Source: a virus. From it: a stretch of DNA of 52,606 bases. The translations under genes and the position numbers were made by a program. This document shows, in pieces, positions 1 to 52,606 of the stretch. Within the stretch, counting starts at the first letter, position 1, and each line of letters opens with the position of its first letter. The stretch covers positions 1 to 52,606 of the IMG/VR virus record IMGVR_UViG_3300037540_000099. One strand, given 5' to 3'. The notes under the pieces were generated by a model. It had not been told where the DNA came from, ran no database searches, and saw nothing but the letters and a program-made list of their open reading frames with translations.

Positions 1-127
1 CGTTGTTCGTCAGCGGGGCTGTTCCATCTGCCTTCCGCCCCGCCTCACATGAGGCAATCAGCGCCTCGCCGTCTGGCATCGGCCGTTCAGCCAAGTACGG
101 GAAGCGGGCCTCGGGCTTGTCCGCAAT
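1..127. repeat. Left copy of 127-bp terminal direct repeat
   Basis: Bases 1-127 are identical to 52480-52606 by direct reading. A length of exactly 127 is the largest k-mer of common assemblers, so this is probably an overlap left when a circular molecule was linearised, not a true phage terminus. It lies inside a gene whose frame continues correctly across the join, which supports circular closure. Confidence 0.93.
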
Positions 128-703
128 CTCAGCCGCCGTCGCGTCCGCTGGAATGCGCGGCGACTCGCGGCCATCCCACCAGCCCGTGATGACCGGGACC
201 GCAACCTTCGCCTTCGCGGCGGCGGCGGCTCGGAGATGGGTCGGCTGCTCAATCTCTATAGGGCCAATCTTCGGCGCGCACTGGCCGAAGTGCGTCACCC
301 CAGCCACGGTTATAGCCGCCGCATACATCCCATGCTCCTCGCGGCGCTTCCCGCAGGTCGCGCACTGTGCAGTCACAAGGTGACTGTGCTCCGCAGCCCA
401 CTCAGCCTCGGTTTCGGGCGGCGGCTTGAGTTGCTTCTCCAACTCCGCGATGCGCTTGTTGGCGGTGGCGAGCTGATCCTTGAGTTCCTGGTTCTGTTCA
501 TTCAGGGCATCGAGGTTCCTGCGCAGGAACCTCCCCTTCTTCGTTTGGGTCTCCGCATTCGCCTGCGCCCGCCACTGGTTCCGCAGCCACCTCCCGACAG
601 CGCAGGCGGCCTTCCACAGTTTCCACCCAACGTGATCGGGCGCGGTCTGTTGGCGAGGCGGGTTGTAGGTGACATTCTCGTAATCATCAGTCGGTGTCGG
701 CAT
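1..703 (-). CDS. Hypothetical coiled-coil protein, N-terminal part (gene crosses the circular junction)
   Basis: Reading starts at ATG 703 (MPTPTDDYENV) behind GAGGAG and stays open to the window edge. It resumes at 52479 and ends at TAA 52430-52432, giving 250 residues in the closed circle. Residues about 50-100 form a charged coiled coil (NEQNQELKDQLATANK). A CATCGKRREEHG segment and a later Cys could hold a metal. The protein has no recognised family. Its start overlaps the end of the upstream 73-residue gene by 17 bases, so it belongs to the early operon. Confidence 0.75.
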   Translation of the reverse strand, partial: MPTPTDDYENVTYNPPRQQTAPDHVGWKLWKAACAVGRWLRNQWRAQANAETQTKKGRFLRRNLDALNEQNQELKDQLATANKRIAELEKQLKPPPETEAEWAAEHSHLVTAQCATCGKRREEHGMYAAAITVAGVTHFGQCAPKIGPIEIEQPTHLRAAAAAKAKVAVPVITGWWDGRESPRIPADATAAEIADKPEARFPYLAERPMPDGEALIASCEAGRKADGTAPLTNN

Positions 704-908
704 GGGAGGGCTCCTCTCTGCGATGCGGGTTCAGGCGCTCTACTTTGTTCGTGCATCGAGCCCACACCGAACCAGCAGTAGTAACGGTCCCGTTATGCGG
801 CCACCAACATCTAACCTCAGGAGACCCATCCCGGCGCCTCGCCTTGCTATCGAAGTTGTAGTGGTCGGGGTGTTTGATGCAACGGATGCATGCGCAGTAG
901 TTATGCAC
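687..908 (-). CDS. Small Cys-containing hypothetical protein (73 aa)
   Basis: GTG start at 908 follows GAGGAGGT at about four bases. The upstream stop (901-903) overlaps this start, a coupled arrangement. The N-terminus CACIRCIKHPDHYN has CxC/CxxC spacing and two further Cys follow, suggesting a small metal-binding fold. An in-frame GTG at 923 is less well placed. Function unknown. Confidence 0.55.
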   Translation of the reverse strand: MHNYCACIRCIKHPDHYNFDSKARRRDGSPEVRCWWPHNGTVTTAGSVWARCTNKVERLNPHRREEPSHADTD

Positions 909-1080
909 TACCCACCTCCTCACATCCTTTCCGGGCCTCTCTGGCGGCCCGAATGTCTGGTGCGTCCTCTACCTCGTCGCTGCCCTCGTTCATCCTGGAG
1001 AGTGCCTTCTCGTAGGAGTCATCCCACTCGGCAACGCAGGCCCAGAAGTAGGCCTCCCATTGTTCGTGTGCGCTCTTCAC
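901..1080 (-). CDS. Small acidic hypothetical protein (59 aa)
   Basis: GTG start at 1080 overlaps the TGA of the ASCH gene (GTGA) and follows AGGAGGG at about eight bases. The sequence is helical and charged (VKSAHEQWEAYFWACVAEW at the N-terminus). The same frame is open further upstream, but that part is Arg/Pro/Gly-rich shadow of the ASCH gene. No family recognised. Confidence 0.6.
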   Translation of the reverse strand: MKSAHEQWEAYFWACVAEWDDSYEKALSRMNEGSDEVEDAPDIRAAREARKGCEEVGSA

Positions 1081-1520
1081 GAGTCTCCCTCCTGTCTCTC
1101 GACCTCCGCCGCGACCTCGGGCGGCAGGATGGCCCACGTTTGCGCTCCCCGCTTCGGCTTCCACTCCAGCGGTTCGGAGAGGGTCTGCACATCGGAGAGG
1201 ACCCAGGAGTATCCGTAATCCCCATGAGGCCCTGGCTCCATCCATCCAGGTTGTTCCCGGTCGCTGTTTCGAGGTCCCCTGCACTCCGCGATGGTCGCGA
1301 CGGCGAGGATGGAATTGATGTGGTTGTATGGGAGGTCGCGGTCGAATAGCAACTCCCAACCAGCATTGACATTCGGCCCCTCAATGATTGCCGCCCCACT
1401 CCGTATCGCCACTCGCTCCCCGACCTTCCGCGTCGGCTGCGACCGGAACTCAACGGTCTTGACTCCCGCCGCGATGAGACCGGCCCAGGGTTGCAGCACC
1501 GTCAGGCAGCTACGTATCAC
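1077..1520 (-). CDS. ASCH-domain protein (147 aa)
   Basis: The N-terminus LTVLQPWAGLIAAGVKTVEF is the typical ASCH signature (a beta-barrel fold related to PUA). It continues with a basic strand (SQPTRKVGERVAIRSG) and ends with a domain-closing WKPKRGAQTWAILPP. ASCH proteins are thought to bind RNA or modified nucleotides, and phage members are common small early proteins. The start is GTG 1520 behind GAGGAGG, overlapping the previous stop by 11 bases. The longer frame adds a Pro/Arg-rich shadow. Exact substrate unknown. Confidence 0.75.
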   Translation of the reverse strand: MIRSCLTVLQPWAGLIAAGVKTVEFRSQPTRKVGERVAIRSGAAIIEGPNVNAGWELLFDRDLPYNHINSILAVATIAECRGPRNSDREQPGWMEPGPHGDYGYSWVLSDVQTLSEPLEWKPKRGAQTWAILPPEVAAEVERQEGDS

Positions 1521-1860
1521 TGGAGGCCTCCTCGGCGGCGGCGATGGCTTCGGCGCAGGTCTCGAAGGGTCCGTTCGTCCCAATCATGTTCGTTCTCCAA
1601 TAGCGCCAGCCTTCGACCTTGCGAGGAATGGTCTCGTGGAGTTGGTAGTAGGCATCGCAGCTATAGTGTACCTGCAGAAGGTCGTCGGCCTGTGTGCGAT
1701 GGAGCGCCAGACATTCCCACCCCTCCGGCACCTGCCGCTCGCGGAGTCGCTCAATCTCCGCTGCCATCGCGTTGATGACCTCGCAGGTGGCCTCGGCCTC
1801 ATACCACCCGTCCCGGTAGCCAACGTCATCCCACCCGAACTCATCAGGAATGTGGCTCAT
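1510..1860 (-). CDS. Hypothetical protein (116 aa)
   Basis: ATG 1860 follows GGGAGG at five bases. The protein is acidic and helical: a segment MAAEIERLRERQVPEGWECL is followed by an aromatic-rich part (HYSCDAYYQLHE, VEGWRYWRTN). No domain recognised. It overlaps both neighbours in the early operon. Confidence 0.7.
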   Translation of the reverse strand: MSHIPDEFGWDDVGYRDGWYEAEATCEVINAMAAEIERLRERQVPEGWECLALHRTQADDLLQVHYSCDAYYQLHETIPRKVEGWRYWRTNMIGTNGPFETCAEAIAAAEEASSDT

Positions 1861-2374
1861 CGCCGCCTCCCTTCAGCTTGGCGAGGAGGGTGCCTGCCGA
1901 CTTGCGGTGCCTCTCCTTGGTTGTGGTCCCGCCTGCGTCCGCGCAAATCTCCAGTAACATATCGAGTTCGTCCTGAGACACCCCCTCCGCTACCACGCAG
2001 GCGCGGGAGGCGGCTGCCTTGTAGTGCCGCTCAACCATGAACGTTGCCCGTTTCAGACCCTCGACATAGCCGTCAGCCCACTCAATACTCTTCGTCGGAG
2101 CCGTCTTGCCTTCCATCGCCTGCGTTCGCTCCACCTCAAAGTCATCTTCCAGTTCGGCGAGCCACTTGCAGTCGCCGGGCACATAGCGCAATGGCTCAGG
2201 CAACTCCCCCGCCCCCACCACCTGCGCCACGGTGCTACCGTGGGAGCAGGGCTCGAAGACGCTCGGACCGTGGATGCCAGCTAACGTGCCTATTGAGCAT
2301 CCGCCAGGCCTACAGAACGCGGTGCAGTCACACTCCTTCGCTCGCCTCACCACCAACCCGGTCTGCTCAGTCAT
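1844..2374 (-). CDS. Hypothetical Cys-rich N-terminal protein (176 aa)
   Basis: Start at ATG 2374 (MTEQTGLVVRRAKECDC), overlapping the upstream TGA as ATGA. The longer frame upstream is discarded as shadow. The N-terminal CDCTAFCRPGGCS cluster plus a later PCSHG could bind zinc. The C-terminal half is helical and lysine-rich. Function unknown. Confidence 0.65.
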   Translation of the reverse strand: MTEQTGLVVRRAKECDCTAFCRPGGCSIGTLAGIHGPSVFEPCSHGSTVAQVVGAGELPEPLRYVPGDCKWLAELEDDFEVERTQAMEGKTAPTKSIEWADGYVEGLKRATFMVERHYKAAASRACVVAEGVSQDELDMLLEICADAGGTTTKERHRKSAGTLLAKLKGGGDEPHS

Positions 2375-2586
2375 CGGAACCCCCCATCGTCGCGGGCGTC
2401 TAGCGCAGCCCAACGAGCATCCTCCTGGTTGGCGCCGTGCCCCGTTAGGTAGCTGTACGTTGCCTCTGCATCGCCTCGGAGGTCCGGTGCCTCGGATGCG
2501 TACCGAACCAGGTCGCCCAGTCGGGGACCCGTATCGACCTCGTTGGGCCTGTTGTCCGGGAATGGCAGTCGCAGTTGCTCACTCAT
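2371..2586 (-). CDS. Hypothetical protein (71 aa)
   Basis: Start ATG 2586 (MSEQLRLPFPDNRPNEV) follows GGAGGTGC, and both ends overlap the neighbours as ATGA. The Met at 2712 in the same frame would add a low-complexity segment and has no SD. No family recognised. Confidence 0.65.
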   Translation of the reverse strand: MSEQLRLPFPDNRPNEVDTGPRLGDLVRYASEAPDLRGDAEATYSYLTGHGANQEDARWAALDARDDGGFR

Positions 2587-3457
2587 CGCCCTGCACCTCC
2601 AGCCAGGCGGCGGGGATGCCGAGGTCACGAAGCATGTTCCGCCGCCCGCTGCAGAAGTTGCATGGGCAAGCTCGCCGCGTACTAAGACTGGCGGGACACT
2701 CGCTATCGCCATACTCCCGCACCTTCTCCTTCGTCATCCACACCCCGTCCCCGCGCGGCTGGGCGGCTTCGAGGGTGGCGGCGAGGGCGTCCAAGGCTCT
2801 CTGCAAGGTGCTTCCGGACGAGGCATCAATGGCTCGCACTCGGAGTATCTGCGCGATGCGCCTGCGTGCCCAGCCATCCTCCGGCACCGCCACCACCGGC
2901 TCCGACCTCAGACGCTCGATCTCGGCCTTCAGTTCGGCGACGCGCTGCTCGGCGGCCTCGGCGCGTTGCCTCTCTTCGTCTATTTCGCCCGCGAGTTCCT
3001 GAATTGCCGCTTCGTCGTGTCGCGTTCGGTCCATCAGGTCCTGTATCGTTCGCCCGGCAGCAATTACTGATTCGTGTGCGCGGTCAGCCCGCTCCTTCTC
3101 AACCACAACCTTGGTCGCCGCCTCGTCCCTCGCGCGGGCGAGGTGATAGCGTTCGCACTTGTACGGCTTCGCACACGAGCGCACCCACTTGCAGGCATCA
3201 TGCAGGTCAAGTCCGAGGCTACGCACAGCCGCGCAAGGAGGCTTCGTCCGCTTCGGTTCGTCGATGATGAACTCACACTCCGGCGCGGGGTCGGGGTCGG
3301 CCTCCGGTTCGGGGGCGTCGGAGAGGAGGGTCTTCGTGCCTTCTATCAGCGCCGCTGTCAGCACAACGTCGCCCTTCGTCAGCGCATAGACTGCGTTCCC
3401 CAGACCGTCAATAGCCTCCCTCGCCTTCTCGTCTACGACCTCAGTCTCCGTCGCCAT
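2579..3457 (-). CDS. Long coiled-coil hypothetical protein (292 aa)
   Basis: Begins MATETEVVDEKAREA at ATG 3457 behind GAGGAAG. The middle carries Cys residues (CEFIIDEPKRTKPPCAAV, DACKWVRSC, CERYHL), then a heptad-rich coiled coil of about 80 residues (EIDEERQRAEAAEQRVAELK). A C-terminal CPCNFCSGRRN looks metal-binding. A role next to the nuclease and RDF-like genes (DNA metabolism scaffold) is only inference. The gene overlaps the nuclease gene by 17 bases. Confidence 0.7.
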   Translation of the reverse strand: MATETEVVDEKAREAIDGLGNAVYALTKGDVVLTAALIEGTKTLLSDAPEPEADPDPAPECEFIIDEPKRTKPPCAAVRSLGLDLHDACKWVRSCAKPYKCERYHLARARDEAATKVVVEKERADRAHESVIAAGRTIQDLMDRTRHDEAAIQELAGEIDEERQRAEAAEQRVAELKAEIERLRSEPVVAVPEDGWARRRIAQILRVRAIDASSGSTLQRALDALAATLEAAQPRGDGVWMTKEKVREYGDSECPASLSTRRACPCNFCSGRRNMLRDLGIPAAWLEVQGDE

Positions 3458-4646
3458 TGGCTTCCTCGCTTTCGGCGGGCGCTTTCCACTTCCACTCACT
3501 GCCGCCCGCCTTGGTCTTCAGGTGGTCTCCGTATCGGTTGGTCGGATCTTCAGCCAGCTTCTTGCCAGCGCCGCGCTTCAGCCCGCCGATGATCGTATTC
3601 AGATCCACCTTCCCGGCCTGAAGCTTGGGGATCAGCTTGTTCCAGTCCTTGACCTGGATCGTATCGGCCTTCGGGTAACGGTCGCCTACTGTCCCGTCAG
3701 TCGCCGTGATCGGGCCGCCGTGGCCATCCCTCTTCCCATCACGACGGGCCCGGAGTTCGTCCTCCCCCATGTTGCCCTGCGCCCGGTGCAGGCAGACCAG
3801 TTCACGGAGGCGCGGGCTGTCGAGTTGGGCGATGCTGGTGACCTCGCCAGTCTCTGCGGCCATCAGTTCCTCGCGCAGTTCGACGGCCGGGCACAAGTGC
3901 ATGTAGGAACACGCCGTACTACACCACTCGCCCGGGCATGGAGGCCAGTGCTCCTTCTCCAAACCCTCCGCGAGGTTGGCCTCCACGCGCTCGATGTCTG
4001 AGACGATGGACTTCCCGACTCGGAGGGCCTGCTTACGTCCCCAATCCCACTCAACGTCGGAGCGATACAGTCCAGGCCAGACCTCGCCAGTCCTGCAGAA
4101 CTCAAGCTGCAGAGAGACCTCGGTGACCTCCTCAATATCCGAGCAGATCAGCCAAGCCATCTGCTGAAGCTGCTTGATCGGGTGCCGCTTCGGCTTCTTC
4201 TCCTCTGGGCGGCCCTTCCAATCCGTGTAGATCGCCAGTTTGCCGCTACTCTGCCAGGCATCTACCAACCTTAGGTGATCTAATCGGCCGATGAAGGTCC
4301 CCTTCCCATTGGGCAAGTCCGCAGTGAGCTCAAGCTCGAAGCTGGAAGTTCCGTAGTATCCTTCCCAATCCCAGACCTGCCGCTTAGTCCACCAGTGGAA
4401 GTCCTCCTGATTGTCCGGGTCCGTGATGTCGGCGGCGATAATCGGAACCTGGTCGTGATCCTCGTTGACCTTGCGCTCCCAGCAGTGGGCGCCATACTCC
4501 CGGACGGCATTGTGGAACTCGCTTCCGTCGACGAAGATCTTGACCGGGCGCTCGGAGGACTCGTCGATGTAGTTGTGCCACCAGCGACGGCGGCATTCTG
4601 AGAAGGTGCGAAGCCGCGAGTGAGACCAGCGGGTGAGGGGTTTCAT
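3441..4646 (-). CDS. PD-(D/E)XK nuclease with probable Fe-S cluster (Cas4/RecB-type, 401 aa)
   Basis: The N-terminus WSHSRLRTFSECRRRWW is the usual opening of Cas4/AddB/PDDEXK_1 nucleases. The catalytic set is visible: D123 in GRLDHL, then D142-x-K144 in IYTDWKGR, then Q161/Q162. C18 together with C242, C246 and C252 (CSTACSYMHLC) has the spacing of the four-cysteine 4Fe-4S cage of Cas4 and AddB. Phage members are usually 5'-3' exonucleases used with a single-strand annealing protein; none is recognised next door. The C-terminal 150 residues are phage-specific. The gene ends 17 bases inside the next gene. Confidence 0.85.
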   Translation of the reverse strand: MKPLTRWSHSRLRTFSECRRRWWHNYIDESSERPVKIFVDGSEFHNAVREYGAHCWERKVNEDHDQVPIIAADITDPDNQEDFHWWTKRQVWDWEGYYGTSSFELELTADLPNGKGTFIGRLDHLRLVDAWQSSGKLAIYTDWKGRPEEKKPKRHPIKQLQQMAWLICSDIEEVTEVSLQLEFCRTGEVWPGLYRSDVEWDWGRKQALRVGKSIVSDIERVEANLAEGLEKEHWPPCPGEWCSTACSYMHLCPAVELREELMAAETGEVTSIAQLDSPRLRELVCLHRAQGNMGEDELRARRDGKRDGHGGPITATDGTVGDRYPKADTIQVKDWNKLIPKLQAGKVDLNTIIGGLKRGAGKKLAEDPTNRYGDHLKTKAGGSEWKWKAPAESEEANGDGD

Positions 4647-4987
4647 CGGCGGTCCTCCGCTCGACGCCTCTCATATCGCGCTTCGTCTTCGGCCCTTTGG
4701 ACCCGGACCTGCGCGTCCTGGTGTGCCATGAACGCTTGATGCCGCGCCTGGCGAATACCCTCGGCGGCGTCCTGCTCGATCTCGTTCATGCGTTCTTCCA
4801 GGGACTCGACCTCTGCTTCGAGGTCCTCAACACGGGCAGCCTGCTTGGCGTAGGCGCACGCTTCCATCAGTTCAGCCCGCTTCTCCTCGTCAAGCTCCCA
4901 TGCCATCCACGGACAGGCTGGAACCGCACCCGAACCCTCGCACAGCATACATCCGGCATTGATTGGGTCGCAGTGCTTACAGTTCAC
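4643..4987 (-). CDS. Zinc-knuckle plus coiled-coil protein (114 aa)
   Basis: GTG start at 4987 behind GGGAGGT overlaps the upstream TGA (GTGA). Residues 3-25 carry CKHC, CMLC and a further Cys, like a small zinc ribbon. Residues 50-110 are a charged coiled coil rich in E, R and A. The stop overlaps the nuclease start, so the two are probably co-translated. Function unknown. Confidence 0.7.
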   Translation of the reverse strand: MNCKHCDPINAGCMLCEGSGAVPACPWMAWELDEEKRAELMEACAYAKQAARVEDLEAEVESLEERMNEIEQDAAEGIRQARHQAFMAHQDAQVRVQRAEDEARYERRRAEDRR

Positions 4988-6291
4988 GACGCACCTCCCG
5001 CCTTCTTCACCAGCTCCTTCGCCTGCTCAATCGTAACGGGCTGCCCTCTCGTCGCGCCGACCTCCTCAAACCATGCCTTCTGCACGTCCTTCGGGATGTC
5101 GGCAACGGCCTCCCGGAAGGTCTCCATGAGGGCTTCGAGCTCGTCCGGTTCCTCCACCGTGAAGTCCGCGTCGATCGGTTCCTCGGACTCAGGCTCCGTC
5201 TTCCCGCTGGCTGCGCGGACCATCGCTTCGGCTGCAGCATCGGCACCGTCGAGGTCTGTGTCGAAGTCGTGCAGGAACTTGTTGATCACGGCCTCGCCCA
5301 GGTGCGGCCGCCACCGCTCGAAGAAGGCCTCCTCGGCACTCATCTGCGCGGCGTGGGCCTCGGGCGTAAACTCAGCATCCGCGGCGAGACGGGACAGCCG
5401 TTCCTCCCGTAGCTCGTGCAGCGACTTCACGCGGACAAGGGCTGCAGGCTCGGGCAGCTCTGCCAACTGCTTCGCCTCCAGTTCGAGCAGCTTCAGATCC
5501 CCGCGATAGTCGATCTTCACAGCAGGCGGGAAGATCGGTTGGCCAGTACCAGGGATCGCCGAGGGGCGGCGCTCGACCTTCAGCCAACAGGTGGCCCGGG
5601 CGAGGGTGCGCTTCGCGGAGCGGAGCAAGTTCTGCACGTCGTTGATGGACGTCGTGAGCCGGTTGAGACTCCCCCACGCCCGGGAGTAGTACGACGCAGT
5701 ACTCTCGTCCGTAGCCCAGTCGACCAGGAAGCTGAAGTCTATCACCGGCTTGCAGGCGATCTCGGCGTCCGGGTTTCGGAAGAACTCACAGAGCAGTGGG
5801 TCGCAGGTGATGATCTTCTTATCCTTGACGGCCTTCCCGATCCAGAACTCCGACAGCTCGGGGTCGATCTCGGAGAAACCCTGCGCCTCCAGCGCGGCGG
5901 CCTGCTCAGGGGTTTCCAGGAACTCAGGGCTCTTTGGGCTGTACGCCCCGCAGAGCATGTGACGCCCGGTGCACTTCTGCGACCACGACGCCAGGTGCAG
6001 GTCGATCCAGTCCATAGGATCAGGACCACGCAGGATGATCGGTACCCGGTCTGGCTCGAAGTCGCCTTCGCCATCCCACTCGACTTCGGCAGCCAAGTCA
6101 TCCTGCCAGGGCTGGTATGTCGGGTAGCCCATTGTGTCGGCAGGATCGCGCCCCTTCCGTGGCATCTTCTGCACATTGACCCTGCCGCACCGGAACCAAC
6201 AGTGGGCCCGTCGATCTTGGATGCGTGGCTCATCGAACATCGACTCAGCTATGGCCAGCCGGACTCCCGGCGACCTGCTCTTCTTGATCAT
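4984..6291 (-). CDS. Possible recombination-directionality-factor-like (Gp3-like) protein (435 aa)
   Basis: Start ATG 6291 (MIKKSRSPGVRLAIAES) follows AGGAG. The layout recalls the Gp3-like/RDF family: an N-terminal GRVNVQ segment, a low-complexity W/D stretch, DRVPIILRGPDP, a tryptophan-rich strand, and spaced Cys residues (KCTGRHMLC, CDPLLC) before CKPVIDFSF. The C-terminal 150 residues are acidic helices. I recognise the pattern but cannot align it. No integrase is present to be controlled, so it may instead be a DNA-binding recombination protein coupled to the adjacent nuclease. The family call is tentative. Confidence 0.4.
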   Translation of the reverse strand: MIKKSRSPGVRLAIAESMFDEPRIQDRRAHCWFRCGRVNVQKMPRKGRDPADTMGYPTYQPWQDDLAAEVEWDGEGDFEPDRVPIILRGPDPMDWIDLHLASWSQKCTGRHMLCGAYSPKSPEFLETPEQAAALEAQGFSEIDPELSEFWIGKAVKDKKIITCDPLLCEFFRNPDAEIACKPVIDFSFLVDWATDESTASYYSRAWGSLNRLTTSINDVQNLLRSAKRTLARATCWLKVERRPSAIPGTGQPIFPPAVKIDYRGDLKLLELEAKQLAELPEPAALVRVKSLHELREERLSRLAADAEFTPEAHAAQMSAEEAFFERWRPHLGEAVINKFLHDFDTDLDGADAAAEAMVRAASGKTEPESEEPIDADFTVEEPDELEALMETFREAVADIPKDVQKAWFEEVGATRGQPVTIEQAKELVKKAGGAS

Positions 6292-6361
6292 CACGCACTC
6301 TCCTGGTTGACTCCGAGGGGGCCGACTGGTAGACTGGTCGGCGATCACTCCCTCAGTTCCT

Positions 6362-6393
6362 CCGGCCTCGGGTGTCGCAGCATCCGAGGCCGG
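6362..6393 (-). promoter_or_regulatory. Perfect 10-bp hairpin after the RNase H gene
   Basis: CCGGCCTCGG (6362-6371) pairs with CCGAGGCCGG (6384-6393) around a 12-base loop, directly after the RNase H stop. No T-run follows on the minus strand, so it is more likely an attenuator or an mRNA-stabilising hairpin than a full terminator. It lies in a 102-base gap, long for this operon. Confidence 0.55.
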
Positions 6394-6897
6394 TTACGTT
6401 TGGGCTCTGCGTTGGGCGGCCTCCTCCGCTGCGGCCTCGGCTAGTTCACGCGCCCGCGCCTGCCCATCCTTGTTGCCCCGCAGGAACGCAGGCACCTGTT
6501 GCTCTTTGATCTTCGTGATCTCCGCACGGATAAGATCATGGGCCGGGTTGTAGCCGCGCGGGACATAGACCACTTCGATGCTCTTCTCGGCGGCGATTTC
6601 TCGGGCTGCCTCGGCGATTGTCAAGTGATCCGGGTCCTTGAGAGTCCATTCCCCGCTGATACCTTGCGCAGCATACATGGAGTCTGTGTAGACAGCCGAG
6701 AGGTCTCCGCCAACCTTGAGCGCCTGCAGGACCGCTGAGAGTTCGGCGAGGTTGTTCGTGCCCGGCCCGAGGCGAGTGGTCTCGCTTCTGGTGATGCTGA
6801 GTTTTTCTCCCTCGGGTTCTCCGATCACCACCGCGATGATCATCTCGCCAGGGTTTGGGTAACAGCTTCCGTCTACGACGGCTACCAGGTTTGACAT
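6394..6897 (-). CDS. Ribonuclease H-like protein (167 aa)
   Basis: RNase HI fold with the expected acidic set: D9 (VVDGSCYPNPG), E52 (NNLAELSAV), D72 (VYTDSMYAA) and D121 in YNPAHDL, the equivalent of the RNxxAD motif. It would cleave RNA in RNA-DNA hybrids, for example primers or R-loops. ATG 6897 is preferred because GGGAGG is five bases away. A GTG three bases upstream is too close. A lysine/alanine-rich C-terminal extension of about 40 residues is not part of the core. Confidence 0.85.
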   Translation of the reverse strand: MSNLVAVVDGSCYPNPGEMIIAVVIGEPEGEKLSITRSETTRLGPGTNNLAELSAVLQALKVGGDLSAVYTDSMYAAQGISGEWTLKDPDHLTIAEAAREIAAEKSIEVVYVPRGYNPAHDLIRAEITKIKEQQVPAFLRGNKDGQARARELAEAAAEEAAQRRAQT

Positions 6898-6922
6898 CAC
6901 AGCCTCCCTTGCTCGGTTAGCG

Positions 6923-7081
6923 TCAACGAACTTCCCACAGTTGATGACTCGCCGGATTACTCAGCGCCCTCGCCAGCACCCACAGACACCAAGCTACCAG
7001 CGGGACTCCGGTCAGGGCTGCCAATCCGCAGAGGGCCAGTTTGCAGCGGCGCTCTTGGCGCTTGAGGAGGTCAGGGTGCAT
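6923..7081 (-). CDS. Small single-pass membrane protein (52 aa)
   Basis: Start ATG 7081 (MHPDLLKRQERRCK) behind GAGGAGG. One hydrophobic helix (LALCGLAALTGVPLVAWCLW) follows a basic N-terminus, predicting an inside-out topology. The upstream part of the same open frame is shadow. Function unknown. Confidence 0.6.
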   Translation of the reverse strand: MHPDLLKRQERRCKLALCGLAALTGVPLVAWCLWVLARALSNPASHQLWEVR

Positions 7082-7286
7082 TGGCGGCCTCCTCGTCTCC
7101 TGACGGAAAGTGCCCGAGGATCTCCTGCGCGATGGGGCACTCAGCCTGCGGGTCTCGTGCATAAGAATACCGGCAATCGCTCTGCATGGGTGCTCTCGCA
7201 CCGAAGCACTCAGAGAAGACCTCCTCCAGCACCCCGCAGACTGATCCCCGACCTTTCGGGGCAGTGAACTCACAAATCATCGCCAT
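7071..7286 (-). CDS. Small Cys-containing protein (71 aa)
   Basis: MAMICEFTAPKGRGSVCGV begins at 7286 behind GGAGAGG. Five Cys residues are spread along the chain. It ends 11 bases inside the next gene. No family recognised. Confidence 0.6.
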   Translation of the reverse strand: MAMICEFTAPKGRGSVCGVLEEVFSECFGARAPMQSDCRYSYARDPQAECPIAQEILGHFPSGDEEAANAP

Positions 7287-7554
7287 CGCCCTCTCCGGCG
7301 GCCTCGCCTGCCTCAGCCGCCTCGGCTTCCGCAGTCTCGCGTCGTTCCCGCTCTTCGATGTTCTGCGTCAGATTGGCCACGAGGATCGCCGTCCACTTCT
7401 CCATGTGCGGGGCAGCGTCTACCGCATCTCGCAGCCTGATTCTCTCGCCACCGTGGACACCAAAGCGGAATCCGATCTCCAACTCAAACGGGTAGCCGAT
7501 CACCTCATCGTCACGGCGCAATATGATCTCCAACTGGCTGCTTGCGTCTCGCAT
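7270..7554 (-). CDS. Hypothetical acidic protein (94 aa)
   Basis: ATG 7554 follows AGGAGG. A beta-rich front (LEIILRRDDEVIGYPFELEI) is followed by an alanine/glutamate-rich tail. The stop overlaps the next start by 17 bases. Function unknown. Confidence 0.65.
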   Translation of the reverse strand: MRDASSQLEIILRRDDEVIGYPFELEIGFRFGVHGGERIRLRDAVDAAPHMEKWTAILVANLTQNIEERERRETAEAEAAEAGEAAGEGDGDDL

Positions 7555-7558
7555 GATC

Positions 7559-7921
7559 TCAACCTCCTGGTGTCTGGTTGACGACTGCCTTCGCCTCTTC
7601 GATCCTCCTCTCCCGGTCTTCCGTGATCTGCTCTTCCGTCACCCCGACGCGCCCGCCGTACATGGAGACGAGGCGCTGCGCGTGGGAGAGGACCTTCATG
7701 TTCTCGCGATGCAATTCCCTGGAGGCAGCTCTCTCGCGAGTAGAGGCTTCGGCCTCTATGAGTTCTTCTGTCAGAGCGACCTCGTGATGCTCCATCTCGT
7801 CCTTCATGCAGTCCAGGAACTTCACAGTGAGGTTAGCGAGCGCGTTCGCCCTCGCGGGTGTAGAGCAGAAGGCTTCGACCTCTTCCTTGGTGACGGGTAG
7901 GTCAACGGTACTTGAAGCCAC
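7559..7921 (-). CDS. Helical hypothetical protein (120 aa)
   Basis: GTG 7921 (VASSTVDLPVTKEEVEAF) behind GGGAGGT. It is almost entirely charged helix and may be coiled-coil. The first 30 residues of the longer open frame are shadow and lack an SD. It overlaps the upstream zinc protein by 20 bases. Confidence 0.6.
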   Translation of the reverse strand: MASSTVDLPVTKEEVEAFCSTPARANALANLTVKFLDCMKDEMEHHEVALTEELIEAEASTRERAASRELHRENMKVLSHAQRLVSMYGGRVGVTEEQITEDRERRIEEAKAVVNQTPGG

Positions 7922-8168
7922 GGGGTACCTCCCTCGGATTGTCGGCGGCAAACTCAACGTGATCGTTGCCGGGCTGCTCGGCCTTCTCCTTGCACTCCCA
8001 GCAGATGTCAAGGTCTACGGGGCCTGCCTGGTCTGCGATGGTCTCGTAAGCCTGATTCTCGGCAGCGCAGAAGGGGCACCACTTCCCGTGACAGTCTTCG
8101 CAGACCCAGGGCGATTGATCGGCCTGGCTGAACTGAGACTTGCAGCCCTTGCAGATATAGCGGCCCAT
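7902..8168 (-). CDS. Zinc-ribbon protein (88 aa)
   Basis: Four Cys pairs (CKGC, CEDC, CPFC, CWEC) predict two zinc sites. The start is ATG 8168 (MGRYICKGCKSQF), with GGAG plus the upstream TGA just before it. Such proteins in early phage operons may act as adaptors for host enzymes, but no specific role can be assigned. Confidence 0.7.
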   Translation of the reverse strand: MGRYICKGCKSQFSQADQSPWVCEDCHGKWCPFCAAENQAYETIADQAGPVDLDICWECKEKAEQPGNDHVEFAADNPREVPRGFKYR

Positions 8169-8169
8169 G

Positions 8170-8559
8170 TCACTCTCCCTCGGCGGCGGCGATGGTCCAC
8201 CACTTGGTTTGTTTGGCTGCATCAAGTACCTGCACCGTTACATCGCCTATCGTTTCCCCTGCGCCTTTGGCGACCTCATCCCCATCGCGCCGCGCAGTCC
8301 ACAGAAGACCGCCTCCGCCTATCTTGGGTAGTACGCAGCAGCGGACACCGTTCTTCATCCAAAGCACCTCGTCGCAATACTCTGGCACTTGTCCCGCCTC
8401 CAACTCGCGGGCCGCTTCGAGGAGGTTGGCCAGCACGAGCCCCCCTATTGCATAGGCAATACCGTCGCTGAATGAGAGGCCCGTGTCGTCCATGTCGCGC
8501 TTGGCTATGAGGTCGTCCCGAAACTCCTCCAGCTTCTCAGCCAGCTTCCCGTCTGCCAT
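8170..8559 (-). CDS. Hypothetical protein (129 aa)
   Basis: Start ATG 8559 (MADGKLAEKLEEF). The 13-base junction GGAGAGTGACATG is the same as at the start of the next gene downstream. The protein has an N-terminal helix, a small-residue segment AYAIGGLVLANLL that might touch membrane, and a beta-rich C-terminus. No domain recognised. Confidence 0.65.
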   Translation of the reverse strand: MADGKLAEKLEEFRDDLIAKRDMDDTGLSFSDGIAYAIGGLVLANLLEAARELEAGQVPEYCDEVLWMKNGVRCCVLPKIGGGGLLWTARRDGDEVAKGAGETIGDVTVQVLDAAKQTKWWTIAAAEGE

Positions 8560-8560
8560 G

Positions 8561-8977
8561 TCACTCTCCGATCCGAACGTGTTCGACTTCATCCGTCACT
8601 GCAGCCGCCACCCAGAGCCGGTGACAGTCCGCAGGATCGTGCTCCAAACAGAGAAGGAGAACCCGCTTCCCCTCTGCTAGCATGTCTCGAATCTGAAGCG
8701 TGGCTCGGTCGGCCTTGCCCCAGTCCTCAGGATGCCAGCCGGGCTTCTCCCGATCCACATTGCCCAACTGGGGCCAGTGCTGATAATGGTCTCGGCCGAG
8801 GGTGCCGACTAACTGATGGCCCATCCACTCCTCGCGCTCGCTCCATGCCTTCAGCCGAACGTCAATCACCAAGTCGACCTCCTCCATCTCTACCAGCGAC
8901 CTCAGGCCCTCGGGCGTCAGCTTCTGGTAGCCGATGGTGAAGAGCTTCGGAGGGTAGAGGAGGGAGTGGTCAGTCAT
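8561..8977 (-). CDS. DUF488 family protein (138 aa)
   Basis: FTIGYQKLTPEGLRSLVE followed by VDLVIDVRLKAWS and the C-terminal LLLCLEHDPADCHR is the DUF488 signature. The family is widespread in bacteria and phages and its biochemistry is not settled; the conserved Cys-His end suggests a catalytic or metal site. ATG 8977 is used, overlapping the previous stop. The TTG upstream is weak. Confidence 0.8.
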   Translation of the reverse strand: MTDHSLLYPPKLFTIGYQKLTPEGLRSLVEMEEVDLVIDVRLKAWSEREEWMGHQLVGTLGRDHYQHWPQLGNVDREKPGWHPEDWGKADRATLQIRDMLAEGKRVLLLCLEHDPADCHRLWVAAAVTDEVEHVRIGE

Positions 8978-9155
8978 CAGAGGGTTCCTCAAGCTCGAAT
9001 GTCAGATCCTCCCGGCCCATGCGTACCGCTGCGCGTTCGCCGAGGGCAAGAAGATCCTGCGTTGTTACATGGATCGCAGCGCCATTCTCGGCGCTTTGTA
9101 TGGCCTCCGGGAACCGCGTTATCCAACCGGCGGTCTTGTCGATTAGGATCTTCAT
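8970..9155 (-). CDS. Small hypothetical protein (61 aa)
   Basis: ATG 9155 behind GAGGAGT. A beta hairpin-like front (MKILIDKTAGWITRFPEAI) is followed by an acidic tail. It overlaps DUF488 by eight bases. No family recognised. Confidence 0.6.
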   Translation of the reverse strand: MKILIDKTAGWITRFPEAIQSAENGAAIHVTTQDLLALGERAAVRMGREDLTFELEEPSDD

Positions 9156-9158
9156 CCC

Positions 9159-9230
9159 TCAACTCCTCGCCTTCAGTCTCCGCGCCCAACGTCGGAGCTT
9201 GGCCTGCGGTTTCTTGGTGAGTGGTCTCAT
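9159..9230 (-). CDS. Possible 23-residue basic peptide
   Basis: The ATG at 9230 overlaps the TGA of the upstream gene (ATGA). The frame encodes MRPLTKKPQAKLRRWARRL and a few more residues before TGA at 9159. It fills a gap in an otherwise gap-free operon. There is no SD of its own, so it would rely on translational coupling. Confidence 0.3.
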   Translation of the reverse strand: MRPLTKKPQAKLRRWARRLKARS

Positions 9231-9424
9231 GGGGAGGTCCCGCCCGGGAGAGGTTGTGCCAACACGTCTTTGAGTTCCTGGCGCTTTATCTTGTACGCCA
9301 CGACCTTCCGCCGCGCTTCATCCTCATGCCCTTCAAGCATGTCCGTTGCGATACCATACCTGAGGCTGTGAACCATGTCATCCAGCTTGCGATGCTCGAT
9401 ACTTCCTCGCTTGATTCCATCCAT
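9227..9424 (-). CDS. Small hypothetical protein (65 aa)
   Basis: ATG 9424 behind GGGAG at nine bases. Charged and helical, with K/R-rich segments (KRGSIEHRKLDDM, KIKRQELK). It is the second gene of the early operon and may be regulatory, but this is a guess from position only. Confidence 0.55.
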   Translation of the reverse strand: MDGIKRGSIEHRKLDDMVHSLRYGIATDMLEGHEDEARRKVVAYKIKRQELKDVLAQPLPGGTSP

Positions 9425-9454
9425 CGTCTCGGCTCCCTTCAGTTGGTGGGGCGG

Positions 9455-9637
9455 TCAGTCGGCCAGGTGCTTCTTCTCTTTGCGCTTGATACGGGCGAGT
9501 TCGCGGCGCAGCGCCCGCTCCATCAGGTCGCGGCGCGAGACGGTTTCGCCTCGGCTTGCGGCTTCCTCTCGGGCTGCCTGGTCAACTTCATCGAGTAGCT
9601 TCCGACTAATGAGTCCCGCCTGCTTGTCGTCTGCCAT
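9455..9637 (-). CDS. Ribbon-helix-helix-like small protein (60 aa), first gene of the early operon
   Basis: The protein has a short strand region followed by two helices (ISRKLLDEVDQAAREEAA, then VSRRDLMERALRREL), as in CopG/Arc DNA-binding proteins. A basic tail KRKEKKH follows. ATG 9637 sits behind AAGGAGG, about 30 bases after a consensus promoter. Being first behind that promoter, it could repress its own operon. This is inferred from fold and position. Confidence 0.65.
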   Translation of the reverse strand: MADDKQAGLISRKLLDEVDQAAREEAASRGETVSRRDLMERALRRELARIKRKEKKHLAD

Positions 9638-9666
9638 CAGGTCCTCCTTCCGTACCGCGTTTACGA

Positions 9667-9695
9667 ACTATAGTCTATATACCTTGTAGTGTCAA
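9667..9695 (-). promoter_or_regulatory. Consensus sigma70-type promoter of the early operon
   Basis: On the minus strand TTGACA (9695-9690), a 17-base spacer, then TATAGT (9672-9667). It lies between the late-operon terminator and the first early gene. The -10 region is part of the 8-bp palindrome ACTATAGT. It is the best match to consensus in the window. Confidence 0.85.
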
Positions 9696-9731
9696 TAGTC
9701 CAGGGTGAGGTTTCTAGTTTTTACCGCACCC

Positions 9732-9770
9732 AAAACCGAGCCCCCCGCCGGTTGCTCGGCGAGGGGCTCG
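9732..9770 (-). terminator. Rho-independent terminator of the late operon
   Basis: CGAGCCCC (9737-9744) pairs with GGGGCTCG (9763-9770), with inner CGCCG/CGGCG pairing. On the minus strand the stem is followed by GGTTTTGGG. It sits just after the last lysis gene and before the early promoter, where a terminator is expected. Confidence 0.75.
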
Positions 9771-9800
9771 CGATTCGGACGAACGAAAGGGGCGAACAGT

Positions 9801-10115
9801 CTATGAGGCACCACCTCCGGGAGATGTAGCGGGCGGCTCCGTCTTCGCCTGTTCCTCCGCAACGAACCAAGCAATGACCGCCGTCACCGGGGCTGCGCTC
9901 CAAGTGAGCAGGCCGACAGAGGCGCAGAGACTCGTTGAGAGAACAGCGCAGACGAAGCCCGCGATAGGTTGGATGGTCTTCCGGCCCTTCAGCTTGAGGG
10001 TGCGCTTGAGGAAGCCGACGATGCTCTTGCCGATCATGCCAGAGAGCACGCCCATCACGGCTACTACTAGGAGCACCTGCAGGCTGTCGCCGTCAACGAG
10101 GTCTATGATGCTCAT
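9801..10115 (-). CDS. Putative holin (104 aa)
   Basis: Two or three hydrophobic helices are visible (LLVVAVMGVLSGMIGKSIVG; IAGFVCAVLSTSLCASVGLL; then APVTAVIAWFVAEE), with a short charged tail. Size, topology and position directly after the endolysin gene, which it follows without a gap, fit a class I or II holin that would permeabilise the inner membrane. No specific holin family can be named. Confidence 0.65.
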   Translation of the reverse strand: MSIIDLVDGDSLQVLLVVAVMGVLSGMIGKSIVGFLKRTLKLKGRKTIQPIAGFVCAVLSTSLCASVGLLTWSAAPVTAVIAWFVAEEQAKTEPPATSPGGGAS

Positions 10116-10118
10116 CGA

Positions 10119-10790
10119 TCAGCCCTCCAAGGCGCGGCGAAGCATCGTCACGACTTCCGCGCGGGTCGCTGGGTCATCAGCTCGCGTTCCGTCCATGATG
10201 CCATTCTCGACTGCCCAGTCAATCTCCGCTTGCGCCCAGTGCGGCTGTTCGGGAGGTGCGTCCAATGCCGCTGCTACTCGTGCGCGAACGCTTGCCAAGT
10301 TGATTGCGCTGCCAGGGCATGTCTTCGAGGAGAACTCGGTGTGGAAACGGACGTTGGTCTCCGTCAGCGCGAACCGCTTACAGAGGATGGCCATCACCTT
10401 GACGGCAGTCGGCAGGCAAGCCTCTGGGTCTTCCTCGCCCACGTCGTAGTTGCCTATCATAGCAACGCCGATGCTGTACCCGTTATAACCTTGGCAATGG
10501 GCACCCGTCTTCTGTACGGGCCGTAAGAGCCACACACTTCCGTCCGGGCCAACACCGACGTGATAGCCGATGTCACTCCAGCCCTTCGCGTCAACGTGGT
10601 AGTCTTGAATGCCTTCCCACGTTGCAAGGTCGTCGTACCACTCAGCCCTCGGCTTCCAGGTATGGTGCAGGAAGACCTCATCCATCCTGCGGTTCGGCGG
10701 TGCCTCCATCACGAGGTCATGGAACGTCTCGACCGTCACAGGTTCCAGCCGCGACCTTCCCGGCGCTATGTCAGTCCACCAGTGGGCCAT
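10119..10790 (-). CDS. Endolysin: N-acetylmuramoyl-L-alanine amidase with SLH-like C-terminus (223 aa)
   Basis: Amidase_2/PGRP fold: zinc ligands H42 or H43 (FLHHTWKP), H150 and C158 (FHTEFSSKTCPGS), catalytic Y76 (WSDIGYH) and K156. It would cleave the bond between muramic acid and the peptide stem. Residues about 184-222 (HWAQAEIDWAVENGIMDG, then DPATRAEVVTML) match the S-layer-homology repeat pattern. This is one repeat rather than the usual three, so it may be a cell-wall targeting module. The start is ATG 10790. Confidence 0.88.
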   Translation of the reverse strand: MAHWWTDIAPGRSRLEPVTVETFHDLVMEAPPNRRMDEVFLHHTWKPRAEWYDDLATWEGIQDYHVDAKGWSDIGYHVGVGPDGSVWLLRPVQKTGAHCQGYNGYSIGVAMIGNYDVGEEDPEACLPTAVKVMAILCKRFALTETNVRFHTEFSSKTCPGSAINLASVRARVAAALDAPPEQPHWAQAEIDWAVENGIMDGTRADDPATRAEVVTMLRRALEG

Positions 10791-10793
10791 CCC

Positions 10794-11210
10794 TCACTCC
10801 TCCTGTCGTCGTCCCCCGGCGCCGGTTGGAGCACTGCCGGCACCGTTGGGGCGATGACCGTTCAGCGGGCCGGCGCCAGGGGACTTCTCGGGTGCGACCA
10901 TCTTCTTCAGATCCTTGACGCGCTGCTCTATGTCTACCAGTTCCTCGGCAATGTCCTCCAGCGGGTCGGCGATCATATCGCGCACCTGCTGCTCGGTGAT
11001 GTGCGGATCAGCTTCGTGCTCAATCTGGCGGTCAACAACCGCGCGGTCCTGCTGGACTGCCGCCCAGCCGCAGAGCAACGTGCCGACGAACAGCCCGATC
11101 TGCCAGAGCGTGCAGACCCACCGCTTCCGGTAGGTGCAGACTTCATCGACATCCGTGAAATAACTGACGGGGGATTCGGTCTCAGGTTCTGGTTCGGGAA
11201 GAGCCGACAC
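10794..11210 (-). CDS. Single-pass membrane protein of the lysis region (138 aa)
   Basis: GTG 11210. An acidic N-terminus of about 30 residues is followed by one membrane helix (WQIGLFVGTLLCGWAAV), a coiled coil (ADPLEDIAEELVDIEQRVKD) and a Gly/Pro-rich tail. Position before the endolysin suggests a lysis accessory role (spanin-like or antiholin), but no family is recognised. Confidence 0.6.
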   Translation of the reverse strand: MSALPEPEPETESPVSYFTDVDEVCTYRKRWVCTLWQIGLFVGTLLCGWAAVQQDRAVVDRQIEHEADPHITEQQVRDMIADPLEDIAEELVDIEQRVKDLKKMVAPEKSPGAGPLNGHRPNGAGSAPTGAGGRRQEE

Positions 11211-11221
11211 ATCGCACCCAC

Positions 11222-11503
11222 CTAACCTTTTACGGCGGCTTCGATGTCAGCGAGGTCCTGCTGAATCCGTTCCAGCGAGTCGTCGATGTTATCGAGCTTG
11301 GCTTCGACCTCGGTCCGGGGGACGTAGACAGTGGGGAGGTCGCTCATGTCATCACGAAGCTCGTCGGTCGTGTTGCCATTGGCCTCCACCTTCATGTACG
11401 TCACCCCACTGGCGAAGGATAGCCCGACGAGAAGCACCAGGACAGCCACGGTGACGGGGGTGTTCTTGGAGATCGGGCGCTGCACCTCGGGAGCTTCGGC
11501 CAT
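11222..11503 (-). CDS. Single-pass membrane protein of the lysis region (93 aa)
   Basis: ATG 11503 (MAEAPEVQRPISKNT) behind GAGGAGT. One membrane helix (VTVAVLVLLVGLSFASGV) is followed by a periplasm-sized coiled coil (VEAKLDNIDDSLERIQQDL). It resembles its downstream neighbour in layout, so the pair could act together as an Rz/Rz1-type or holin-accessory pair. That is inference. A GTG at 11512 is an alternative start. Confidence 0.6.
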   Translation of the reverse strand: MAEAPEVQRPISKNTPVTVAVLVLLVGLSFASGVTYMKVEANGNTTDELRDDMSDLPTVYVPRTEVEAKLDNIDDSLERIQQDLADIEAAVKG

Positions 11504-11605
11504 TCTGAGCACTCCTCACAGAATCGATTCTAGGCGCCTTTCATCCTGCCCGCCACCCTAGCCCGATCAGATGCCCAAACGCCGCGAGAGGGGCCTTCTC
11601 GACGG

Positions 11606-11983
11606 TCAAATCGGGTTCGTAACGGTGATTGTGCCGGACCAGATAGTCTTAGTGGCACCATCTACCATTACCGGATCATCGGAATCGATCACGGCTTCTA
11701 CGCCGTACTTATAGGAACCATCCCAAGTTGCAGAGTCTGTTGCCGTGATCAGAATGCGGATCTCGTTGCTATTGTCCCCGCTCGCACTGATCGTCGGGTT
11801 CTGGAGGGTCTGTGCTGCCCCGTCCGCGTCCTCTACCCGAAGCGTGATGCTCGTCCACCCGCTCGCATCCCATGCGGTTCCGTCAGCCGTGAGCGCGAGG
11901 GTATCGTCTATCGTCTGGCCCTGCTCCAGATCGTAATTGCGAGGCTCTGGCAGCTTGTTGAATCTCCGCGTCAGCGTGGCCAT
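11606..11983 (-). CDS. Beta-rich virion protein (125 aa)
   Basis: Sequence of the BppU/Ig-like type: QGQTIDDTLALTADGTAWD, then WTSITLRVEDADG, ending WSGTITVTNP. Such small beta proteins are typical baseplate or fibre components. It follows the LamG protein with a stop-start gap of four bases. Exact position in the virion unknown. Confidence 0.6.
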   Translation of the reverse strand: MATLTRRFNKLPEPRNYDLEQGQTIDDTLALTADGTAWDASGWTSITLRVEDADGAAQTLQNPTISASGDNSNEIRILITATDSATWDGSYKYGVEAVIDSDDPVMVDGATKTIWSGTITVTNPI

Positions 11984-11987
11984 GAGA

Positions 11988-12845
11988 TCACTCCACGTTC
12001 AGCGTGTCGGCGGCTGTAAGCACATCGAGGGCATCCGCGGCCGTCGTCACGTCAAGGGTATCTGCTGCAGTGAGGATGTCAAGGGTGTCGAGGGGGAGCG
12101 GAAGGACGGCCCCGCTGAAGAGCCAGGCCAAGTCAGCCACCCGCAGCATCGCGTACCTGTCGCGATAGAGGGTACGCGCCTCCCCTGCCGTGAGTGCTCG
12201 ATTCCAGTAGCGGCAGTACCCGATGTCCCCGTAGTGCCGGAGGGTCCCGCCGCTATGGGAGCCGATGAAGAATGAGGTGAAGCTGTCGGCGTCCAGCGCA
12301 CCCGCGACCGAGTTCGTATCTGTCTGTAGGACCCCATCGCGATACATATGCTGCGTGCTGCCATCGTAGATGCAAACCAGATGCGCCCACTCATCGGTGA
12401 CTGCGTTGGTGTCTGAGTCGATCCTCCGAGCGGTGCTCTCTGAGCCATCGAGGCGAATCTGAAACTGCCAGTCACTCGACGTGTTCGATCGATAGACGCT
12501 GACGGTGGCCGCGTTAGCATTCTTGCGGTCGATGGCGTAGCTGGTCTGTGCAGTACCATCCCAGGCCAGGAACAGCTCGACGCTCACGAGTCCCGTGTTG
12601 AGACTCGCCCCGGTGCCACAGTCCACGTACCGCCCTGTTCCGCCCGATGGCCGGAGTGCATATCCTTCACGCCCACCGACCCAGGTCGGCGGGGTTGCCG
12701 TGAGGGTCCCGTGGTTCCCGCGCCCGCTGGCGTCCTGCGCGTTCAGTCCGGCGCCCTCGGTAAACATCCATGCGCCAACGAGCCCCCTCGTGAGCGGGTC
12801 GCCCGGCACAAGGATGGCCGGATGTGACGGCTTCCACTGGGCCAT
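11988..12845 (-). CDS. LamG/concanavalin-A-like virion protein with C-terminal repeats (285 aa)
   Basis: Residues 20-230 follow the Laminin_G_3 pattern: GLVGAWMFTEGAG, ASGRGNHGTLT, YVDCGTGASLNT, EWAHLVCIYDGSTQHMYRDG and a closing YGDIGYCRYWNRALTAGE. These jelly-roll domains bind glycans and are common in phage fibres, so a receptor-binding role is likely. The last 32 residues are near-perfect nine-residue repeats (TLDVTTAAD). Confidence 0.75.
   Translation of the reverse strand: MAQWKPSHPAILVPGDPLTRGLVGAWMFTEGAGLNAQDASGRGNHGTLTATPPTWVGGREGYALRPSGGTGRYVDCGTGASLNTGLVSVELFLAWDGTAQTSYAIDRKNANAATVSVYRSNTSSDWQFQIRLDGSESTARRIDSDTNAVTDEWAHLVCIYDGSTQHMYRDGVLQTDTNSVAGALDADSFTSFFIGSHSGGTLRHYGDIGYCRYWNRALTAGEARTLYRDRYAMLRVADLAWLFSGAVLPLPLDTLDILTAADTLDVTTAADALDVLTAADTLNVE
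11991..12086 (-). repeat. 27-bp tandem repeats at the 3' end of the LamG gene
   Basis: Three and a half units encode TLDILTAAD, TLDVTTAAD, ALDVLTAAD and TLNVE. The regular Leu/Asp spacing suggests a short beta-solenoid or an assembly tag, and repeat number could vary by slippage. Confidence 0.75.
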
Positions 12846-13207
12846 TAGATCCCGGTGACCTCGCTGACCTCGATACGGACAGTAACGTCCTGGCCGGTAT
12901 TACTGCCCGAGACGGAGCGGATGTATAGCGTCCCCATATCAATGGGGACGGGCCACGACACTACCTCGTTGTTGCCCGTGCTGCCCACGAGAGGGCCACC
13001 CAGATCGTACCAGTTGGAGTTATCGGCGCTCTCCTGCAACTGCACTTGCGCGGCGACAGTCGGGCCGGTGGCACCATTGGTTAGTTTGACGAATGCCTTG
13101 CCGCCATATCCATCCGTGAGGTTTACTCCGGTAGAGGTGTCGTCACCCGCGCCCGCAGTCAACGTCACATCGTCCTCTACGACTGTCACGACCTTGGTGC
13201 TCGCCAT
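12845..13207 (-). CDS. Beta-sandwich virion protein (120 aa)
   Basis: The protein is rich in T, V and G with alternating strands: VVTVVEDDVTLTAGAG, then VAAQVQLQESADNSNWYDLG and a C-terminal VTVRIEVSEV. The QESADNSNWYDLGG pattern is frequent in phage decoration and fibre proteins. It overlaps both neighbours by one base or so. Confidence 0.6.
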   Translation of the reverse strand: MASTKVVTVVEDDVTLTAGAGDDTSTGVNLTDGYGGKAFVKLTNGATGPTVAAQVQLQESADNSNWYDLGGPLVGSTGNNEVVSWPVPIDMGTLYIRSVSGSNTGQDVTVRIEVSEVTGI

Positions 13208-13446
13208 TAGGGAGTCACCCCCTCAGGGAAGCGTTCGGTGATGCGGTTCGCAAGCTGTGTCTGCCTCGCCTCGCGCTGCGTCCATTCCGTGTGAGCAGCT
13301 TGGGCATCGGTCACGAAGTCGCCGACGCTACCTTCCTTGTCGCCGTTGAGCCGCCGCGAGAAGTTGAAGCCATCCGGCCAAGTTGCTGCTACCCTTCCGA
13401 CTTTGGCCTTGTCTTCGTCGAGTGCTACCGTGATCGTTGGCCTCAT
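13207..13446 (-). CDS. Small hypothetical virion-region protein (79 aa)
   Basis: Start ATG 13446 (MRPTITVALDEDKAKV), overlapping the upstream TAA as TAATG. The ten residues before it in the longer frame are discarded. A beta front is followed by a helical tail. Position suggests a tail chaperone or fibre accessory; unknown. Confidence 0.55.
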   Translation of the reverse strand: MRPTITVALDEDKAKVGRVAATWPDGFNFSRRLNGDKEGSVGDFVTDAQAAHTEWTQREARQTQLANRITERFPEGVTP

Positions 13447-14315
13447 TAGACCAGCCTCCCATAGGCTACCAGCCAAGCATCTGCCGCGCCGGCTGCTACG
13501 GCGCCATTGGCGGCATTGTCTACTCGGGCCCGCACGCTATCGCCTGCGGCAAACGTGCGGTTCTGCACAGGCTCTGCGCCGGACTTGGTGGCCTTGTCGG
13601 TGTCATCGTGCGCGAAGAACAGGCGCTGCCCTGCCGCGTTCCATACTGCGGCCTCGCTACCGTCAGAGCCAGACACCTTGTAAACGGAGTGATAAGTCGG
13701 CCCGTTGCCTGTGCCGCAGTTCTCCATTATCCCCTTTACGCCCTCAAGCCAGAAGCTCCGACCATCGCTGCCACCGTACACGCCGAAGGCATCGTCGCCG
13801 TCGCTCAGACTGCCTGGGATGTTGAGCTGGAACTCATGGTATACGAGGCCCATGCGCTTGTAATCGACGAGGCCGCTGAGAGTGTCGCTGCCATTCCAGG
13901 TGACCTCGCCGAGCAGCAGATAGCCCGCGCCCGGATCGGCGGTTGCCTTCTGGTAGGGCGTCGTGTCGTTCGTCGGGTCGATGTAGAGGTAATGAAGGAC
14001 GGCGCTGTCGCTTGCCGAGAAGCTGATCGTCGAGTTAGCGGGCTCATACCTCTTCCCCTCGCACCAGGCCACACCCGAGGCGATCACGATGGTCGTTGTG
14101 CTGATGGAGATCGCACAGCCAGACTCAACCCCGTTGAGGGTGTGGGCCTCCATGCGCTCTTCGAACTCAGCCTGTAGCCCGGTCTGCAGCGTGTTGATGA
14201 AGGAGCTCGTGGCAGTCTGCTTCGCTGCCTGAGTGGTCTTGCCATCGATCTCCTTGCGTGAGGCCATGATGCAGAGGATTGCAGCCACGACCCACGGCAG
14301 GATTATTGTCAGCAT
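13446..14315 (-). CDS. Tail-fibre-like protein with an N-terminal hydrophobic segment (289 aa)
   Basis: The segment TTTIVIASGVAWCEGKRYE followed by SDSAVLHYLYIDPTNDTTPY is the common phage-fibre beta domain. The C-terminus holds a GGSDGRSFWLEGVKG part. The start is ATG 14315 behind GAGGTG (spacing six). This puts MLTIILPWVVAAILCI at the N-terminus, which is membrane-like and unusual for a fibre. Met at 14267 (MASRKEIDGK) would give a normal fibre but has no SD. Confidence 0.65.
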   Translation of the reverse strand: MLTIILPWVVAAILCIMASRKEIDGKTTQAAKQTATSSFINTLQTGLQAEFEERMEAHTLNGVESGCAISISTTTIVIASGVAWCEGKRYEPANSTISFSASDSAVLHYLYIDPTNDTTPYQKATADPGAGYLLLGEVTWNGSDTLSGLVDYKRMGLVYHEFQLNIPGSLSDGDDAFGVYGGSDGRSFWLEGVKGIMENCGTGNGPTYHSVYKVSGSDGSEAAVWNAAGQRLFFAHDDTDKATKSGAEPVQNRTFAAGDSVRARVDNAANGAVAAGAADAWLVAYGRLV

Positions 14316-14334
14316 TGCGTTCACCTCGCGCCTT

Positions 14335-14616
14335 TTATTCCCACATGAAGTCGTCCCAGGCCGCTACATCCCAGTACCCGATCCAAGGCGTCTTCTCGCT
14401 ATCCCAGTAGTTCACATCCCACTGCCCTGCATCCCACTCCAACGGTTCGGCCTCGCCATAGGCCCAGCCGTGGTCATCCCACCGGCCAAGATCCCAAATC
14501 AGGATGTCCTGATTGTTCTCCGTGCCTTCGCTGCCTCCCAAGTGGGGGCCTGCCGCGCCGGTCCTCACCGTCGCGCTCACTACCCGCCGTACCCCTCGCG
14601 CTCGTTTGTAGCTCAC
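14335..14616 (-). CDS. Trp-Asp-repeat protein (93 aa)
   Basis: GTG 14616 overlaps the TGA of the large tail gene (GTGA). After a basic N-terminus, the last 55 residues carry a W-D pair about every six to nine residues (IWDLGRWDDHGW, EWDAGQWDVNYWD, GYWDVAAWDDFMWE). This looks like a short beta-repeat, possibly carbohydrate-binding. No family recognised. Confidence 0.6.
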   Translation of the reverse strand: MSYKRARGVRRVVSATVRTGAAGPHLGGSEGTENNQDILIWDLGRWDDHGWAYGEAEPLEWDAGQWDVNYWDSEKTPWIGYWDVAAWDDFMWE

Positions 14617-16793
14617 GAGGCCACCTCATACTTGAGTTCCAGCCAGAAGGTCGACTTTGCATTCATGTTGCCAGCCTGTTGGTTGCCCTGGTCTTGAATC
14701 ACGCGGTAAATCGTGTTTGCGGGCACGCCCACGTTCGGGACCGTCACGTCTACCCACGAACCAGGCGGCAAGTCCGTCTTCAGGTCGCGCGTCCACTTGA
14801 AGAGCCGCTTGGTACGCATCGCTTGAGTGAGCCGGACAGCCGCCTGCACCTCTGGGTCCCGCGCATCGTCGGCACTCAGAATCTCCATCCACACATCGGC
14901 GATGAAGAAGTCATCGGTTTCGTCCGCGATGCTATCCTCGTCGAAGGCGACGTGGGCTGTCCCGTCCTTCGCGAGCGCGACGATGAAGTTGCGGAAGTCG
15001 TCGTCTTCGACCTCGGCTTTGACGCGGTTGATCAGATCATCGCCCGTCGCCGTGCTCTCGTCAAGCGTGAAGTCGGCCGACGAGTAGATCGCATCTTCCT
15101 CCGTGTAGAGGTTGCCGCTCGTGTCGACCGACAGCGGACTGAGGCCCATAGATCGGAAGACCGCATCGAGCCCCTTGTGAACCTCGGTCTCCTGGTCAAA
15201 ATCCCAGGCCAGCTCCTTCACGCCCTGATCATCGATAGCACGGACCTCGTAGTCAGCCGGGCAGGTGAATGTCCCTCCGAAGCCGCATCGTGTCAGCCAC
15301 CACTGCGCCCATTCGTCCAGATACCAGCGGCCGTTGACGCGGCTGGGAGGCCCATCGCTCAGAGGGGAGCAAGGCCACAGCATGTACTTCTTCCCCTGCA
15401 TCCGAGCGCCGATGAAATCGCGCCCGCTGATTCTCCAGGTTGGAGTGATCCCCTGTTCCCGCGTGGCCTGCTTTACAGCCTTCGGGCGCTCAATGTAGCC
15501 CTTCATGATCGCGGTCTTCAGACCAGCCCAACCTGCCGTGATGTCAACCGGCATGTTCGGCTTCAGATATGCAGCCCAGATTCCGTGAGGGTCTCGCAGG
15601 TTCGCAGAGAACGTCCAGCCACGCCGCCAGGTGCGCCGCCAAGTGAGGCTCTGAAGTTCGGCCGGGTCCTTGTCCGCTGCGACCATAGCCGTCGCCTGCG
15701 TCTGTGTCGTCTTCGGATCGGATCGTGGAGCACTCAAGGTAGCATCGCGGACTTCGTGAACCACCGAGACCAGCGGCCGGTCGTTCACGCTGTCGCCTCG
15801 CGTGAGCGTGATGATTGGACGGGTGAACCAAGTCTCAGGTCCCCCGCCGATGCTCTCTTCGACGCCGACCGTGCCATTCGAGTAGAACGATTCCGACCAC
15901 TTGTACGTACCCGCTGCAGCATCGATGAATGTGGGCCGACTCGCGCTTCGGTAGGGTTCGGCGGTTCCGGTCTCGGGGTAGACGATCTGCGCGAGGTTGG
16001 CCATGCCGGCATGGCCCTCGAATTCCACCGCGACAAGCCCCGCAGTCGGTATCGCAAAGGCGTCGGGCCTGTAGATCCACGGCTCCTTCAGGTCACCGTA
16101 CATGATCACAAGGCAACCATCCGTCGACTCGATCCATACCGAGCGTCGGCGCGGCCTCGTTTCGAGTCCGGCACTCATGGCCGCGACGCGCTCCATGCGA
16201 TCCACCTGTGTCCAGGTCGTGCTATCGTCTATCGCACCTTCGGCGTAGCTGAGTGTCGGCCACTTCGCGGCTGCGCTCTGGTGAGGGATCTTCAGCCGGT
16301 AGCTAATCGCATCCTCTTCACCGACACCCCGAAGCTCGATGATCGTGGAGACCTCTAGCGTTTGGCTCGGCGGGGGCACGAAGTCGATCAGGTGAACGCA
16401 GTAACGGGGGGCTGTTTCGGGTGCGCCTCGCACCGCTACCCCTCGCTCATTGGGCTCACTCCGCGTGTAACTCAACCAGGTCACTGAGGGGTTGCTGTCC
16501 GGTCGTTCGAGCCGCCAGTTACCGTAACGCCCGGAGGTGCCGACAGGGAAGGACCAATCATCGAGCGACTGATCTTCGGGAAGTGCCGTGCCCTGGAGGC
16601 CGAGAAGGTCAAGCCCGGGCACGATCTCACAGCCGTCCAGCTTCCACAGTGGGGAGAATGACCTGCGCTCGGAGGGGCGTTGCTGACGGTCGGCGGGGAA
16701 CGTCCAATCGAAGCCGAAGCCGTGCTTATCGATTCGGCCGAGCTCATCGGCTACATCGAATGAGAGCTCTGCCGTCGGGCGGGTGTTGGCCAT
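14613..16793 (-). CDS. Tail tip/baseplate-hub-like protein (726 aa)
   Basis: Start ATG 16793 (MANTRPTAELSFDVADEL); the 36 residues before it in the open frame lack an SD. The middle (ITAGWAGLKTAIMKGYIERP, then WRISGRDFIGARMQGKKYM) resembles hub or tail-associated proteins that carry gpD/gp44-type domains. The C-terminus ends with a strand typical of such proteins (NTIYRVIQDQGNQQAG). It probably helps close the tail tip. The assignment is by layout and position. Confidence 0.55.
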   Translation of the reverse strand: MANTRPTAELSFDVADELGRIDKHGFGFDWTFPADRQQRPSERRSFSPLWKLDGCEIVPGLDLLGLQGTALPEDQSLDDWSFPVGTSGRYGNWRLERPDSNPSVTWLSYTRSEPNERGVAVRGAPETAPRYCVHLIDFVPPPSQTLEVSTIIELRGVGEEDAISYRLKIPHQSAAAKWPTLSYAEGAIDDSTTWTQVDRMERVAAMSAGLETRPRRRSVWIESTDGCLVIMYGDLKEPWIYRPDAFAIPTAGLVAVEFEGHAGMANLAQIVYPETGTAEPYRSASRPTFIDAAAGTYKWSESFYSNGTVGVEESIGGGPETWFTRPIITLTRGDSVNDRPLVSVVHEVRDATLSAPRSDPKTTQTQATAMVAADKDPAELQSLTWRRTWRRGWTFSANLRDPHGIWAAYLKPNMPVDITAGWAGLKTAIMKGYIERPKAVKQATREQGITPTWRISGRDFIGARMQGKKYMLWPCSPLSDGPPSRVNGRWYLDEWAQWWLTRCGFGGTFTCPADYEVRAIDDQGVKELAWDFDQETEVHKGLDAVFRSMGLSPLSVDTSGNLYTEEDAIYSSADFTLDESTATGDDLINRVKAEVEDDDFRNFIVALAKDGTAHVAFDEDSIADETDDFFIADVWMEILSADDARDPEVQAAVRLTQAMRTKRLFKWTRDLKTDLPPGSWVDVTVPNVGVPANTIYRVIQDQGNQQAGNMNAKSTFWLELKYEVAS

Positions 16794-16866
16794 ATCCGAA
16801 GGCACCTCGCGCGACCGTACTGTTGTGGCTATCGGGGAGGCCCGCCGGAGCCGACCATCCGTTACC

Positions 16867-17169
16867 CTATGCGACCCCTCCACCGACCCAGGACTTGCCA
16901 CCGTCTTGCGAGTAGTAGCTGACCATGTTGCCCTGCCTGCTGAACCACACCTGAAGATCCCTCGTCTCGAAGCTCAGGATCGTTGGCTTGACGCGACTGG
17001 CCACCGAGCAGATCATCTTCTCCGTCTCACCGTCGCTGAAGAGGCCGTCCGTGCTACCCTTATCGATGGAGACTCGACACCAGAGCTTCCCGCCCCGGTA
17101 GCCTGCTCCGAATAGCGTCCCCATGTGCTCCGCCACGTCAGCCTGCTCAAGGTCGCTGCAGAAGGGCAT
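16867..17169 (-). CDS. Small BNR-like tail protein (100 aa)
   Basis: ATG 17169 overlaps the preceding stop (TGATG). The C-terminal MVSYYSQDGGKSWVGG has the S-x-D-x-G-x-x-W of BNR/sialidase-type repeats. The front half is beta-rich with two Cys. A single repeat cannot form a propeller, so it may be a small adaptor. A 73-base gap to the next gene follows. Confidence 0.55.
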   Translation of the reverse strand: MPFCSDLEQADVAEHMGTLFGAGYRGGKLWCRVSIDKGSTDGLFSDGETEKMICSVASRVKPTILSFETRDLQVWFSRQGNMVSYYSQDGGKSWVGGGVA

Positions 17170-20066
17170 CAGACGATCCGCTCCCAGCGGGTTCCGCGTT
17201 CGTCACTCTGCCAGTGTACCGTCTCATTCGCCCGAACGTCAAGGGCAGTCATCTGTAGGCCGCCGTCAGACATTGCCCGAATGCGAGGGTAGGCGAAGCC
17301 GCTCAGATCATCCACCCTCTCCTCGTCAGTCCACTCCAGGCGCGGGTTGGGGACCGAGCGAACGTAGATAGTCCGCTCCCTGGTGTACGTGATCCAAGCG
17401 ATGCCCGCTGCGTCGAGGACCGAATCCACGTCGTCACTTCCGAAGTCCACGTCGCACGCCCACGGTGAGCTCTTCCCCCGCTCGATTTCGATCCCCGAGG
17501 TGCTGCGCCAACCAGGTCCGTCGTTTACGATGCTGAACTCCGCGTCCCCGTTCGTGGCCGCCGTGACGTCGATGTAGTAGCCGCGCGGGTAGTTGTGGTG
17601 CGCCCATTGATCGAGGAACAGCGGGAGGGCTGTCTGCCAGCCGACAGGCATTGTTGTGGTCAACACGACGGAGACGCCCGTGGTATCGGTCGCCGTCACC
17701 GTCACGCTTCCGCCCCCGTCGCTGGTGCCGATGATCTTCAGCATCACAGGACCGACCGTGCGCCCCAAAGTACCCTCCGCGCCCGCGATGCTCTCCCCGT
17801 CAGCGAAACCGCCGAGAGTCCACTGACCGAGCGTTAGGTGAGTCGCCACCCAGCGGGAGAGCCCCAGGCCCAACCAGTTCGCGACGAGGTAGGCATCGGT
17901 CTCCTCATAGGCAACCGGCGCCGGCCAGCCGGAGACCTCCACATCGAAGGTCAGTCCCGAGGTCATCGTCTTCACGACGCGGTTCCGCCAGACCTGAAGG
18001 ACCGAGAGGGTCCGGGTGCGGAACGAACTGATCATCTCCGTGTGGTAGCCGTTGTCCGTGCCTTCGATGCAGTGACCGCGCGTGTAACCGCCGTGCGTAG
18101 GATCGACCCAGACGGGTCCTCCGCAAGTCGAGCAGACCCAGGACTCGAAGGTCAGCGCCCGATTGATCAGCTTGTCTTCGAGGCCGACTGATACGGTTCG
18201 GTGCTCAAGCGGTTGCAGCCACTCACCGGATTGGAGACCGAGGCGGAAGGCCTCCTTGGGGCCCTCGGTCGCGGTGATCAGCTCCCCGAAGTTCGACTCC
18301 ACGGCAGAGCCATGCGCCTTGCCGCCTACGTAGGCGTAGACCGTCCGGCCGAAGCTCCCCTCGAAGTTCGGATCACCCGTTACCCACGGCGCGTTATCAT
18401 CTGCTACGAGGCTAAGGGGTGCCTGAATCTCCTCGCCGCTCGCATCATGGACGGAGTAGAGCTTCAGCGCCACCGCGTCGTTCTCTCCCTGCGTCAATGA
18501 GCTGCTACCGACCCAGCGGGGGAGTGGATCAGTCCAGACTCCTACGCCATTCGGCGTCTCGCGGAAGTCGAACTGCTCCCCCGTCCCCTCGTCCTCCACG
18601 TAGGCTGCCCTCTCGGTGACCGGCAAGTGTTCGTGAGGCCCGTCCGCTCCCCAGGGGCGAAGGCCCTCAGCCCCGGTCGGCGGCGCGGCCCCGCTGTTAC
18701 ACGCGGCGAAGCTACCGGCAACACCCACATCCCACCAGAAGCCGCTGAGATCGAGGGCTGTCGCTGGCTGTACCATACAGGACCCCTGTGAGTCCAGGAT
18801 CGCGATGAAGCCGATAGAGGGTTCGTGGTTAGTCGTGGCCTCGAAGGAGCCGTCAGCACCCGTCGTCGCCAGCGCCACCCAGCCCGTGTTGCCGAGCTCC
18901 GTCTTCCAGCCGTAGATCGTAGCGCCTGCCAGCGGCTCCGAGCCGTAGTGATAGGCTATCCCCTGAATCTTGTAGGTAGGCGCGCTGTAGTCAGTCCAGG
19001 CGCCGGCAAAGGTCACCGTGTACTGCCCGCCGCTGACCGTCTCAATGGACTGCCGGGGGATACCCCCCTGCGTATCATCGTTCGGATGATAGAGCGCGAC
19101 GTGGTACTTCCCCGGGGGCAGGTTCGTGTTCTCCGTCGCGGTCCCGGCGCCGTCGAGAGTGCCCTGCTTGCGGAGTAGGCCGCCATACCACATGATGCTG
19201 TACTTCGCGTCGGCCGGCCCGTTGATTGTGATGGAGACTGCGGCGATGTCAAGCTCCGAATCAACGCCCTCTTCGATCTCCACGAACTCCTGCTTGTAGT
19301 ACATGCGGAGCGATGAGAGAGTGCGCTCAGGCGTCGGTGCCGAAGGCCAGCCGTCTTCGTCCTCTCCCCGGTAGCCCTGGGCACCGAAGCCGCGCGGGAC
19401 CATGATCGGCTCAGTGGTCCCGTTCGGATAGACGCTCTCCACCACTCCATCGGCGTTCGTGCGAAACATCCCCCGGGCAGCCCCGTATCCATCCCACGGG
19501 TAGACCGCCTCCCACCAACAGAGGTGTGAGTCCTGCTCGGTGTCATAGATCATCGCAAGGTCGACCCAGGTATTCGCCTTGAGGACCCCGCCCTCGCTGA
19601 GTGTCACGCTTCCCGGCACCCAGGCCATGCGGAAGATCACCGAGTCGATGTCAGCGAACTCCGTTGCGGGTTGCCAGGTGTTGAAACTGCCGCCGATGTC
19701 CCGGCCCCAACTTGGCGCCGGAAGATCATCGAACATGAGGGCATAGACGGCGTTCCCGTCACCGTCGAGGCGACCGAGAAGTGAGACCGTCGTGTAGGGG
19801 TCGTTCTCAAAGGGGAGAGGGTAATCCGTCTCGCCAATGGTTGCCTTCAGCACGCGGAAGAAGAACTCGCTGCCTCCGTAGATGATCGAACCGCGACCGT
19901 CAGCGTTGACCGTGTTGGTGATCCCAACGACCTCGCCAACCTCACCGTCGAAGAGGTCCTCATGGGCAAGGGCAGTCCGCTGAAGACCGGAGGGCCAGAC
20001 CACCGGCACAGCAGGCACCGGAAGCGTGTTGTACGCAGGCTCGTTGTACGCCCCGCGATTGTACAT
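17169..20066 (-). CDS. Large tail protein, probable tail-tip/central-fibre component (965 aa)
   Basis: Start ATG 20066 (MYNRGAYNEPAYNTLP), overlapping the stop before it (TGATG). The N-terminal 250 residues are mixed beta with W/G-rich segments. A carboxypeptidase-regulatory-like beta domain follows (IQGIAYHYGSEPLAGATIYG, then TTGADGSFEATT). A Cys pair CSTCGGPVW with a later HC suggests a metal site. The C-terminus returns to tail-like beta. It is the longest gene; order and size fit a tail tip or side fibre. No enzymatic domain seen. Confidence 0.6.
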   Translation of the reverse strand: MYNRGAYNEPAYNTLPVPAVPVVWPSGLQRTALAHEDLFDGEVGEVVGITNTVNADGRGSIIYGGSEFFFRVLKATIGETDYPLPFENDPYTTVSLLGRLDGDGNAVYALMFDDLPAPSWGRDIGGSFNTWQPATEFADIDSVIFRMAWVPGSVTLSEGGVLKANTWVDLAMIYDTEQDSHLCWWEAVYPWDGYGAARGMFRTNADGVVESVYPNGTTEPIMVPRGFGAQGYRGEDEDGWPSAPTPERTLSSLRMYYKQEFVEIEEGVDSELDIAAVSITINGPADAKYSIMWYGGLLRKQGTLDGAGTATENTNLPPGKYHVALYHPNDDTQGGIPRQSIETVSGGQYTVTFAGAWTDYSAPTYKIQGIAYHYGSEPLAGATIYGWKTELGNTGWVALATTGADGSFEATTNHEPSIGFIAILDSQGSCMVQPATALDLSGFWWDVGVAGSFAACNSGAAPPTGAEGLRPWGADGPHEHLPVTERAAYVEDEGTGEQFDFRETPNGVGVWTDPLPRWVGSSSLTQGENDAVALKLYSVHDASGEEIQAPLSLVADDNAPWVTGDPNFEGSFGRTVYAYVGGKAHGSAVESNFGELITATEGPKEAFRLGLQSGEWLQPLEHRTVSVGLEDKLINRALTFESWVCSTCGGPVWVDPTHGGYTRGHCIEGTDNGYHTEMISSFRTRTLSVLQVWRNRVVKTMTSGLTFDVEVSGWPAPVAYEETDAYLVANWLGLGLSRWVATHLTLGQWTLGGFADGESIAGAEGTLGRTVGPVMLKIIGTSDGGGSVTVTATDTTGVSVVLTTTMPVGWQTALPLFLDQWAHHNYPRGYYIDVTAATNGDAEFSIVNDGPGWRSTSGIEIERGKSSPWACDVDFGSDDVDSVLDAAGIAWITYTRERTIYVRSVPNPRLEWTDEERVDDLSGFAYPRIRAMSDGGLQMTALDVRANETVHWQSDERGTRWERIV

Positions 20067-20941
20067 CAGGTCTTCGAGAGCTCCTGGTCGCTGCCCCACC
20101 CGTCGTTCTGGTAGTGGAAGTCGATCTCCAGCAGGAAGGCATCGGCGGCGTAGTCATCCCCATCGCTCACGTCTCGATAGATGCGGCACATCAGGGTCGG
20201 GGAGACACTCGTAATCCCACTCATGTCGATAGCAGCCAGGGCCGCGTATTGGTGCTTGTGGGCCACTCCGTCTCCGGCCTGGGTCACGTCAAGTGTGCTG
20301 GTCGCTCCAAACGTGCCGTCGATCTCGGCGAGCGTATACTCCAGTTTCCAGGTCACGCTCCCCGTGTCGGTATCGGAGGGCGCCCAGTGGATATGAGGGC
20401 GGAGCTCGGTCTCGACTGCCCAGCCATGAGGAACCTGCACAGTGAAGTACATCTCCTCGTCTTGATTCTTGTCGAAGGCATAGGCCTTCACAGTCCCCTG
20501 AAAGGTCTCCAGGTCTGGGGCGCTCGCACCGATGACTGCGGATGTGGCGGGGAAGCGGATGTCCTCCCACGAGAGGCCGTCCCCTGTCGTGCGGGTGACA
20601 CCAGTGATCGGTGAGTTCCCGGCGTCAAGGCTGAACTTCTCGTCCATGTGCTCTGCCATCACCAGGGCGGCCACGCGCGAGGCCGCGGCGTGATCGGCGG
20701 CGACCGTCCCCGACTGCGCCCGAACAACCGTGAGCACATTCCCCGCCTTGTTGGTACACTCCATCACCTCCATCCCCGGATCGTCGCCCGGGTCGCCATA
20801 GTTGGCGTCGTTCCAGACGGTCAGCCAGAACGGGGTTGCGGGGAGGAGTGATCCGTCGCCAACCGTCAGCGAGGTCTCGGAGCTGGTGATTACGTAGGTG
20901 AGGCGCGTCTTGGCGTTGTTGAGGACTTGGTGAGTGGCCAT
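20066..20941 (-). CDS. Tail-associated virion protein (291 aa)
   Basis: The N-terminus NNAKTRLTYVITSSETSLTV with WNDANYGDPGDDPGME and VVRAQSGTVAADHAAAS is a domain often found at the start of phage fibre proteins. The C-terminal half is jelly-roll-like (TVQVPHGWAVETELRPHIHW). Likely distal tail or fibre attachment. It is the first clear virion gene after the cargo block. Confidence 0.65.
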   Translation of the reverse strand: MATHQVLNNAKTRLTYVITSSETSLTVGDGSLLPATPFWLTVWNDANYGDPGDDPGMEVMECTNKAGNVLTVVRAQSGTVAADHAAASRVAALVMAEHMDEKFSLDAGNSPITGVTRTTGDGLSWEDIRFPATSAVIGASAPDLETFQGTVKAYAFDKNQDEEMYFTVQVPHGWAVETELRPHIHWAPSDTDTGSVTWKLEYTLAEIDGTFGATSTLDVTQAGDGVAHKHQYAALAAIDMSGITSVSPTLMCRIYRDVSDGDDYAADAFLLEIDFHYQNDGWGSDQELSKT

Positions 20942-20950
20942 GCCCGCATT

Positions 20951-21295
20951 CTACTGCGAGGGGTGAGACTGCGCAAGGGCTGAGGGGTGCGCGGGGATGC
21001 CGGCGAGGGAGCCGGGCGCTTCCGAAGCATCGATGATGGAGACCGAAGGGCGCCCGTCGATCACAGCCACTTCGATGCACTCACCGGAAGCCGTGAGGTA
21101 GCGGCCGGTAGGGATGTGCGTCTCGGTTGCTGCGACCGTCTGACGCTCTGCGCGGAGCTGTGCTCGCTTGGCTTCGGCAACTCGTTGGCCCGCCGTCCAC
21201 TCACCGAGCCAGACGCCGAGGCAGACCATCACGAGCAGGCCGAGCACGCAGAGGGCTGGCTTCAGGATGGAAGGGCGGCGGAGGGAGGTCATCAT
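20951..21295 (-). CDS. Membrane-anchored hypothetical protein (114 aa)
   Basis: ATG 21295 overlaps the previous TGA. A basic N-terminus and one membrane helix (ALCVLGLLVMVCLGVWLG) are followed by a helix (RVAEAKRAQLRAERQTV) and a small beta part with a C-terminal Ser/His/Pro tail. Last gene of the cargo block and coupled to the 302-residue protein. Function unknown. Confidence 0.6.
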   Translation of the reverse strand: MMTSLRRPSILKPALCVLGLLVMVCLGVWLGEWTAGQRVAEAKRAQLRAERQTVAATETHIPTGRYLTASGECIEVAVIDGRPSVSIIDASEAPGSLAGIPAHPSALAQSHPSQ

Positions 21296-22200
21296 ATCGT
21301 CCCGTTTGGTAGCTGCCCGATGATACCTGCATCGAAGCCGCCCTTGAATAGACGGCTCGGGTGCTGCTTCATCAGACCGTCTACGTAGTCAACACCCGAC
21401 CATGCTTCGAGGCCGGACAGCCACTCCGTCAGCATCGGGTACGGTGGCTGGTCGAGCAACTTCTTCGGCAGGATGCGCTCTTCCCGGTCGTGATCGTAGA
21501 GGGGCTTCATCTTGGGCCAGAACTTGAATCCGAGGAGAGCCCCCGTCAATACATTGTGCTCAATCAGCTTCGCCCTGAGCGGTTGGCCACTTGCCCAGTA
21601 GCAGTCCAGGATGATCTGATAGTCGATCAGCATCAGGGCCAAGCGCCCGCCAACGGAGCGGACCATCGCGGCCGCCTCGTCTACGAAGGTGCAGATCCGA
21701 TGGCTGCTTTCGGCCCGCATCGCATCATCATTCTGGGAGATCGTCTGACAGTAACCCGTCTCAGCGTAGCGGTTGCCAACCAGGATCGCCCGGACCTGGG
21801 GCGCCACGTCGCGGAGAACCTCCAAGTTATGATCATAGGCGATGGTCGGCGCCGGCGGGAACGGGCCATCGTTGAATTGGGTGCCCTCGTACATCGGCGC
21901 GTAGAGCACATCTTGCGTGCAGGCAACCTTGTGTAGATCGGAACGGAAGAGCCAGTCGGTCTCCACACCGTTCGGCGCGGTCCCGTAGCCGGTCGTGCAA
22001 ACGAGGATGCGCCCGGGCTCATAGTTGATGGACTGCCACGTTGCCCTGCCCGAGCAGCAGATCAGGTAGAGCGGGAACGGGCACTCATAGGGTGTGCTGT
22101 ACTCCTGGGCATTGCGGACTATCCGCGTCGGCTTGTCCGTCTCGATCTCATGTCCTGCTGCTCCCAGCCCGGTTACGCTTGGCGCAGATATGAGCCCCAT
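21292..22200 (-). CDS. Unrecognised 302-residue protein coupled to the tRNA-synthetase-like gene
   Basis: Start ATG 22200 (MGLISAPSVTGLGAAG) behind GGAGTTGGG. The gene overlaps the synthetase-like gene by 28 bases. It is soluble alpha/beta by eye, with a Gly-rich opening, a mid-segment CCSGRATWQSINYEPG, and strand-helix units LEVLRDVAPQVRAILVGNRY and VGGRLALMLIDYQIILDCYW. It carries eight or so Cys. I cannot place it in any family. Its translational coupling suggests that it acts on the same substrate or product as the synthetase-like enzyme. Confidence 0.7.
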   Translation of the reverse strand: MGLISAPSVTGLGAAGHEIETDKPTRIVRNAQEYSTPYECPFPLYLICCSGRATWQSINYEPGRILVCTTGYGTAPNGVETDWLFRSDLHKVACTQDVLYAPMYEGTQFNDGPFPPAPTIAYDHNLEVLRDVAPQVRAILVGNRYAETGYCQTISQNDDAMRAESSHRICTFVDEAAAMVRSVGGRLALMLIDYQIILDCYWASGQPLRAKLIEHNVLTGALLGFKFWPKMKPLYDHDREERILPKKLLDQPPYPMLTEWLSGLEAWSGVDYVDGLMKQHPSRLFKGGFDAGIIGQLPNGTI

Positions 22201-23006
22201 GTTTCCCAACTCCAGACGTGCGGCTGAGGATCGAGGTTCTGAACGTCTACAGGTTGCCCGATTGCGGACAGCGGGTCAAGGGGATTGGCGGCCGTAGCCA
22301 GCAAGTAGGTCCGCGCGTCTTCGACTGAGGCAGCCTGCATCGCATCCCACGGGACCCCGCCGACAGACTTGCTCATCCCCGCCCCGTAGTCATCGGTGAT
22401 CATCGGCAGGGAGAGCTGCAGGTGCTCGCGCCCGGCCGCCTCGAAGACGGCCTTCTCAAGGGCGATCATCTTTTGGATGCCCACCGAGCTGTCGGCTTCC
22501 GGCGGCCACTCCGGCGCATAGTCCGCGCCCTCGGCGAACTCCATCCCGCGAATCATCAGGCTCGGGTAGTAGTCAACCAGATCATCCATGATCAGGTTGC
22601 GGAACTCCACCCCCAGGCTTGCGAGGTGGTCTATGGTCTCTCTGATCCTGGCCCACACAGTCGGGCCGACCTGCTGTGCGTACTGGGTGTCAGGACGCGG
22701 GCGAACGCCAATCGGCGCCCTGTAGACCTTCGCCGCGCGAATGCCGAACCACGCCATGCAGCCGGCCAGGTCGATCACTCCCCCGTAGTGATACTCCGGG
22801 CGCTCCCAACTGCCGTCAAGCCTGATGTGGAACGGGATGCCCTCGCGCTCGCAGTGGAGCGCACCGAGCAGCAGCGTCCGCACATGGCCGACGTGAATCC
22901 GCGACCGAGGGTACTGCCAGAGGCGCAGGTTGACCGCCTGGTAAGGATCGTGCGGGGAGGGATCGCTCTGGATGGTGATGGCCACGCGGGCTCGTCGGTA
23001 AGTCAT
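22173..23006 (-). CDS. Stand-alone Glu/Gln-tRNA-synthetase-like catalytic core (277 aa)
   Basis: Class I aminoacyl-tRNA synthetase (HUP) fold of the GlxRS type. The HIGH motif is H38-V-G-H41 in SRIHVGHVRTLLLGAL, followed by FHIRLDGSWERPEYHYGGVI where GlxRS has its acidic LRIEDTD segment. The IRG segment is at 152-154, then QLSLPMITDDYGAGMSKSVG with the KMSKS equivalent M211-S-K-S. The anticodon-binding domain is absent and the protein ends soon after KMSKS. Length is like GluQ-RS (about 300), which glutamylates queuosine in tRNA. It could adenylate an amino acid and pass it to tRNA, a small molecule or a protein. ATG 23006 overlaps the stop of the 65-residue gene. Confidence 0.82.
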   Translation of the reverse strand: MTYRRARVAITIQSDPSPHDPYQAVNLRLWQYPRSRIHVGHVRTLLLGALHCEREGIPFHIRLDGSWERPEYHYGGVIDLAGCMAWFGIRAAKVYRAPIGVRPRPDTQYAQQVGPTVWARIRETIDHLASLGVEFRNLIMDDLVDYYPSLMIRGMEFAEGADYAPEWPPEADSSVGIQKMIALEKAVFEAAGREHLQLSLPMITDDYGAGMSKSVGGVPWDAMQAASVEDARTYLLATAANPLDPLSAIGQPVDVQNLDPQPHVWSWETWGSYLRQA

Positions 23007-23200
23007 TTCGGATGTTGCCTTTCCGTCTCCTCGAGGATCTCAAACCAGAGCTGATCAATGGCTTCCGGTGGGGCCTGCAGTATCAGGGCCGCCGTCATGT
23101 GGCGGCCTCGCTTCTGCAGGGTGCTCACAAGGTGGCTGCGCTTCCTCTCGGGCGTCCAGTTCACGATAGCGTCCGCAACACCGGCAGTCTTCGGATTCAT
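23003..23200 (-). CDS. Small helical protein in the cargo cluster (65 aa)
   Basis: ATG 23200 behind AAGGGAG overlaps the TGA of the secreted-protein gene, and its own stop overlaps the synthetase-like start. The sequence is helical and basic (WTPERKRSHLVSTLQKRGRH). It could be an acceptor or adaptor for the neighbouring enzyme because of size and coupling, but nothing in the sequence proves it. Confidence 0.55.
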   Translation of the reverse strand: MNPKTAGVADAIVNWTPERKRSHLVSTLQKRGRHMTAALILQAPPEAIDQLWFEILEETERQHPK

Positions 23201-24990
23201 CCCTGCTCCCTTTGCAGCGCCTCGATCTCCCGCACGACCTCGGCCCGCAGGTCGTCGAGGTTGCGCTCGCAGAGCTCGTTCATGTGTTTACCCTCGAGCC
23301 ACGCGCCGCCGTCAAGCGCGTTCAGCGTGGCAACGTACCGGGCGTCGTCTACGCCTTCCCTGAAACCTTCCCAGCCGATGGTATCGAACATCGCCTCCGG
23401 CCCTCTGCAACTCAGGAACCCGTTGACGATGCCGGTGTCTACCGGGTCGCCGACCTTCAGCGGGGGATCGAAGCCGCAGTAAGCCCACGTCATCGTCCCA
23501 TCGGTTCCGCGCACGTAGAGGCCGAAGCCCCTGTTCCTCCGGTGACTCTCCGGGTCGGGCCAGTTGCCCGGGGGGTCCATGTAGGAGAGGACCTCGTTCC
23601 CCGCCGCGTGAGAGGCCGTGATGCCCTTCTCGAAGCGCGGGTCTGCCTGGTACTTGCCGCCGTCTGTGACCCAGAGCCTCGGGTCGCACCTCGACCGACT
23701 GTATGGGTTGCGCAAGAACTCGTCGGAGTTCGACTTCGCGTGGTCGAGGCAGGTCCCGTAGCCGTAGCCGGGGTCCATGATTACGGCGGTGCGGAGCGAG
23801 TCAGCGACAGCCGGTGCCCAGTCGTGATTGCATGCCACCCAGCACCCGCCACCGTTCGGGGTTCGGCAGGAGTGGAATGACTCGCGCTCGCCCATGAGGA
23901 TGTCAATGGGTGCCTCGTCCATCCCCATCCACAGGACGGACGTGTATCCTCGGTCCATCGCCCAGGCGTTGATCTTCAGCGCCCGGGCCTTGTTGAGTGC
24001 CTGTTCGTCGTGGGTCAGCGGGCGGTTGTAGACGATGGTCATGCCGCCGTCCATCGTATAGAGGCGGCCCTTCGGCATTCCCGCCTGCTCGCGCAAGTCG
24101 AGGATGCGCCCGAGCAGCTCGAAGTCCATGATGCCAGTCTCAATGCCCGGCGTGTCCTTTGGCAGCACCCTCGCGCCGTCGTAGGTGTTCGGGTTGGTGC
24201 AGCCGTGCGCCACCATGTTCCGGAAGTCACTGAGCATCTGCGCTTCGGTCAGCATCTCCGACGCCTTCGGGGCATCGGGGGGCAGCGCCCCTTCGAGTCG
24301 CTTCGGGTAGTAGATGGAGTATGTGAACGGCGCGTCGATCAGGTCGATGTCCGGCACCCGAACGGTGAGCGTGATGACCGTCTTCGGCTTGCCCTCCACG
24401 GTGACGGTGACTCGCCCTTTGTAGGTGCCCGCCGTCGCGTCCTCGGGGACGTGGACGGTCAGCCAATACTGTTCGCGCCCATCGCTATCCACGGGCAGCA
24501 TCGTCGGCGAGTCGATGGCCTCCTTCACCACCTTCATAAATGCCCAGTGTTCACCCTCTGACGGACGGGCCCGAAGGCCTGCAGGCGTCGGGAGGTCTGG
24601 GCTCCCGTAGGTAAGCTCGAAGATGCCGGGATCGTGTACCAGCGTCCACGGGAAGATGCCCATGCTCGCCCGGGTCACGTCGTGCGCGGTCATCTGAGCG
24701 AGTCGGATGTCAACGCAGGAGGAAGGCAACCGCCCCTCTTCCCCGCGCAGGCCAGAGCACGTCACGCGGATGCCCGTCAACGGTTCCTCTGAGTCCACGA
24801 CGAAGGTCGCCGGTTCGTATTCACCCCGGCAAGCGGTCACGGCCAATGACCGGCCCTCTCTGTACTCAACAGGGAGCGGGCCATCCGGCATGACCGATGC
24901 CAGGGTGAACGGATGGTCGGTCGTGTAGACCTCGTAGGCGCCGGCCGAAGAGCCGACACCTACGAGGGTGAGCAGTGCGAGGGTTCTCAT
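23197..24990 (-). CDS. Secreted DUF4091/GH123-like glycoside-hydrolase-family protein (597 aa)
   Basis: ATG 24990 behind AAGGAG gives a signal peptide MRTLALLTLVGVGSSAGA. An N-terminal beta-sandwich (RGEYEPATFVVDSEEPLTGI, then EDATAGTYKGRVTVTVEG) precedes a TIM-barrel-like part. WMGMDEAP places D358-E359 where GH123 enzymes carry the catalytic acid pair. GWEGFREGVDDARYVATL is the DUF4091 hallmark. Relatives are common in Armatimonadota and Planctomycetota. It would act outside the cytoplasm on N-acetylhexosamine-containing or other glycans. The first 33 codons of the longer frame are not used. Confidence 0.75.
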   Translation of the reverse strand: MRTLALLTLVGVGSSAGAYEVYTTDHPFTLASVMPDGPLPVEYREGRSLAVTACRGEYEPATFVVDSEEPLTGIRVTCSGLRGEEGRLPSSCVDIRLAQMTAHDVTRASMGIFPWTLVHDPGIFELTYGSPDLPTPAGLRARPSEGEHWAFMKVVKEAIDSPTMLPVDSDGREQYWLTVHVPEDATAGTYKGRVTVTVEGKPKTVITLTVRVPDIDLIDAPFTYSIYYPKRLEGALPPDAPKASEMLTEAQMLSDFRNMVAHGCTNPNTYDGARVLPKDTPGIETGIMDFELLGRILDLREQAGMPKGRLYTMDGGMTIVYNRPLTHDEQALNKARALKINAWAMDRGYTSVLWMGMDEAPIDILMGERESFHSCRTPNGGGCWVACNHDWAPAVADSLRTAVIMDPGYGYGTCLDHAKSNSDEFLRNPYSRSRCDPRLWVTDGGKYQADPRFEKGITASHAAGNEVLSYMDPPGNWPDPESHRRNRGFGLYVRGTDGTMTWAYCGFDPPLKVGDPVDTGIVNGFLSCRGPEAMFDTIGWEGFREGVDDARYVATLNALDGGAWLEGKHMNELCERNLDDLRAEVVREIEALQREQG

Positions 24991-25175
24991 ATTGCGCTCC
25001 TTGTGGGTGCGTTTCGTCGCGCGATAGCAGCAAGGCGAACGATGGCGCCAGCTATGATGACGGCCTCTGCGGCCTTGAACGTGACGCACCCGCCTGCAGC
25101 GTCTCGTATCTCAACCTTATCGAGTCTTTGCACGACCGTCCCGGCGGTTGTGCCGTCGTCAGATATGACCTCCAT
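24987..25175 (-). CDS. Small protein with a hydrophobic C-terminal half (62 aa)
   Basis: ATG 25175 behind GGAGGAG. Residues 36-52 (AEAVIIAGAIVRLAAIA) could insert in membrane. The stop overlaps the start of the secreted protein. Function unknown; it lies between pseudopilin and hydrolase genes. Confidence 0.5.
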   Translation of the reverse strand: MEVISDDGTTAGTVVQRLDKVEIRDAAGGCVTFKAAEAVIIAGAIVRLAAIARRNAPTRSAI

Positions 25176-25212
25176 CGCTACGCTCCTCCGTCAGATGCCC
25201 CCGCTCGTGCGG

Positions 25213-25932
25213 CTACCAGGGGAAGTCGCCGGGCTGGTGCAGGCACAGGTTGCGGGCGTGCCATCGGTAGTGACTCGCGCCGGTTGAATCCCAGTCCGTA
25301 GGCCACTTCAGTCGGCCTGCGTGCCCGTCGAGGAAGACGGCGTTGGAGCCCATGCTGTGCCGGTCGGGGCTGAACCTGCGATACGGGTAGTACAGGTAAG
25401 GGGTCGGGTTGCCGTCGCCGCGATTGCACCCCTGGTTGTCGGCGATCATCACGATGTCACTCATTCCCGTCAGGGTGCCATTGGGCAGCATACGAGTCCA
25501 CACGTTCTCGGGGAAGATGCCGGTGATGCAGATGTTGGGCGCGTAGCTCAAGAACCGGGCCTTCGCGTTGTACGGCTGTCGCCGCGTCAGCCACGAACAG
25601 TTTTTCCAGTCGGGGCAAACGAGCACGGACTCGTTCGCGATGTACGGGGTGAGGATGCCACCCCAGGGCACCAGGCTCTCAAGGTTCGGCCCGTAGTAGA
25701 CGAACCACACATTCTCCCCGCCGCCGTTGCTCGACGGAGGCAGGGCACCATCCTCGTCCGAAGCATACGTCAGGGCCGCCATCCCAAGTTGGCGGATGTT
25801 CATGAGGCAGTTCGTCGTCCGCGCCTTCTTGCGGACCTGGGCGAACACTGGGAAAAGGATCGCAGCCAGGATGCAGATGATCGCGATCACGATCAACAGC
25901 TCTATGAGGGTGAAGCCTTGTCTGCGTCTCAT
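25213..25932 (-). CDS. Type IV pseudopilin with H-X9-DG domain (DUF1559-like, 239 aa)
   Basis: A prepilin leader MRRRQG precedes FTLIELLIVIAIICILAAIL with the conserved Glu at mature position 5. The host's prepilin peptidase would cut after the Gly and N-methylate the Phe. The continuation FPVFAQVRKKAR and the C-terminal RHSMGSNAVFLDGHAG (H-X9-DG) are hallmarks of the large pseudopilin families of Planctomycetota, Armatimonadota and Lentisphaerae. The FPVFAQ form is the one I associate with Armatimonadota. SD AAAGGAG lies ten bases upstream. No peptidase or assembly ATPase is encoded, so the protein must use host machinery. Confidence 0.9.
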   Translation of the reverse strand: MRRRQGFTLIELLIVIAIICILAAILFPVFAQVRKKARTTNCLMNIRQLGMAALTYASDEDGALPPSSNGGGENVWFVYYGPNLESLVPWGGILTPYIANESVLVCPDWKNCSWLTRRQPYNAKARFLSYAPNICITGIFPENVWTRMLPNGTLTGMSDIVMIADNQGCNRGDGNPTPYLYYPYRRFSPDRHSMGSNAVFLDGHAGRLKWPTDWDSTGASHYRWHARNLCLHQPGDFPW

Positions 25933-25967
25933 TGCGGAAGGTCTCCTTTGTTGTCTGTGGTTACCAG

Positions 25968-26177
25968 CTATCGAGCCAAGCCCGGCGCCGGTCCTCCCGT
26001 CTCTGGCGTTGCCCCGTCAGCGGTGCCAGGAATGGGTGCAGGCGAACCTGGCGTGGCTTCCACGCCCTCACTCGGCTTGTCGCGCAAAGCGGCCCATACG
26101 AAACAGCCGACGAGCACGACTGCGGCAACGACTATCGCGATCACTATCCTCGGGTCGACTGCCTTCTTCTCGTTCAC
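25968..26177 (-). CDS. Small single-pass membrane protein beside the pseudopilin (69 aa)
   Basis: GTG 26177 behind AAGGAGGG overlaps the lipoprotein stop. One helix (RIVIAIVVAAVVLVGCFVWA) is followed by a Pro/Gly/Ala/Thr-rich tail of about 35 residues exposed outside. Such small proteins accompany pseudopilin genes in related bacteria, as far as I recall. Function unknown. Confidence 0.65.
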   Translation of the reverse strand: MNEKKAVDPRIVIAIVVAAVVLVGCFVWAALRDKPSEGVEATPGSPAPIPGTADGATPETGGPAPGLAR

Positions 26178-26755
26178 GGTGTCCCTCCTTCGGGTACATG
26201 CCCCCGCGCTCGGGGGTCGTAGCTTGACAGCGTGCTCCCGTCTGCCATGCACTCGGGTCTCCACTTGTTCTCTCCACGGATGAAGCCGAGCTTCTCGCGA
26301 CTGATTGCCACCTCCCTTGCAACTGCCGTGCTGTCGTCTGTATGGGCTGCCTTGATCTCCGCATCGGCCTTCCGGTCACCGATCTCGGCCATCACCCAGA
26401 CAGCCTTCGCGCGAAGGTCCGCGTCAACGTTGCTGCCGGCCGCGATTTCCCCCATGCCCATGATCACACGGTTCGTGTGGGGCTCGCCCTTCTTGCGCTT
26501 GTGCCTCGTCTTCGCGAACCAGCGCCGCCCGCGAATCACGAGTGCCGATGCGGTTGCCTCTCGGGGAGCCAGGTCATGCTTGAAGGCGTGAATGAGGGCC
26601 TCCGCGCTCTCCCGAGAGTCAAGCGCACAGAGGCTCTCTACGGCGTCCACCTTCCCCTGCGGGGCAGGACGGTCAAGCGCATCCCGAAGCTCAGGCACAG
26701 GCGACACAGAGCAGCCTGAGAGCACGAGGAAGGCGGCGAGGGGGAGGAGTCTCAT
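26174..26755 (-). CDS. Lipoprotein with HEAT-like helices (193 aa)
   Basis: MRLLPLAAFLVLSGC gives a lipobox L-S-G-C with Cys15 as lipidation site. The mature part has helical repeats (SLCALDSRESAEALIHAF, DADLRAKAVWVMAEIGDRK) like HEAT/PBS repeats. It would be anchored in the inner or outer membrane. GTG 26764, which overlaps the previous stop, is an alternative start that adds three residues. Confidence 0.7.
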   Translation of the reverse strand: MRLLPLAAFLVLSGCSVSPVPELRDALDRPAPQGKVDAVESLCALDSRESAEALIHAFKHDLAPREATASALVIRGRRWFAKTRHKRKKGEPHTNRVIMGMGEIAAGSNVDADLRAKAVWVMAEIGDRKADAEIKAAHTDDSTAVAREVAISREKLGFIRGENKWRPECMADGSTLSSYDPRARGHVPEGGTP

Positions 26756-26760
26756 GGGGT

Positions 26761-27624
26761 TCACCAGTGGGCATCCCTATAGACGCCAGGCAGGCGGGTG
26801 CATTGTGAACGCCAGCCTTCGTATGTGTGCTGATAGGTGCGGATTGGATTGGGGAGCAACGCTTGCCCCGTGACGCGCTCTTCACCTCGGTGCGTGATGC
26901 AGTAGCAGGCCCCGCCGTCATTCCGCTGCCACACCTGCCCGACCTCGATGGGCTCGGGTTCGGGGGCGGCCAGAATGCACTTCTTCTGCACAGCGGACCA
27001 GTACTTGCACTTGGGCTCGGCTTCCTCCGCGAACTCCTGGCGCTGCTCGGGCTCGATGCCCTCGTGAGGGTCGGGCTTCTTGGTGCGCCGCTTCCCTATC
27101 ACCTGCGGCTCGGTGTCCTTGCGCGGGTCATCCTTCGCCTCGGCGGGTGGGGCTGTCTCGTCGCTTGACAATTCTTCGAGCTTGGCACGGAGTTCTTCTT
27201 CGGTGAGACCAGCCGCTTTCAGCTTCCAGAAGAGCGCCATCACACGGGCCATGCCATCCTCTTCTGCCTCGGTTGATCCACGCGGCTCCTCGGCGGGCGC
27301 CGCTGTTACGCCATGCCGCATATTGAAGGCAACAAGTTCGGGATGGATGGCTTCGCACTTGATGCAGCGTTGTCCGTGGTAATGCCAAACCTCATACTGA
27401 TGCTCGCACTTCTCGCGGCCTGCTTCCTCGGCAGGCGGGTCTTCGCGCTCAAGGTCCTCAGCCACCACGACCATTGCGTTCTCGCCCAGCGCCGTCGGCA
27501 TCACTGTACCGACAAGCCGTAGCGCCTTCGCTATCCTCAGGTCGACCTCTCGCTCGGTCAGGCCGGGCGAAGGTGCCTTCGCTGCAATGCCCTCTCTCTC
27601 ACGGATGGGTGGTAGGTCAGTCAT
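26761..27624 (-). CDS. Hypothetical protein with Cys/His motif (287 aa)
   Basis: ATG 27624 overlaps the sulfotransferase stop. The N-terminal third has EKCEHQYEVWHYHGQRCIKC, a likely zinc site. The middle is low-complexity E/K/P-rich and the C-terminal part has a beta domain (IEVGQVWQRNDGGACYCI). Not recognised. Its position between the sulfotransferase and the lipoprotein suggests membership in the cargo operon. Confidence 0.6.
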   Translation of the reverse strand: MTDLPPIREREGIAAKAPSPGLTEREVDLRIAKALRLVGTVMPTALGENAMVVVAEDLEREDPPAEEAGREKCEHQYEVWHYHGQRCIKCEAIHPELVAFNMRHGVTAAPAEEPRGSTEAEEDGMARVMALFWKLKAAGLTEEELRAKLEELSSDETAPPAEAKDDPRKDTEPQVIGKRRTKKPDPHEGIEPEQRQEFAEEAEPKCKYWSAVQKKCILAAPEPEPIEVGQVWQRNDGGACYCITHRGEERVTGQALLPNPIRTYQHTYEGWRSQCTRLPGVYRDAHW

Positions 27625-28457
27625 CACGCCTCCAGTATTCTGAGCAGGCTCTCACCGTGTTCGAGTTCTTGGGCTAGTGGCCTCGCCGTGTCTCGGAGCC
27701 GCTTCAGCCTCTCTGCCTTCAGCGCCCGGAAGCCTTCTACATTGCGGGCGACCCTCATCGTTTCCCATCCCCGAGCCGACAGGTCTGGGCGCCGTCGCGG
27801 GAAGCCGATCTTGGCGAGTATGTCCGGCCAGCGAACGTCCTTGTCGATCTCGTCCGCAAGATCATCGAAGAGGATCGACTGACCTCCGGCTTCCTCTACA
27901 TCGCGAGCATCCTGGCAGGTCGCTGCCAGCCAGATCAGGAAGAGGGTTTCCAGGTCATCCTTCGGATCGAACAGGTGGTAGATGGCCTCCGCCGCTGTCC
28001 CCTTCGAGCCCTCCCGCTGTGAGTCGAATGTCTGCACTACCCAGAACCAGAAGTCCCGCTTTGCGAAGCTCGCTGCCACTCCATCGAAACCACGCCAGAG
28101 GTGGATCACTCTCGGCTCGGCGCCGCCGGCACGGAGGCCTTCCAGGGCGAGGGGGATCTTGTAGCAGAGGTACACTTCCTTGAATCCGTTGTGCCCCCAC
28201 TTGTGCTCCCCGAGATCCTCGAAGAGCTTCGGCATGTTGTCCTGCATGTTGGCGCTCGGGGTCGGCTGCATGTAGTCTCCACGGTAGGCGCCCTTCCCCT
28301 CGAAGAAGGTGCTGTGCCGGTTGCCCAGCCACCTCTCGATGCGATGCCCCCGCAGACCGTAAACAGGCTCGTTGCAGATGTCGATCCCCTCTATCGTGTT
28401 GAGGGACTCCAGAAACCAGGTGCTGCCCGAGCGGGGGAAGGAGAAGATGGAGATCAT
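27624..28457 (-). CDS. PAPS-dependent sulfotransferase family protein (277 aa)
   Basis: The 5'-phosphosulfate-binding loop FPRSGSTWFLESL is at residues 7-19. The 3'-phosphate-binding region RVIHLWRGFDGVAASFAKR is at 116-134, with R122 and S130 in the usual places. Such enzymes move sulfate from PAPS to hydroxyls of sugars, lipids or tyrosine. With the glycosyltransferase two genes upstream, sulfated glycan synthesis is plausible. ATG 28457 overlaps the small upstream gene. The 168 codons before it in the open frame are shadow of the glycosyltransferase gene. No PAPS-synthesis genes are present. Confidence 0.85.
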   Translation of the reverse strand: MISIFSFPRSGSTWFLESLNTIEGIDICNEPVYGLRGHRIERWLGNRHSTFFEGKGAYRGDYMQPTPSANMQDNMPKLFEDLGEHKWGHNGFKEVYLCYKIPLALEGLRAGGAEPRVIHLWRGFDGVAASFAKRDFWFWVVQTFDSQREGSKGTAAEAIYHLFDPKDDLETLFLIWLAATCQDARDVEEAGGQSILFDDLADEIDKDVRWPDILAKIGFPRRRPDLSARGWETMRVARNVEGFRALKAERLKRLRDTARPLAQELEHGESLLRILEA

Positions 28458-28669
28458 CGGAGCCGCGCCCTTCGTCGTTCCTCCCACAGACCGAGAAGGT
28501 ACGGGATGCTCTTGCGCAGACGCCCCTCCTGCTTCGGAGCCGTTGAGGGAGTCCGTCGTGCGTGCGCGAGGATAGCCTTCGCGGTTCGCCGCAGGTCCGC
28601 TCGCGACGGAGGCCCGTACTGCTTGAGCACTCGCCGGATAGCCTCGGGATCGACCTTGAGTCGGATCAC
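28454..28669 (-). CDS. Small basic protein (71 aa)
   Basis: Both ends overlap the neighbours as ATGA, between glycosyltransferase and sulfotransferase. Very basic, with R/K clusters (EERRRARLR at the end), possibly nucleic-acid-binding. No family recognised. Confidence 0.55.
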   Translation of the reverse strand: MIRLKVDPEAIRRVLKQYGPPSRADLRRTAKAILAHARRTPSTAPKQEGRLRKSIPYLLGLWEERRRARLR

Positions 28670-30261
28670 TCCTCTGCCTCCCCGCTGACTTCAGCCTGCG
28701 CATCCGCCTCCCGATCTCGTCTCGCCTCTTCCGCCAACCTCGCGGCCATTTCCGCCGCGGTCTCACGCTCGCCGATCTTCTCGACGAGGAGTTCGTGGAA
28801 CTGGCCGGCCATCCGCTCGGCTGCGAACATCTCTGCGACCTGCAGGCTGAACTCAGGAGGGACCCGACCGTCGTGCAGGTGAGCCACAACGGTGTCGGCC
28901 ATCTCGTCCAAGTCGCCCGGCTCGCACAGGTCAACATACGGAGGGAGCCCGAGCAGATCATAGATCTCAGGGATGCCCCCGCCGATCATGGCCACAACCG
29001 GACACCTGCACATCAGAGCCTCGGGGATGATCAGCCCGAACGGTTCGTCGGTCCTTGTGTGCATCAGGCAATCCATCGCTCCGTACATCGCCGGCATCTG
29101 ATCGGGGCTGACGTGCGCGTGGATGATGTCGGCCTCGGCGAGCTCCGCTCTCTGCATGTACTTCGTCTTCTGATCCGTGAATTCGTCAACATCATCGGGA
29201 GGGATCACCGAGGCCCAGGTGAGGCCACGCTTTTCGGCCCGCTCGCGCGAGGCCACATAGACTTCCGGCTCCCACATCGGCCCGACCATCAGGCCACGGA
29301 CTCGCGACTCGCGATGCGCCTTCATGGATGCCAAGCAGGAGACCCACTCAACCGGCTTCTTCTCCTGGCTGAAACGCCCCGAGAAACCAACGATGAGATC
29401 ATCAGGCCGAATGCCCAGCGACTCACGCACCTTCGTCCGCGACTCCTCATCACACGGCCGGAAGACCTCGGAGTCGATCCCGTTGTAGATCAGGTAGACA
29501 GGCACTTGAGGCATTCGGCCGGACGTATGGACGCGGTTGGCGGAGTGATCGGAGACGGCTATGATGAAGTCGCTCGGATGTTCCTGCGCATCCCAGTTCC
29601 AGCCGCAATGATTGTATTCGCCGATCAGCGGGACACGCAGGTCGTTGGCTGCGAAGAGAGGGGCATGTGCGAGCTGACCAATCACGATGTCCGGCGCCAC
29701 ATCCCGCAGGACCTTCGTGGCCTCCGCCCGGGCCCGCTGGAACGGGCCAGGCATCGGCGGGAAGTCCCACTCAAACATCAGATAGTGCTCTATGAGTTCG
29801 ACGCCTTCAGGGAGCGAGTCATCCATGTCCTTCACTTGGCCGGTCACCACGACAGGCGTGAAGAGGTCCCGGTCAAGATGCTTGATGTGGGTGATGGTGA
29901 CGACTTCGAGGCCGCCCCGGTGCCAGCAGGGCGACACGAACGCGATCTTGTAGGGCGGGGAGTCGGGCTTCGGGCCGACCTGTCTCGTGAGGGGAAAGCC
30001 GATGGGCTCGTGATGAGGGATGATCTTCTGCGCGGCCATTAGCGGTTCGTCCTCCTGCGGTACTGGTGCGCCGCTTGGGCGTGGCGTCGGACCCCGACTG
30101 ACGAGCGCCTCCAAGTCCTCCCGCCGGTAGCGGGTCTGCTTCCCCACCCGAACGGCTGGCAGCGTGCCCTGCTTGGCCCATCGCCGAACCGTGCGCGGGG
30201 TCACGTCGAGAAACCGTGCTGTCTCTGCGCATGTCATCAGGGGAGTCTTGCTACCCAACAT
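28666..30261 (-). CDS. HTH (excisionase/MerR-like)-GT4 glycosyltransferase fusion (531 aa)
   Basis: Residues 9-53 are a helix-turn-helix of the excisionase/HTH_17 type (CAETARFLDVTPRTVRRWAK, then RYRREDLEALV). After a Pro-rich linker, residues 100-500 are a GT-B family 4 glycosyltransferase: AFVSPCWHRGGLEV, GRFSQEKKP (R296, K301) and E406-x7-E414 in EPFGLIIPEALMC, the nucleotide-sugar site. A coiled-coil tail ends the protein. ATG 30261 lies seven bases after a -10 box, so the mRNA may be leaderless. A second start at 30039 (MAAQKIIPHHEP) has AGGAGG eleven bases upstream and would give the transferase alone. Confidence 0.82.
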   Translation of the reverse strand: MLGSKTPLMTCAETARFLDVTPRTVRRWAKQGTLPAVRVGKQTRYRREDLEALVSRGPTPRPSGAPVPQEDEPLMAAQKIIPHHEPIGFPLTRQVGPKPDSPPYKIAFVSPCWHRGGLEVVTITHIKHLDRDLFTPVVVTGQVKDMDDSLPEGVELIEHYLMFEWDFPPMPGPFQRARAEATKVLRDVAPDIVIGQLAHAPLFAANDLRVPLIGEYNHCGWNWDAQEHPSDFIIAVSDHSANRVHTSGRMPQVPVYLIYNGIDSEVFRPCDEESRTKVRESLGIRPDDLIVGFSGRFSQEKKPVEWVSCLASMKAHRESRVRGLMVGPMWEPEVYVASRERAEKRGLTWASVIPPDDVDEFTDQKTKYMQRAELAEADIIHAHVSPDQMPAMYGAMDCLMHTRTDEPFGLIIPEALMCRCPVVAMIGGGIPEIYDLLGLPPYVDLCEPGDLDEMADTVVAHLHDGRVPPEFSLQVAEMFAAERMAGQFHELLVEKIGERETAAEMAARLAEEARRDREADAQAEVSGEAEE

Positions 30262-30268
30262 GGGGGAG

Positions 30269-30298
30269 AATGTACCACAAACGGACAGAAGCGGTCAA
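30269..30298 (-). promoter_or_regulatory. Promoter of the cargo block
   Basis: TTGACC (30298-30293), an 18-base spacer and TACATT (30274-30269) lie between the tape-measure stop and the HTH-glycosyltransferase start. The predicted start of transcription falls on or next to the ATG at 30261. An independent promoter in a virion operon is typical of a moron. Confidence 0.6.
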
Positions 30299-30305
30299 GA
30301 GGGTC

Positions 30306-31895
30306 CTATTCCTGCAGGGCCGCATCGCGATCATAACCTGCGGCTTGGTCCTCAAACCAGCCCTCGCCATTCTCAAGGTTGATGTTGAGGGTACCAGGGA
30401 TATTGGTCGCTGCTTGAGCTTGCCGAGCTTCGTGGGCCTCACGAATAGCCTCGGCGTGACGACGAGAACCCGGGGTGACGCCTGGAGGTACTGTCGTGAC
30501 TGGGGCAAAGGTCTCTACGCCTAGCACTCCAGGGAATACGGCTTCAGGTGGCTGGGCCATCACTGGAGCATCGAGAGGGGCGATTGCTTCAGTAGGCCCA
30601 ACAGGGCGAGCGCCTCGACGTCTTATGCTACGGCGTTGTGCTTGCAGCCTGCCGAACACTTCTCCGATCTGCTCGCCCAGTTGCTTTTCTGTCTCTGCCG
30701 CTATTGCAATCTCCCGCGTTTCCTGACGTCTCTCAATCTGATGGACCGCAAAGAGACCAAGTATACCTGCCCCACCGGGCACTGCCCTACCGGCTGCCCC
30801 CCGAGCGCCCGCAAGAGCACCACCGCCACCGGGCACTCTACCGCCGCCGCGAGCGCCGGGACCAATCGGGATTATGGCGCCGCCTCCACCTCCCACACCG
30901 GCTACACCAGCCGCGCCGGCAGTTGCTCCCGCCCTGGCCATTCGACTGGCGGCGACTTCCGTGGCTGCCGCCGCCTGAGTAGCAGCCACGCCCGTCCGCG
31001 TGAACCAGCCGATCACCATTCTGAGTCCATTGATCAGGAACGGAAGCGCCATAAGGATCGGCCCGCCGACGCCGAATGCGATCCCGATAGCGAAGGAGGC
31101 CTTGATGATCTTCTCCGCCAGCTTGGGATGTTCGTCTGCCCACTCGCGGAAGGAGGCGATGGCCTCGGCGAAGTTCTCCGCCGCCTCAGCGATACCCGGG
31201 CCAAGCGTGGTGACGAGGGTCTGCCCGAGCCCCTGCGCTGCCAACTTGACTTCGTTGAGGGCATCGTTGTAACGCTCTGCCGCTTGGGCCGCGTCCTTAT
31301 CCCAGACGATGCCCAGCTCTTCGGCCCGCTCGGTGAGCTCCTTGACGCCCTCGGAGCCCTGGTTCAGCATCGTAAGGAGCGCGACTCCACGCCCGCCGAA
31401 GATCTCCTGCGCCGTCGCTGCCTTGAGCGTGCCCTCCTCCATCTTCGAGAAGCCGTCGGCGAGGTCATTGATCAGCTCTTCGGCGCTCTTGATCGTGCCG
31501 TCTGCCTTCTTCACGGAGACGCCCACGCGCTCGTAGGCTTGCTCATACTGCTCCATGCCATCAGCCGCTTCAGCCGCCGACCGTTGCATTCCCCGAAGGC
31601 TCATCTGCAGGGCGCCGAACTCAAGGCCGGACTGCTCGGCTGCGAACCGGAGCTTGCTCAGTTCCTCTACTGCGACACCCGTAATCTGAGCCGCCTTCGC
31701 TATTTCGTCCCCGTACCGCGCGGCGCTGGTGAGCGAGGCCATCATGGTTCCGGTGATGGCTGCACCCACAGCCGTCATCACCCGGCCGACCCCGGCGGCC
31801 TTGTTGGCGAGCGAGTCCAAGCGGCTCTCCGTCTGACTGAAGCCGCGACCGGACTGATCGACGTAACCAAGAAGGACCTTCAGGTCGAGTGGCAT
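30306..31895 (-). CDS. Tail tape measure protein (529 aa)
   Basis: Typical layout: DLKVLLGYVDQSGRGFSQTE start, long helical regions with a PhageMin-like part (AARYGDEIAKAAQITGVAVE, then GGRGVALLTMLNQGSEG), two hydrophobic segments (IIKASFAIGIAFGVGGPILM) and a Gly/Ala-rich tail. Using the usual relation of about 0.15 nm per residue, a tail near 80 nm is expected. It is placed just after the tail chaperones as usual. ATG 31895 is the natural start. Confidence 0.88.
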   Translation of the reverse strand: MPLDLKVLLGYVDQSGRGFSQTESRLDSLANKAAGVGRVMTAVGAAITGTMMASLTSAARYGDEIAKAAQITGVAVEELSKLRFAAEQSGLEFGALQMSLRGMQRSAAEAADGMEQYEQAYERVGVSVKKADGTIKSAEELINDLADGFSKMEEGTLKAATAQEIFGGRGVALLTMLNQGSEGVKELTERAEELGIVWDKDAAQAAERYNDALNEVKLAAQGLGQTLVTTLGPGIAEAAENFAEAIASFREWADEHPKLAEKIIKASFAIGIAFGVGGPILMALPFLINGLRMVIGWFTRTGVAATQAAAATEVAASRMARAGATAGAAGVAGVGGGGGAIIPIGPGARGGGRVPGGGGALAGARGAAGRAVPGGAGILGLFAVHQIERRQETREIAIAAETEKQLGEQIGEVFGRLQAQRRSIRRRGARPVGPTEAIAPLDAPVMAQPPEAVFPGVLGVETFAPVTTVPPGVTPGSRRHAEAIREAHEARQAQAATNIPGTLNINLENGEGWFEDQAAGYDRDAALQE

Positions 31896-31896
31896 A

Positions 31897-32103
31897 CTAC
31901 CTGCCTGCTTCCAGTGCCGCCTGCTCGCGGGCGGCGGTCCTGCCTATCGCCATGCCCTCGCTGTAATCGTGGAGGACGAGGGCCGCCTGATCCAATGCCA
32001 TGAGTTCAGCCGGGGTGATCTCAAGGGAGAGACAGAGGTGTGCCCAGAGAAACTCATCGGGAATGGGGACCCCCTCGCTGCCCGCCGCCGACGTCCGCTT
32101 CAC
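31897..32103 (-). CDS. Tail assembly chaperone, distal (gpT-like) part (68 aa from GTG)
   Basis: LCLSLEITPAELMALDQAAL with a preceding DEFLWAHL is typical of the T part of tail chaperones. The frame is open upstream through the end of the 153-residue chaperone gene and lies in its -1 frame. It is therefore probably made as a fusion of about 239 residues through a ribosomal frameshift rather than from GTG 32103. It immediately precedes the tape measure gene. Confidence 0.6.
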   Translation of the reverse strand: MKRTSAAGSEGVPIPDEFLWAHLCLSLEITPAELMALDQAALVLHDYSEGMAIGRTAAREQAALEAGR

Positions 32104-32153
32104 GTACTGCTCCAGCGTGTGCCTCAGGCGCCCGGTGTTGTGACGAGGTGCCG

Positions 32154-32615
32154 TTATGGCGTATCCGGCTGCCCGGGCGCGGTCTCTTCCCCCAGCAGGC
32201 GCCGCCTCTCATTGAAGAACTCACAGGTGACCTTGACCTTCTGGTCGGTGGGGAAGGTAGCGATGCCTGGGGGAATGCACTGCACCTCAGCGCCTTCGTC
32301 ATCGGTCACGCCCTCCCATTCCACGACGGCCGCAGTGAAGAGCTCGCAGAAGATACGCTTCACATCGCCCGTCAGGTGCCGCTCTCCAATCTCAATGTCC
32401 TTCGCCCTCTCCGCAATCTCCTCTACAGTCATGTCATTGAGCTTCTTCAGGATCTCCTCGGCGCTTTCGCCAGTCTCCTCGCGCAGGGCCTCGCTGAGGA
32501 TCAGCGGCCAAGCAGCGTTGAGCACATCGCACGCCAAGAGCAACTCCGCGTCCGCTGTCCCGAACCAGAACGTCGCTCCGTCGACCTCCGCCCTTGTCCG
32601 TAGTCTGATCTGCAC
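32154..32615 (-). CDS. Tail assembly chaperone, proximal (gpG-like) part (153 aa)
   Basis: GTG 32615 behind AAGGAGG. A beta-start (QIRLRTRAEVDGATFWFG) is followed by mostly helical sequence, as for chaperones that coat the tape measure protein during tail assembly. It sits between tail tube and tape measure genes. The last codons hold a run of five G (CTG GGG GAA) where a -1 shift would extend it into the next frame. Confidence 0.7.
   Translation of the reverse strand: MQIRLRTRAEVDGATFWFGTADAELLLACDVLNAAWPLILSEALREETGESAEEILKKLNDMTVEEIAERAKDIEIGERHLTGDVKRIFCELFTAAVVEWEGVTDDEGAEVQCIPPGIATFPTDQKVKVTCEFFNERRRLLGEETAPGQPDTP
32187..32193 (-). other. Candidate -1 ribosomal frameshift site
   Basis: On the minus strand GGGGGAA is read as G GGG GAA in the chaperone frame. 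Slipping back one base on GGG keeps perfect glycine pairing. The -1 frame is then open for 97 codons to the stop at 31897, giving a 239-residue product. It is not a canonical X XXY YYZ heptamer. Confidence 0.4.
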
Positions 32616-32626
32616 GGCTGACCTCC

Positions 32627-33481
32627 TTAGGCTGTCGATATGGCCAGGTTGCCGCTGTTGGCATCATGGCCCATCCGGTAGTTGATCTCTTTCAGGGCAT
32701 CATGTGCAGTCGGTCCCGTATCCCAGGCGTAGACCTCGGGCGTCGTGCTGGTGATCGTGATGGTCTCGGGCGTATCTGCGGCGTTGACTGCGGTGCCGAT
32801 CACCGTGGCCACCGTGATCAGTTCGTCGGCGGTCAGATCGGCGGCGGTCTCGACGAGGGCAACGATGTCAAGCGTGGCCATCTCATTGCCCTTGACGCCA
32901 TACTCAGGGAACCGCTCACTGCCGGAGGCTACCTCGTTCAGCGACCAGAATGGCACGATCCGGTTGTCTACCGTCCACGCGCATCGACGGAGACCGGCGT
33001 TGCTGGACGCGATTTTGACATGGCCACGATGCCACTCGAAGGTGGTCTTGGGACAACTCGAATGATCGAGCCCGCCCCCCGTGCGCGTGTGCTTCCCGGT
33101 GGTGAGAAGGGCCGTCAGAGCCATTTGGAAGGCAGCCCCGGCCTCTATCGTCATCACCGTACGCTGGGCCTCCCAGACAGCCGACCGAATACCCCGCTCA
33201 TCGTCGCCCACGTCCAGCGGAATGTCGGTGAGCGCACCGTTCGGGTAAGATGCGCGGAGGATCTTGTCGATAGCGCAGGAGTCCTTGTCGATCGGCAGGT
33301 ATGTGAGGCCATCGATCACGGTGGCCTGCTGCCCACCGACCATAGTCCCCGTGCCCCCGGTCCCGCCGCGTTCCTGCACGTTGACATCCTCACCCCATCG
33401 GCCCGAGAGCAACTGGCCAATCGGGGTATCGTAGCCCGCTGCACCCATCGCGTAGTGTACTAGACCTGTTGCGCCGGCCAT
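32627..33481 (-). CDS. Major tail (tube) protein (284 aa)
   Basis: Between tail terminator and chaperone genes. The N-terminus is MAGATGLVHYAMGAAGYDTP, and the middle has a tail-tube-like beta pattern with TTFEWHRGHVKIASSNAG. The C-terminal TITSTTPEVYAWDTGP may be an Ig-like or tube-domain end. Order and size match siphovirus tube proteins. ATG 33481 follows GAGAGGTG. Confidence 0.72.
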   Translation of the reverse strand: MAGATGLVHYAMGAAGYDTPIGQLLSGRWGEDVNVQERGGTGGTGTMVGGQQATVIDGLTYLPIDKDSCAIDKILRASYPNGALTDIPLDVGDDERGIRSAVWEAQRTVMTIEAGAAFQMALTALLTTGKHTRTGGGLDHSSCPKTTFEWHRGHVKIASSNAGLRRCAWTVDNRIVPFWSLNEVASGSERFPEYGVKGNEMATLDIVALVETAADLTADELITVATVIGTAVNAADTPETITITSTTPEVYAWDTGPTAHDALKEINYRMGHDANSGNLAISTA

Positions 33482-33493
33482 GTCAGCACCTCT

Positions 33494-33949
33494 CTAGACT
33501 CGCCAGGAACAGCGGAGCGTTCGTCCTTTGATCCATGATTCGGGATGGCCCGGATATGTGGCCATGAAAGGCGTCCATCCATCGAAGCGACCGACTGCCG
33601 CGTCCACGCTGTCATCGGCGTCAATGTCGCGGTTCGCCTGTACGGTGTCGATGATCGTCTCGACGGCTGCGTTGATGCTGGCCATCGTTGCCTCGTCTTC
33701 ATCCCAGGGGATCTCGACCGTACAGGCCAAGTGCATCCGGTAGAAGCTGCTACCTCCCGACACCTCGTCGAGGTCTACCGCCCACTCAGCTTCGACTCCA
33801 GCGTCTCCTTCGTAGACCATCACGCGAAGGCCGTTCGTATTGGTAGGCGTTATGGCCGGCGGGCCGACCCGTTGCCCCTCTATGACCGGGCAGGAGAGCT
33901 GCGCTCGGAGCAATACCACGAAGTCCCCGAGCAGCTCGTCGAAGGTCAC
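33494..33949 (-). CDS. Tail terminator/completion protein (gpU-like, 151 aa)
   Basis: The N-terminus MTFDELLGDFVVLLRAQLSC and the mid-strand FYRMHLACTVEIPWDEDEAT match the fold of tail-terminator proteins that cap the tube and join it to the head. GTG 33949 overlaps the upstream TGA. Position right before the tube gene supports this. Confidence 0.6.
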   Translation of the reverse strand: MTFDELLGDFVVLLRAQLSCPVIEGQRVGPPAITPTNTNGLRVMVYEGDAGVEAEWAVDLDEVSGGSSFYRMHLACTVEIPWDEDEATMASINAAVETIIDTVQANRDIDADDSVDAAVGRFDGWTPFMATYPGHPESWIKGRTLRCSWRV

Positions 33950-34416
33950 GGAAGCACCTTCCCTATCGCGTTACTCATGTTGTTCCGAACCTCGTTCTGT
34001 GTGCTCTTCAGCGCAGGTGCCAGGAAGGGCCGCGCGGGGATCTCCGAACCAGGATGCTCGACCCTCGTAGCGAAGACCATATTCCCGGCGACCTCGAAGG
34101 CCAGCACGCTCGCGTTGACGGGGACGATGGTTCGGGCATTGGTCCTGCCGCCCTCTTCGTGGATGCGGCCATAGACCACGTTTGTCCCGACTGCCGCGAA
34201 GCCCTCGTGAACCTCGTGAGTGATCGACTGCCTCAGCCTACCGCTATCGCCGACAAGGTGATCCGGTCGGCCACCGTAGATGATGCGCTTGGCTTCCGAC
34301 TCGACCATCACAGCGGACTTCTTGAGGGCTCGCTGCAGGGCCTCCCGCACCTCGCGCGGCAGGGCGCGTAGCTGACGAATGGCCTCCTTGTCGCCAACCA
34401 ACTCCATCCTGAGCAT
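33946..34416 (-). CDS. HK97 gp10-like neck protein (156 aa)
   Basis: Begins MLRMELVGDKEAIRQLRALP at ATG 34416, with the typical gp10/gpG sequence ALKKSAVMVESEAKR, then GRLRQSITHEV, VVYGRIHEEGG and the C-terminal ARPFLAPAL. These proteins link head and tail. The longer frame (to 34449) adds residues without an SD. Confidence 0.8.
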   Translation of the reverse strand: MLRMELVGDKEAIRQLRALPREVREALQRALKKSAVMVESEAKRIIYGGRPDHLVGDSGRLRQSITHEVHEGFAAVGTNVVYGRIHEEGGRTNARTIVPVNASVLAFEVAGNMVFATRVEHPGSEIPARPFLAPALKSTQNEVRNNMSNAIGKVLP

Positions 34417-34418
34417 GG

Positions 34419-34631
34419 CTATCCCTGTGATTCGGCTATCGCTTCGCACGCCTCGGCGGTTCGTCGTAGCAAGTCATTCCTGCTCTGCATACAGCATGTG
34501 CCTGCTTCACTATCCCACCATGTACAGCATTCGCCCCCACAGCGTGCTTCCTTGCGCCCGTTTGGCCACGGGAAACAACTGCCCCAAGATCGGCCGACGA
34601 GAAGCGGACAATGTCTTTGGTTCCAGTCCAT
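34419..34631 (-). CDS. Cys-rich small protein (70 aa)
   Basis: ATG 34631 behind GGAGTGAC. Eight Cys (RHCPLL, GSCFPW, RCGGECCTWWD, TCCMQS, EACEAI) in the first 60 residues predict a compact zinc or disulfide fold. Such inserts in head-tail operons are known, but their role is not. Confidence 0.6.
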   Translation of the reverse strand: MDWNQRHCPLLVGRSWGSCFPWPNGRKEARCGGECCTWWDSEAGTCCMQSRNDLLRRTAEACEAIAESQG

Positions 34632-34635
34632 GATG

Positions 34636-34977
34636 TCACTCCGCTACCGTTCCGGGCACGTTCGCCACCGTCACCCTCAGGTTGCCTGGCCTCGGTTTCT
34701 CGCGCCACCGGCTGCCCTGCACGAGGTACTCTTCACCGTCTGCGATGTCCCGAAGGCGCCTTCCACCGAGCACATCTGTCTGCGCCTCGTTGCCCATGCG
34801 GATCACATGGGAGACAGTCGGCTCCGTGACGCCTGCTCCCATTTCTCGCCGAGCTCCTTCAGGAGTGAGTTGCCTGAGTGAACCCTTCAGCCCGTCGTTC
34901 ACGAGAGTCCAGGTGTCGGCCTCGTCGTCTCCGAGCCAGACCTGAAACGTGTGGGTCATATCGGAATGGATGCTCAC
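34636..34977 (-). CDS. Head-tail joining protein (SPP1 gp16-like, 113 aa)
   Basis: Short beta-barrel layout: MTHTFQVWLGDDEADTWTL, LKGSLRQLTPEGARR, then LRDIADGEEYLVQGSRW. It matches the adaptor/stopper class by size and by position after the gp6-like connector. GTG 34977 overlaps the TAG before it. ATG 34959 is an alternative. Confidence 0.6.
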   Translation of the reverse strand: MSIHSDMTHTFQVWLGDDEADTWTLVNDGLKGSLRQLTPEGARREMGAGVTEPTVSHVIRMGNEAQTDVLGGRRLRDIADGEEYLVQGSRWREKPRPGNLRVTVANVPGTVAE

Positions 34978-35543
34978 TAGACCGTCTCCAGAAGCACGTA
35001 ATCCTGCAGGGAGCTCGCGATGCTTTCGGGCACGCCTCGGATCATGGCCTCGCGCGTCTCGCTGGCTCCATCCACGCTGTCCTGCTTCACGCCCCGGTCG
35101 CCGCGCCGGTCAAGCAACCAGCCTACGAGGTCGAGCATCGCATCGCGGAGATCGTCTGGCAGCGTGCTCGCCGAATAGCCTGCCGTATACTGCACCCGCA
35201 CCTGCTCGAAGCCTGTCGCCCAACTCGTGCCGTCGCGGTAGAGGAGACCTGCGTCCGCATCAAGGATGTAGCCCGTTGACGCGACCTCCGAAGTGGTGGT
35301 CTCTTGGGCGTTCTCCGTGACGGTCGTAACGGCCGTGACCGGATAGCTCGGGAGTTGGATCACGCGGACACCTTGAGGCACCGTGAAGTAATGATCACGG
35401 GCAGCCGAATCGAAGGTGCCCTTGCGGTTGCAGAAGCGAGCGGCCCGGGCCTCGGCACGGTCGATGGCCTGCTGCAACAGGCGCTCATTCCCGCTTGCCT
35501 GAGGCAGCCACTCCTGGACTTCCTGTAGCGTGAGCAGGGCCAT
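34977..35543 (-). CDS. Head-tail connector (HK97 gp6-like, 188 aa)
   Basis: The N-terminus LLTLQEVQEWLPQASGNERL with AIDRAEARAARFCNRKG, the central PSYPVTAVTTVTENAQ and a C-terminal helix DLRDAMLDLVGWLLDR are the usual gp6/gp15 connector pattern. It would form a ring under the portal. ATG 35543. Confidence 0.8.
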   Translation of the reverse strand: MALLTLQEVQEWLPQASGNERLLQQAIDRAEARAARFCNRKGTFDSAARDHYFTVPQGVRVIQLPSYPVTAVTTVTENAQETTTSEVASTGYILDADAGLLYRDGTSWATGFEQVRVQYTAGYSASTLPDDLRDAMLDLVGWLLDRRGDRGVKQDSVDGASETREAMIRGVPESIASSLQDYVLLETV

Positions 35544-35545
35544 CT

Positions 35546-35812
35546 CTAGTCCTCCGGCGAAGACTCACTCTCGACTTCACCTTTGCTCGGCTGTCGGTCT
35601 GGCAGTCGCACTACGTCCTCCCGTATCTCCAGCTCGTGAAGGCGTTCGCGCATCCGTTCCTTCTGCCGGTCGGTCATCTTCTCACCCTCGGGCCGAAGCT
35701 CAAGGATGGCATCTTTAGAGAAGTAGTAGTCAAGCGACCCGTCAGCGTTGAGCTTCCGAATGGGCTGGCCGCCGACGTTTTGCAGCGTGACGATGGGTGC
35801 CTCTTTTGGCAT
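35546..35812 (-). CDS. Small hypothetical protein after the capsid region (88 aa)
   Basis: Start ATG 35812 (MPKEAPIVTLQNVGGQ) behind AGGAAGG. ATG 35842 is possible but lacks an SD. A short beta part is followed by helix and acidic tail. It lies between capsid and connector genes, where small head proteins are common; role unknown. Confidence 0.55.
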   Translation of the reverse strand: MPKEAPIVTLQNVGGQPIRKLNADGSLDYYFSKDAILELRPEGEKMTDRQKERMRERLHELEIREDVVRLPDRQPSKGEVESESSPED

Positions 35813-35927
35813 GACAGGCCTTCCTGTGACGAGGCCACTCATGGGCCCGGATGTCTTGGTCGCAGTGAGGGCAGTGCTTCGGTCGATCTCTGCCCGGTGG
35901 TCTTGGTCTGTGCGGCTTGTCTCGCAT
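35742..35927 (-). CDS. Possible small C2HC zinc-finger protein (61 aa)
   Basis: ATG 35927 (MRDKPHRPRPPGRDRP) behind AAGGTGAG. CPHCDQDIRAHEWPRHRKAC has the spacing of a zinc finger. The basic tail overlaps the next gene by 71 bases in another frame, so its exact end or expression is uncertain. Confidence 0.45.
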   Translation of the reverse strand: MRDKPHRPRPPGRDRPKHCPHCDQDIRAHEWPRHRKACHAKRGTHRHAAKRRRPAHSEAQR

Positions 35928-35944
35928 GATGCTCACCTTCGGGC

Positions 35945-35982
35945 GGGGCGCCGGAGCCGGAGGTCGCCAACCCCGGCGCCCC
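35945..35982 (-). promoter_or_regulatory. Perfect 10-bp hairpin after the capsid gene
   Basis: GGGGCGCCGG (35945-35954) pairs with CCGGCGCCCC (35973-35982), with an 18-base loop. No T-run follows on the minus strand. It probably protects the capsid mRNA from 3' decay or partly terminates, giving more capsid than connector. Confidence 0.55.
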
Positions 35983-36004
35983 TGTGGGCGACCGGGCGCG
36001 GTTT

Positions 36005-37651
36005 CTAGGTATCCATGTTGATGCCACGCCACGCGCACTTGTAACTGGTGTTGCAGGCGATGGCCGGGGCAAAGCCCCAACGGCTCTTCGCTACCACGAG
36101 GATGTAGTCACCCAAGATAAATCGGTCCTGGTCAATCCTCAGCGGGCGACGGTTCCCCAACCAGAACATCCCCTTGTTGATGAGGATGATGGAGCTCTGG
36201 GTGTACGCGGAGGGCGTACCACCGGAGTCTCCGTAGGCTCCAGAGCTGTCCTCCCACTCCGGGTACTGACCGGAGATCAGGACAGGCATACCGTCGATGG
36301 AGGCGACCATGCCGGTGACGATAGTAGCGTTCGGGCCGAGCTTATCCATCGTCAGGACAGCCGGGTTGTTCTGGTCGTCCTTCAGGCCCAGGAGCTTGAC
36401 CCGGATCTTCGGGCCGGTGAGCCAGAAGCACTGCTTCGGGTTGGCCGCGTACTTCCCCATCTCGCTCGTGAGTCCCCGCAGGGTATCTACATTGAGCGTG
36501 TTGAGGTCGGTGGTCAGCGACGAGGTATAGGTCAAAAACCGGAAGCCATCCCAAGCGTTTCTTACGTCACCCGAACCGCCGTCTACTGCGGCCCCATCGA
36601 AGTGCGTCCCGTCATCACCGTTGATCAGCGCCGACTCCAGGCTCTCGGCCTGGTCTTCGATCAGCGACTGCCGAACGACGGGCATCACGGCCGCGAGGGA
36701 GTCCTCTTCCATCTCCGTAGAGAACTCCATTGCCGTCCCGAAGCCGAGGGCCGTCAACGTGGGCGTACCCGTATCGAAGGCCTTGGGCGTCTGGTCGGTC
36801 GCCTGGCTGGTGAGGTAGGTGGTCGGCTCGCCCGACCTGTAGGGCGGCTGGAACGTCCGCGTCGGCATGTTGATCTGCATGAGCTGCTGCGCCACGACGG
36901 TCGCGAGGCGAATGTCGGAGAAGATCGACTGCGACATGCCGACCGGAGCCCAATCGCCACCAGCCGAAGCGGAGTCAGAGACCAACGCATCGGTCGCCGT
37001 CCTCTCGTGCTCGGGCACGCCCTGCGCGAGCTTCTCGTTGCCGGCGCTCTTCCAGTATGCGCGAGGGGTCTCGTTGACCATCTTGCGGACGGCAGGCGAG
37101 GTCTCCAGGACGTCTGTCCACAGGCGCAGGTGCGTCGGCGGGACCTCGAAGGCGCGGCTCATGATGTAGAGGTCATCGTTCCAGTGCTGCATCGCGAGCT
37201 GAACCTCGTCCTGCGCGTCCTGCTCGTGGATCGGATGCTCCCGCCGGAAGTTCGTGCTGAACATCTGAGCGCCAACCTTAGGCACGGATCGAGCGCCGGT
37301 CAGCACGTCCTTGATCTGATCCACCCGCTCGGGATCGAGGCCGCGCTTCTCCTGCTCGGCTGCGAGGGCGCCAGGGTCAACCTCGATCTCGGCCTTGCCC
37401 TCGATGCCAGCGCCAGCGGCAAGCGCCTCGCGGGAGCCCTGGGCTTGGATCTGTGTCACGGCATCGCCCAGTGACGCCTGCAGGGCAAGGGTCTCCTGGC
37501 TCAGACCGTCGACCTGACCGCCCTTCTCTTGGTTATCCTTATCCATCGCCGTGAGGACTGCCGCCATAGTGCCGCGCGGGTCCTCAGCGTTGATAGGCAC
37601 ACCGTACTTCTCCGCCAATACAGCAATGTCGATGTCAGCCAATTGGCTCAC
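36005..37651 (-). CDS. Major capsid protein, HK97 fold with long N-terminal delta domain (548 aa)
   Basis: Residues 1-200 are helical and charged (ETLALQASLGDAVTQIQAQG, EIEVDPGALAAEQEKRGLD) and likely act as an internal scaffold removed by the protease upstream. The core follows: TRTFQPPYRSGEPTTYLTSQ, AMEFSTEMEEDSLAAVMPVV (spine-helix region) and SRWGFAPAIACNTSYKCAWR near the C-terminus. It lies directly downstream of the protease, overlapping by 17 bases. GTG 37651. Confidence 0.85.
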   Translation of the reverse strand: MSQLADIDIAVLAEKYGVPINAEDPRGTMAAVLTAMDKDNQEKGGQVDGLSQETLALQASLGDAVTQIQAQGSREALAAGAGIEGKAEIEVDPGALAAEQEKRGLDPERVDQIKDVLTGARSVPKVGAQMFSTNFRREHPIHEQDAQDEVQLAMQHWNDDLYIMSRAFEVPPTHLRLWTDVLETSPAVRKMVNETPRAYWKSAGNEKLAQGVPEHERTATDALVSDSASAGGDWAPVGMSQSIFSDIRLATVVAQQLMQINMPTRTFQPPYRSGEPTTYLTSQATDQTPKAFDTGTPTLTALGFGTAMEFSTEMEEDSLAAVMPVVRQSLIEDQAESLESALINGDDGTHFDGAAVDGGSGDVRNAWDGFRFLTYTSSLTTDLNTLNVDTLRGLTSEMGKYAANPKQCFWLTGPKIRVKLLGLKDDQNNPAVLTMDKLGPNATIVTGMVASIDGMPVLISGQYPEWEDSSGAYGDSGGTPSAYTQSSIILINKGMFWLGNRRPLRIDQDRFILGDYILVVAKSRWGFAPAIACNTSYKCAWRGINMDT

Positions 37652-38648
37652 CTCTCAGTATGGCCTCCGCTCCTGCCGTGAAGAAATCAACAGGCTTAGA
37701 AAGCTCCTGCCACATCTCGCTGATTAGCTCTTCGGAAGAGAGCAGGTCGAAGGCCTTGGTGTCGTCTTCACCGTCTACGGCTTCGGCTTCTGCCTGAGGA
37801 TCACGGCGGGCCCGGGCTGCCTCGTGCCGTCCGGTTACGGACTCAAGCGCCCGTTGGGCCTCCATGATGTCAGACAGGTTCGCGGCAGATAGGACCTCAC
37901 CCGCTTTCACCACTTCGCACAGTGTCAGGATGGGGCTCCCGATGGCGTCCAGAACGCGGGGGGATGGGGCTCCCTCCTCTGTCGCCCAGTGCTTCACGAT
38001 GTTGCGGATGGACTCAGCGGCGCCGCGTAGCCGCTCGATGTCATTCAGACAGCGTTCGTCTTCGGTGGGTTTGACGGCCGGCCACTCCGGCGGGGGCTCG
38101 ATCAAAAGACCCATCGCCTTCGCGACCTCGAAGCCAGCGCCCGGGTTGCTGGGGATAGTGCAGATGGAGCACTCGATCAGCTCCCCGTTCTCGCGCCAAT
38201 GCCACTTGTCGGCCTTGTCGCGGTCCCCCCAGCGTTCGGTATAGTCGCCGTCGAAGCCGACCGAAAGCATGCTCACATCCCCTTCTTCGACCTGCGCAAG
38301 GCGCCGCTCGTCGAAGTCAGTCCCGTAGTGATGTAGCTCACCCTTGAAAGCGTAGCCCTTCCCCTCGACAGGTTCTACCGAGAGCCAGCGGCCCTGCACA
38401 TCACCGTACTGGTGGTTCCAGGGCATCACCGGGTTCTGCATGAATGCCTTCAGTGACCCATCGAAGAAGCCAACGTGGATGAATTCCTTGTCGCGGTCCT
38501 CTTCCTCGGTCGACCCCCAGCCCTCAATCGTGAGTTTCTTCCGGCCGCTCGCAGTCGTGTCCGCCTCAGCCTTCTCCATCTGGAAAGGGAGCGGCTTTAT
38601 GCGCTGGAACGCGGGCTTCCGCAGGGCGGTCTCGGTGGGTGTTGGCAT
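37635..38648 (-). CDS. Prohead protease, S78/HK97 gp4 type (337 aa)
   Basis: The N-terminal domain has LTIEGWGSTEEEDRDKEFI, then PVMPWNHQYGDVQGRW (catalytic His), VSMLSVGFDGDY (catalytic Ser region) and ECSICTIPSNPGA. The helical C-terminal half is an extension seen in some phage proteases, possibly scaffold-related. ATG 38648 is preferred, seven bases after AGGAGG. It would remove the capsid delta domain. Confidence 0.85.
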   Translation of the reverse strand: MPTPTETALRKPAFQRIKPLPFQMEKAEADTTASGRKKLTIEGWGSTEEEDRDKEFIHVGFFDGSLKAFMQNPVMPWNHQYGDVQGRWLSVEPVEGKGYAFKGELHHYGTDFDERRLAQVEEGDVSMLSVGFDGDYTERWGDRDKADKWHWRENGELIECSICTIPSNPGAGFEVAKAMGLLIEPPPEWPAVKPTEDERCLNDIERLRGAAESIRNIVKHWATEEGAPSPRVLDAIGSPILTLCEVVKAGEVLSAANLSDIMEAQRALESVTGRHEAARARRDPQAEAEAVDGEDDTKAFDLLSSEELISEMWQELSKPVDFFTAGAEAILRGEPIG

Positions 38649-38660
38649 CGTCACGCCTCC

Positions 38661-38837
38661 TCAACGACAGATAGCCCAAACGATCAGGACTCCGTAGTAA
38701 ATCAGCATTCCCAGGCCTGCTAATCCATGCACCCATCGCTCTCGAAGGCGCTTCTGCTGCGCCTCATATTCCGAGTAGAACTCGGCCGGCAGGCCTCCGA
38801 TAGTTACTTCCGTGCGCGGCGGCTCGCGATCTTTCAC
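38661..38837 (-). CDS. 58-residue protein with C-terminal membrane helix
   Basis: GTG 38837 with AGGAGG six bases upstream; reads VKDREPPRTEVTIGG to TGA 38661-38663. The C-terminus VHGLAGLGMLIYYGVLIVW is one membrane helix after a charged, helical front. It fills the gap between portal-MuF and protease genes and is followed by the protease SD. Role unknown; a membrane protein in the head operon is unexpected. Confidence 0.6.
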   Translation of the reverse strand: MKDREPPRTEVTIGGLPAEFYSEYEAQQKRLRERWVHGLAGLGMLIYYGVLIVWAICR

Positions 38838-38838
38838 C

Positions 38839-41130
38839 TCACGCCTCCTCGCTGAATACAGCCGCCGAGGTACAGCGGCAGTTCACCACGTTCGCGGCCG
38901 AGAGGTCCGGATCCATCGGGCGGTCAGCGTACTCAAGACCGATGGGTCCTTCGAGCTCGAACTTCCCCTCAAGCGGGACGATCTCACCGTCAAGCTCGAT
39001 GTGGTTCGTCAAGTCCTCCGCATCGCCGCCCCGCGTCCGGTCGTCTACGATGGAGAGCCATTCCTTGTGTGTCGCGCCGGACTGACGGTAGCCCTCCATC
39101 GAGGCCGCATTCATCGCCGAGCCGACCTCGGTTCGGGCGACAGCCTGCGCGTAACGCTCCTTGCCATTGGCCGCCCAAGCCTCCACGCGCTTCGTGAGGT
39201 CCTTGACCGTCTCGCCTTTCGCGAGGCCTTCGGCAAGGGCTGTCCGCGCGGTCGACTGCACCTTCTCACCCACGCTCTGCATGTAGCGCCGGCGCCCCTT
39301 GAGCAACTCCTGCATCCGCGTTGTGTCCGGGTTGAATGTGATGCCAAGTCCGGTTGACGCGATGGCCTCCTGGCCAGTGCGAGCGGCGAGATCATTCAGG
39401 AACGGTAGCACTACATCCTCGAAGGCCGCCCCTGCATCCGCTGCCTCGAAGAGCAGGGCGTCAACCCTCGGGTCCTTCACGCGGCCCGGCTGAAGACCGC
39501 TCTTCAGTTCTTGCAGCTTGGCGATGATCAGATCCGCCAAGTCATCGAAGATCGGGGCGAGCTGCGAGCGAAGCTGTTTCTCTTGCCGCAGGCGTTCGGT
39601 GTTGAAAGCCTTGTATCGGTTGGCTCGCAGCTCAGGCCCCATGCGGCGGAGGCCCTTCATCACCAGCCAGCCCCCGCGTTTCTCAGGCTCTTCCTCGGGC
39701 TCGATCTCTTCCTCTTCCTCCGCTTCCGGCTCCGTCTCAATCTCCTGCTCTTCGGGTTCGGCAGGCTCGGAACTCGTGGCGCCCGGTCCCTCGGGAATCT
39801 GATTCATGCTCAGATACCAGACCTGCCCCATGTCATCGGGGAGGGGTTCCTTGCCCAGAAACTCACGGGCCTCGTCGACCATGAGGACCGGGCCGCCGGT
39901 AGCCGTATTCAGCGCCGGCAGGATCGCAGAAATGTCGGGCCGCAACGCGGGCACCAGATCCCACTGCCAGAAGAACTCCGCGGCATCGTCGATGCGCAGA
40001 ACGAGCTGATCGGTGACGTCGGCGGCGATGCTTTCCAGGCGAGGCATCAGTGCCTCTTCCCAGAAGAGCTTCTTCTGCTCACGGATCGTCACGCCGAACT
40101 TCTCGTCGAAGGCGCCGACGATGGCCGGGGGGACCCCGAAGACTGCGAGGATGTCCTCTCTGAGCTGACCGCGCAGATCCATCACTTCGCTGCCAGGACC
40201 CCTGCCGATGTCGGTGGTCTTGAGTCCGCTGTGAAGGATCGCTGGCTTGAAGAAATGGCCGAGTCCCTTATAGCCCTCGGTCCACTGTGCCCTGAGTTGG
40301 TCGACCGTTGAGGGCTGCAGTACCTGGTCCGTGGTCAGCGCGAACGCATGATGCCCTCGCTCGAAGAAGGTCTCCTGTTGCCGGATGCTGGAGAGGTCGG
40401 TCTGGATCACCTGCCGCGCCGCGTCCATCGGGGCCGAGGTCGACAGCCAGTTGCCCGGTCCCGTGTTGGGCATCCAGACAATCTCGTCGGCAGGGAACCG
40501 GATGATCTTCCCGTCCCCCGTGGCGTACCCGTACTCCGTGGGGACTCCCTTGACGACCTTGGTGATCTTCATCGGCAGTGGGGGGATGGGCCAGAGGGCG
40601 GTCAGCTTCCCGTTGACAAACTCCATGTTCCAGAAGGCCTCGGGCCAGAGCTCACGGTTCAGGAGAGTGGTACCGAAGAGGGCCACATCATTCTGCACGG
40701 GGTTGGCGAACTTGATGATCGCCTCGGCTGGGTGACCTTCAAGGATCATCTTGTCGCGCGTGCGCCGGATGCCCCACGGGGCGCGTGATCCGCTGGAGAC
40801 AATGTGACTGATCGCAGCATAGGTCCATGAGTGGGCGCCATAGCCCTGCGATCCGTAGTTGGCTGGCGTCAGCTTGGGAGGACGGGGGAGGTCATCGAGG
40901 CTGTCGTTCGCCCAGGCGAACCGCTCATTCGTCCATCGATCAATGCTGCCAGCCCATTCGCGTTGATGCTCTGCGTTGCCGGCCTGAAGCTGTGTAGGAT
41001 CGATGTGAGCGAGTTCGGATGATGATGCGAGGGCAGAGCCAGGATCGGTGATTGTGCTCTCTGTGAGCCACGAGAGGACGCCTAGTGCACGCTCACGGAG
41101 GGATGTGCGAACTGGCGTAGCGTCAGCCAC
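38839..41130 (-). CDS. Portal-MuF fusion protein (763 aa from GTG)
   Basis: The portal part (about residues 60-460) has LPRPPKLTPANYGSQG, MILEGHPAEAIIKFANPVQ, IIRFPADEIVWMPNTGPGN and ILAVFGVPPAIVGAFDEKFG. A strongly acidic linker (EPEAEEEEEIEPEEEPEKR) follows. The C-terminal 250 residues are MuF: ARTEVGSAMNAASMEGYRQS, then HKEWLSIVDDRTR and the closing NVVNCRCTSAAVF. The start is unclear. The open frame runs up to TTG 41310, but promoters lie inside it, so GTG 41130 is used here. Confidence 0.88.
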   Translation of the reverse strand: MADATPVRTSLRERALGVLSWLTESTITDPGSALASSSELAHIDPTQLQAGNAEHQREWAGSIDRWTNERFAWANDSLDDLPRPPKLTPANYGSQGYGAHSWTYAAISHIVSSGSRAPWGIRRTRDKMILEGHPAEAIIKFANPVQNDVALFGTTLLNRELWPEAFWNMEFVNGKLTALWPIPPLPMKITKVVKGVPTEYGYATGDGKIIRFPADEIVWMPNTGPGNWLSTSAPMDAARQVIQTDLSSIRQQETFFERGHHAFALTTDQVLQPSTVDQLRAQWTEGYKGLGHFFKPAILHSGLKTTDIGRGPGSEVMDLRGQLREDILAVFGVPPAIVGAFDEKFGVTIREQKKLFWEEALMPRLESIAADVTDQLVLRIDDAAEFFWQWDLVPALRPDISAILPALNTATGGPVLMVDEAREFLGKEPLPDDMGQVWYLSMNQIPEGPGATSSEPAEPEEQEIETEPEAEEEEEIEPEEEPEKRGGWLVMKGLRRMGPELRANRYKAFNTERLRQEKQLRSQLAPIFDDLADLIIAKLQELKSGLQPGRVKDPRVDALLFEAADAGAAFEDVVLPFLNDLAARTGQEAIASTGLGITFNPDTTRMQELLKGRRRYMQSVGEKVQSTARTALAEGLAKGETVKDLTKRVEAWAANGKERYAQAVARTEVGSAMNAASMEGYRQSGATHKEWLSIVDDRTRGGDAEDLTNHIELDGEIVPLEGKFELEGPIGLEYADRPMDPDLSAANVVNCRCTSAAVFSEEA

Positions 41131-41252
41131 GAAGGCCGTCCCATCAGCAGGAGTCGCCAGTTTGCCTGCGGCGGGCCCCCGGGCAGGCCGGCCTGGCGAG
41201 ACCGATGTCCGGGGACCCAGGCACGCCTTTACGACGTACCAGTACCAGCCGT

Positions 41253-41282
41253 AGACTACAACCTTCGGGGGAAGGGGGTCAA
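41253..41282 (-). promoter_or_regulatory. Virion-operon promoter, proximal copy
   Basis: TTGACC (41282-41277), 18-base spacer, TAGTCT (41258-41253). The spacer is C-rich and nearly the same as in the copy 175 bases upstream. Confidence 0.6.
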
Positions 41283-41397
41283 GTGCTGAGGGCGTGGTGA
41301 GGTCTTCCAATCCTCCAAACGGGGAGCCTATGCCCTCTGTCCCGGCGTGTTACCAGGAAGCGCTGGGCGTCGCACGAGCTGGATGTCTCGGCTGGCT

Positions 41398-41421
41398 TTA
41401 CACAACTTGACCCGTTCCCAC
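41398..41421 (-). CDS. Possible seven-residue leader peptide
   Basis: GTG 41421 lies six bases after the TAGTCT box, exactly as for terS, and reads VGTGQVV before TAA. It could be a leaderless upstream reading frame, but it may be chance. Confidence 0.2.
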   Translation of the reverse strand: MGTGQVV

Positions 41422-41427
41422 GGCGTC

Positions 41428-41457
41428 AGACTACACGCTCGGGGGAAAGGGCGTCAA
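41428..41457 (-). promoter_or_regulatory. Virion-operon promoter, distal copy
   Basis: TTGACG (41457-41452), 18-base spacer, TAGTCT (41433-41428). Its -35 box overlaps the TGA of the methyltransferase gene. Confidence 0.6.
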
Positions 41458-42869
41458 GGGGCTGCTACGTCAGCGAGACTGAGTTGCGCCTCTTCGCCCG
41501 GCGCTTCTATCGCTTCCACGCGCCGCCTCGCGACCTCGCACCAGGGTTCGTCTTCGGTGTTGTTGAGTTCTATCCCGATGGCCCGCATCCCGAGCGCCTT
41601 CGCCGCGCAGAGCGTCGTGCCCGAACCGAGAAACGGGTCAAGCGCCACGCCTCCCGGCGGCAGCCCTAGCGTCAGCAACCAGCACATGAGGGCGAGCGGC
41701 TTGCAGGTGGGATGACCGTTGCGTGATGGGTTGGTTGTCCCGCGTCTCGTTCGAGGGATGCCGTCTGGCGGAGTGAACTCATAGTCGCCCGCATTGATCG
41801 ACCCATGCTTCTGCCCCTCACCCATCTGCTCGGTTAGCCCCCTCTCCTTCTCCGCCTTCGGGGCCTTCGGGCAGTACACGGCCGCGCTGTCTTCGGTGAA
41901 CGTGACGTGTTCGGCAGCCCAAGCGTCCGCGTCGAAGTACTTCGAGCGAGGCCCGAGGGCGCCGCCTGTCACCACGAGGTTCGCGGGGAAGCGGCCTTCT
42001 ATGCTGCCCGTGACTATAGGCGCATCCGGGGACGTGAATGCGCTGGGCCTTGTGTTGCGGTGAGGGATACACCCCCGCGCATTGCGCACCATCGGGTTGC
42101 TCGCACTATCCCCGTCCGCCTCAAACGGCACCCTCGCCGCGTCCACGTTGAACGCCCCGGTGCCGTGCTTCACCACGTTCGCAGCGTAGGTCTTCTCGCT
42201 GAGAGGCTTCTGCGCTACCACAATCGCCTCCCACGCTGGCTTCAGCGCCTGCCTCCCGGCCTTCCAGCCATCCCACTGCTGCGCGAGGGGAGTGGAGGGG
42301 GCGGTTGTCTCGCGAGGGCCCTCAGCCTCAGTCGTCCATCCGCCCTTGTATTCGGCACCGTGGAATGTGGTCTCGCATCGGTTGGCGGAGTGCTCACTTT
42401 CGCCCACCACTTCCCTCTCCGCCCCGGCCGCGCGGTCGACGGCCTTCCCGATGTCGTGCGCCTTGGGGAAGCCGGAGAGGTAGTACCAGGCCATCGTCGA
42501 GAAGCTAACGTCGAAGCCCGATTCCTCCAGATCGCGGAGGGTCCGCCAGAGGGAGTCGCCGCGCGTGGTCATAAAGACGAAGGCGAAGCCACCTGGCTTG
42601 AGGACGCGCAGGCATTCTTCCCAGACGGCGGGGTCGGCGAGGGAGCCATCCCACTCCTTGCCCATGAAACCCCTCGGCGCGAGGTTGTGTCTGCCCTGCG
42701 GCTTGCTCGGATCGTTCACCCGCCGCGACCCATTCCGAGAGCCGCCGGTGAGCGCATACGGCGGGTCAGTCAGCACGAGGTCAACCGACTCCGCCTCCAT
42801 CTCCCGAAGCACGGGCAGACAGTCGGAGTGGTAGATGGTGCGCTCGCCGTCTGACCAGAAGGGCTTCAT
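41454..42869 (-). CDS. DNA methyltransferase, beta class (N6-adenine or N4-cytosine, 471 aa)
   Basis: The catalytic motif IV VLTDPPYAL lies near residue 35 and the SAM-binding motif FLGSGTTLCAAKALG near residue 415. This order (IV before I) defines the beta class. The middle 200 residues hold the target-recognition part (HGAEYKGGWTTEAEGP, NLVVTGGALGPRS). ATG 42869 follows GAGGTG. No cognate endonuclease is seen, so protection against host restriction or control of packaging/replication is likely. Confidence 0.88.
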   Translation of the reverse strand: MKPFWSDGERTIYHSDCLPVLREMEAESVDLVLTDPPYALTGGSRNGSRRVNDPSKPQGRHNLAPRGFMGKEWDGSLADPAVWEECLRVLKPGGFAFVFMTTRGDSLWRTLRDLEESGFDVSFSTMAWYYLSGFPKAHDIGKAVDRAAGAEREVVGESEHSANRCETTFHGAEYKGGWTTEAEGPRETTAPSTPLAQQWDGWKAGRQALKPAWEAIVVAQKPLSEKTYAANVVKHGTGAFNVDAARVPFEADGDSASNPMVRNARGCIPHRNTRPSAFTSPDAPIVTGSIEGRFPANLVVTGGALGPRSKYFDADAWAAEHVTFTEDSAAVYCPKAPKAEKERGLTEQMGEGQKHGSINAGDYEFTPPDGIPRTRRGTTNPSRNGHPTCKPLALMCWLLTLGLPPGGVALDPFLGSGTTLCAAKALGMRAIGIELNNTEDEPWCEVARRRVEAIEAPGEEAQLSLADVAAP

Positions 42870-42877
42870 CACTCACC

Positions 42878-44224
42878 TCACAGGAAGTCCAGCCCAGGCG
42901 ATACCTCGCCTCCCGACAGCTCGATCTGCCCGTATCGCCAGGCGTCCATCGCGTGATCAAACTCCTTGGCTGGGTCAGCGTCTTCCTTCGGATTTCCGTC
43001 GCGGTCCTCCTGCCAGTGATACTGACCGATCTCGGCAAGCCAGTTGGGGGCCGCATCTTCGAGCACTCGAAATGTGTTGCCCGTGATGACCGCCTGGCAG
43101 GCACGGACTCCAGGGATGCGCTTGTTGTTGGCCTTCTCGATGGGCAGTCCCGCACGGCGGAAGGTCTCGATGGCATTGGCATCTTCGGGGTCGGCGTAGA
43201 ACTTGAGCTCGGGGAAACGCGCGTGGATGTCCTTCGCCTCGGAGAGCCAGTCGTTACCTTTGGCGCCCGCGATGATCTTGCCGCGTTCGTAGACCTCCTC
43301 GATCAGGTACGTCACCCCGTCAGCGAGGCCAAGGACCTCGAAGGCGCCCGGCGAGGTGACTCCCCAGTCTACCCCGCAGGCCATCCGGTCGAAGGTCTTG
43401 GGGAGTTGGTCCTTGGTGACGATCATCGTCTCTGCATCCCACGCCCCGTAGACGAGGCCTGCGAAGCTCACGAACTCCGCTTCAACCTCCTGTCGCCAGA
43501 AGTCTGAGCCTTCGCCATAGGCGACCTTGAGGGCATCGATGAAGTCCGGGTCTGTTTCATAGAGCGGGTTGTCCTTCGTCTGCCAGTGGTGCAGGCCATA
43601 CTGCGCTTGCTTCCCCTCAGTCCACTCGTCGCGGCCGGCCACGAATGTCCGGTACAGCCAGTTCTGCCCCTTGGGCGTCGAACACAACCAGCCCCTGTGA
43701 GGATAGCCCGGCTGCCTTGTGCGACCAAGGAGCACCATCCATGTCTCCTCGCGGTAGAGCGCCGCCTCGTCACCGAAGAAGAAGGCGACGTCCGGGCCGC
43801 GGAGTGTGTCGGGGTCTTGGCAGTGGGCGAGGAGAAGCGTGGAGGGCTCACCGTTCGGGCCAACGTGATCGGGGAAGACGATCTTCTGCTCCGACTTCGC
43901 GTGCTCCCAATTCAGTGAGTCGCCCCACCACCGGAGCACCTTGCGCATAGCAAGGAGCGTGGATCGATTGAGCATCCGATGGGAGGGCGCTATGACCATT
44001 CCGAAGATACCCGGATAGCGGAGGCACATGCGGACGGACTCAAAGCAGCCGACCTCTGACTTCCCGCCGCCAACGCCAGAGCAGGCGAAGCGATAGCGGG
44101 CCGGGTCAAGCATGAAGGCGAGCTGGGATGGGTGTGAGCGATAGTGACGCGCGATAAACTCAGCAGGGTCTTCGTCGGGGCCTGGTCGGTCGGGAGGGAG
44201 ATCGGGGTCAGTCGGTCGTGTCAT
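42878..44224 (-). CDS. terL: Terminase large subunit (448 aa)
   Basis: The ATPase has Walker A CSGVGGGKSEVG, Walker B VAFFFGDEA and a coupling motif WLCSTPKGQNW. The RNase-H-like nuclease has GVDWGVTSPGA, KFYADPED and FDHAMDAWRY with the three acidic residues. It cuts and pumps DNA into the prohead. ATG 44224 lies 17 bases inside the end of terS. Confidence 0.93.
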   Translation of the reverse strand: MTRPTDPDLPPDRPGPDEDPAEFIARHYRSHPSQLAFMLDPARYRFACSGVGGGKSEVGCFESVRMCLRYPGIFGMVIAPSHRMLNRSTLLAMRKVLRWWGDSLNWEHAKSEQKIVFPDHVGPNGEPSTLLLAHCQDPDTLRGPDVAFFFGDEAALYREETWMVLLGRTRQPGYPHRGWLCSTPKGQNWLYRTFVAGRDEWTEGKQAQYGLHHWQTKDNPLYETDPDFIDALKVAYGEGSDFWRQEVEAEFVSFAGLVYGAWDAETMIVTKDQLPKTFDRMACGVDWGVTSPGAFEVLGLADGVTYLIEEVYERGKIIAGAKGNDWLSEAKDIHARFPELKFYADPEDANAIETFRRAGLPIEKANNKRIPGVRACQAVITGNTFRVLEDAAPNWLAEIGQYHWQEDRDGNPKEDADPAKEFDHAMDAWRYGQIELSGGEVSPGLDFL

Positions 44225-44723
44225 CGTCGGCCACGTCGTCTGTGTCGCCACCGTCCTCCTCCTCTACGTGGTTCAGCGGATCGTTCTCAGCGAAAACGGG
44301 AATGAGGGCGACGGGAGGGGCGCCGGGGAGGCCGCCGTGCCGATGATCCTTCTTCTCGGTCGCTATGCCCTTCGCGACAGCCAGCTTCTCACAGGCCTTG
44401 AGGTTCGTGTTGAGGGCAGCCACTTTGTCGGCGTCTCGGCCGCCCCCAGTGACGATCTCCTGGGTCTGCCGCTTGATGCCCTGCATGGATGCGATCAGCT
44501 CTGCCCGGGCGTGGATGGGATCTTCGTCGTCAGCCACTTCGCCGAGGATCTTGGAGTATGCTGTCACCCACTTCTTAGCGGTCTCCCAATGACATCCGAC
44601 CTCCGAGGCGATGTCCTCCCAGGACTTCATCTGCACAACGCGCATTTCCCAAGCCTTCGGGACCCATTCAGGAAGGGCCGGGCTCTCGCGTTTCCTCGCT
44701 TCCTTTCCAGGTTCCGCATCCAT
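44208..44723 (-). CDS. terS: Terminase small subunit (171 aa)
   Basis: A DNA-binding helix-turn-helix at residues about 33-57 (SWEDIASEVGCHWETAKKWV) is followed by a helical oligomerisation part (HARAELIASMQGIKRQTQEI) and a very acidic tail (EEEDGGDTDDVADDD). It recognises the packaging site for the large subunit. ATG 44723 lies six bases after a TAGACT -10 box, so the mRNA is probably leaderless. Confidence 0.85.
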   Translation of the reverse strand: MDAEPGKEARKRESPALPEWVPKAWEMRVVQMKSWEDIASEVGCHWETAKKWVTAYSKILGEVADDEDPIHARAELIASMQGIKRQTQEIVTGGGRDADKVAALNTNLKACEKLAVAKGIATEKKDHRHGGLPGAPPVALIPVFAENDPLNHVEEEDGGDTDDVADDDTTD

Positions 44724-44729
44724 GCCCTG

Positions 44730-44758
44730 AGTCTACCCATCCGCGAGGGGGAGGTCAA
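44730..44758 (-). promoter_or_regulatory. Promoter for terS, giving a probably leaderless mRNA
   Basis: TTGACC (44758-44753), 17-base spacer, TAGACT (44735-44730). The ATG of terS starts at 44723, so transcription would begin at or one base before it. The spacer contains CGGATGGG, also found in the replication promoter at 50.95 kb. Confidence 0.75.
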
Positions 44759-44764
44759 GTGGAA

Positions 44765-44792
44765 GGGCCGCCCCGTTGCGTTGAGGCGGCCC
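44765..44792 (-). terminator. Hairpin terminator of the replication operon
   Basis: GGGCCGCC (44765-44772) pairs with GGCGGCCC (44785-44792) around 12 bases. On the minus strand it is followed by TTCCACTT. It sits between the last replication-operon gene and the terS promoter. The U-tract is weak, so termination may be partial. Confidence 0.6.
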
Positions 44793-44809
44793 GGTTGCTC
44801 GTCCGTCGG

Positions 44810-45328
44810 CTACTCGTCTTCATCGCCTTCGTTGATCCCGTTGGTGCCCGGCAGCTTGCCTTGTGCCGTCGCCTTCTCTGCGTCTCGCACATCCGGCAGG
44901 TTGCGGCCATGTCGTTCGGCGACCTCGGGATGCACTCCGCGAGGCGGCGGCCCGTGGAGAATGCCGAAGAGCTCCCGGTCGATCACGGCGAGCTTCGTCT
45001 CCTCCGGCAGGTCGTTCCACTGGTCATGATCGAGGGTGAGCTGGTGCGTCGGCCACACAAGGCCCTCGTCGGTCTCAGCCTGGAGTTCCTCATTGTAGAA
45101 CGGCTGGCTCCGCATGTGAAGCGGTTCGGCCTTCGCCAAGACGAGCCGCCCCTTGTCATTCCACGGCTTCGACGGGTGACTGCGGAAGACGACCGGCGGA
45201 AGCGCCGGAAACTGCGTTCGGCCATCGGGAGTGTAGTACGCCTTGACGACCTTCACGACAAGTCTTCCCGGCTCTCGTGTGCCCGGCGTGTAGCTGAGTT
45301 CTTGTCCTTCGTCCTTATCGGTCGGCAT
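44810..45328 (-). CDS. Hypothetical protein (172 aa)
   Basis: ATG 45328 (MPTDKDEGQELSYTPGT) behind AGGAGGT. A beta-rich front (RLVVKVVKAYYTPDGRTQFP) is followed by an acidic helical end. Last gene of the replication operon. No family recognised. The long extension of the frame beyond 45328 is shadow. Confidence 0.65.
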   Translation of the reverse strand: MPTDKDEGQELSYTPGTREPGRLVVKVVKAYYTPDGRTQFPALPPVVFRSHPSKPWNDKGRLVLAKAEPLHMRSQPFYNEELQAETDEGLVWPTHQLTLDHDQWNDLPEETKLAVIDRELFGILHGPPPRGVHPEVAERHGRNLPDVRDAEKATAQGKLPGTNGINEGDEDE

Positions 45329-45408
45329 GTCTGTGACCTCCTGGTTTGGTGGCGCTCCGGGCCAGCGGGCCGCGTCGGGGGTCGGGTTACCGGCCCGGGC
45401 ACCGTGCG

Positions 45409-46020
45409 TTATGGCAGTCGTCCCTCCTGATACGCCTTTGCGATCACGGCTCGGTGTTTGGCGTCGGTCTTCCTGAACTTCCCTCCGCCCCACTCGCGAG
45501 GTCGCGAGGGCAGGAACGTGTAGCGGCACAAGCCCTGCCCCCGGTAGCCTCGTTTCCAGCCAGTCCACATCTGCCCGACGTGGTGTGCGATGTGCGCCCG
45601 CGTGTCGGTCCTCATTCTCTGGTGCATCGCGGCGCTCGTGCTCTTCACGTCTAACGGCCCAGAGCAGGATCCGGGGGCTGTAGCGCCGACTTTGAGGCCG
45701 AAGTTCGCTCCACCGTAGACGAGGCTGTACCACCAGGCCGCCGCGAAGCCCTCGTCTCCGTACTTCTCGTGTTCCCGTATCAGCGTGCCCAGCCACGGGT
45801 ACATGCCGCTATCCGGGTAGAGGTCCTCCACAATCACCCGCGCCTTGGCGAGGCGCACATCATGGAGTTCGTCTCCGTGCGCTGCCCGCATCCCTACGAT
45901 CAGGCACCAGGCCGCGACCACGATCAACGCGCCCACGAACAGCGCGAGGTACAGCCGGTTCGCCGACCTCTCCGACTCCCGCTTCGTCGGCGCGTCAGGA
46001 TCAACGGGGACCTGTCTCAT
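45409..46020 (-). CDS. Membrane-anchored protein with extracytoplasmic domain (203 aa)
   Basis: One membrane helix at 22-44 (LYLALFVGALIVVAAWCLIV) is followed by about 150 residues with a YPWLGTLIREHEKYGDEG segment and aromatic GGANFGLKVGATAPGS. HHVGQMWTGWKRGYRGQGLC follows. The layout might fit a wall-active or exclusion protein, but I recognise no catalytic motif. ATG 46020 overlaps the upstream stop. Confidence 0.6.
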   Translation of the reverse strand: MRQVPVDPDAPTKRESERSANRLYLALFVGALIVVAAWCLIVGMRAAHGDELHDVRLAKARVIVEDLYPDSGMYPWLGTLIREHEKYGDEGFAAAWWYSLVYGGANFGLKVGATAPGSCSGPLDVKSTSAAMHQRMRTDTRAHIAHHVGQMWTGWKRGYRGQGLCRYTFLPSRPREWGGGKFRKTDAKHRAVIAKAYQEGRLP

Positions 46021-46274
46021 GGGGATGGCTCCTCGGGTTCCGATTCCTCACCCGGCTCGCCGATGGACTCGCGACCATAGACCTCGATCACATGCCGCAG
46101 GACCTTCAACGAATCACGGAGTTGCCGCATTGACACGGCCTCAGTCCGGGTGATCATGGCGTATATTCGGAAGCCATCCCGTTCGCTTTCTATCGCCGAT
46201 CGCTCCTGCTCTTCACGGCCCTCTTCGATTAGCGCATCAATATACTCCAGCACTTGCTCCTTGGTCGTGACCAT
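46017..46274 (-). CDS. Small helical protein (85 aa)
   Basis: ATG 46274 is five bases after GGGAGG-containing sequence. Acidic helices (EQVLEYIDALIEEGREEQER, then MRQLRDSLKVLRHVIEVYG). Function unknown. Confidence 0.6.
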   Translation of the reverse strand: MVTTKEQVLEYIDALIEEGREEQERSAIESERDGFRIYAMITRTEAVSMRQLRDSLKVLRHVIEVYGRESIGEPGEESEPEEPSP

Positions 46275-46295
46275 CATCGCCTCCCTCTGGCCCGT

Positions 46296-46871
46296 CTAAC
46301 GGGCCTCCCCGATCTTCTCCTCGGCCGCTATGCCGATGCCGAGGGCGTGGCATTCATCGATGGACGCCTTCCCGCTGAGGCCTCGTTCTCCATAGAGATC
46401 AAGCGCCGCCCGGTGCATCTCCGAATCGCCCGCGCGACCGTTGCCCGTCAACGCCTTCTTCCCGGTTGCCGGTGCGATCTTGACGGGCGTCAAGCCTGCC
46501 TGCAGGAGAAGGGCACGGAGGGCTCCGCTGAAGTTACTCAGGCGGACCATCGACTGCGCCCGCCCCTGTTGGGCCTTCCGCTCCTTGCGACTGCCTCCGC
46601 TAGCCAGAGGCGCGAACTGGTCTTCGACGCCGACCACTTCCACATCCCACCGTTGGAGTATGCCGATGATCAGCGCCGCCTCGCGTACCGCCAGATGATC
46701 GTCGGTTGCAGCCTTCGGCAACCTGGGCGTCGTCTCGACGTGAACGATGTCCTGCTCAAAGTCCAGGATCGCGACAGCACACCCTCGGGCGAGGGATGGG
46801 TCGATGCCGGCAACCCGATCCATCGCCCGGGTGCCCTTTTCAATGTGCTGGAAGAGCTTGGCTTGAGGCAT
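46296..46871 (-). CDS. RuvC-like Holliday-junction resolvase (191 aa)
   Basis: RNase-H fold with the RuvC set: D24 in RVAGIDPSLARGCA, E83 in VEVVGVEDQFA, and C-terminal D172/E173 in SIDECHALGIG. The basic KKALTGNGRAGDSEM segment matches the RuvC DNA-binding loop. It would resolve branched DNA before packaging. ATG 46871 overlaps the previous stop. MDRVAGIDP (codon 18) is a possible shorter start. Confidence 0.85.
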   Translation of the reverse strand: MPQAKLFQHIEKGTRAMDRVAGIDPSLARGCAVAILDFEQDIVHVETTPRLPKAATDDHLAVREAALIIGILQRWDVEVVGVEDQFAPLASGGSRKERKAQQGRAQSMVRLSNFSGALRALLLQAGLTPVKIAPATGKKALTGNGRAGDSEMHRAALDLYGERGLSGKASIDECHALGIGIAAEEKIGEAR

Positions 46872-47236
46872 CAATCATCACCCGTCGCCGGCTTCTTCGG
46901 ATCGGCAACGGCTACCTTGGTGGATCTGTAGAGCGTCTCAGCCGCTTCAGTCACGTTGCGCCGCACCCGAGCCGCCTCTATGTTGAATGCCGTTAGCCAG
47001 GCCTTGACCGCCTTGTTGTAGCCGATCCTAGCGAGCGTTAGCTTGGCCCGGGCCGCAAGTCGATCCTCCTGCGTCTCTGGAGGCGGCTTGGCCGCAGCAG
47101 CTACGTCTTCAGCCGCAGCCAAGATCGCATCCGTGTTCGGCGGCGAGAACAGCTTCGCTTTCGCCACCAAGTCGACCACTTCCGGATTCGGCTCCTGCTT
47201 CTCCGCCTTCAGTCCTGGCGTACCTGCGCCTGTCAT
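46871..47236 (-). CDS. Alanine-rich helical protein (121 aa)
   Basis: ATG 47236 (MTGAGTPGLKAEKQE) behind AGGAGGT is preferred over the ATG at 47293, which lacks an SD. Mostly helical (AARAKLTLARIGYNKAVKA), acidic/basic. Between resolvase and small genes; possibly a DNA-metabolism accessory. Confidence 0.6.
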   Translation of the reverse strand: MTGAGTPGLKAEKQEPNPEVVDLVAKAKLFSPPNTDAILAAAEDVAAAAKPPPETQEDRLAARAKLTLARIGYNKAVKAWLTAFNIEAARVRRNVTEAAETLYRSTKVAVADPKKPATGDD

Positions 47237-47289
47237 CGTCTCGACCTCCTGTGGTCTGATCGGCCCGAAGGCCGTTGTGCCTCTGTTGA

Positions 47290-47547
47290 TCATGCGTCGG
47301 CGAGCTCCCTCGCCAGCTCTTCCTTCAGTTCGAGTGCGATTGGCTGCATGTCGCGCGTGGCCTCGGCCAGCCGCCTTATCGTCGTCAGCCGCTTCATGCC
47401 GGATCGGTAGGCCGTCGGGTCTACCATCGGACCCAGTGCATCACAGCGTTCGATCCGCTGCAGGAAACCGCTCAAGTCCATGTCGCTAACGATTGCGGCG
47501 ATTGCCAAGAGCTGCTGTTGGGTTGCGGCATACTCAGCGTCCGTCAT
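47290..47547 (-). CDS. Small helical protein (85 aa)
   Basis: ATG 47547 behind GGGGGAG. Helices EYAATQQQLLAIAAIVSDMD and MKRLTTIRRLAEATRDMQP. No family. The 103-base gap upstream has a small hairpin (GGGCG/CGCCC) but nothing else I can support. Confidence 0.6.
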   Translation of the reverse strand: MTDAEYAATQQQLLAIAAIVSDMDLSGFLQRIERCDALGPMVDPTAYRSGMKRLTTIRRLAEATRDMQPIALELKEELARELADA

Positions 47548-47653
47548 CACTCCCCCTTTCTCCGGCTGGACGGATCACGGCGCCCTTTGCTAACCCGGTA
47601 GACGCCACCCACGGGCCGCACACATGGGCGCTACCGCCCAGCCGGAAGACGGG

Positions 47654-48073
47654 CTACAAGATCGACGCCTTGCATCGGGCGATGAGCTCAAGGTCGTGCG
47701 GTTCACCGTCCGCATCAGTCCACTCCACGCTGTAGGTGACTGCGAGCTTGACCTGGCCCTTCCAGGTGAAGCCGCGTGTTCCCCAGTGGAGATCCACGTC
47801 GGGGTCGGCGACCTCCTCGCTATTGATGATCACCTTCGCGTTTTCCGGCTCACCGATCAAGCGGCGTGTTGCGGTGACCTTCAGCTCCGCGCCATCGGCC
47901 AGCGTAACCGTGGCATGGATTCCAAGGCCCCCTCCGTCGATCACGGCTAACGGATCGACTGCTGCCATGCCCTGTACGCCAGGCAGAACCACATCGTCCA
48001 ACCGTGCCTTCACAAACGTGCGTGCTTCCTCCGTACTCTGAATGATCTTCAGCACTCTGGCTAATCCTGGCAT
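47654..48073 (-). CDS. Beta-rich hypothetical protein (139 aa)
   Basis: ATG 48073 behind AAAGGAG. After a helical start it is beta-rich (GIHATVTLADGAELKVTAT, VDLHWGTRGFTWKGQVKLAV). It could be a single-strand DNA-binding-like fold by size and place next to the helicase, but I see no clear OB signature. Confidence 0.6.
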   Translation of the reverse strand: MPGLARVLKIIQSTEEARTFVKARLDDVVLPGVQGMAAVDPLAVIDGGGLGIHATVTLADGAELKVTATRRLIGEPENAKVIINSEEVADPDVDLHWGTRGFTWKGQVKLAVTYSVEWTDADGEPHDLELIARCKASIL

Positions 48074-48097
48074 CGTCTTCAGCTCCTTTCGGGTTGC

Positions 48098-48337
48098 CTA
48101 CTTGGGCGGCTGCCTCATTGAGGCGCCGCCGAACTCCACAGCCTCGGCCATGTCCGCTCTTCCGTGCGCGGCGTGGGCCTCACGGAGTTGGGCCTTGTAA
48201 TCCGCCCGCGTCAGTTGCCCGGTGAGCCGCCTGCGTATCAGCGAACGGATGGCCGCGATATGGTCCTTCTCCCGCTGGCCTCGGTGTCTCCACCGTGCCG
48301 GGTATTCAGAGGTCGCCATGTACTTGTGGTAGCCCAT
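48098..48337 (-). CDS. Basic small protein (79 aa)
   Basis: ATG 48337 overlaps the helicase stop (TGATG) and follows GGGAGG. Helical and Arg/Lys-rich (AAIRSLIRRRLTGQLTRADY), likely nucleic-acid-binding or a helicase partner. Function unproven. Confidence 0.6.
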   Translation of the reverse strand: MGYHKYMATSEYPARWRHRGQREKDHIAAIRSLIRRRLTGQLTRADYKAQLREAHAAHGRADMAEAVEFGGASMRQPPK

Positions 48338-49734
48338 CAGAACCGCCTCCCATCGTCCCGTACTGGAACGGGCGGCGGTTCGCGCTCTTCTTCGATGGCC
48401 GTCCAGCGGAGATCATCCCCGAGCCTACAGGGGACCTGAGCGACCGGCCCGTTGCGGTTCTTCTCCAGCGAGACTACGGCGTTCGGGTTGCCGCGTTGCT
48501 CTACCTGGGTCTTCCCATCGCGGCGGATGCTGACCACGGCGTCCGCAACCTCCTCCACGGCTTTTGCCCACTTGGTCACCTCGGTCCCGTCTTCGCGCAC
48601 GGTCACCTGCGAGACGGCCACGATAGCGAGCTTGAGCCTCTCGGCCTCGTTCTTCAGCGCATCGGCCAGGCCGCGCACAGACGCCTCGCTCGGCCCCTCG
48701 CCCGCGAAGGAAACCCGTTGGATGTAGTCTACGATCACGAGGCTCACATCGCGCTCGCGGGTCATCGAGCGTACTTGGGACAGGATGGCTGAGGGCGACA
48801 TGCGAAAGGCATTGATGTGGGTCACGTTGGCTTCGAGCACCTTCTGCGTAGCAGCCCGCACATCTGCTGTGAACATCGAGCCCTGTCTGCTTGCTTCGTA
48901 CACGTCAACCCCGCAGGCCATCTTCGCGAGGCGCGGGAGTGTCTGCTCGTGGAGGCTCATCTCCAGGCTGAACAGGGCGGTCGGTTCCCGGTGCTCAATA
49001 TCCATCGCCCAGTGCAGAAGGAGCTGGTAGGCGAGTGCCGTCTTCCCGCTGCTTGACCGACCCTTGAGGACCGTCAAACCCGGTCGCGGTAGCCCACACA
49101 TGAGTCGGTCGATCCGGGGAATGCCGAAGTGAGGTCGGTTGTTCTCCCAGTCGCCGAGTTCAAGGGCGAGTGATGCGACGCGCTCCTCGGCGTGGTGAAG
49201 CTCCGCGAAGTGTTGGACTGCGCCCCGCTGGAATGTGTGGTTCTCTAGCTCGGCGATCTCTGCTGCAGCCGTAGCCAGCACCGCCTCCGAACTCTCCGGC
49301 CCCCGGTAGCACTCAACGGCTACCCGACCCGCAAGGGCCGCGAGGCTCCGCAGGAGGGCGAGGTCCTTGAGGATCTGGCAGTAACGCTTGACGTGTGCGG
49401 CGGTCACGACTTCGCCGATGGTGGCCGTCAAGTACTCGGCCGAAATGCCTGTCTCGGTTTCTAGCTCCCCAACTCGACGTAGTTCCTCGGTGACGGTTAT
49501 CAGGTCGATCGGCTCCATGCGCCGATGGACCGTCAGCATGGACCGAAAGATCCGCACATGGGCGTCCCTGTAGAAGTCCCACTCGGTGACCATGCCGAAC
49601 GCGGCCTCCGCGGCCCGGCCGTCTATCAGAATGCTGCCCAGCACCACCTGCTCCGCCTGGAGGTTTTGAGGCGGGCGCAGATCCGCAAGCTCATGCTCTT
49701 CGAGACCGGCAAACAGGTTCAGTCCGCGGGCCAC
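48337..49734 (-). CDS. dnaB: DnaB-like replicative helicase (465 aa)
   Basis: The N-terminal DnaB domain starts RPPQNLQAEQVVLGSIL. The C-terminal RecA-like ATPase has Walker A GRSSSGKT at 225-232, catalytic E258 in LFSLEMS, Walker B LVIVDYIQ at 332-339 and a sensor VSQ near 375. GTG 49734 follows GGAGGG and overlaps the initiator gene by 16 bases. Unlike lambda, the phage brings its own helicase. Confidence 0.92.
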   Translation of the reverse strand: MARGLNLFAGLEEHELADLRPPQNLQAEQVVLGSILIDGRAAEAAFGMVTEWDFYRDAHVRIFRSMLTVHRRMEPIDLITVTEELRRVGELETETGISAEYLTATIGEVVTAAHVKRYCQILKDLALLRSLAALAGRVAVECYRGPESSEAVLATAAAEIAELENHTFQRGAVQHFAELHHAEERVASLALELGDWENNRPHFGIPRIDRLMCGLPRPGLTVLKGRSSSGKTALAYQLLLHWAMDIEHREPTALFSLEMSLHEQTLPRLAKMACGVDVYEASRQGSMFTADVRAATQKVLEANVTHINAFRMSPSAILSQVRSMTRERDVSLVIVDYIQRVSFAGEGPSEASVRGLADALKNEAERLKLAIVAVSQVTVREDGTEVTKWAKAVEEVADAVVSIRRDGKTQVEQRGNPNAVVSLEKNRNGPVAQVPCRLGDDLRWTAIEEEREPPPVPVRDDGRRF

Positions 49735-50756
49735 TCGCTTCCCTCCAAGTGCGCACGTCGCGCTGCCTTGACCGCTTGCGTCGTCAGCCCGTCCAGACAT
49801 GCCGCTAGTACCGGGAAGTCCTGTGAGTCGTAGGCCGGGTGAGCGGCTATCGCGCGGACAACATCCACGTCCGTCTCACGCAAGGTCATCGGGTCGGCTG
49901 GCATTCCCGGAATGGACTGAAGGATGCCATCCCCCTTCGGCCTAGGAGGACTGTTATCACCCTTCCCCTGCCAGTTGAATGCGCGGCGCATGTTCTCAGG
50001 TGCCATGACGAAGTACCATCCTACCAGGTCCTTCGCGTCCTTCGGGTCTGTTGACTCGTGCCCGCTCGCAGCCCACTCAAGCAGTAGTGCGGCGCCGCGC
50101 CGAAGCACTTCCTTGTGCAGGCCGCTATAGCCCTTCGGAGATCCACCCGGCCAGTCAAGTCCAGTGAGCTTCTCGAAGGTCTCTCGGATAGCGAGTTGCT
50201 CGGGTGTTTCCTTTCGCCGCTTCTTCTGCTTCTGAGAGCCCGCGTCGCTAGACGCGGAGGTTCTAGACGTAGACGTATTGTCTTTACTGTCTTTGACGTC
50301 TTGTGAGGCCCGGCCTTCCGCTTTTTCAGGAGGCCCGGCCTTCCTCTCCTCCTCGGGAAACAGCGTTTCGGAAGCGGAGGCCCGGCCTTCCGCTTTAGAG
50401 GAGGCCCGGCCTTCCCATTTGGGCCGCCTGTAACCGGAGGCCCGGCCTTCCGGTTTGGCCCACTTGGTGTAGTCCTTTTGGACTCCCAATTTGCGGCCTT
50501 CCTTGAGCAGTAATCCCCACGCCACAGCTTCGTCTACTGCCTGCCTCGCACGCCTCTCTGAGATGCCCATGTGCTTCGCGACTCGTGCCCGCGGGCAGGG
50601 CGCCACCTTCTCGTTCCAACCGTATGTCTCACGCGCCACGGCGAGCAATGCGGCCATCACAGACGGCGGGCAACGGAGCTTGCACATCGCCTCAAGTAAC
50701 TCATTGGCGAAGGCCGTGAACCCGTCCTCAAGTTGTGGAGAGGCTCCCTCTGACAC
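49719..50756 (-). CDS. Lambda-O-like replication initiator (345 aa)
   Basis: Residues 10-98 match the Phage_rep_O N-terminal domain: DGFTAFANELLEAMCKLRCP, ARETYGWNEKVAPCPRARVA and KHMGISERRARQAVDEAV (winged helix). Residues 103-151 are low-complexity repeats EGRAS made by the iterons below. The C-terminal half is helical and probably loads the DnaB helicase encoded next. GTG 50756 lies behind GGAGG. The first 33 codons of the longer frame are excluded because they run through the leader RNA. Confidence 0.85.
   Translation of the reverse strand: MSEGASPQLEDGFTAFANELLEAMCKLRCPPSVMAALLAVARETYGWNEKVAPCPRARVAKHMGISERRARQAVDEAVAWGLLLKEGRKLGVQKDYTKWAKPEGRASGYRRPKWEGRASSKAEGRASASETLFPEEERKAGPPEKAEGRASQDVKDSKDNTSTSRTSASSDAGSQKQKKRRKETPEQLAIRETFEKLTGLDWPGGSPKGYSGLHKEVLRRGAALLLEWAASGHESTDPKDAKDLVGWYFVMAPENMRRAFNWQGKGDNSPPRPKGDGILQSIPGMPADPMTLRETDVDVVRAIAAHPAYDSQDFPVLAACLDGLTTQAVKAARRAHLEGSEWPAD
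50305..50451. other. Probable replication origin: five iterons in the initiator gene
   Basis: The 15-mer GAGGCCCGGCCTTCC occurs exactly at 50305-50319, 50330-50344, 50377-50391, 50401-50415 and 50437-50451. Start spacings are 25, 47, 24 and 36 bases, and each contains the near-palindrome GGCCCGGCC. As in lambda, the iterons lie inside the initiator coding sequence and the adjacent 50260-50304 region is less GC-rich. They encode the EGRAS repeats. Confidence 0.72.
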
Positions 50757-50773
50757 GCCGGCCTCCAGACGCA

Positions 50774-50925
50774 GAGAAGCCCCGGCACTGCATCGCACCG
50801 GGGCTCTCATACGTGGAAAGACCCACGTCGGGAAGGACCGCCGAAGCGGGACCAATGATCGTGGGTCGTTTCGCCTGAGTTGGTCGGTTGTAGGAGCTGC
50901 TCATCATTGGTCTGCCCCTTCCCGA
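50774..50925 (-). ncRNA. Structured leader RNA with pseudoknot upstream of the replication genes
   Basis: Perfect helices, in RNA order: C (50925-50917 with 50836-50828, 9 bp), A (50912-50903 with 50859-50850, 10 bp), B (50867-50860 with 50827-50820, 8 bp) and a UUCG-capped hairpin CCGCTTCGGCGG (50849-50838). Helix C encloses A. Helix B uses A's loop and crosses C's end, making a pseudoknot. Elements abut with almost no linker. A fifth hairpin (50774-50808, core AGCCCCGG/CCGGGGCT) precedes the ribosome site. It lies between a promoter and the initiator GTG. Known class not recognised. Confidence 0.6.
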
Positions 50926-50935
50926 GGGCACCTCT

Positions 50936-50964
50936 AGTCTACCCTACATCCCATCCGAGGTCAA
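50936..50964 (-). promoter_or_regulatory. Promoter of the replication operon
   Basis: TTGACC (50964-50959), 17-base spacer, TAGACT (50941-50936). The boxes match those of the terS promoter and the spacer shares CGGATGGG with it. Transcription would start near 50929, giving a leader of about 170 bases. Confidence 0.72.
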
Positions 50965-50984
50965 GCCCGACACCCGCCCGCAAG

Positions 50985-51221
50985 TCAAGCGGGGTCGGTC
51001 TCGCTTTGTGCATACTGCTCGGCCGCGTGGAGACTCTCCGTCAGCTCGTCAATGCAGTCTAGCGGTATCCTGAGTCGAGTCACGACTTCCTGTGTCCCTC
51101 GGCGCGTCGTGCGCTCGCGAGACAGCCGCAGTTCTACCCAGCCAATATCCGCATCCACTTGCAGAAGCGGCGCACGCTCACCGCCGATGCAGAAGAACTC
51201 GCAGCCATATTGGAAGGCCAT
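50985..51221 (-). CDS. Hypothetical protein (78 aa), last gene of the early operon
   Basis: ATG 51221 behind GGGAGGTG overlaps the upstream stop. A hydrophobic/Cys front (AFQYGCEFFCIGGERAP) is followed by strands and helix. No family recognised. Confidence 0.6.
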   Translation of the reverse strand: MAFQYGCEFFCIGGERAPLLQVDADIGWVELRLSRERTTRRGTQEVVTRLRIPLDCIDELTESLHAAEQYAQSETDPA

Positions 51222-51460
51222 CACTCACCTCCCAGCGCGTCGGCGAGTATCGCGACCGGCTCAACCTCATGCTTGGGGCCGCCCGCCGATTGGTGGGCCA
51301 TCGCGCATTTCTCCAGCGCCTCCCGCAACCTGGTCGCGTCGTGGGAGGTGACGGTGCAGTCCACCCGCGTGAGCATATCAGCAAGGCTCTGTTCGAGTCC
51401 ATCCTGTGCGATGTTCTCCTCCCATGCGTCGTGGTACTTCACTACCAGCACCCGTTTCAT
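51221..51460 (-). CDS. Hypothetical protein (79 aa)
   Basis: ATG 51460 behind GGAGAAG, overlapping the previous TGA as ATGA. Alpha/beta pattern (MKRVLVVKYHDAWEE, then ADMLTRVDCTVTSHD). Unknown function. Confidence 0.6.
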   Translation of the reverse strand: MKRVLVVKYHDAWEENIAQDGLEQSLADMLTRVDCTVTSHDATRLREALEKCAMAHQSAGGPKHEVEPVAILADALGGE

Positions 51461-51729
51461 GGCTTCTCCAATCCCGCGCCCGCGAGGTCAATGCGTGCTA
51501 CCGTTTTCTTCGCGAGCTTCGTGGTCTGCGTACTCGTCGAGACCTTGACGGTTCGCTCGTAGACAGTCACCTTGCCGCGAAACGTCCTCCCGCCATTCAG
51601 CGTAACGGTCGCCTCGCCTAACTCGTGCGAGAAGTCGAAGCCAGCGAAGGCGCCGAGCAATAGGACAACCGCGATACACAAGATCACGCTGACAATCGCA
51701 CCTTCAATCACGCCTTGCCAGAAACTCAT
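51457..51729 (-). CDS. Single-pass membrane protein (90 aa)
   Basis: ATG 51729 (MSFWQGVIEGAIVSVI) behind GGAGGAC. A membrane helix (IVSVILCIAVVLLLGAFAG) is followed by a small beta domain (EATVTLNGGRTFRGKVTVYE). Early membrane proteins of this size sometimes exclude other phages, but there is no specific evidence here. Upstream part of the open frame is shadow. Confidence 0.65.
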   Translation of the reverse strand: MSFWQGVIEGAIVSVILCIAVVLLLGAFAGFDFSHELGEATVTLNGGRTFRGKVTVYERTVKVSTSTQTTKLAKKTVARIDLAGAGLEKP

Positions 51730-51730
51730 G

Positions 51731-52015
51731 TCAGTCCTCCAGTCCCGCCATGCGGCGGAGGGCGGCGGCGTCTGCCTTGAATGCGTTGGCCTCCGCGTTC
51801 TCACTGATACCACGGGAGAAACGTTCGGCGCAGTCGAGGTCAGTTATGAGTCGCACGAACAGCGCCCTCTCCTCCTCCGTGAACCTCTCGCCGGGGTCGA
51901 GGCGGCGGAGGGTCCAACCGGGCAGCAACTCCTCTGCTAGCTTCCCAGCCTCAAAGGCGACTTCTGCCTCGCCTTGCCCTTCCGGCACCGTCAACTCCAG
52001 CAGGTGCTTAGGCAT
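51731..52015 (-). CDS. Hypothetical protein (94 aa)
   Basis: ATG 52015 behind AAGGAGG. Beta front (HLLELTVPEGQGEAEVAF) and a helical, acidic rest. It overlaps the upstream zinc protein. No family. Confidence 0.65.
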   Translation of the reverse strand: MPKHLLELTVPEGQGEAEVAFEAGKLAEELLPGWTLRRLDPGERFTEEERALFVRLITDLDCAERFSRGISENAEANAFKADAAALRRMAGLED

Positions 52016-52253
52016 CGGGGGCCTCCTTCTGCGCGGCTAGACGTTTTTCTTCTCGGCCGTCCAGGGCCTTCTGCGTGTGTTCGTCGGGCGAACTTGTCCC
52101 GTCCTTGTTGAGCACCTCGTAGCAGCCCAGGCATCGCCCGCTATTGGCTCGGCGATAGACTATCTTGGCCTTCCGATAGCTCCACATTCTCGTATACCAT
52201 TTCCCGCGCTCGATAAAGCACTTGCCGCACGTGCAAGAACCCTCGTCACTCAT
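52008..52253 (-). CDS. Zinc-binding small protein (81 aa)
   Basis: ATG 52253 (MSDEGSCTCGKCF) behind AAGGAGGAGG. CTCGKC and CLGC make a likely single zinc site around a basic strand (WYTRMWSYRKAKIVYRR). It could bind nucleic acid. The 53 residues before it in the open frame are shadow. Confidence 0.68.
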   Translation of the reverse strand: MSDEGSCTCGKCFIERGKWYTRMWSYRKAKIVYRRANSGRCLGCYEVLNKDGTSSPDEHTQKALDGREEKRLAAQKEAPDA

Positions 52254-52440
52254 CTCCTCCTCCTTCCCTCGGCTCCGTCTCCCCGCCCGGCAGGAGGCGC
52301 GTGCCGCAGTCGGGGCAGAAGTGGAGCCAATCACCGAATGCGTAGCGGATGTAACCTGGCAACTCCTCGGCAATCTCAATGACCCAGCTATTGTCAAAGA
52401 GGCACCTCCCACAATCCTCCGAGCAGACCTTAGTCGCCAT
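52246..52440 (-). CDS. Zinc-ribbon-like small protein (64 aa)
   Basis: ATG 52440 (MATKVCSEDCGRC) behind AAGGAGG. CSEDCGRC and CPDCGTRLLPGG form a rubredoxin/zinc-ribbon pattern. The start lies within the last codons of the junction-crossing gene and the stop overlaps the next gene by eight bases. Confidence 0.68.
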   Translation of the reverse strand: MATKVCSEDCGRCLFDNSWVIEIAEELPGYIRYAFGDWLHFCPDCGTRLLPGGETEPREGGGDE

Positions 52441-52606
52441 GAGGGGCCTCCTTCGGCTTGCCAATCAGCCGCGCGATGTCGTTGTTCGTCAGCGGGGCTG
52501 TTCCATCTGCCTTCCGCCCCGCCTCACATGAGGCAATCAGCGCCTCGCCGTCTGGCATCGGCCGTTCAGCCAAGTACGGGAAGCGGGCCTCGGGCTTGTC
52601 CGCAAT
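52430..52606 (-). CDS. C-terminal part of the junction-crossing coiled-coil protein
   Basis: It enters in frame at the right edge and ends at TAA 52430-52432 (C-terminus DIARLIGKPKEAPHGD). Bases 52480-52606 repeat 1-127, so only 52430-52479 add new sequence. The N-terminal part is at 1-703. Confidence 0.75.
   Translation of the reverse strand: MADKPEARFPYLAERPMPDGEALIASCEAGRKADGTAPLTNNDIARLIGKPKEAPHGD
52480..52606. repeat. Right copy of 127-bp terminal direct repeat
   Basis: Identical to 1-127. Removing one copy gives a 52,479-base circle with an intact gene across the join. Confidence 0.93.

What the first reader, a model, noticed from the sequence alone, without database searches (positions are those of the whole stretch)
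22173..23006. Phage-borne stand-alone GlxRS-like aminoacyl-tRNA synthetase core
The HIGH-type HVGH (38-41), the IRG segment and GMSKS (210-214) are in glutamyl/glutaminyl-tRNA synthetase order, but the protein ends shortly after KMSKS and has no anticodon domain. It is embedded in a late-operon cargo block, coupled to an unknown 302-residue protein and a 65-residue peptide. GluQ-RS is the closest known architecture. Other possibilities are amino-acid activation for a small molecule, a glycan/lipid, or a peptide acceptor. I know of no characterised phage system of this kind.
Basis: partly seen in the sequence, partly recalled or inferred. Interest (0 to 1): 0.87.

Follow-up and report, generated by a model that had tools for sequence, protein, structure and literature searches.

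The report
Phage enzyme derived from glutamyl-tRNA synthetase
A phage carries a stripped-down relative of the enzyme that loads glutamate onto tRNA; the same gene sits beside pilin and sugar-transfer genes in two other, nearly unrelated phages, which suggests it attaches an amino acid to something other than tRNA, perhaps a cell-surface molecule.

Summary
Window 22173-23006(-) encodes a 277-residue protein with HVGH 38-41, IRG 152-154 and GMSKS 210-214. Alone it matches no Pfam, PHROGs, NCBIfam or PADLOC family. A spaced-motif scan of IMG/VR found two relatives (34-37% identity) in two other phages, and the three-member family is clearly derived from glutamyl-tRNA synthetase (GluRS): profile-profile P 1.4e-7, score 58 against at most 25 for 200 shuffles; each half matches independently. 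It is not GluQ-RS: separate clade (100/100), the stretch holding the tRNA-contacting insertion cut from 136-169 to 76-79 residues, zinc motif and signature residue absent. In all three phages it lies with a DUF1559 pilin gene, a secreted-protein gene and glycosyltransferases in late tail-side cassettes, and is among the best-conserved genes these otherwise nearly unrelated phages share. Best explanation, inferred and not shown: it adenylates an amino acid, probably glutamate, and passes it to a non-tRNA acceptor of the surface/glycan cassette. I found no description of such a phage family in the open papers searched; full-length GluRS in huge phages is known. New variant of a known kind.

The parts
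22173..23006 (-). GluRS-derived amino-acid-activating core, 277 aa (P0001)
22974..22988 (-). first strand R-V-A-I-T (residues 7-11), equivalent of R-[FI]-A-P-S of GluRS/GluQ-RS; invariant R, V, A, T in the three relatives
   Evidence: alignments
22884..22895 (-). HIGH motif HVGH (38-41)
22812..22823 (-). RLDG (62-65), equivalent of RIED of GluRS; spacing from HIGH 24 residues as in the GluRS/GluQ-RS sequences measured
22545..22586 (-). DD...PSLMIRG (141-154), equivalent of VVDD...HVIRG of GluRS
22365..22379 (-). GMSKS (210-214), KMSKS-type motif with first K lost; KMSKS/KISKQ in the relatives
21292..22209 (-). 302/305-aa protein of unknown fold (P0002), conserved next to the GluRS-like gene in a second phage
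   Evidence: no Pfam, PHROGs, NCBIfam, PADLOC or PDB match
23003..23200 (-). 65-aa ORF, translationally coupled (ATGA), not conserved in the relatives
23197..25089 (-). GH123-like protein with signal-peptide-like N terminus (start probably at the internal ATG of MRTLALLTL...)
   Evidence: homologue at the same place in the second phage
25213..25932 (-). DUF1559 / N_methyl type IV pilin-like protein; present in all three cassettes
26174..26764 (-). HEAT-repeat protein with lipobox-like LSGC, homologous to the gene directly downstream of the GluRS-like gene in IMGVR_UViG_3300014656_000025
28666..30261 (-). glycosyltransferase (GT4-type Pfam matches) with N-terminal HTH_17, same late block

Best explanation
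The gene encodes an enzyme descended from a glutamyl-tRNA synthetase that kept only the adenylate-forming core. Shown by sequence: the HIGH-RLD-DD-IRG-SK core in GluRS order and spacing, absence of the anticodon domain, and shortening of the connective stretch that in GluRS carries the acceptor-stem-binding part. Inferred: it activates glutamate or a close analogue with ATP to the aminoacyl-AMP and transfers the aminoacyl group to an amine or hydroxyl of a non-tRNA acceptor made or displayed by the neighbouring late cassette. That acceptor could be a glycan or lipid-linked sugar made by the glycosyltransferases, or the pilin-like, secreted or lipoprotein products. The partner P0002 may supply or hold the acceptor (speculative). 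The result would be a modified phage or host surface. It would work like MshC (a CysRS-derived ligase that attaches Cys to an amino sugar) or EpmA/PoxA (a LysRS-derived ligase that modifies a protein), but on a GluRS scaffold.
For: GluRS descent: the 3-sequence profile finds GluRS/GlnRS as 14 of 15 PDB hits, best E 0.0015. hhalign gives P 1.4e-7 with score 58 against a shuffle maximum of 25, and each half matches separately. The only Pfam family that matches the two relatives is PF00749 (E 0.008 and 0.03, below the curated cut-off); NCBIfam gives gltX models first, plus one weaker metG match. The low-confidence AF2 model still puts GluRS first in PDB and BFVD. Non-tRNA acceptor: the stretch between R[IL][ED] and DD is 76-79 residues against 136-169, the zinc motif is absent, and no Glu or Asp tRNA gene was found in any of the three phages. 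Surface cassette: in all three phages it sits with a DUF1559 pilin gene, a secreted-looking protein and glycosyltransferases, plus a sulfotransferase and a SPASM protein in one. Selection: it is the best or second-best conserved gene between phages sharing almost nothing else. Precedent for the logic: a SerRS paralogue linked to a glycosidase and liposaccharide genes was predicted to ligate an amino acid to a surface sugar (PMC2922099); MshC and PoxA (PMC9437257, PMC3542578). Glutamate: R7 and R153 are invariant at the places of two Arg residues that bind glutamate in GluRS (alignment; the residue roles are from my own knowledge).
Against: No acceptor is identified. Only three members are known. 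The first K of KMSKS is G here, and the equivalent of GluRS E41 is D. The tyrosine of the GluRS glutamate pocket is not clearly conserved. Neighbourhood with glycan genes in a phage late operon could be mere cargo clustering. The AF2 model is poor (pLDDT 49.8), so the pocket was not modelled.
Confidence: 0.45

Rival explanations
1. A tRNA- or RNA-modifying enzyme like GluQ-RS: it attaches glutamate to a modified nucleoside in host tRNA, helping phage translation.
For: Same length class and absence of the anticodon domain as GluQ-RS; GluQ-RS activates Glu without tRNA (PMC3542578, PMC9437257).
Against: Separate clade from GluQ-RS with 100/100 support. I/L/V signature residue absent (S/D/P instead). 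Zinc-bearing insertion lost. No queuosine gene seen among the window proteins scanned. Gene sits in a tail-side late cassette, not with translation genes.
Confidence: 0.17
2. A nucleotidyl- or adenylyltransferase of the same fold class that has left amino acids altogether and activates another carboxylate or a phosphate, for example a sugar acid in glycan synthesis.
For: RLDG replaces RIED; the glutamate pocket is only partly recognisable; many glycan genes nearby.
Against: KMSKS-type loop, IRGxE and DD are kept, features of aminoacyl-tRNA synthetases rather than of HIGH-type cytidylyltransferases; the two pocket arginines are invariant.
Confidence: 0.18
3. A catalytically dead decoy or regulator that binds host GluRS, tRNA or ATP.
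For: First K of KMSKS lost in the window copy.
Against: HIGH, RLDG, DD, IRG and SK are conserved at about 35% overall identity, and the relatives keep the full KMSKS/KISK.
Confidence: 0.08
4. Modification of phage DNA: the aminoacyl-adenylate is used to decorate a base.
For: Some phages attach amino acids to DNA bases (own knowledge); the window has a DNA methyltransferase.
Against: Gene lies in the tail/cargo block far from the replication genes; no base-hypermodification family among the window proteins scanned.
Confidence: 0.05

Closest known systems
GluQ-RS (YadB, glutamyl-queuosine tRNA-Asp synthetase)
   Same: Stand-alone GluRS catalytic core without anticodon domain, about 280-300 aa; same motif order and HIGH-RIED spacing.
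   Different: Separate clade; 76-79 against 136-157 residues between R[IL][ED] and DD; no zinc motif; S/D/P instead of I/L/V after the RIED-type motif; a longer loop between strand 1 and HIGH; longer stretch between IRG and KMSKS.
Full-length GluRS of huge phages (for example LR745206.1, LR756501.1; PMC7162821)
   Same: Phage-encoded GluRS family.
   Different: Those are about 490-aa complete synthetases in 635-735 kb phages and group with ordinary GluRS; this one is a deeply diverged core in 53-80 kb records.
MshC (CysRS-derived cysteine:GlcN-Ins ligase)
   Same: Class I synthetase core reused to join an amino acid to a non-tRNA acceptor; sugar context.
   Different: MshC derives from CysRS and is longer (about 400 aa); profile and fold hits here go to GluRS, with MshC far down the list. 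Activity of the phage protein unknown.
EpmA/PoxA (LysRS-derived EF-P lysylase)
   Same: Truncated synthetase that modifies a protein.
   Different: Class II fold; no sequence relation.
SerRS-paralogue / glycosidase / liposaccharide operons predicted in PMC2922099
   Same: Synthetase paralogue linked to a glycosidase and surface-sugar genes, predicted to aminoacylate a surface sugar.
   Different: Class II SerRS of bacteria, with acyl carrier protein; prediction only.

Membership tests
GlxRS (GluRS/GlnRS/GluQ-RS) catalytic core | HIGH motif followed by R[ILV][ED] at fixed distance | tested here: met
   24 residues in all three phage proteins, as in the 14 GluRS/GluQ-RS sequences measured
GlxRS (GluRS/GlnRS/GluQ-RS) catalytic core | DD...[IV]RG.E and KMSKS-type loop in that order | tested here: met
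   DD 141-142, IRG 152-154, E156, MSKS 211-214; first K of KMSKS is G here, K in the relatives
GlxRS (GluRS/GlnRS/GluQ-RS) catalytic core | Statistically significant profile match | tested here: met
   PDB profile search E 0.0015, 14 of 15 hits GluRS/GlnRS; hhalign P 1.4e-7 against shuffle control. Single-sequence Pfam search of P0001: no hit
GlxRS (GluRS/GlnRS/GluQ-RS) catalytic core | Fold | tested here: inconclusive
   AF2 pLDDT 49.8, pTM 0.50; Foldseek top three PDB hits GluRS, prob up to 0.97 but TM at most 0.43
GluRS (tRNA-charging) | Anticodon-binding C-terminal domain | tested here: not met
   Protein ends 63 residues after GMSKS
GluRS (tRNA-charging) | Full connective (acceptor-binding) insertion | tested here: not met
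   76-79 residues against 148-169
GluQ-RS | Core without anticodon domain | tested here: met
   277 aa
GluQ-RS | I/L/V replacing the GluRS Thr after RIED (PMC3542578) | tested here: not met
   S, D and P in the three phage proteins; I or L in all six GluQ-RS compared
GluQ-RS | Zinc-type CxC...Y...C motif in the insertion | tested here: not met
   absent in all three, present in all six GluQ-RS
GluQ-RS | Placement in the GluQ-RS clade | tested here: not met
   phage proteins one side of a branch, 100/100; GluQ-RS likewise separate, tree of 17
GluQ-RS | Glutamylation of queuosine in tRNA-Asp | not testable with these tools
   needs an assay
MshC | CysRS descent | tested here: not met
   no CysRS/MshC among PDB profile hits; MshC at rank 43 and below by fold
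MshC | Amino-sugar ligase activity | not testable with these tools
   needs an assay

The most novel reading that the evidence does not exclude
A virus-specific branch of the GluRS family has become an amino acid (glutamate) ligase for a cell-surface or virion glycan, lipid or protein. It travels between otherwise nearly unrelated phages as part of a pilin/secreted-protein/glycosyltransferase cassette. This would be a first phage surface-modification system built on an aminoacyl-tRNA synthetase core.
Probability: 0.33. Interest if true: 0.88.

Novelty: new variant of a known kind. Interest (0 to 1): 0.66.

Why it matters
Reuse of synthetase cores outside translation is a recurring but sparsely charted theme: MshC, PoxA, GluQ-RS and asparagine synthetase A are each a separate surprise. 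This family loses even the tRNA-contacting insertion that GluQ-RS keeps, was found only in phages in the collections searched, and keeps company with pilin, glycosyltransferase and secreted-protein genes. It gives a directly testable enzyme of about 270 residues with three natural variants, and a candidate acceptor list within a few genes. If confirmed, phages would be shown to aminoacylate surface molecules, a chemistry relevant to adsorption, superinfection exclusion or virion decoration.

Tried and rejected
Single-sequence searches failed: 8-mer peptide patterns in viral and genome contigs, tblastn in phages and plasmids (the Gordonia and Oenococcus hits were chance), Pfam/PHROGs/NCBIfam/PADLOC with P0001. 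AF2 without an alignment was useless (pLDDT 35). One degenerate pattern was written with a wrong spacing, so its 32 loci are chance; the corrected scan found no further members. P0002 and portal searches for sister phages found none. I first took the 379-aa secreted protein of IMGVR_UViG_3300014656_000025 for a GH123 relative; hhalign does not support this, so I call it only a secreted-looking protein at the same place. GluQ-RS and MshC membership were tested and rejected.

Full report
What the sequence shows. The ORF 22173-23006(-) is a real gene: open from ATG, GC3 0.80, stop/start overlap ATGA with the 65-aa ORF upstream, and overlap with the 302/305-aa ORF downstream. The window is a whole IMG/VR virus record of 52,606 bases. 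It belongs to a tailed phage: terminase (42878-44251), portal (38839-41310), capsid (36005-37651), tape measure (30306-31895), a tail-fibre-like protein (20066-20941) and DnaB (48337-49800). The gene lies in the late block between the tape measure and the tail-fibre-like genes. ARAGORN finds no tRNA gene in the window.

Finding relatives. Alone, the protein has no Pfam, PHROGs, NCBIfam or PADLOC match, and only weak phmmer hits to the PDB, the top six of which are GluRS. The spacing between HVGHVRT and RLD equals that between HIGH and RIED of GluRS, so a spaced degenerate DNA motif was scanned against viral contigs. Two of six hits encode full-length relatives: IMGVR_UViG_3300025073_000042 (260 aa) and IMGVR_UViG_3300014656_000025 (272 aa), 34-37% identical to the window protein in the alignment, tblastn E 6e-36 and 4e-40. 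Further scans with two other motifs found no more. A scan of 84,980 bacterial and archaeal species genomes with the family's conserved peptides found none. That scan is strict, so absence from bacteria is suggested, not shown.

It belongs to the GluRS family. With the three-sequence profile, 14 of the 15 PDB hits are GluRS or GlnRS, best E 0.0015. Profile-profile comparison with 15 GluRS/GluQ-RS sequences gives Prob 94, P 1.4e-7, 213 aligned columns, score 58. Two hundred column shuffles reach at most 25, and the reversed alignment scores 12. The N-terminal part alone (P 1.4e-8) and the C-terminal part alone (P 1.9e-5) each align to the correct place. The only Pfam family that touches the two relatives is PF00749; NCBIfam gives gltX models first. 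The distance HIGH to R[IL][ED] is 24 residues in every sequence measured. The AF2 model from three sequences is of low confidence (pLDDT 49.8), but Foldseek still ranks GluRS first in PDB and first in BFVD. I treat that as weak support.

It is neither GluRS nor GluQ-RS. The protein ends 63 residues after GMSKS, so there is no anticodon domain. The stretch between R[IL][ED] and DD, which in GluRS carries the connective insertion that contacts the acceptor end, is 76-79 residues against 136-169 (two sequences in which the script picked a wrong DD are left out). The zinc-type motif present in all six GluQ-RS is absent. The GluQ-RS signature residue, I/L/V where GluRS has Thr (PMC3542578), is S, D or P. 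In a maximum-likelihood tree of 17 the three phage proteins form one side of a branch (100/100), apart from the GluQ-RS group. By contrast, huge phages carry ordinary full-length GluRS (PMC7162821).

Active site. Strand 1 reads R-V-A-x-T in all three, matching R-[FI]-A-P-S of GluRS. R7, R153 (IRG) and D142 are invariant; RIED is RLDG; the KMSKS loop is GMSKS, KMSKS and KISKQ. From my own knowledge of GluRS structures, the two arginines (R5 and R205 in Thermus numbering) contact the glutamate, so an acidic amino acid is the likeliest substrate. This is inference. The tyrosine of that pocket is not clearly conserved.

Neighbourhood. The three phages are nearly unrelated: among 71, 90 and 101 selected ORFs, blastp finds three shared genes between the window and each relative. 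(This ORF selection misses the pilin and the HEAT gene, which adds.) The GluRS-like gene is the strongest match with one (E 1e-42) and second strongest with the other (E 3e-38), where P0002 is first. In each, a DUF1559/N_methyl pilin gene and a secreted-looking protein precede it. The secreted protein is GH123-like in two and of unknown family in the third, where the GH123 relation was tested and not supported. A HEAT-repeat lipoprotein-like gene is shared by the window and IMGVR_UViG_3300014656_000025. Glycosyltransferases lie close by in all three (GT4 in the window; GT4-type and GT9 in one relative; GT2-type three times in the other), with a sulfotransferase and a SPASM-domain protein in one. 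The pilins carry the AILFPVFA N terminus that I associate with Armatimonadota; Fimbriimonas has 79 pseudopilin genes (PMC4072686), so such a host is plausible but unproven. P0002 has one homologue, in the second phage only, and no recognisable fold. None of the three phages has a Glu or Asp tRNA gene in the sequence held; one has Met, Pro and Met.

Mechanism. The adenylation core is kept while both tRNA-binding parts are lost or shrunk, and the gene is tied to surface/glycan genes. The best-supported reading is therefore amino-acid activation followed by transfer to a non-tRNA acceptor in the surface cassette, in the manner of MshC or PoxA (PMC9437257). A similar inference was made for a SerRS paralogue linked to a glycosidase and liposaccharide genes (PMC2922099). 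Descent from GluRS: shown by sequence. Activation of glutamate: likely. Acceptor: open. My confidence is about 0.45 for the whole chain and above 0.95 for GluRS descent. Eight literature searches gave no description of such a phage family; the library holds open-licence papers only.

Noticed in passing
window 25213-25932: A tailed phage encodes a DUF1559 type IV pilin-like protein with a prepilin N terminus and a weak H-X9-DG C-terminal motif; the two relatives do too, while no record of the 50,697-record phage collection matches it at E 1e-3.
   Followed up: partly
window 21292-22209: P0002: a 302-aa protein family of two members without any detectable relation to known families; conserved blocks RDV.PQV.A.LVGN..AET and GGF.AG.IG.LP.G.
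   Followed up: partly
window 28666-30261: HTH_17 (excisionase-like) DNA-binding domain apparently fused to a glycosyltransferase in one ORF; its end overlaps the next ORF 27624-28961 by about 300 bases, so starts need checking.
   Followed up: no
L053 1492-2970 (LR745206.1), L064, L065: Full-length GluRS genes in 635-735 kb phage genomes, grouping with ordinary GluRS.
   Followed up: partly
L070 3970-6162 (IMGVR_UViG_3300014656_000025): 730-aa protein that looks like a glycosyltransferase joined to a radical-SAM/SPASM domain (only SPASM reaches a Pfam cut-off), in the same cassette as the GluRS-like gene.
   Followed up: no
L075 12557-13834 and L069 11233-12339: TnpB-like transposon proteins near the cassette in both relatives, a possible route of cassette mobility.
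   Followed up: no
window 41454-42872: DNA methyltransferase ORF of 472 aa directly downstream of the terminase gene, whose PHROG match spans the whole protein against only part of the profile, as if it held a large insertion.
   Followed up: no
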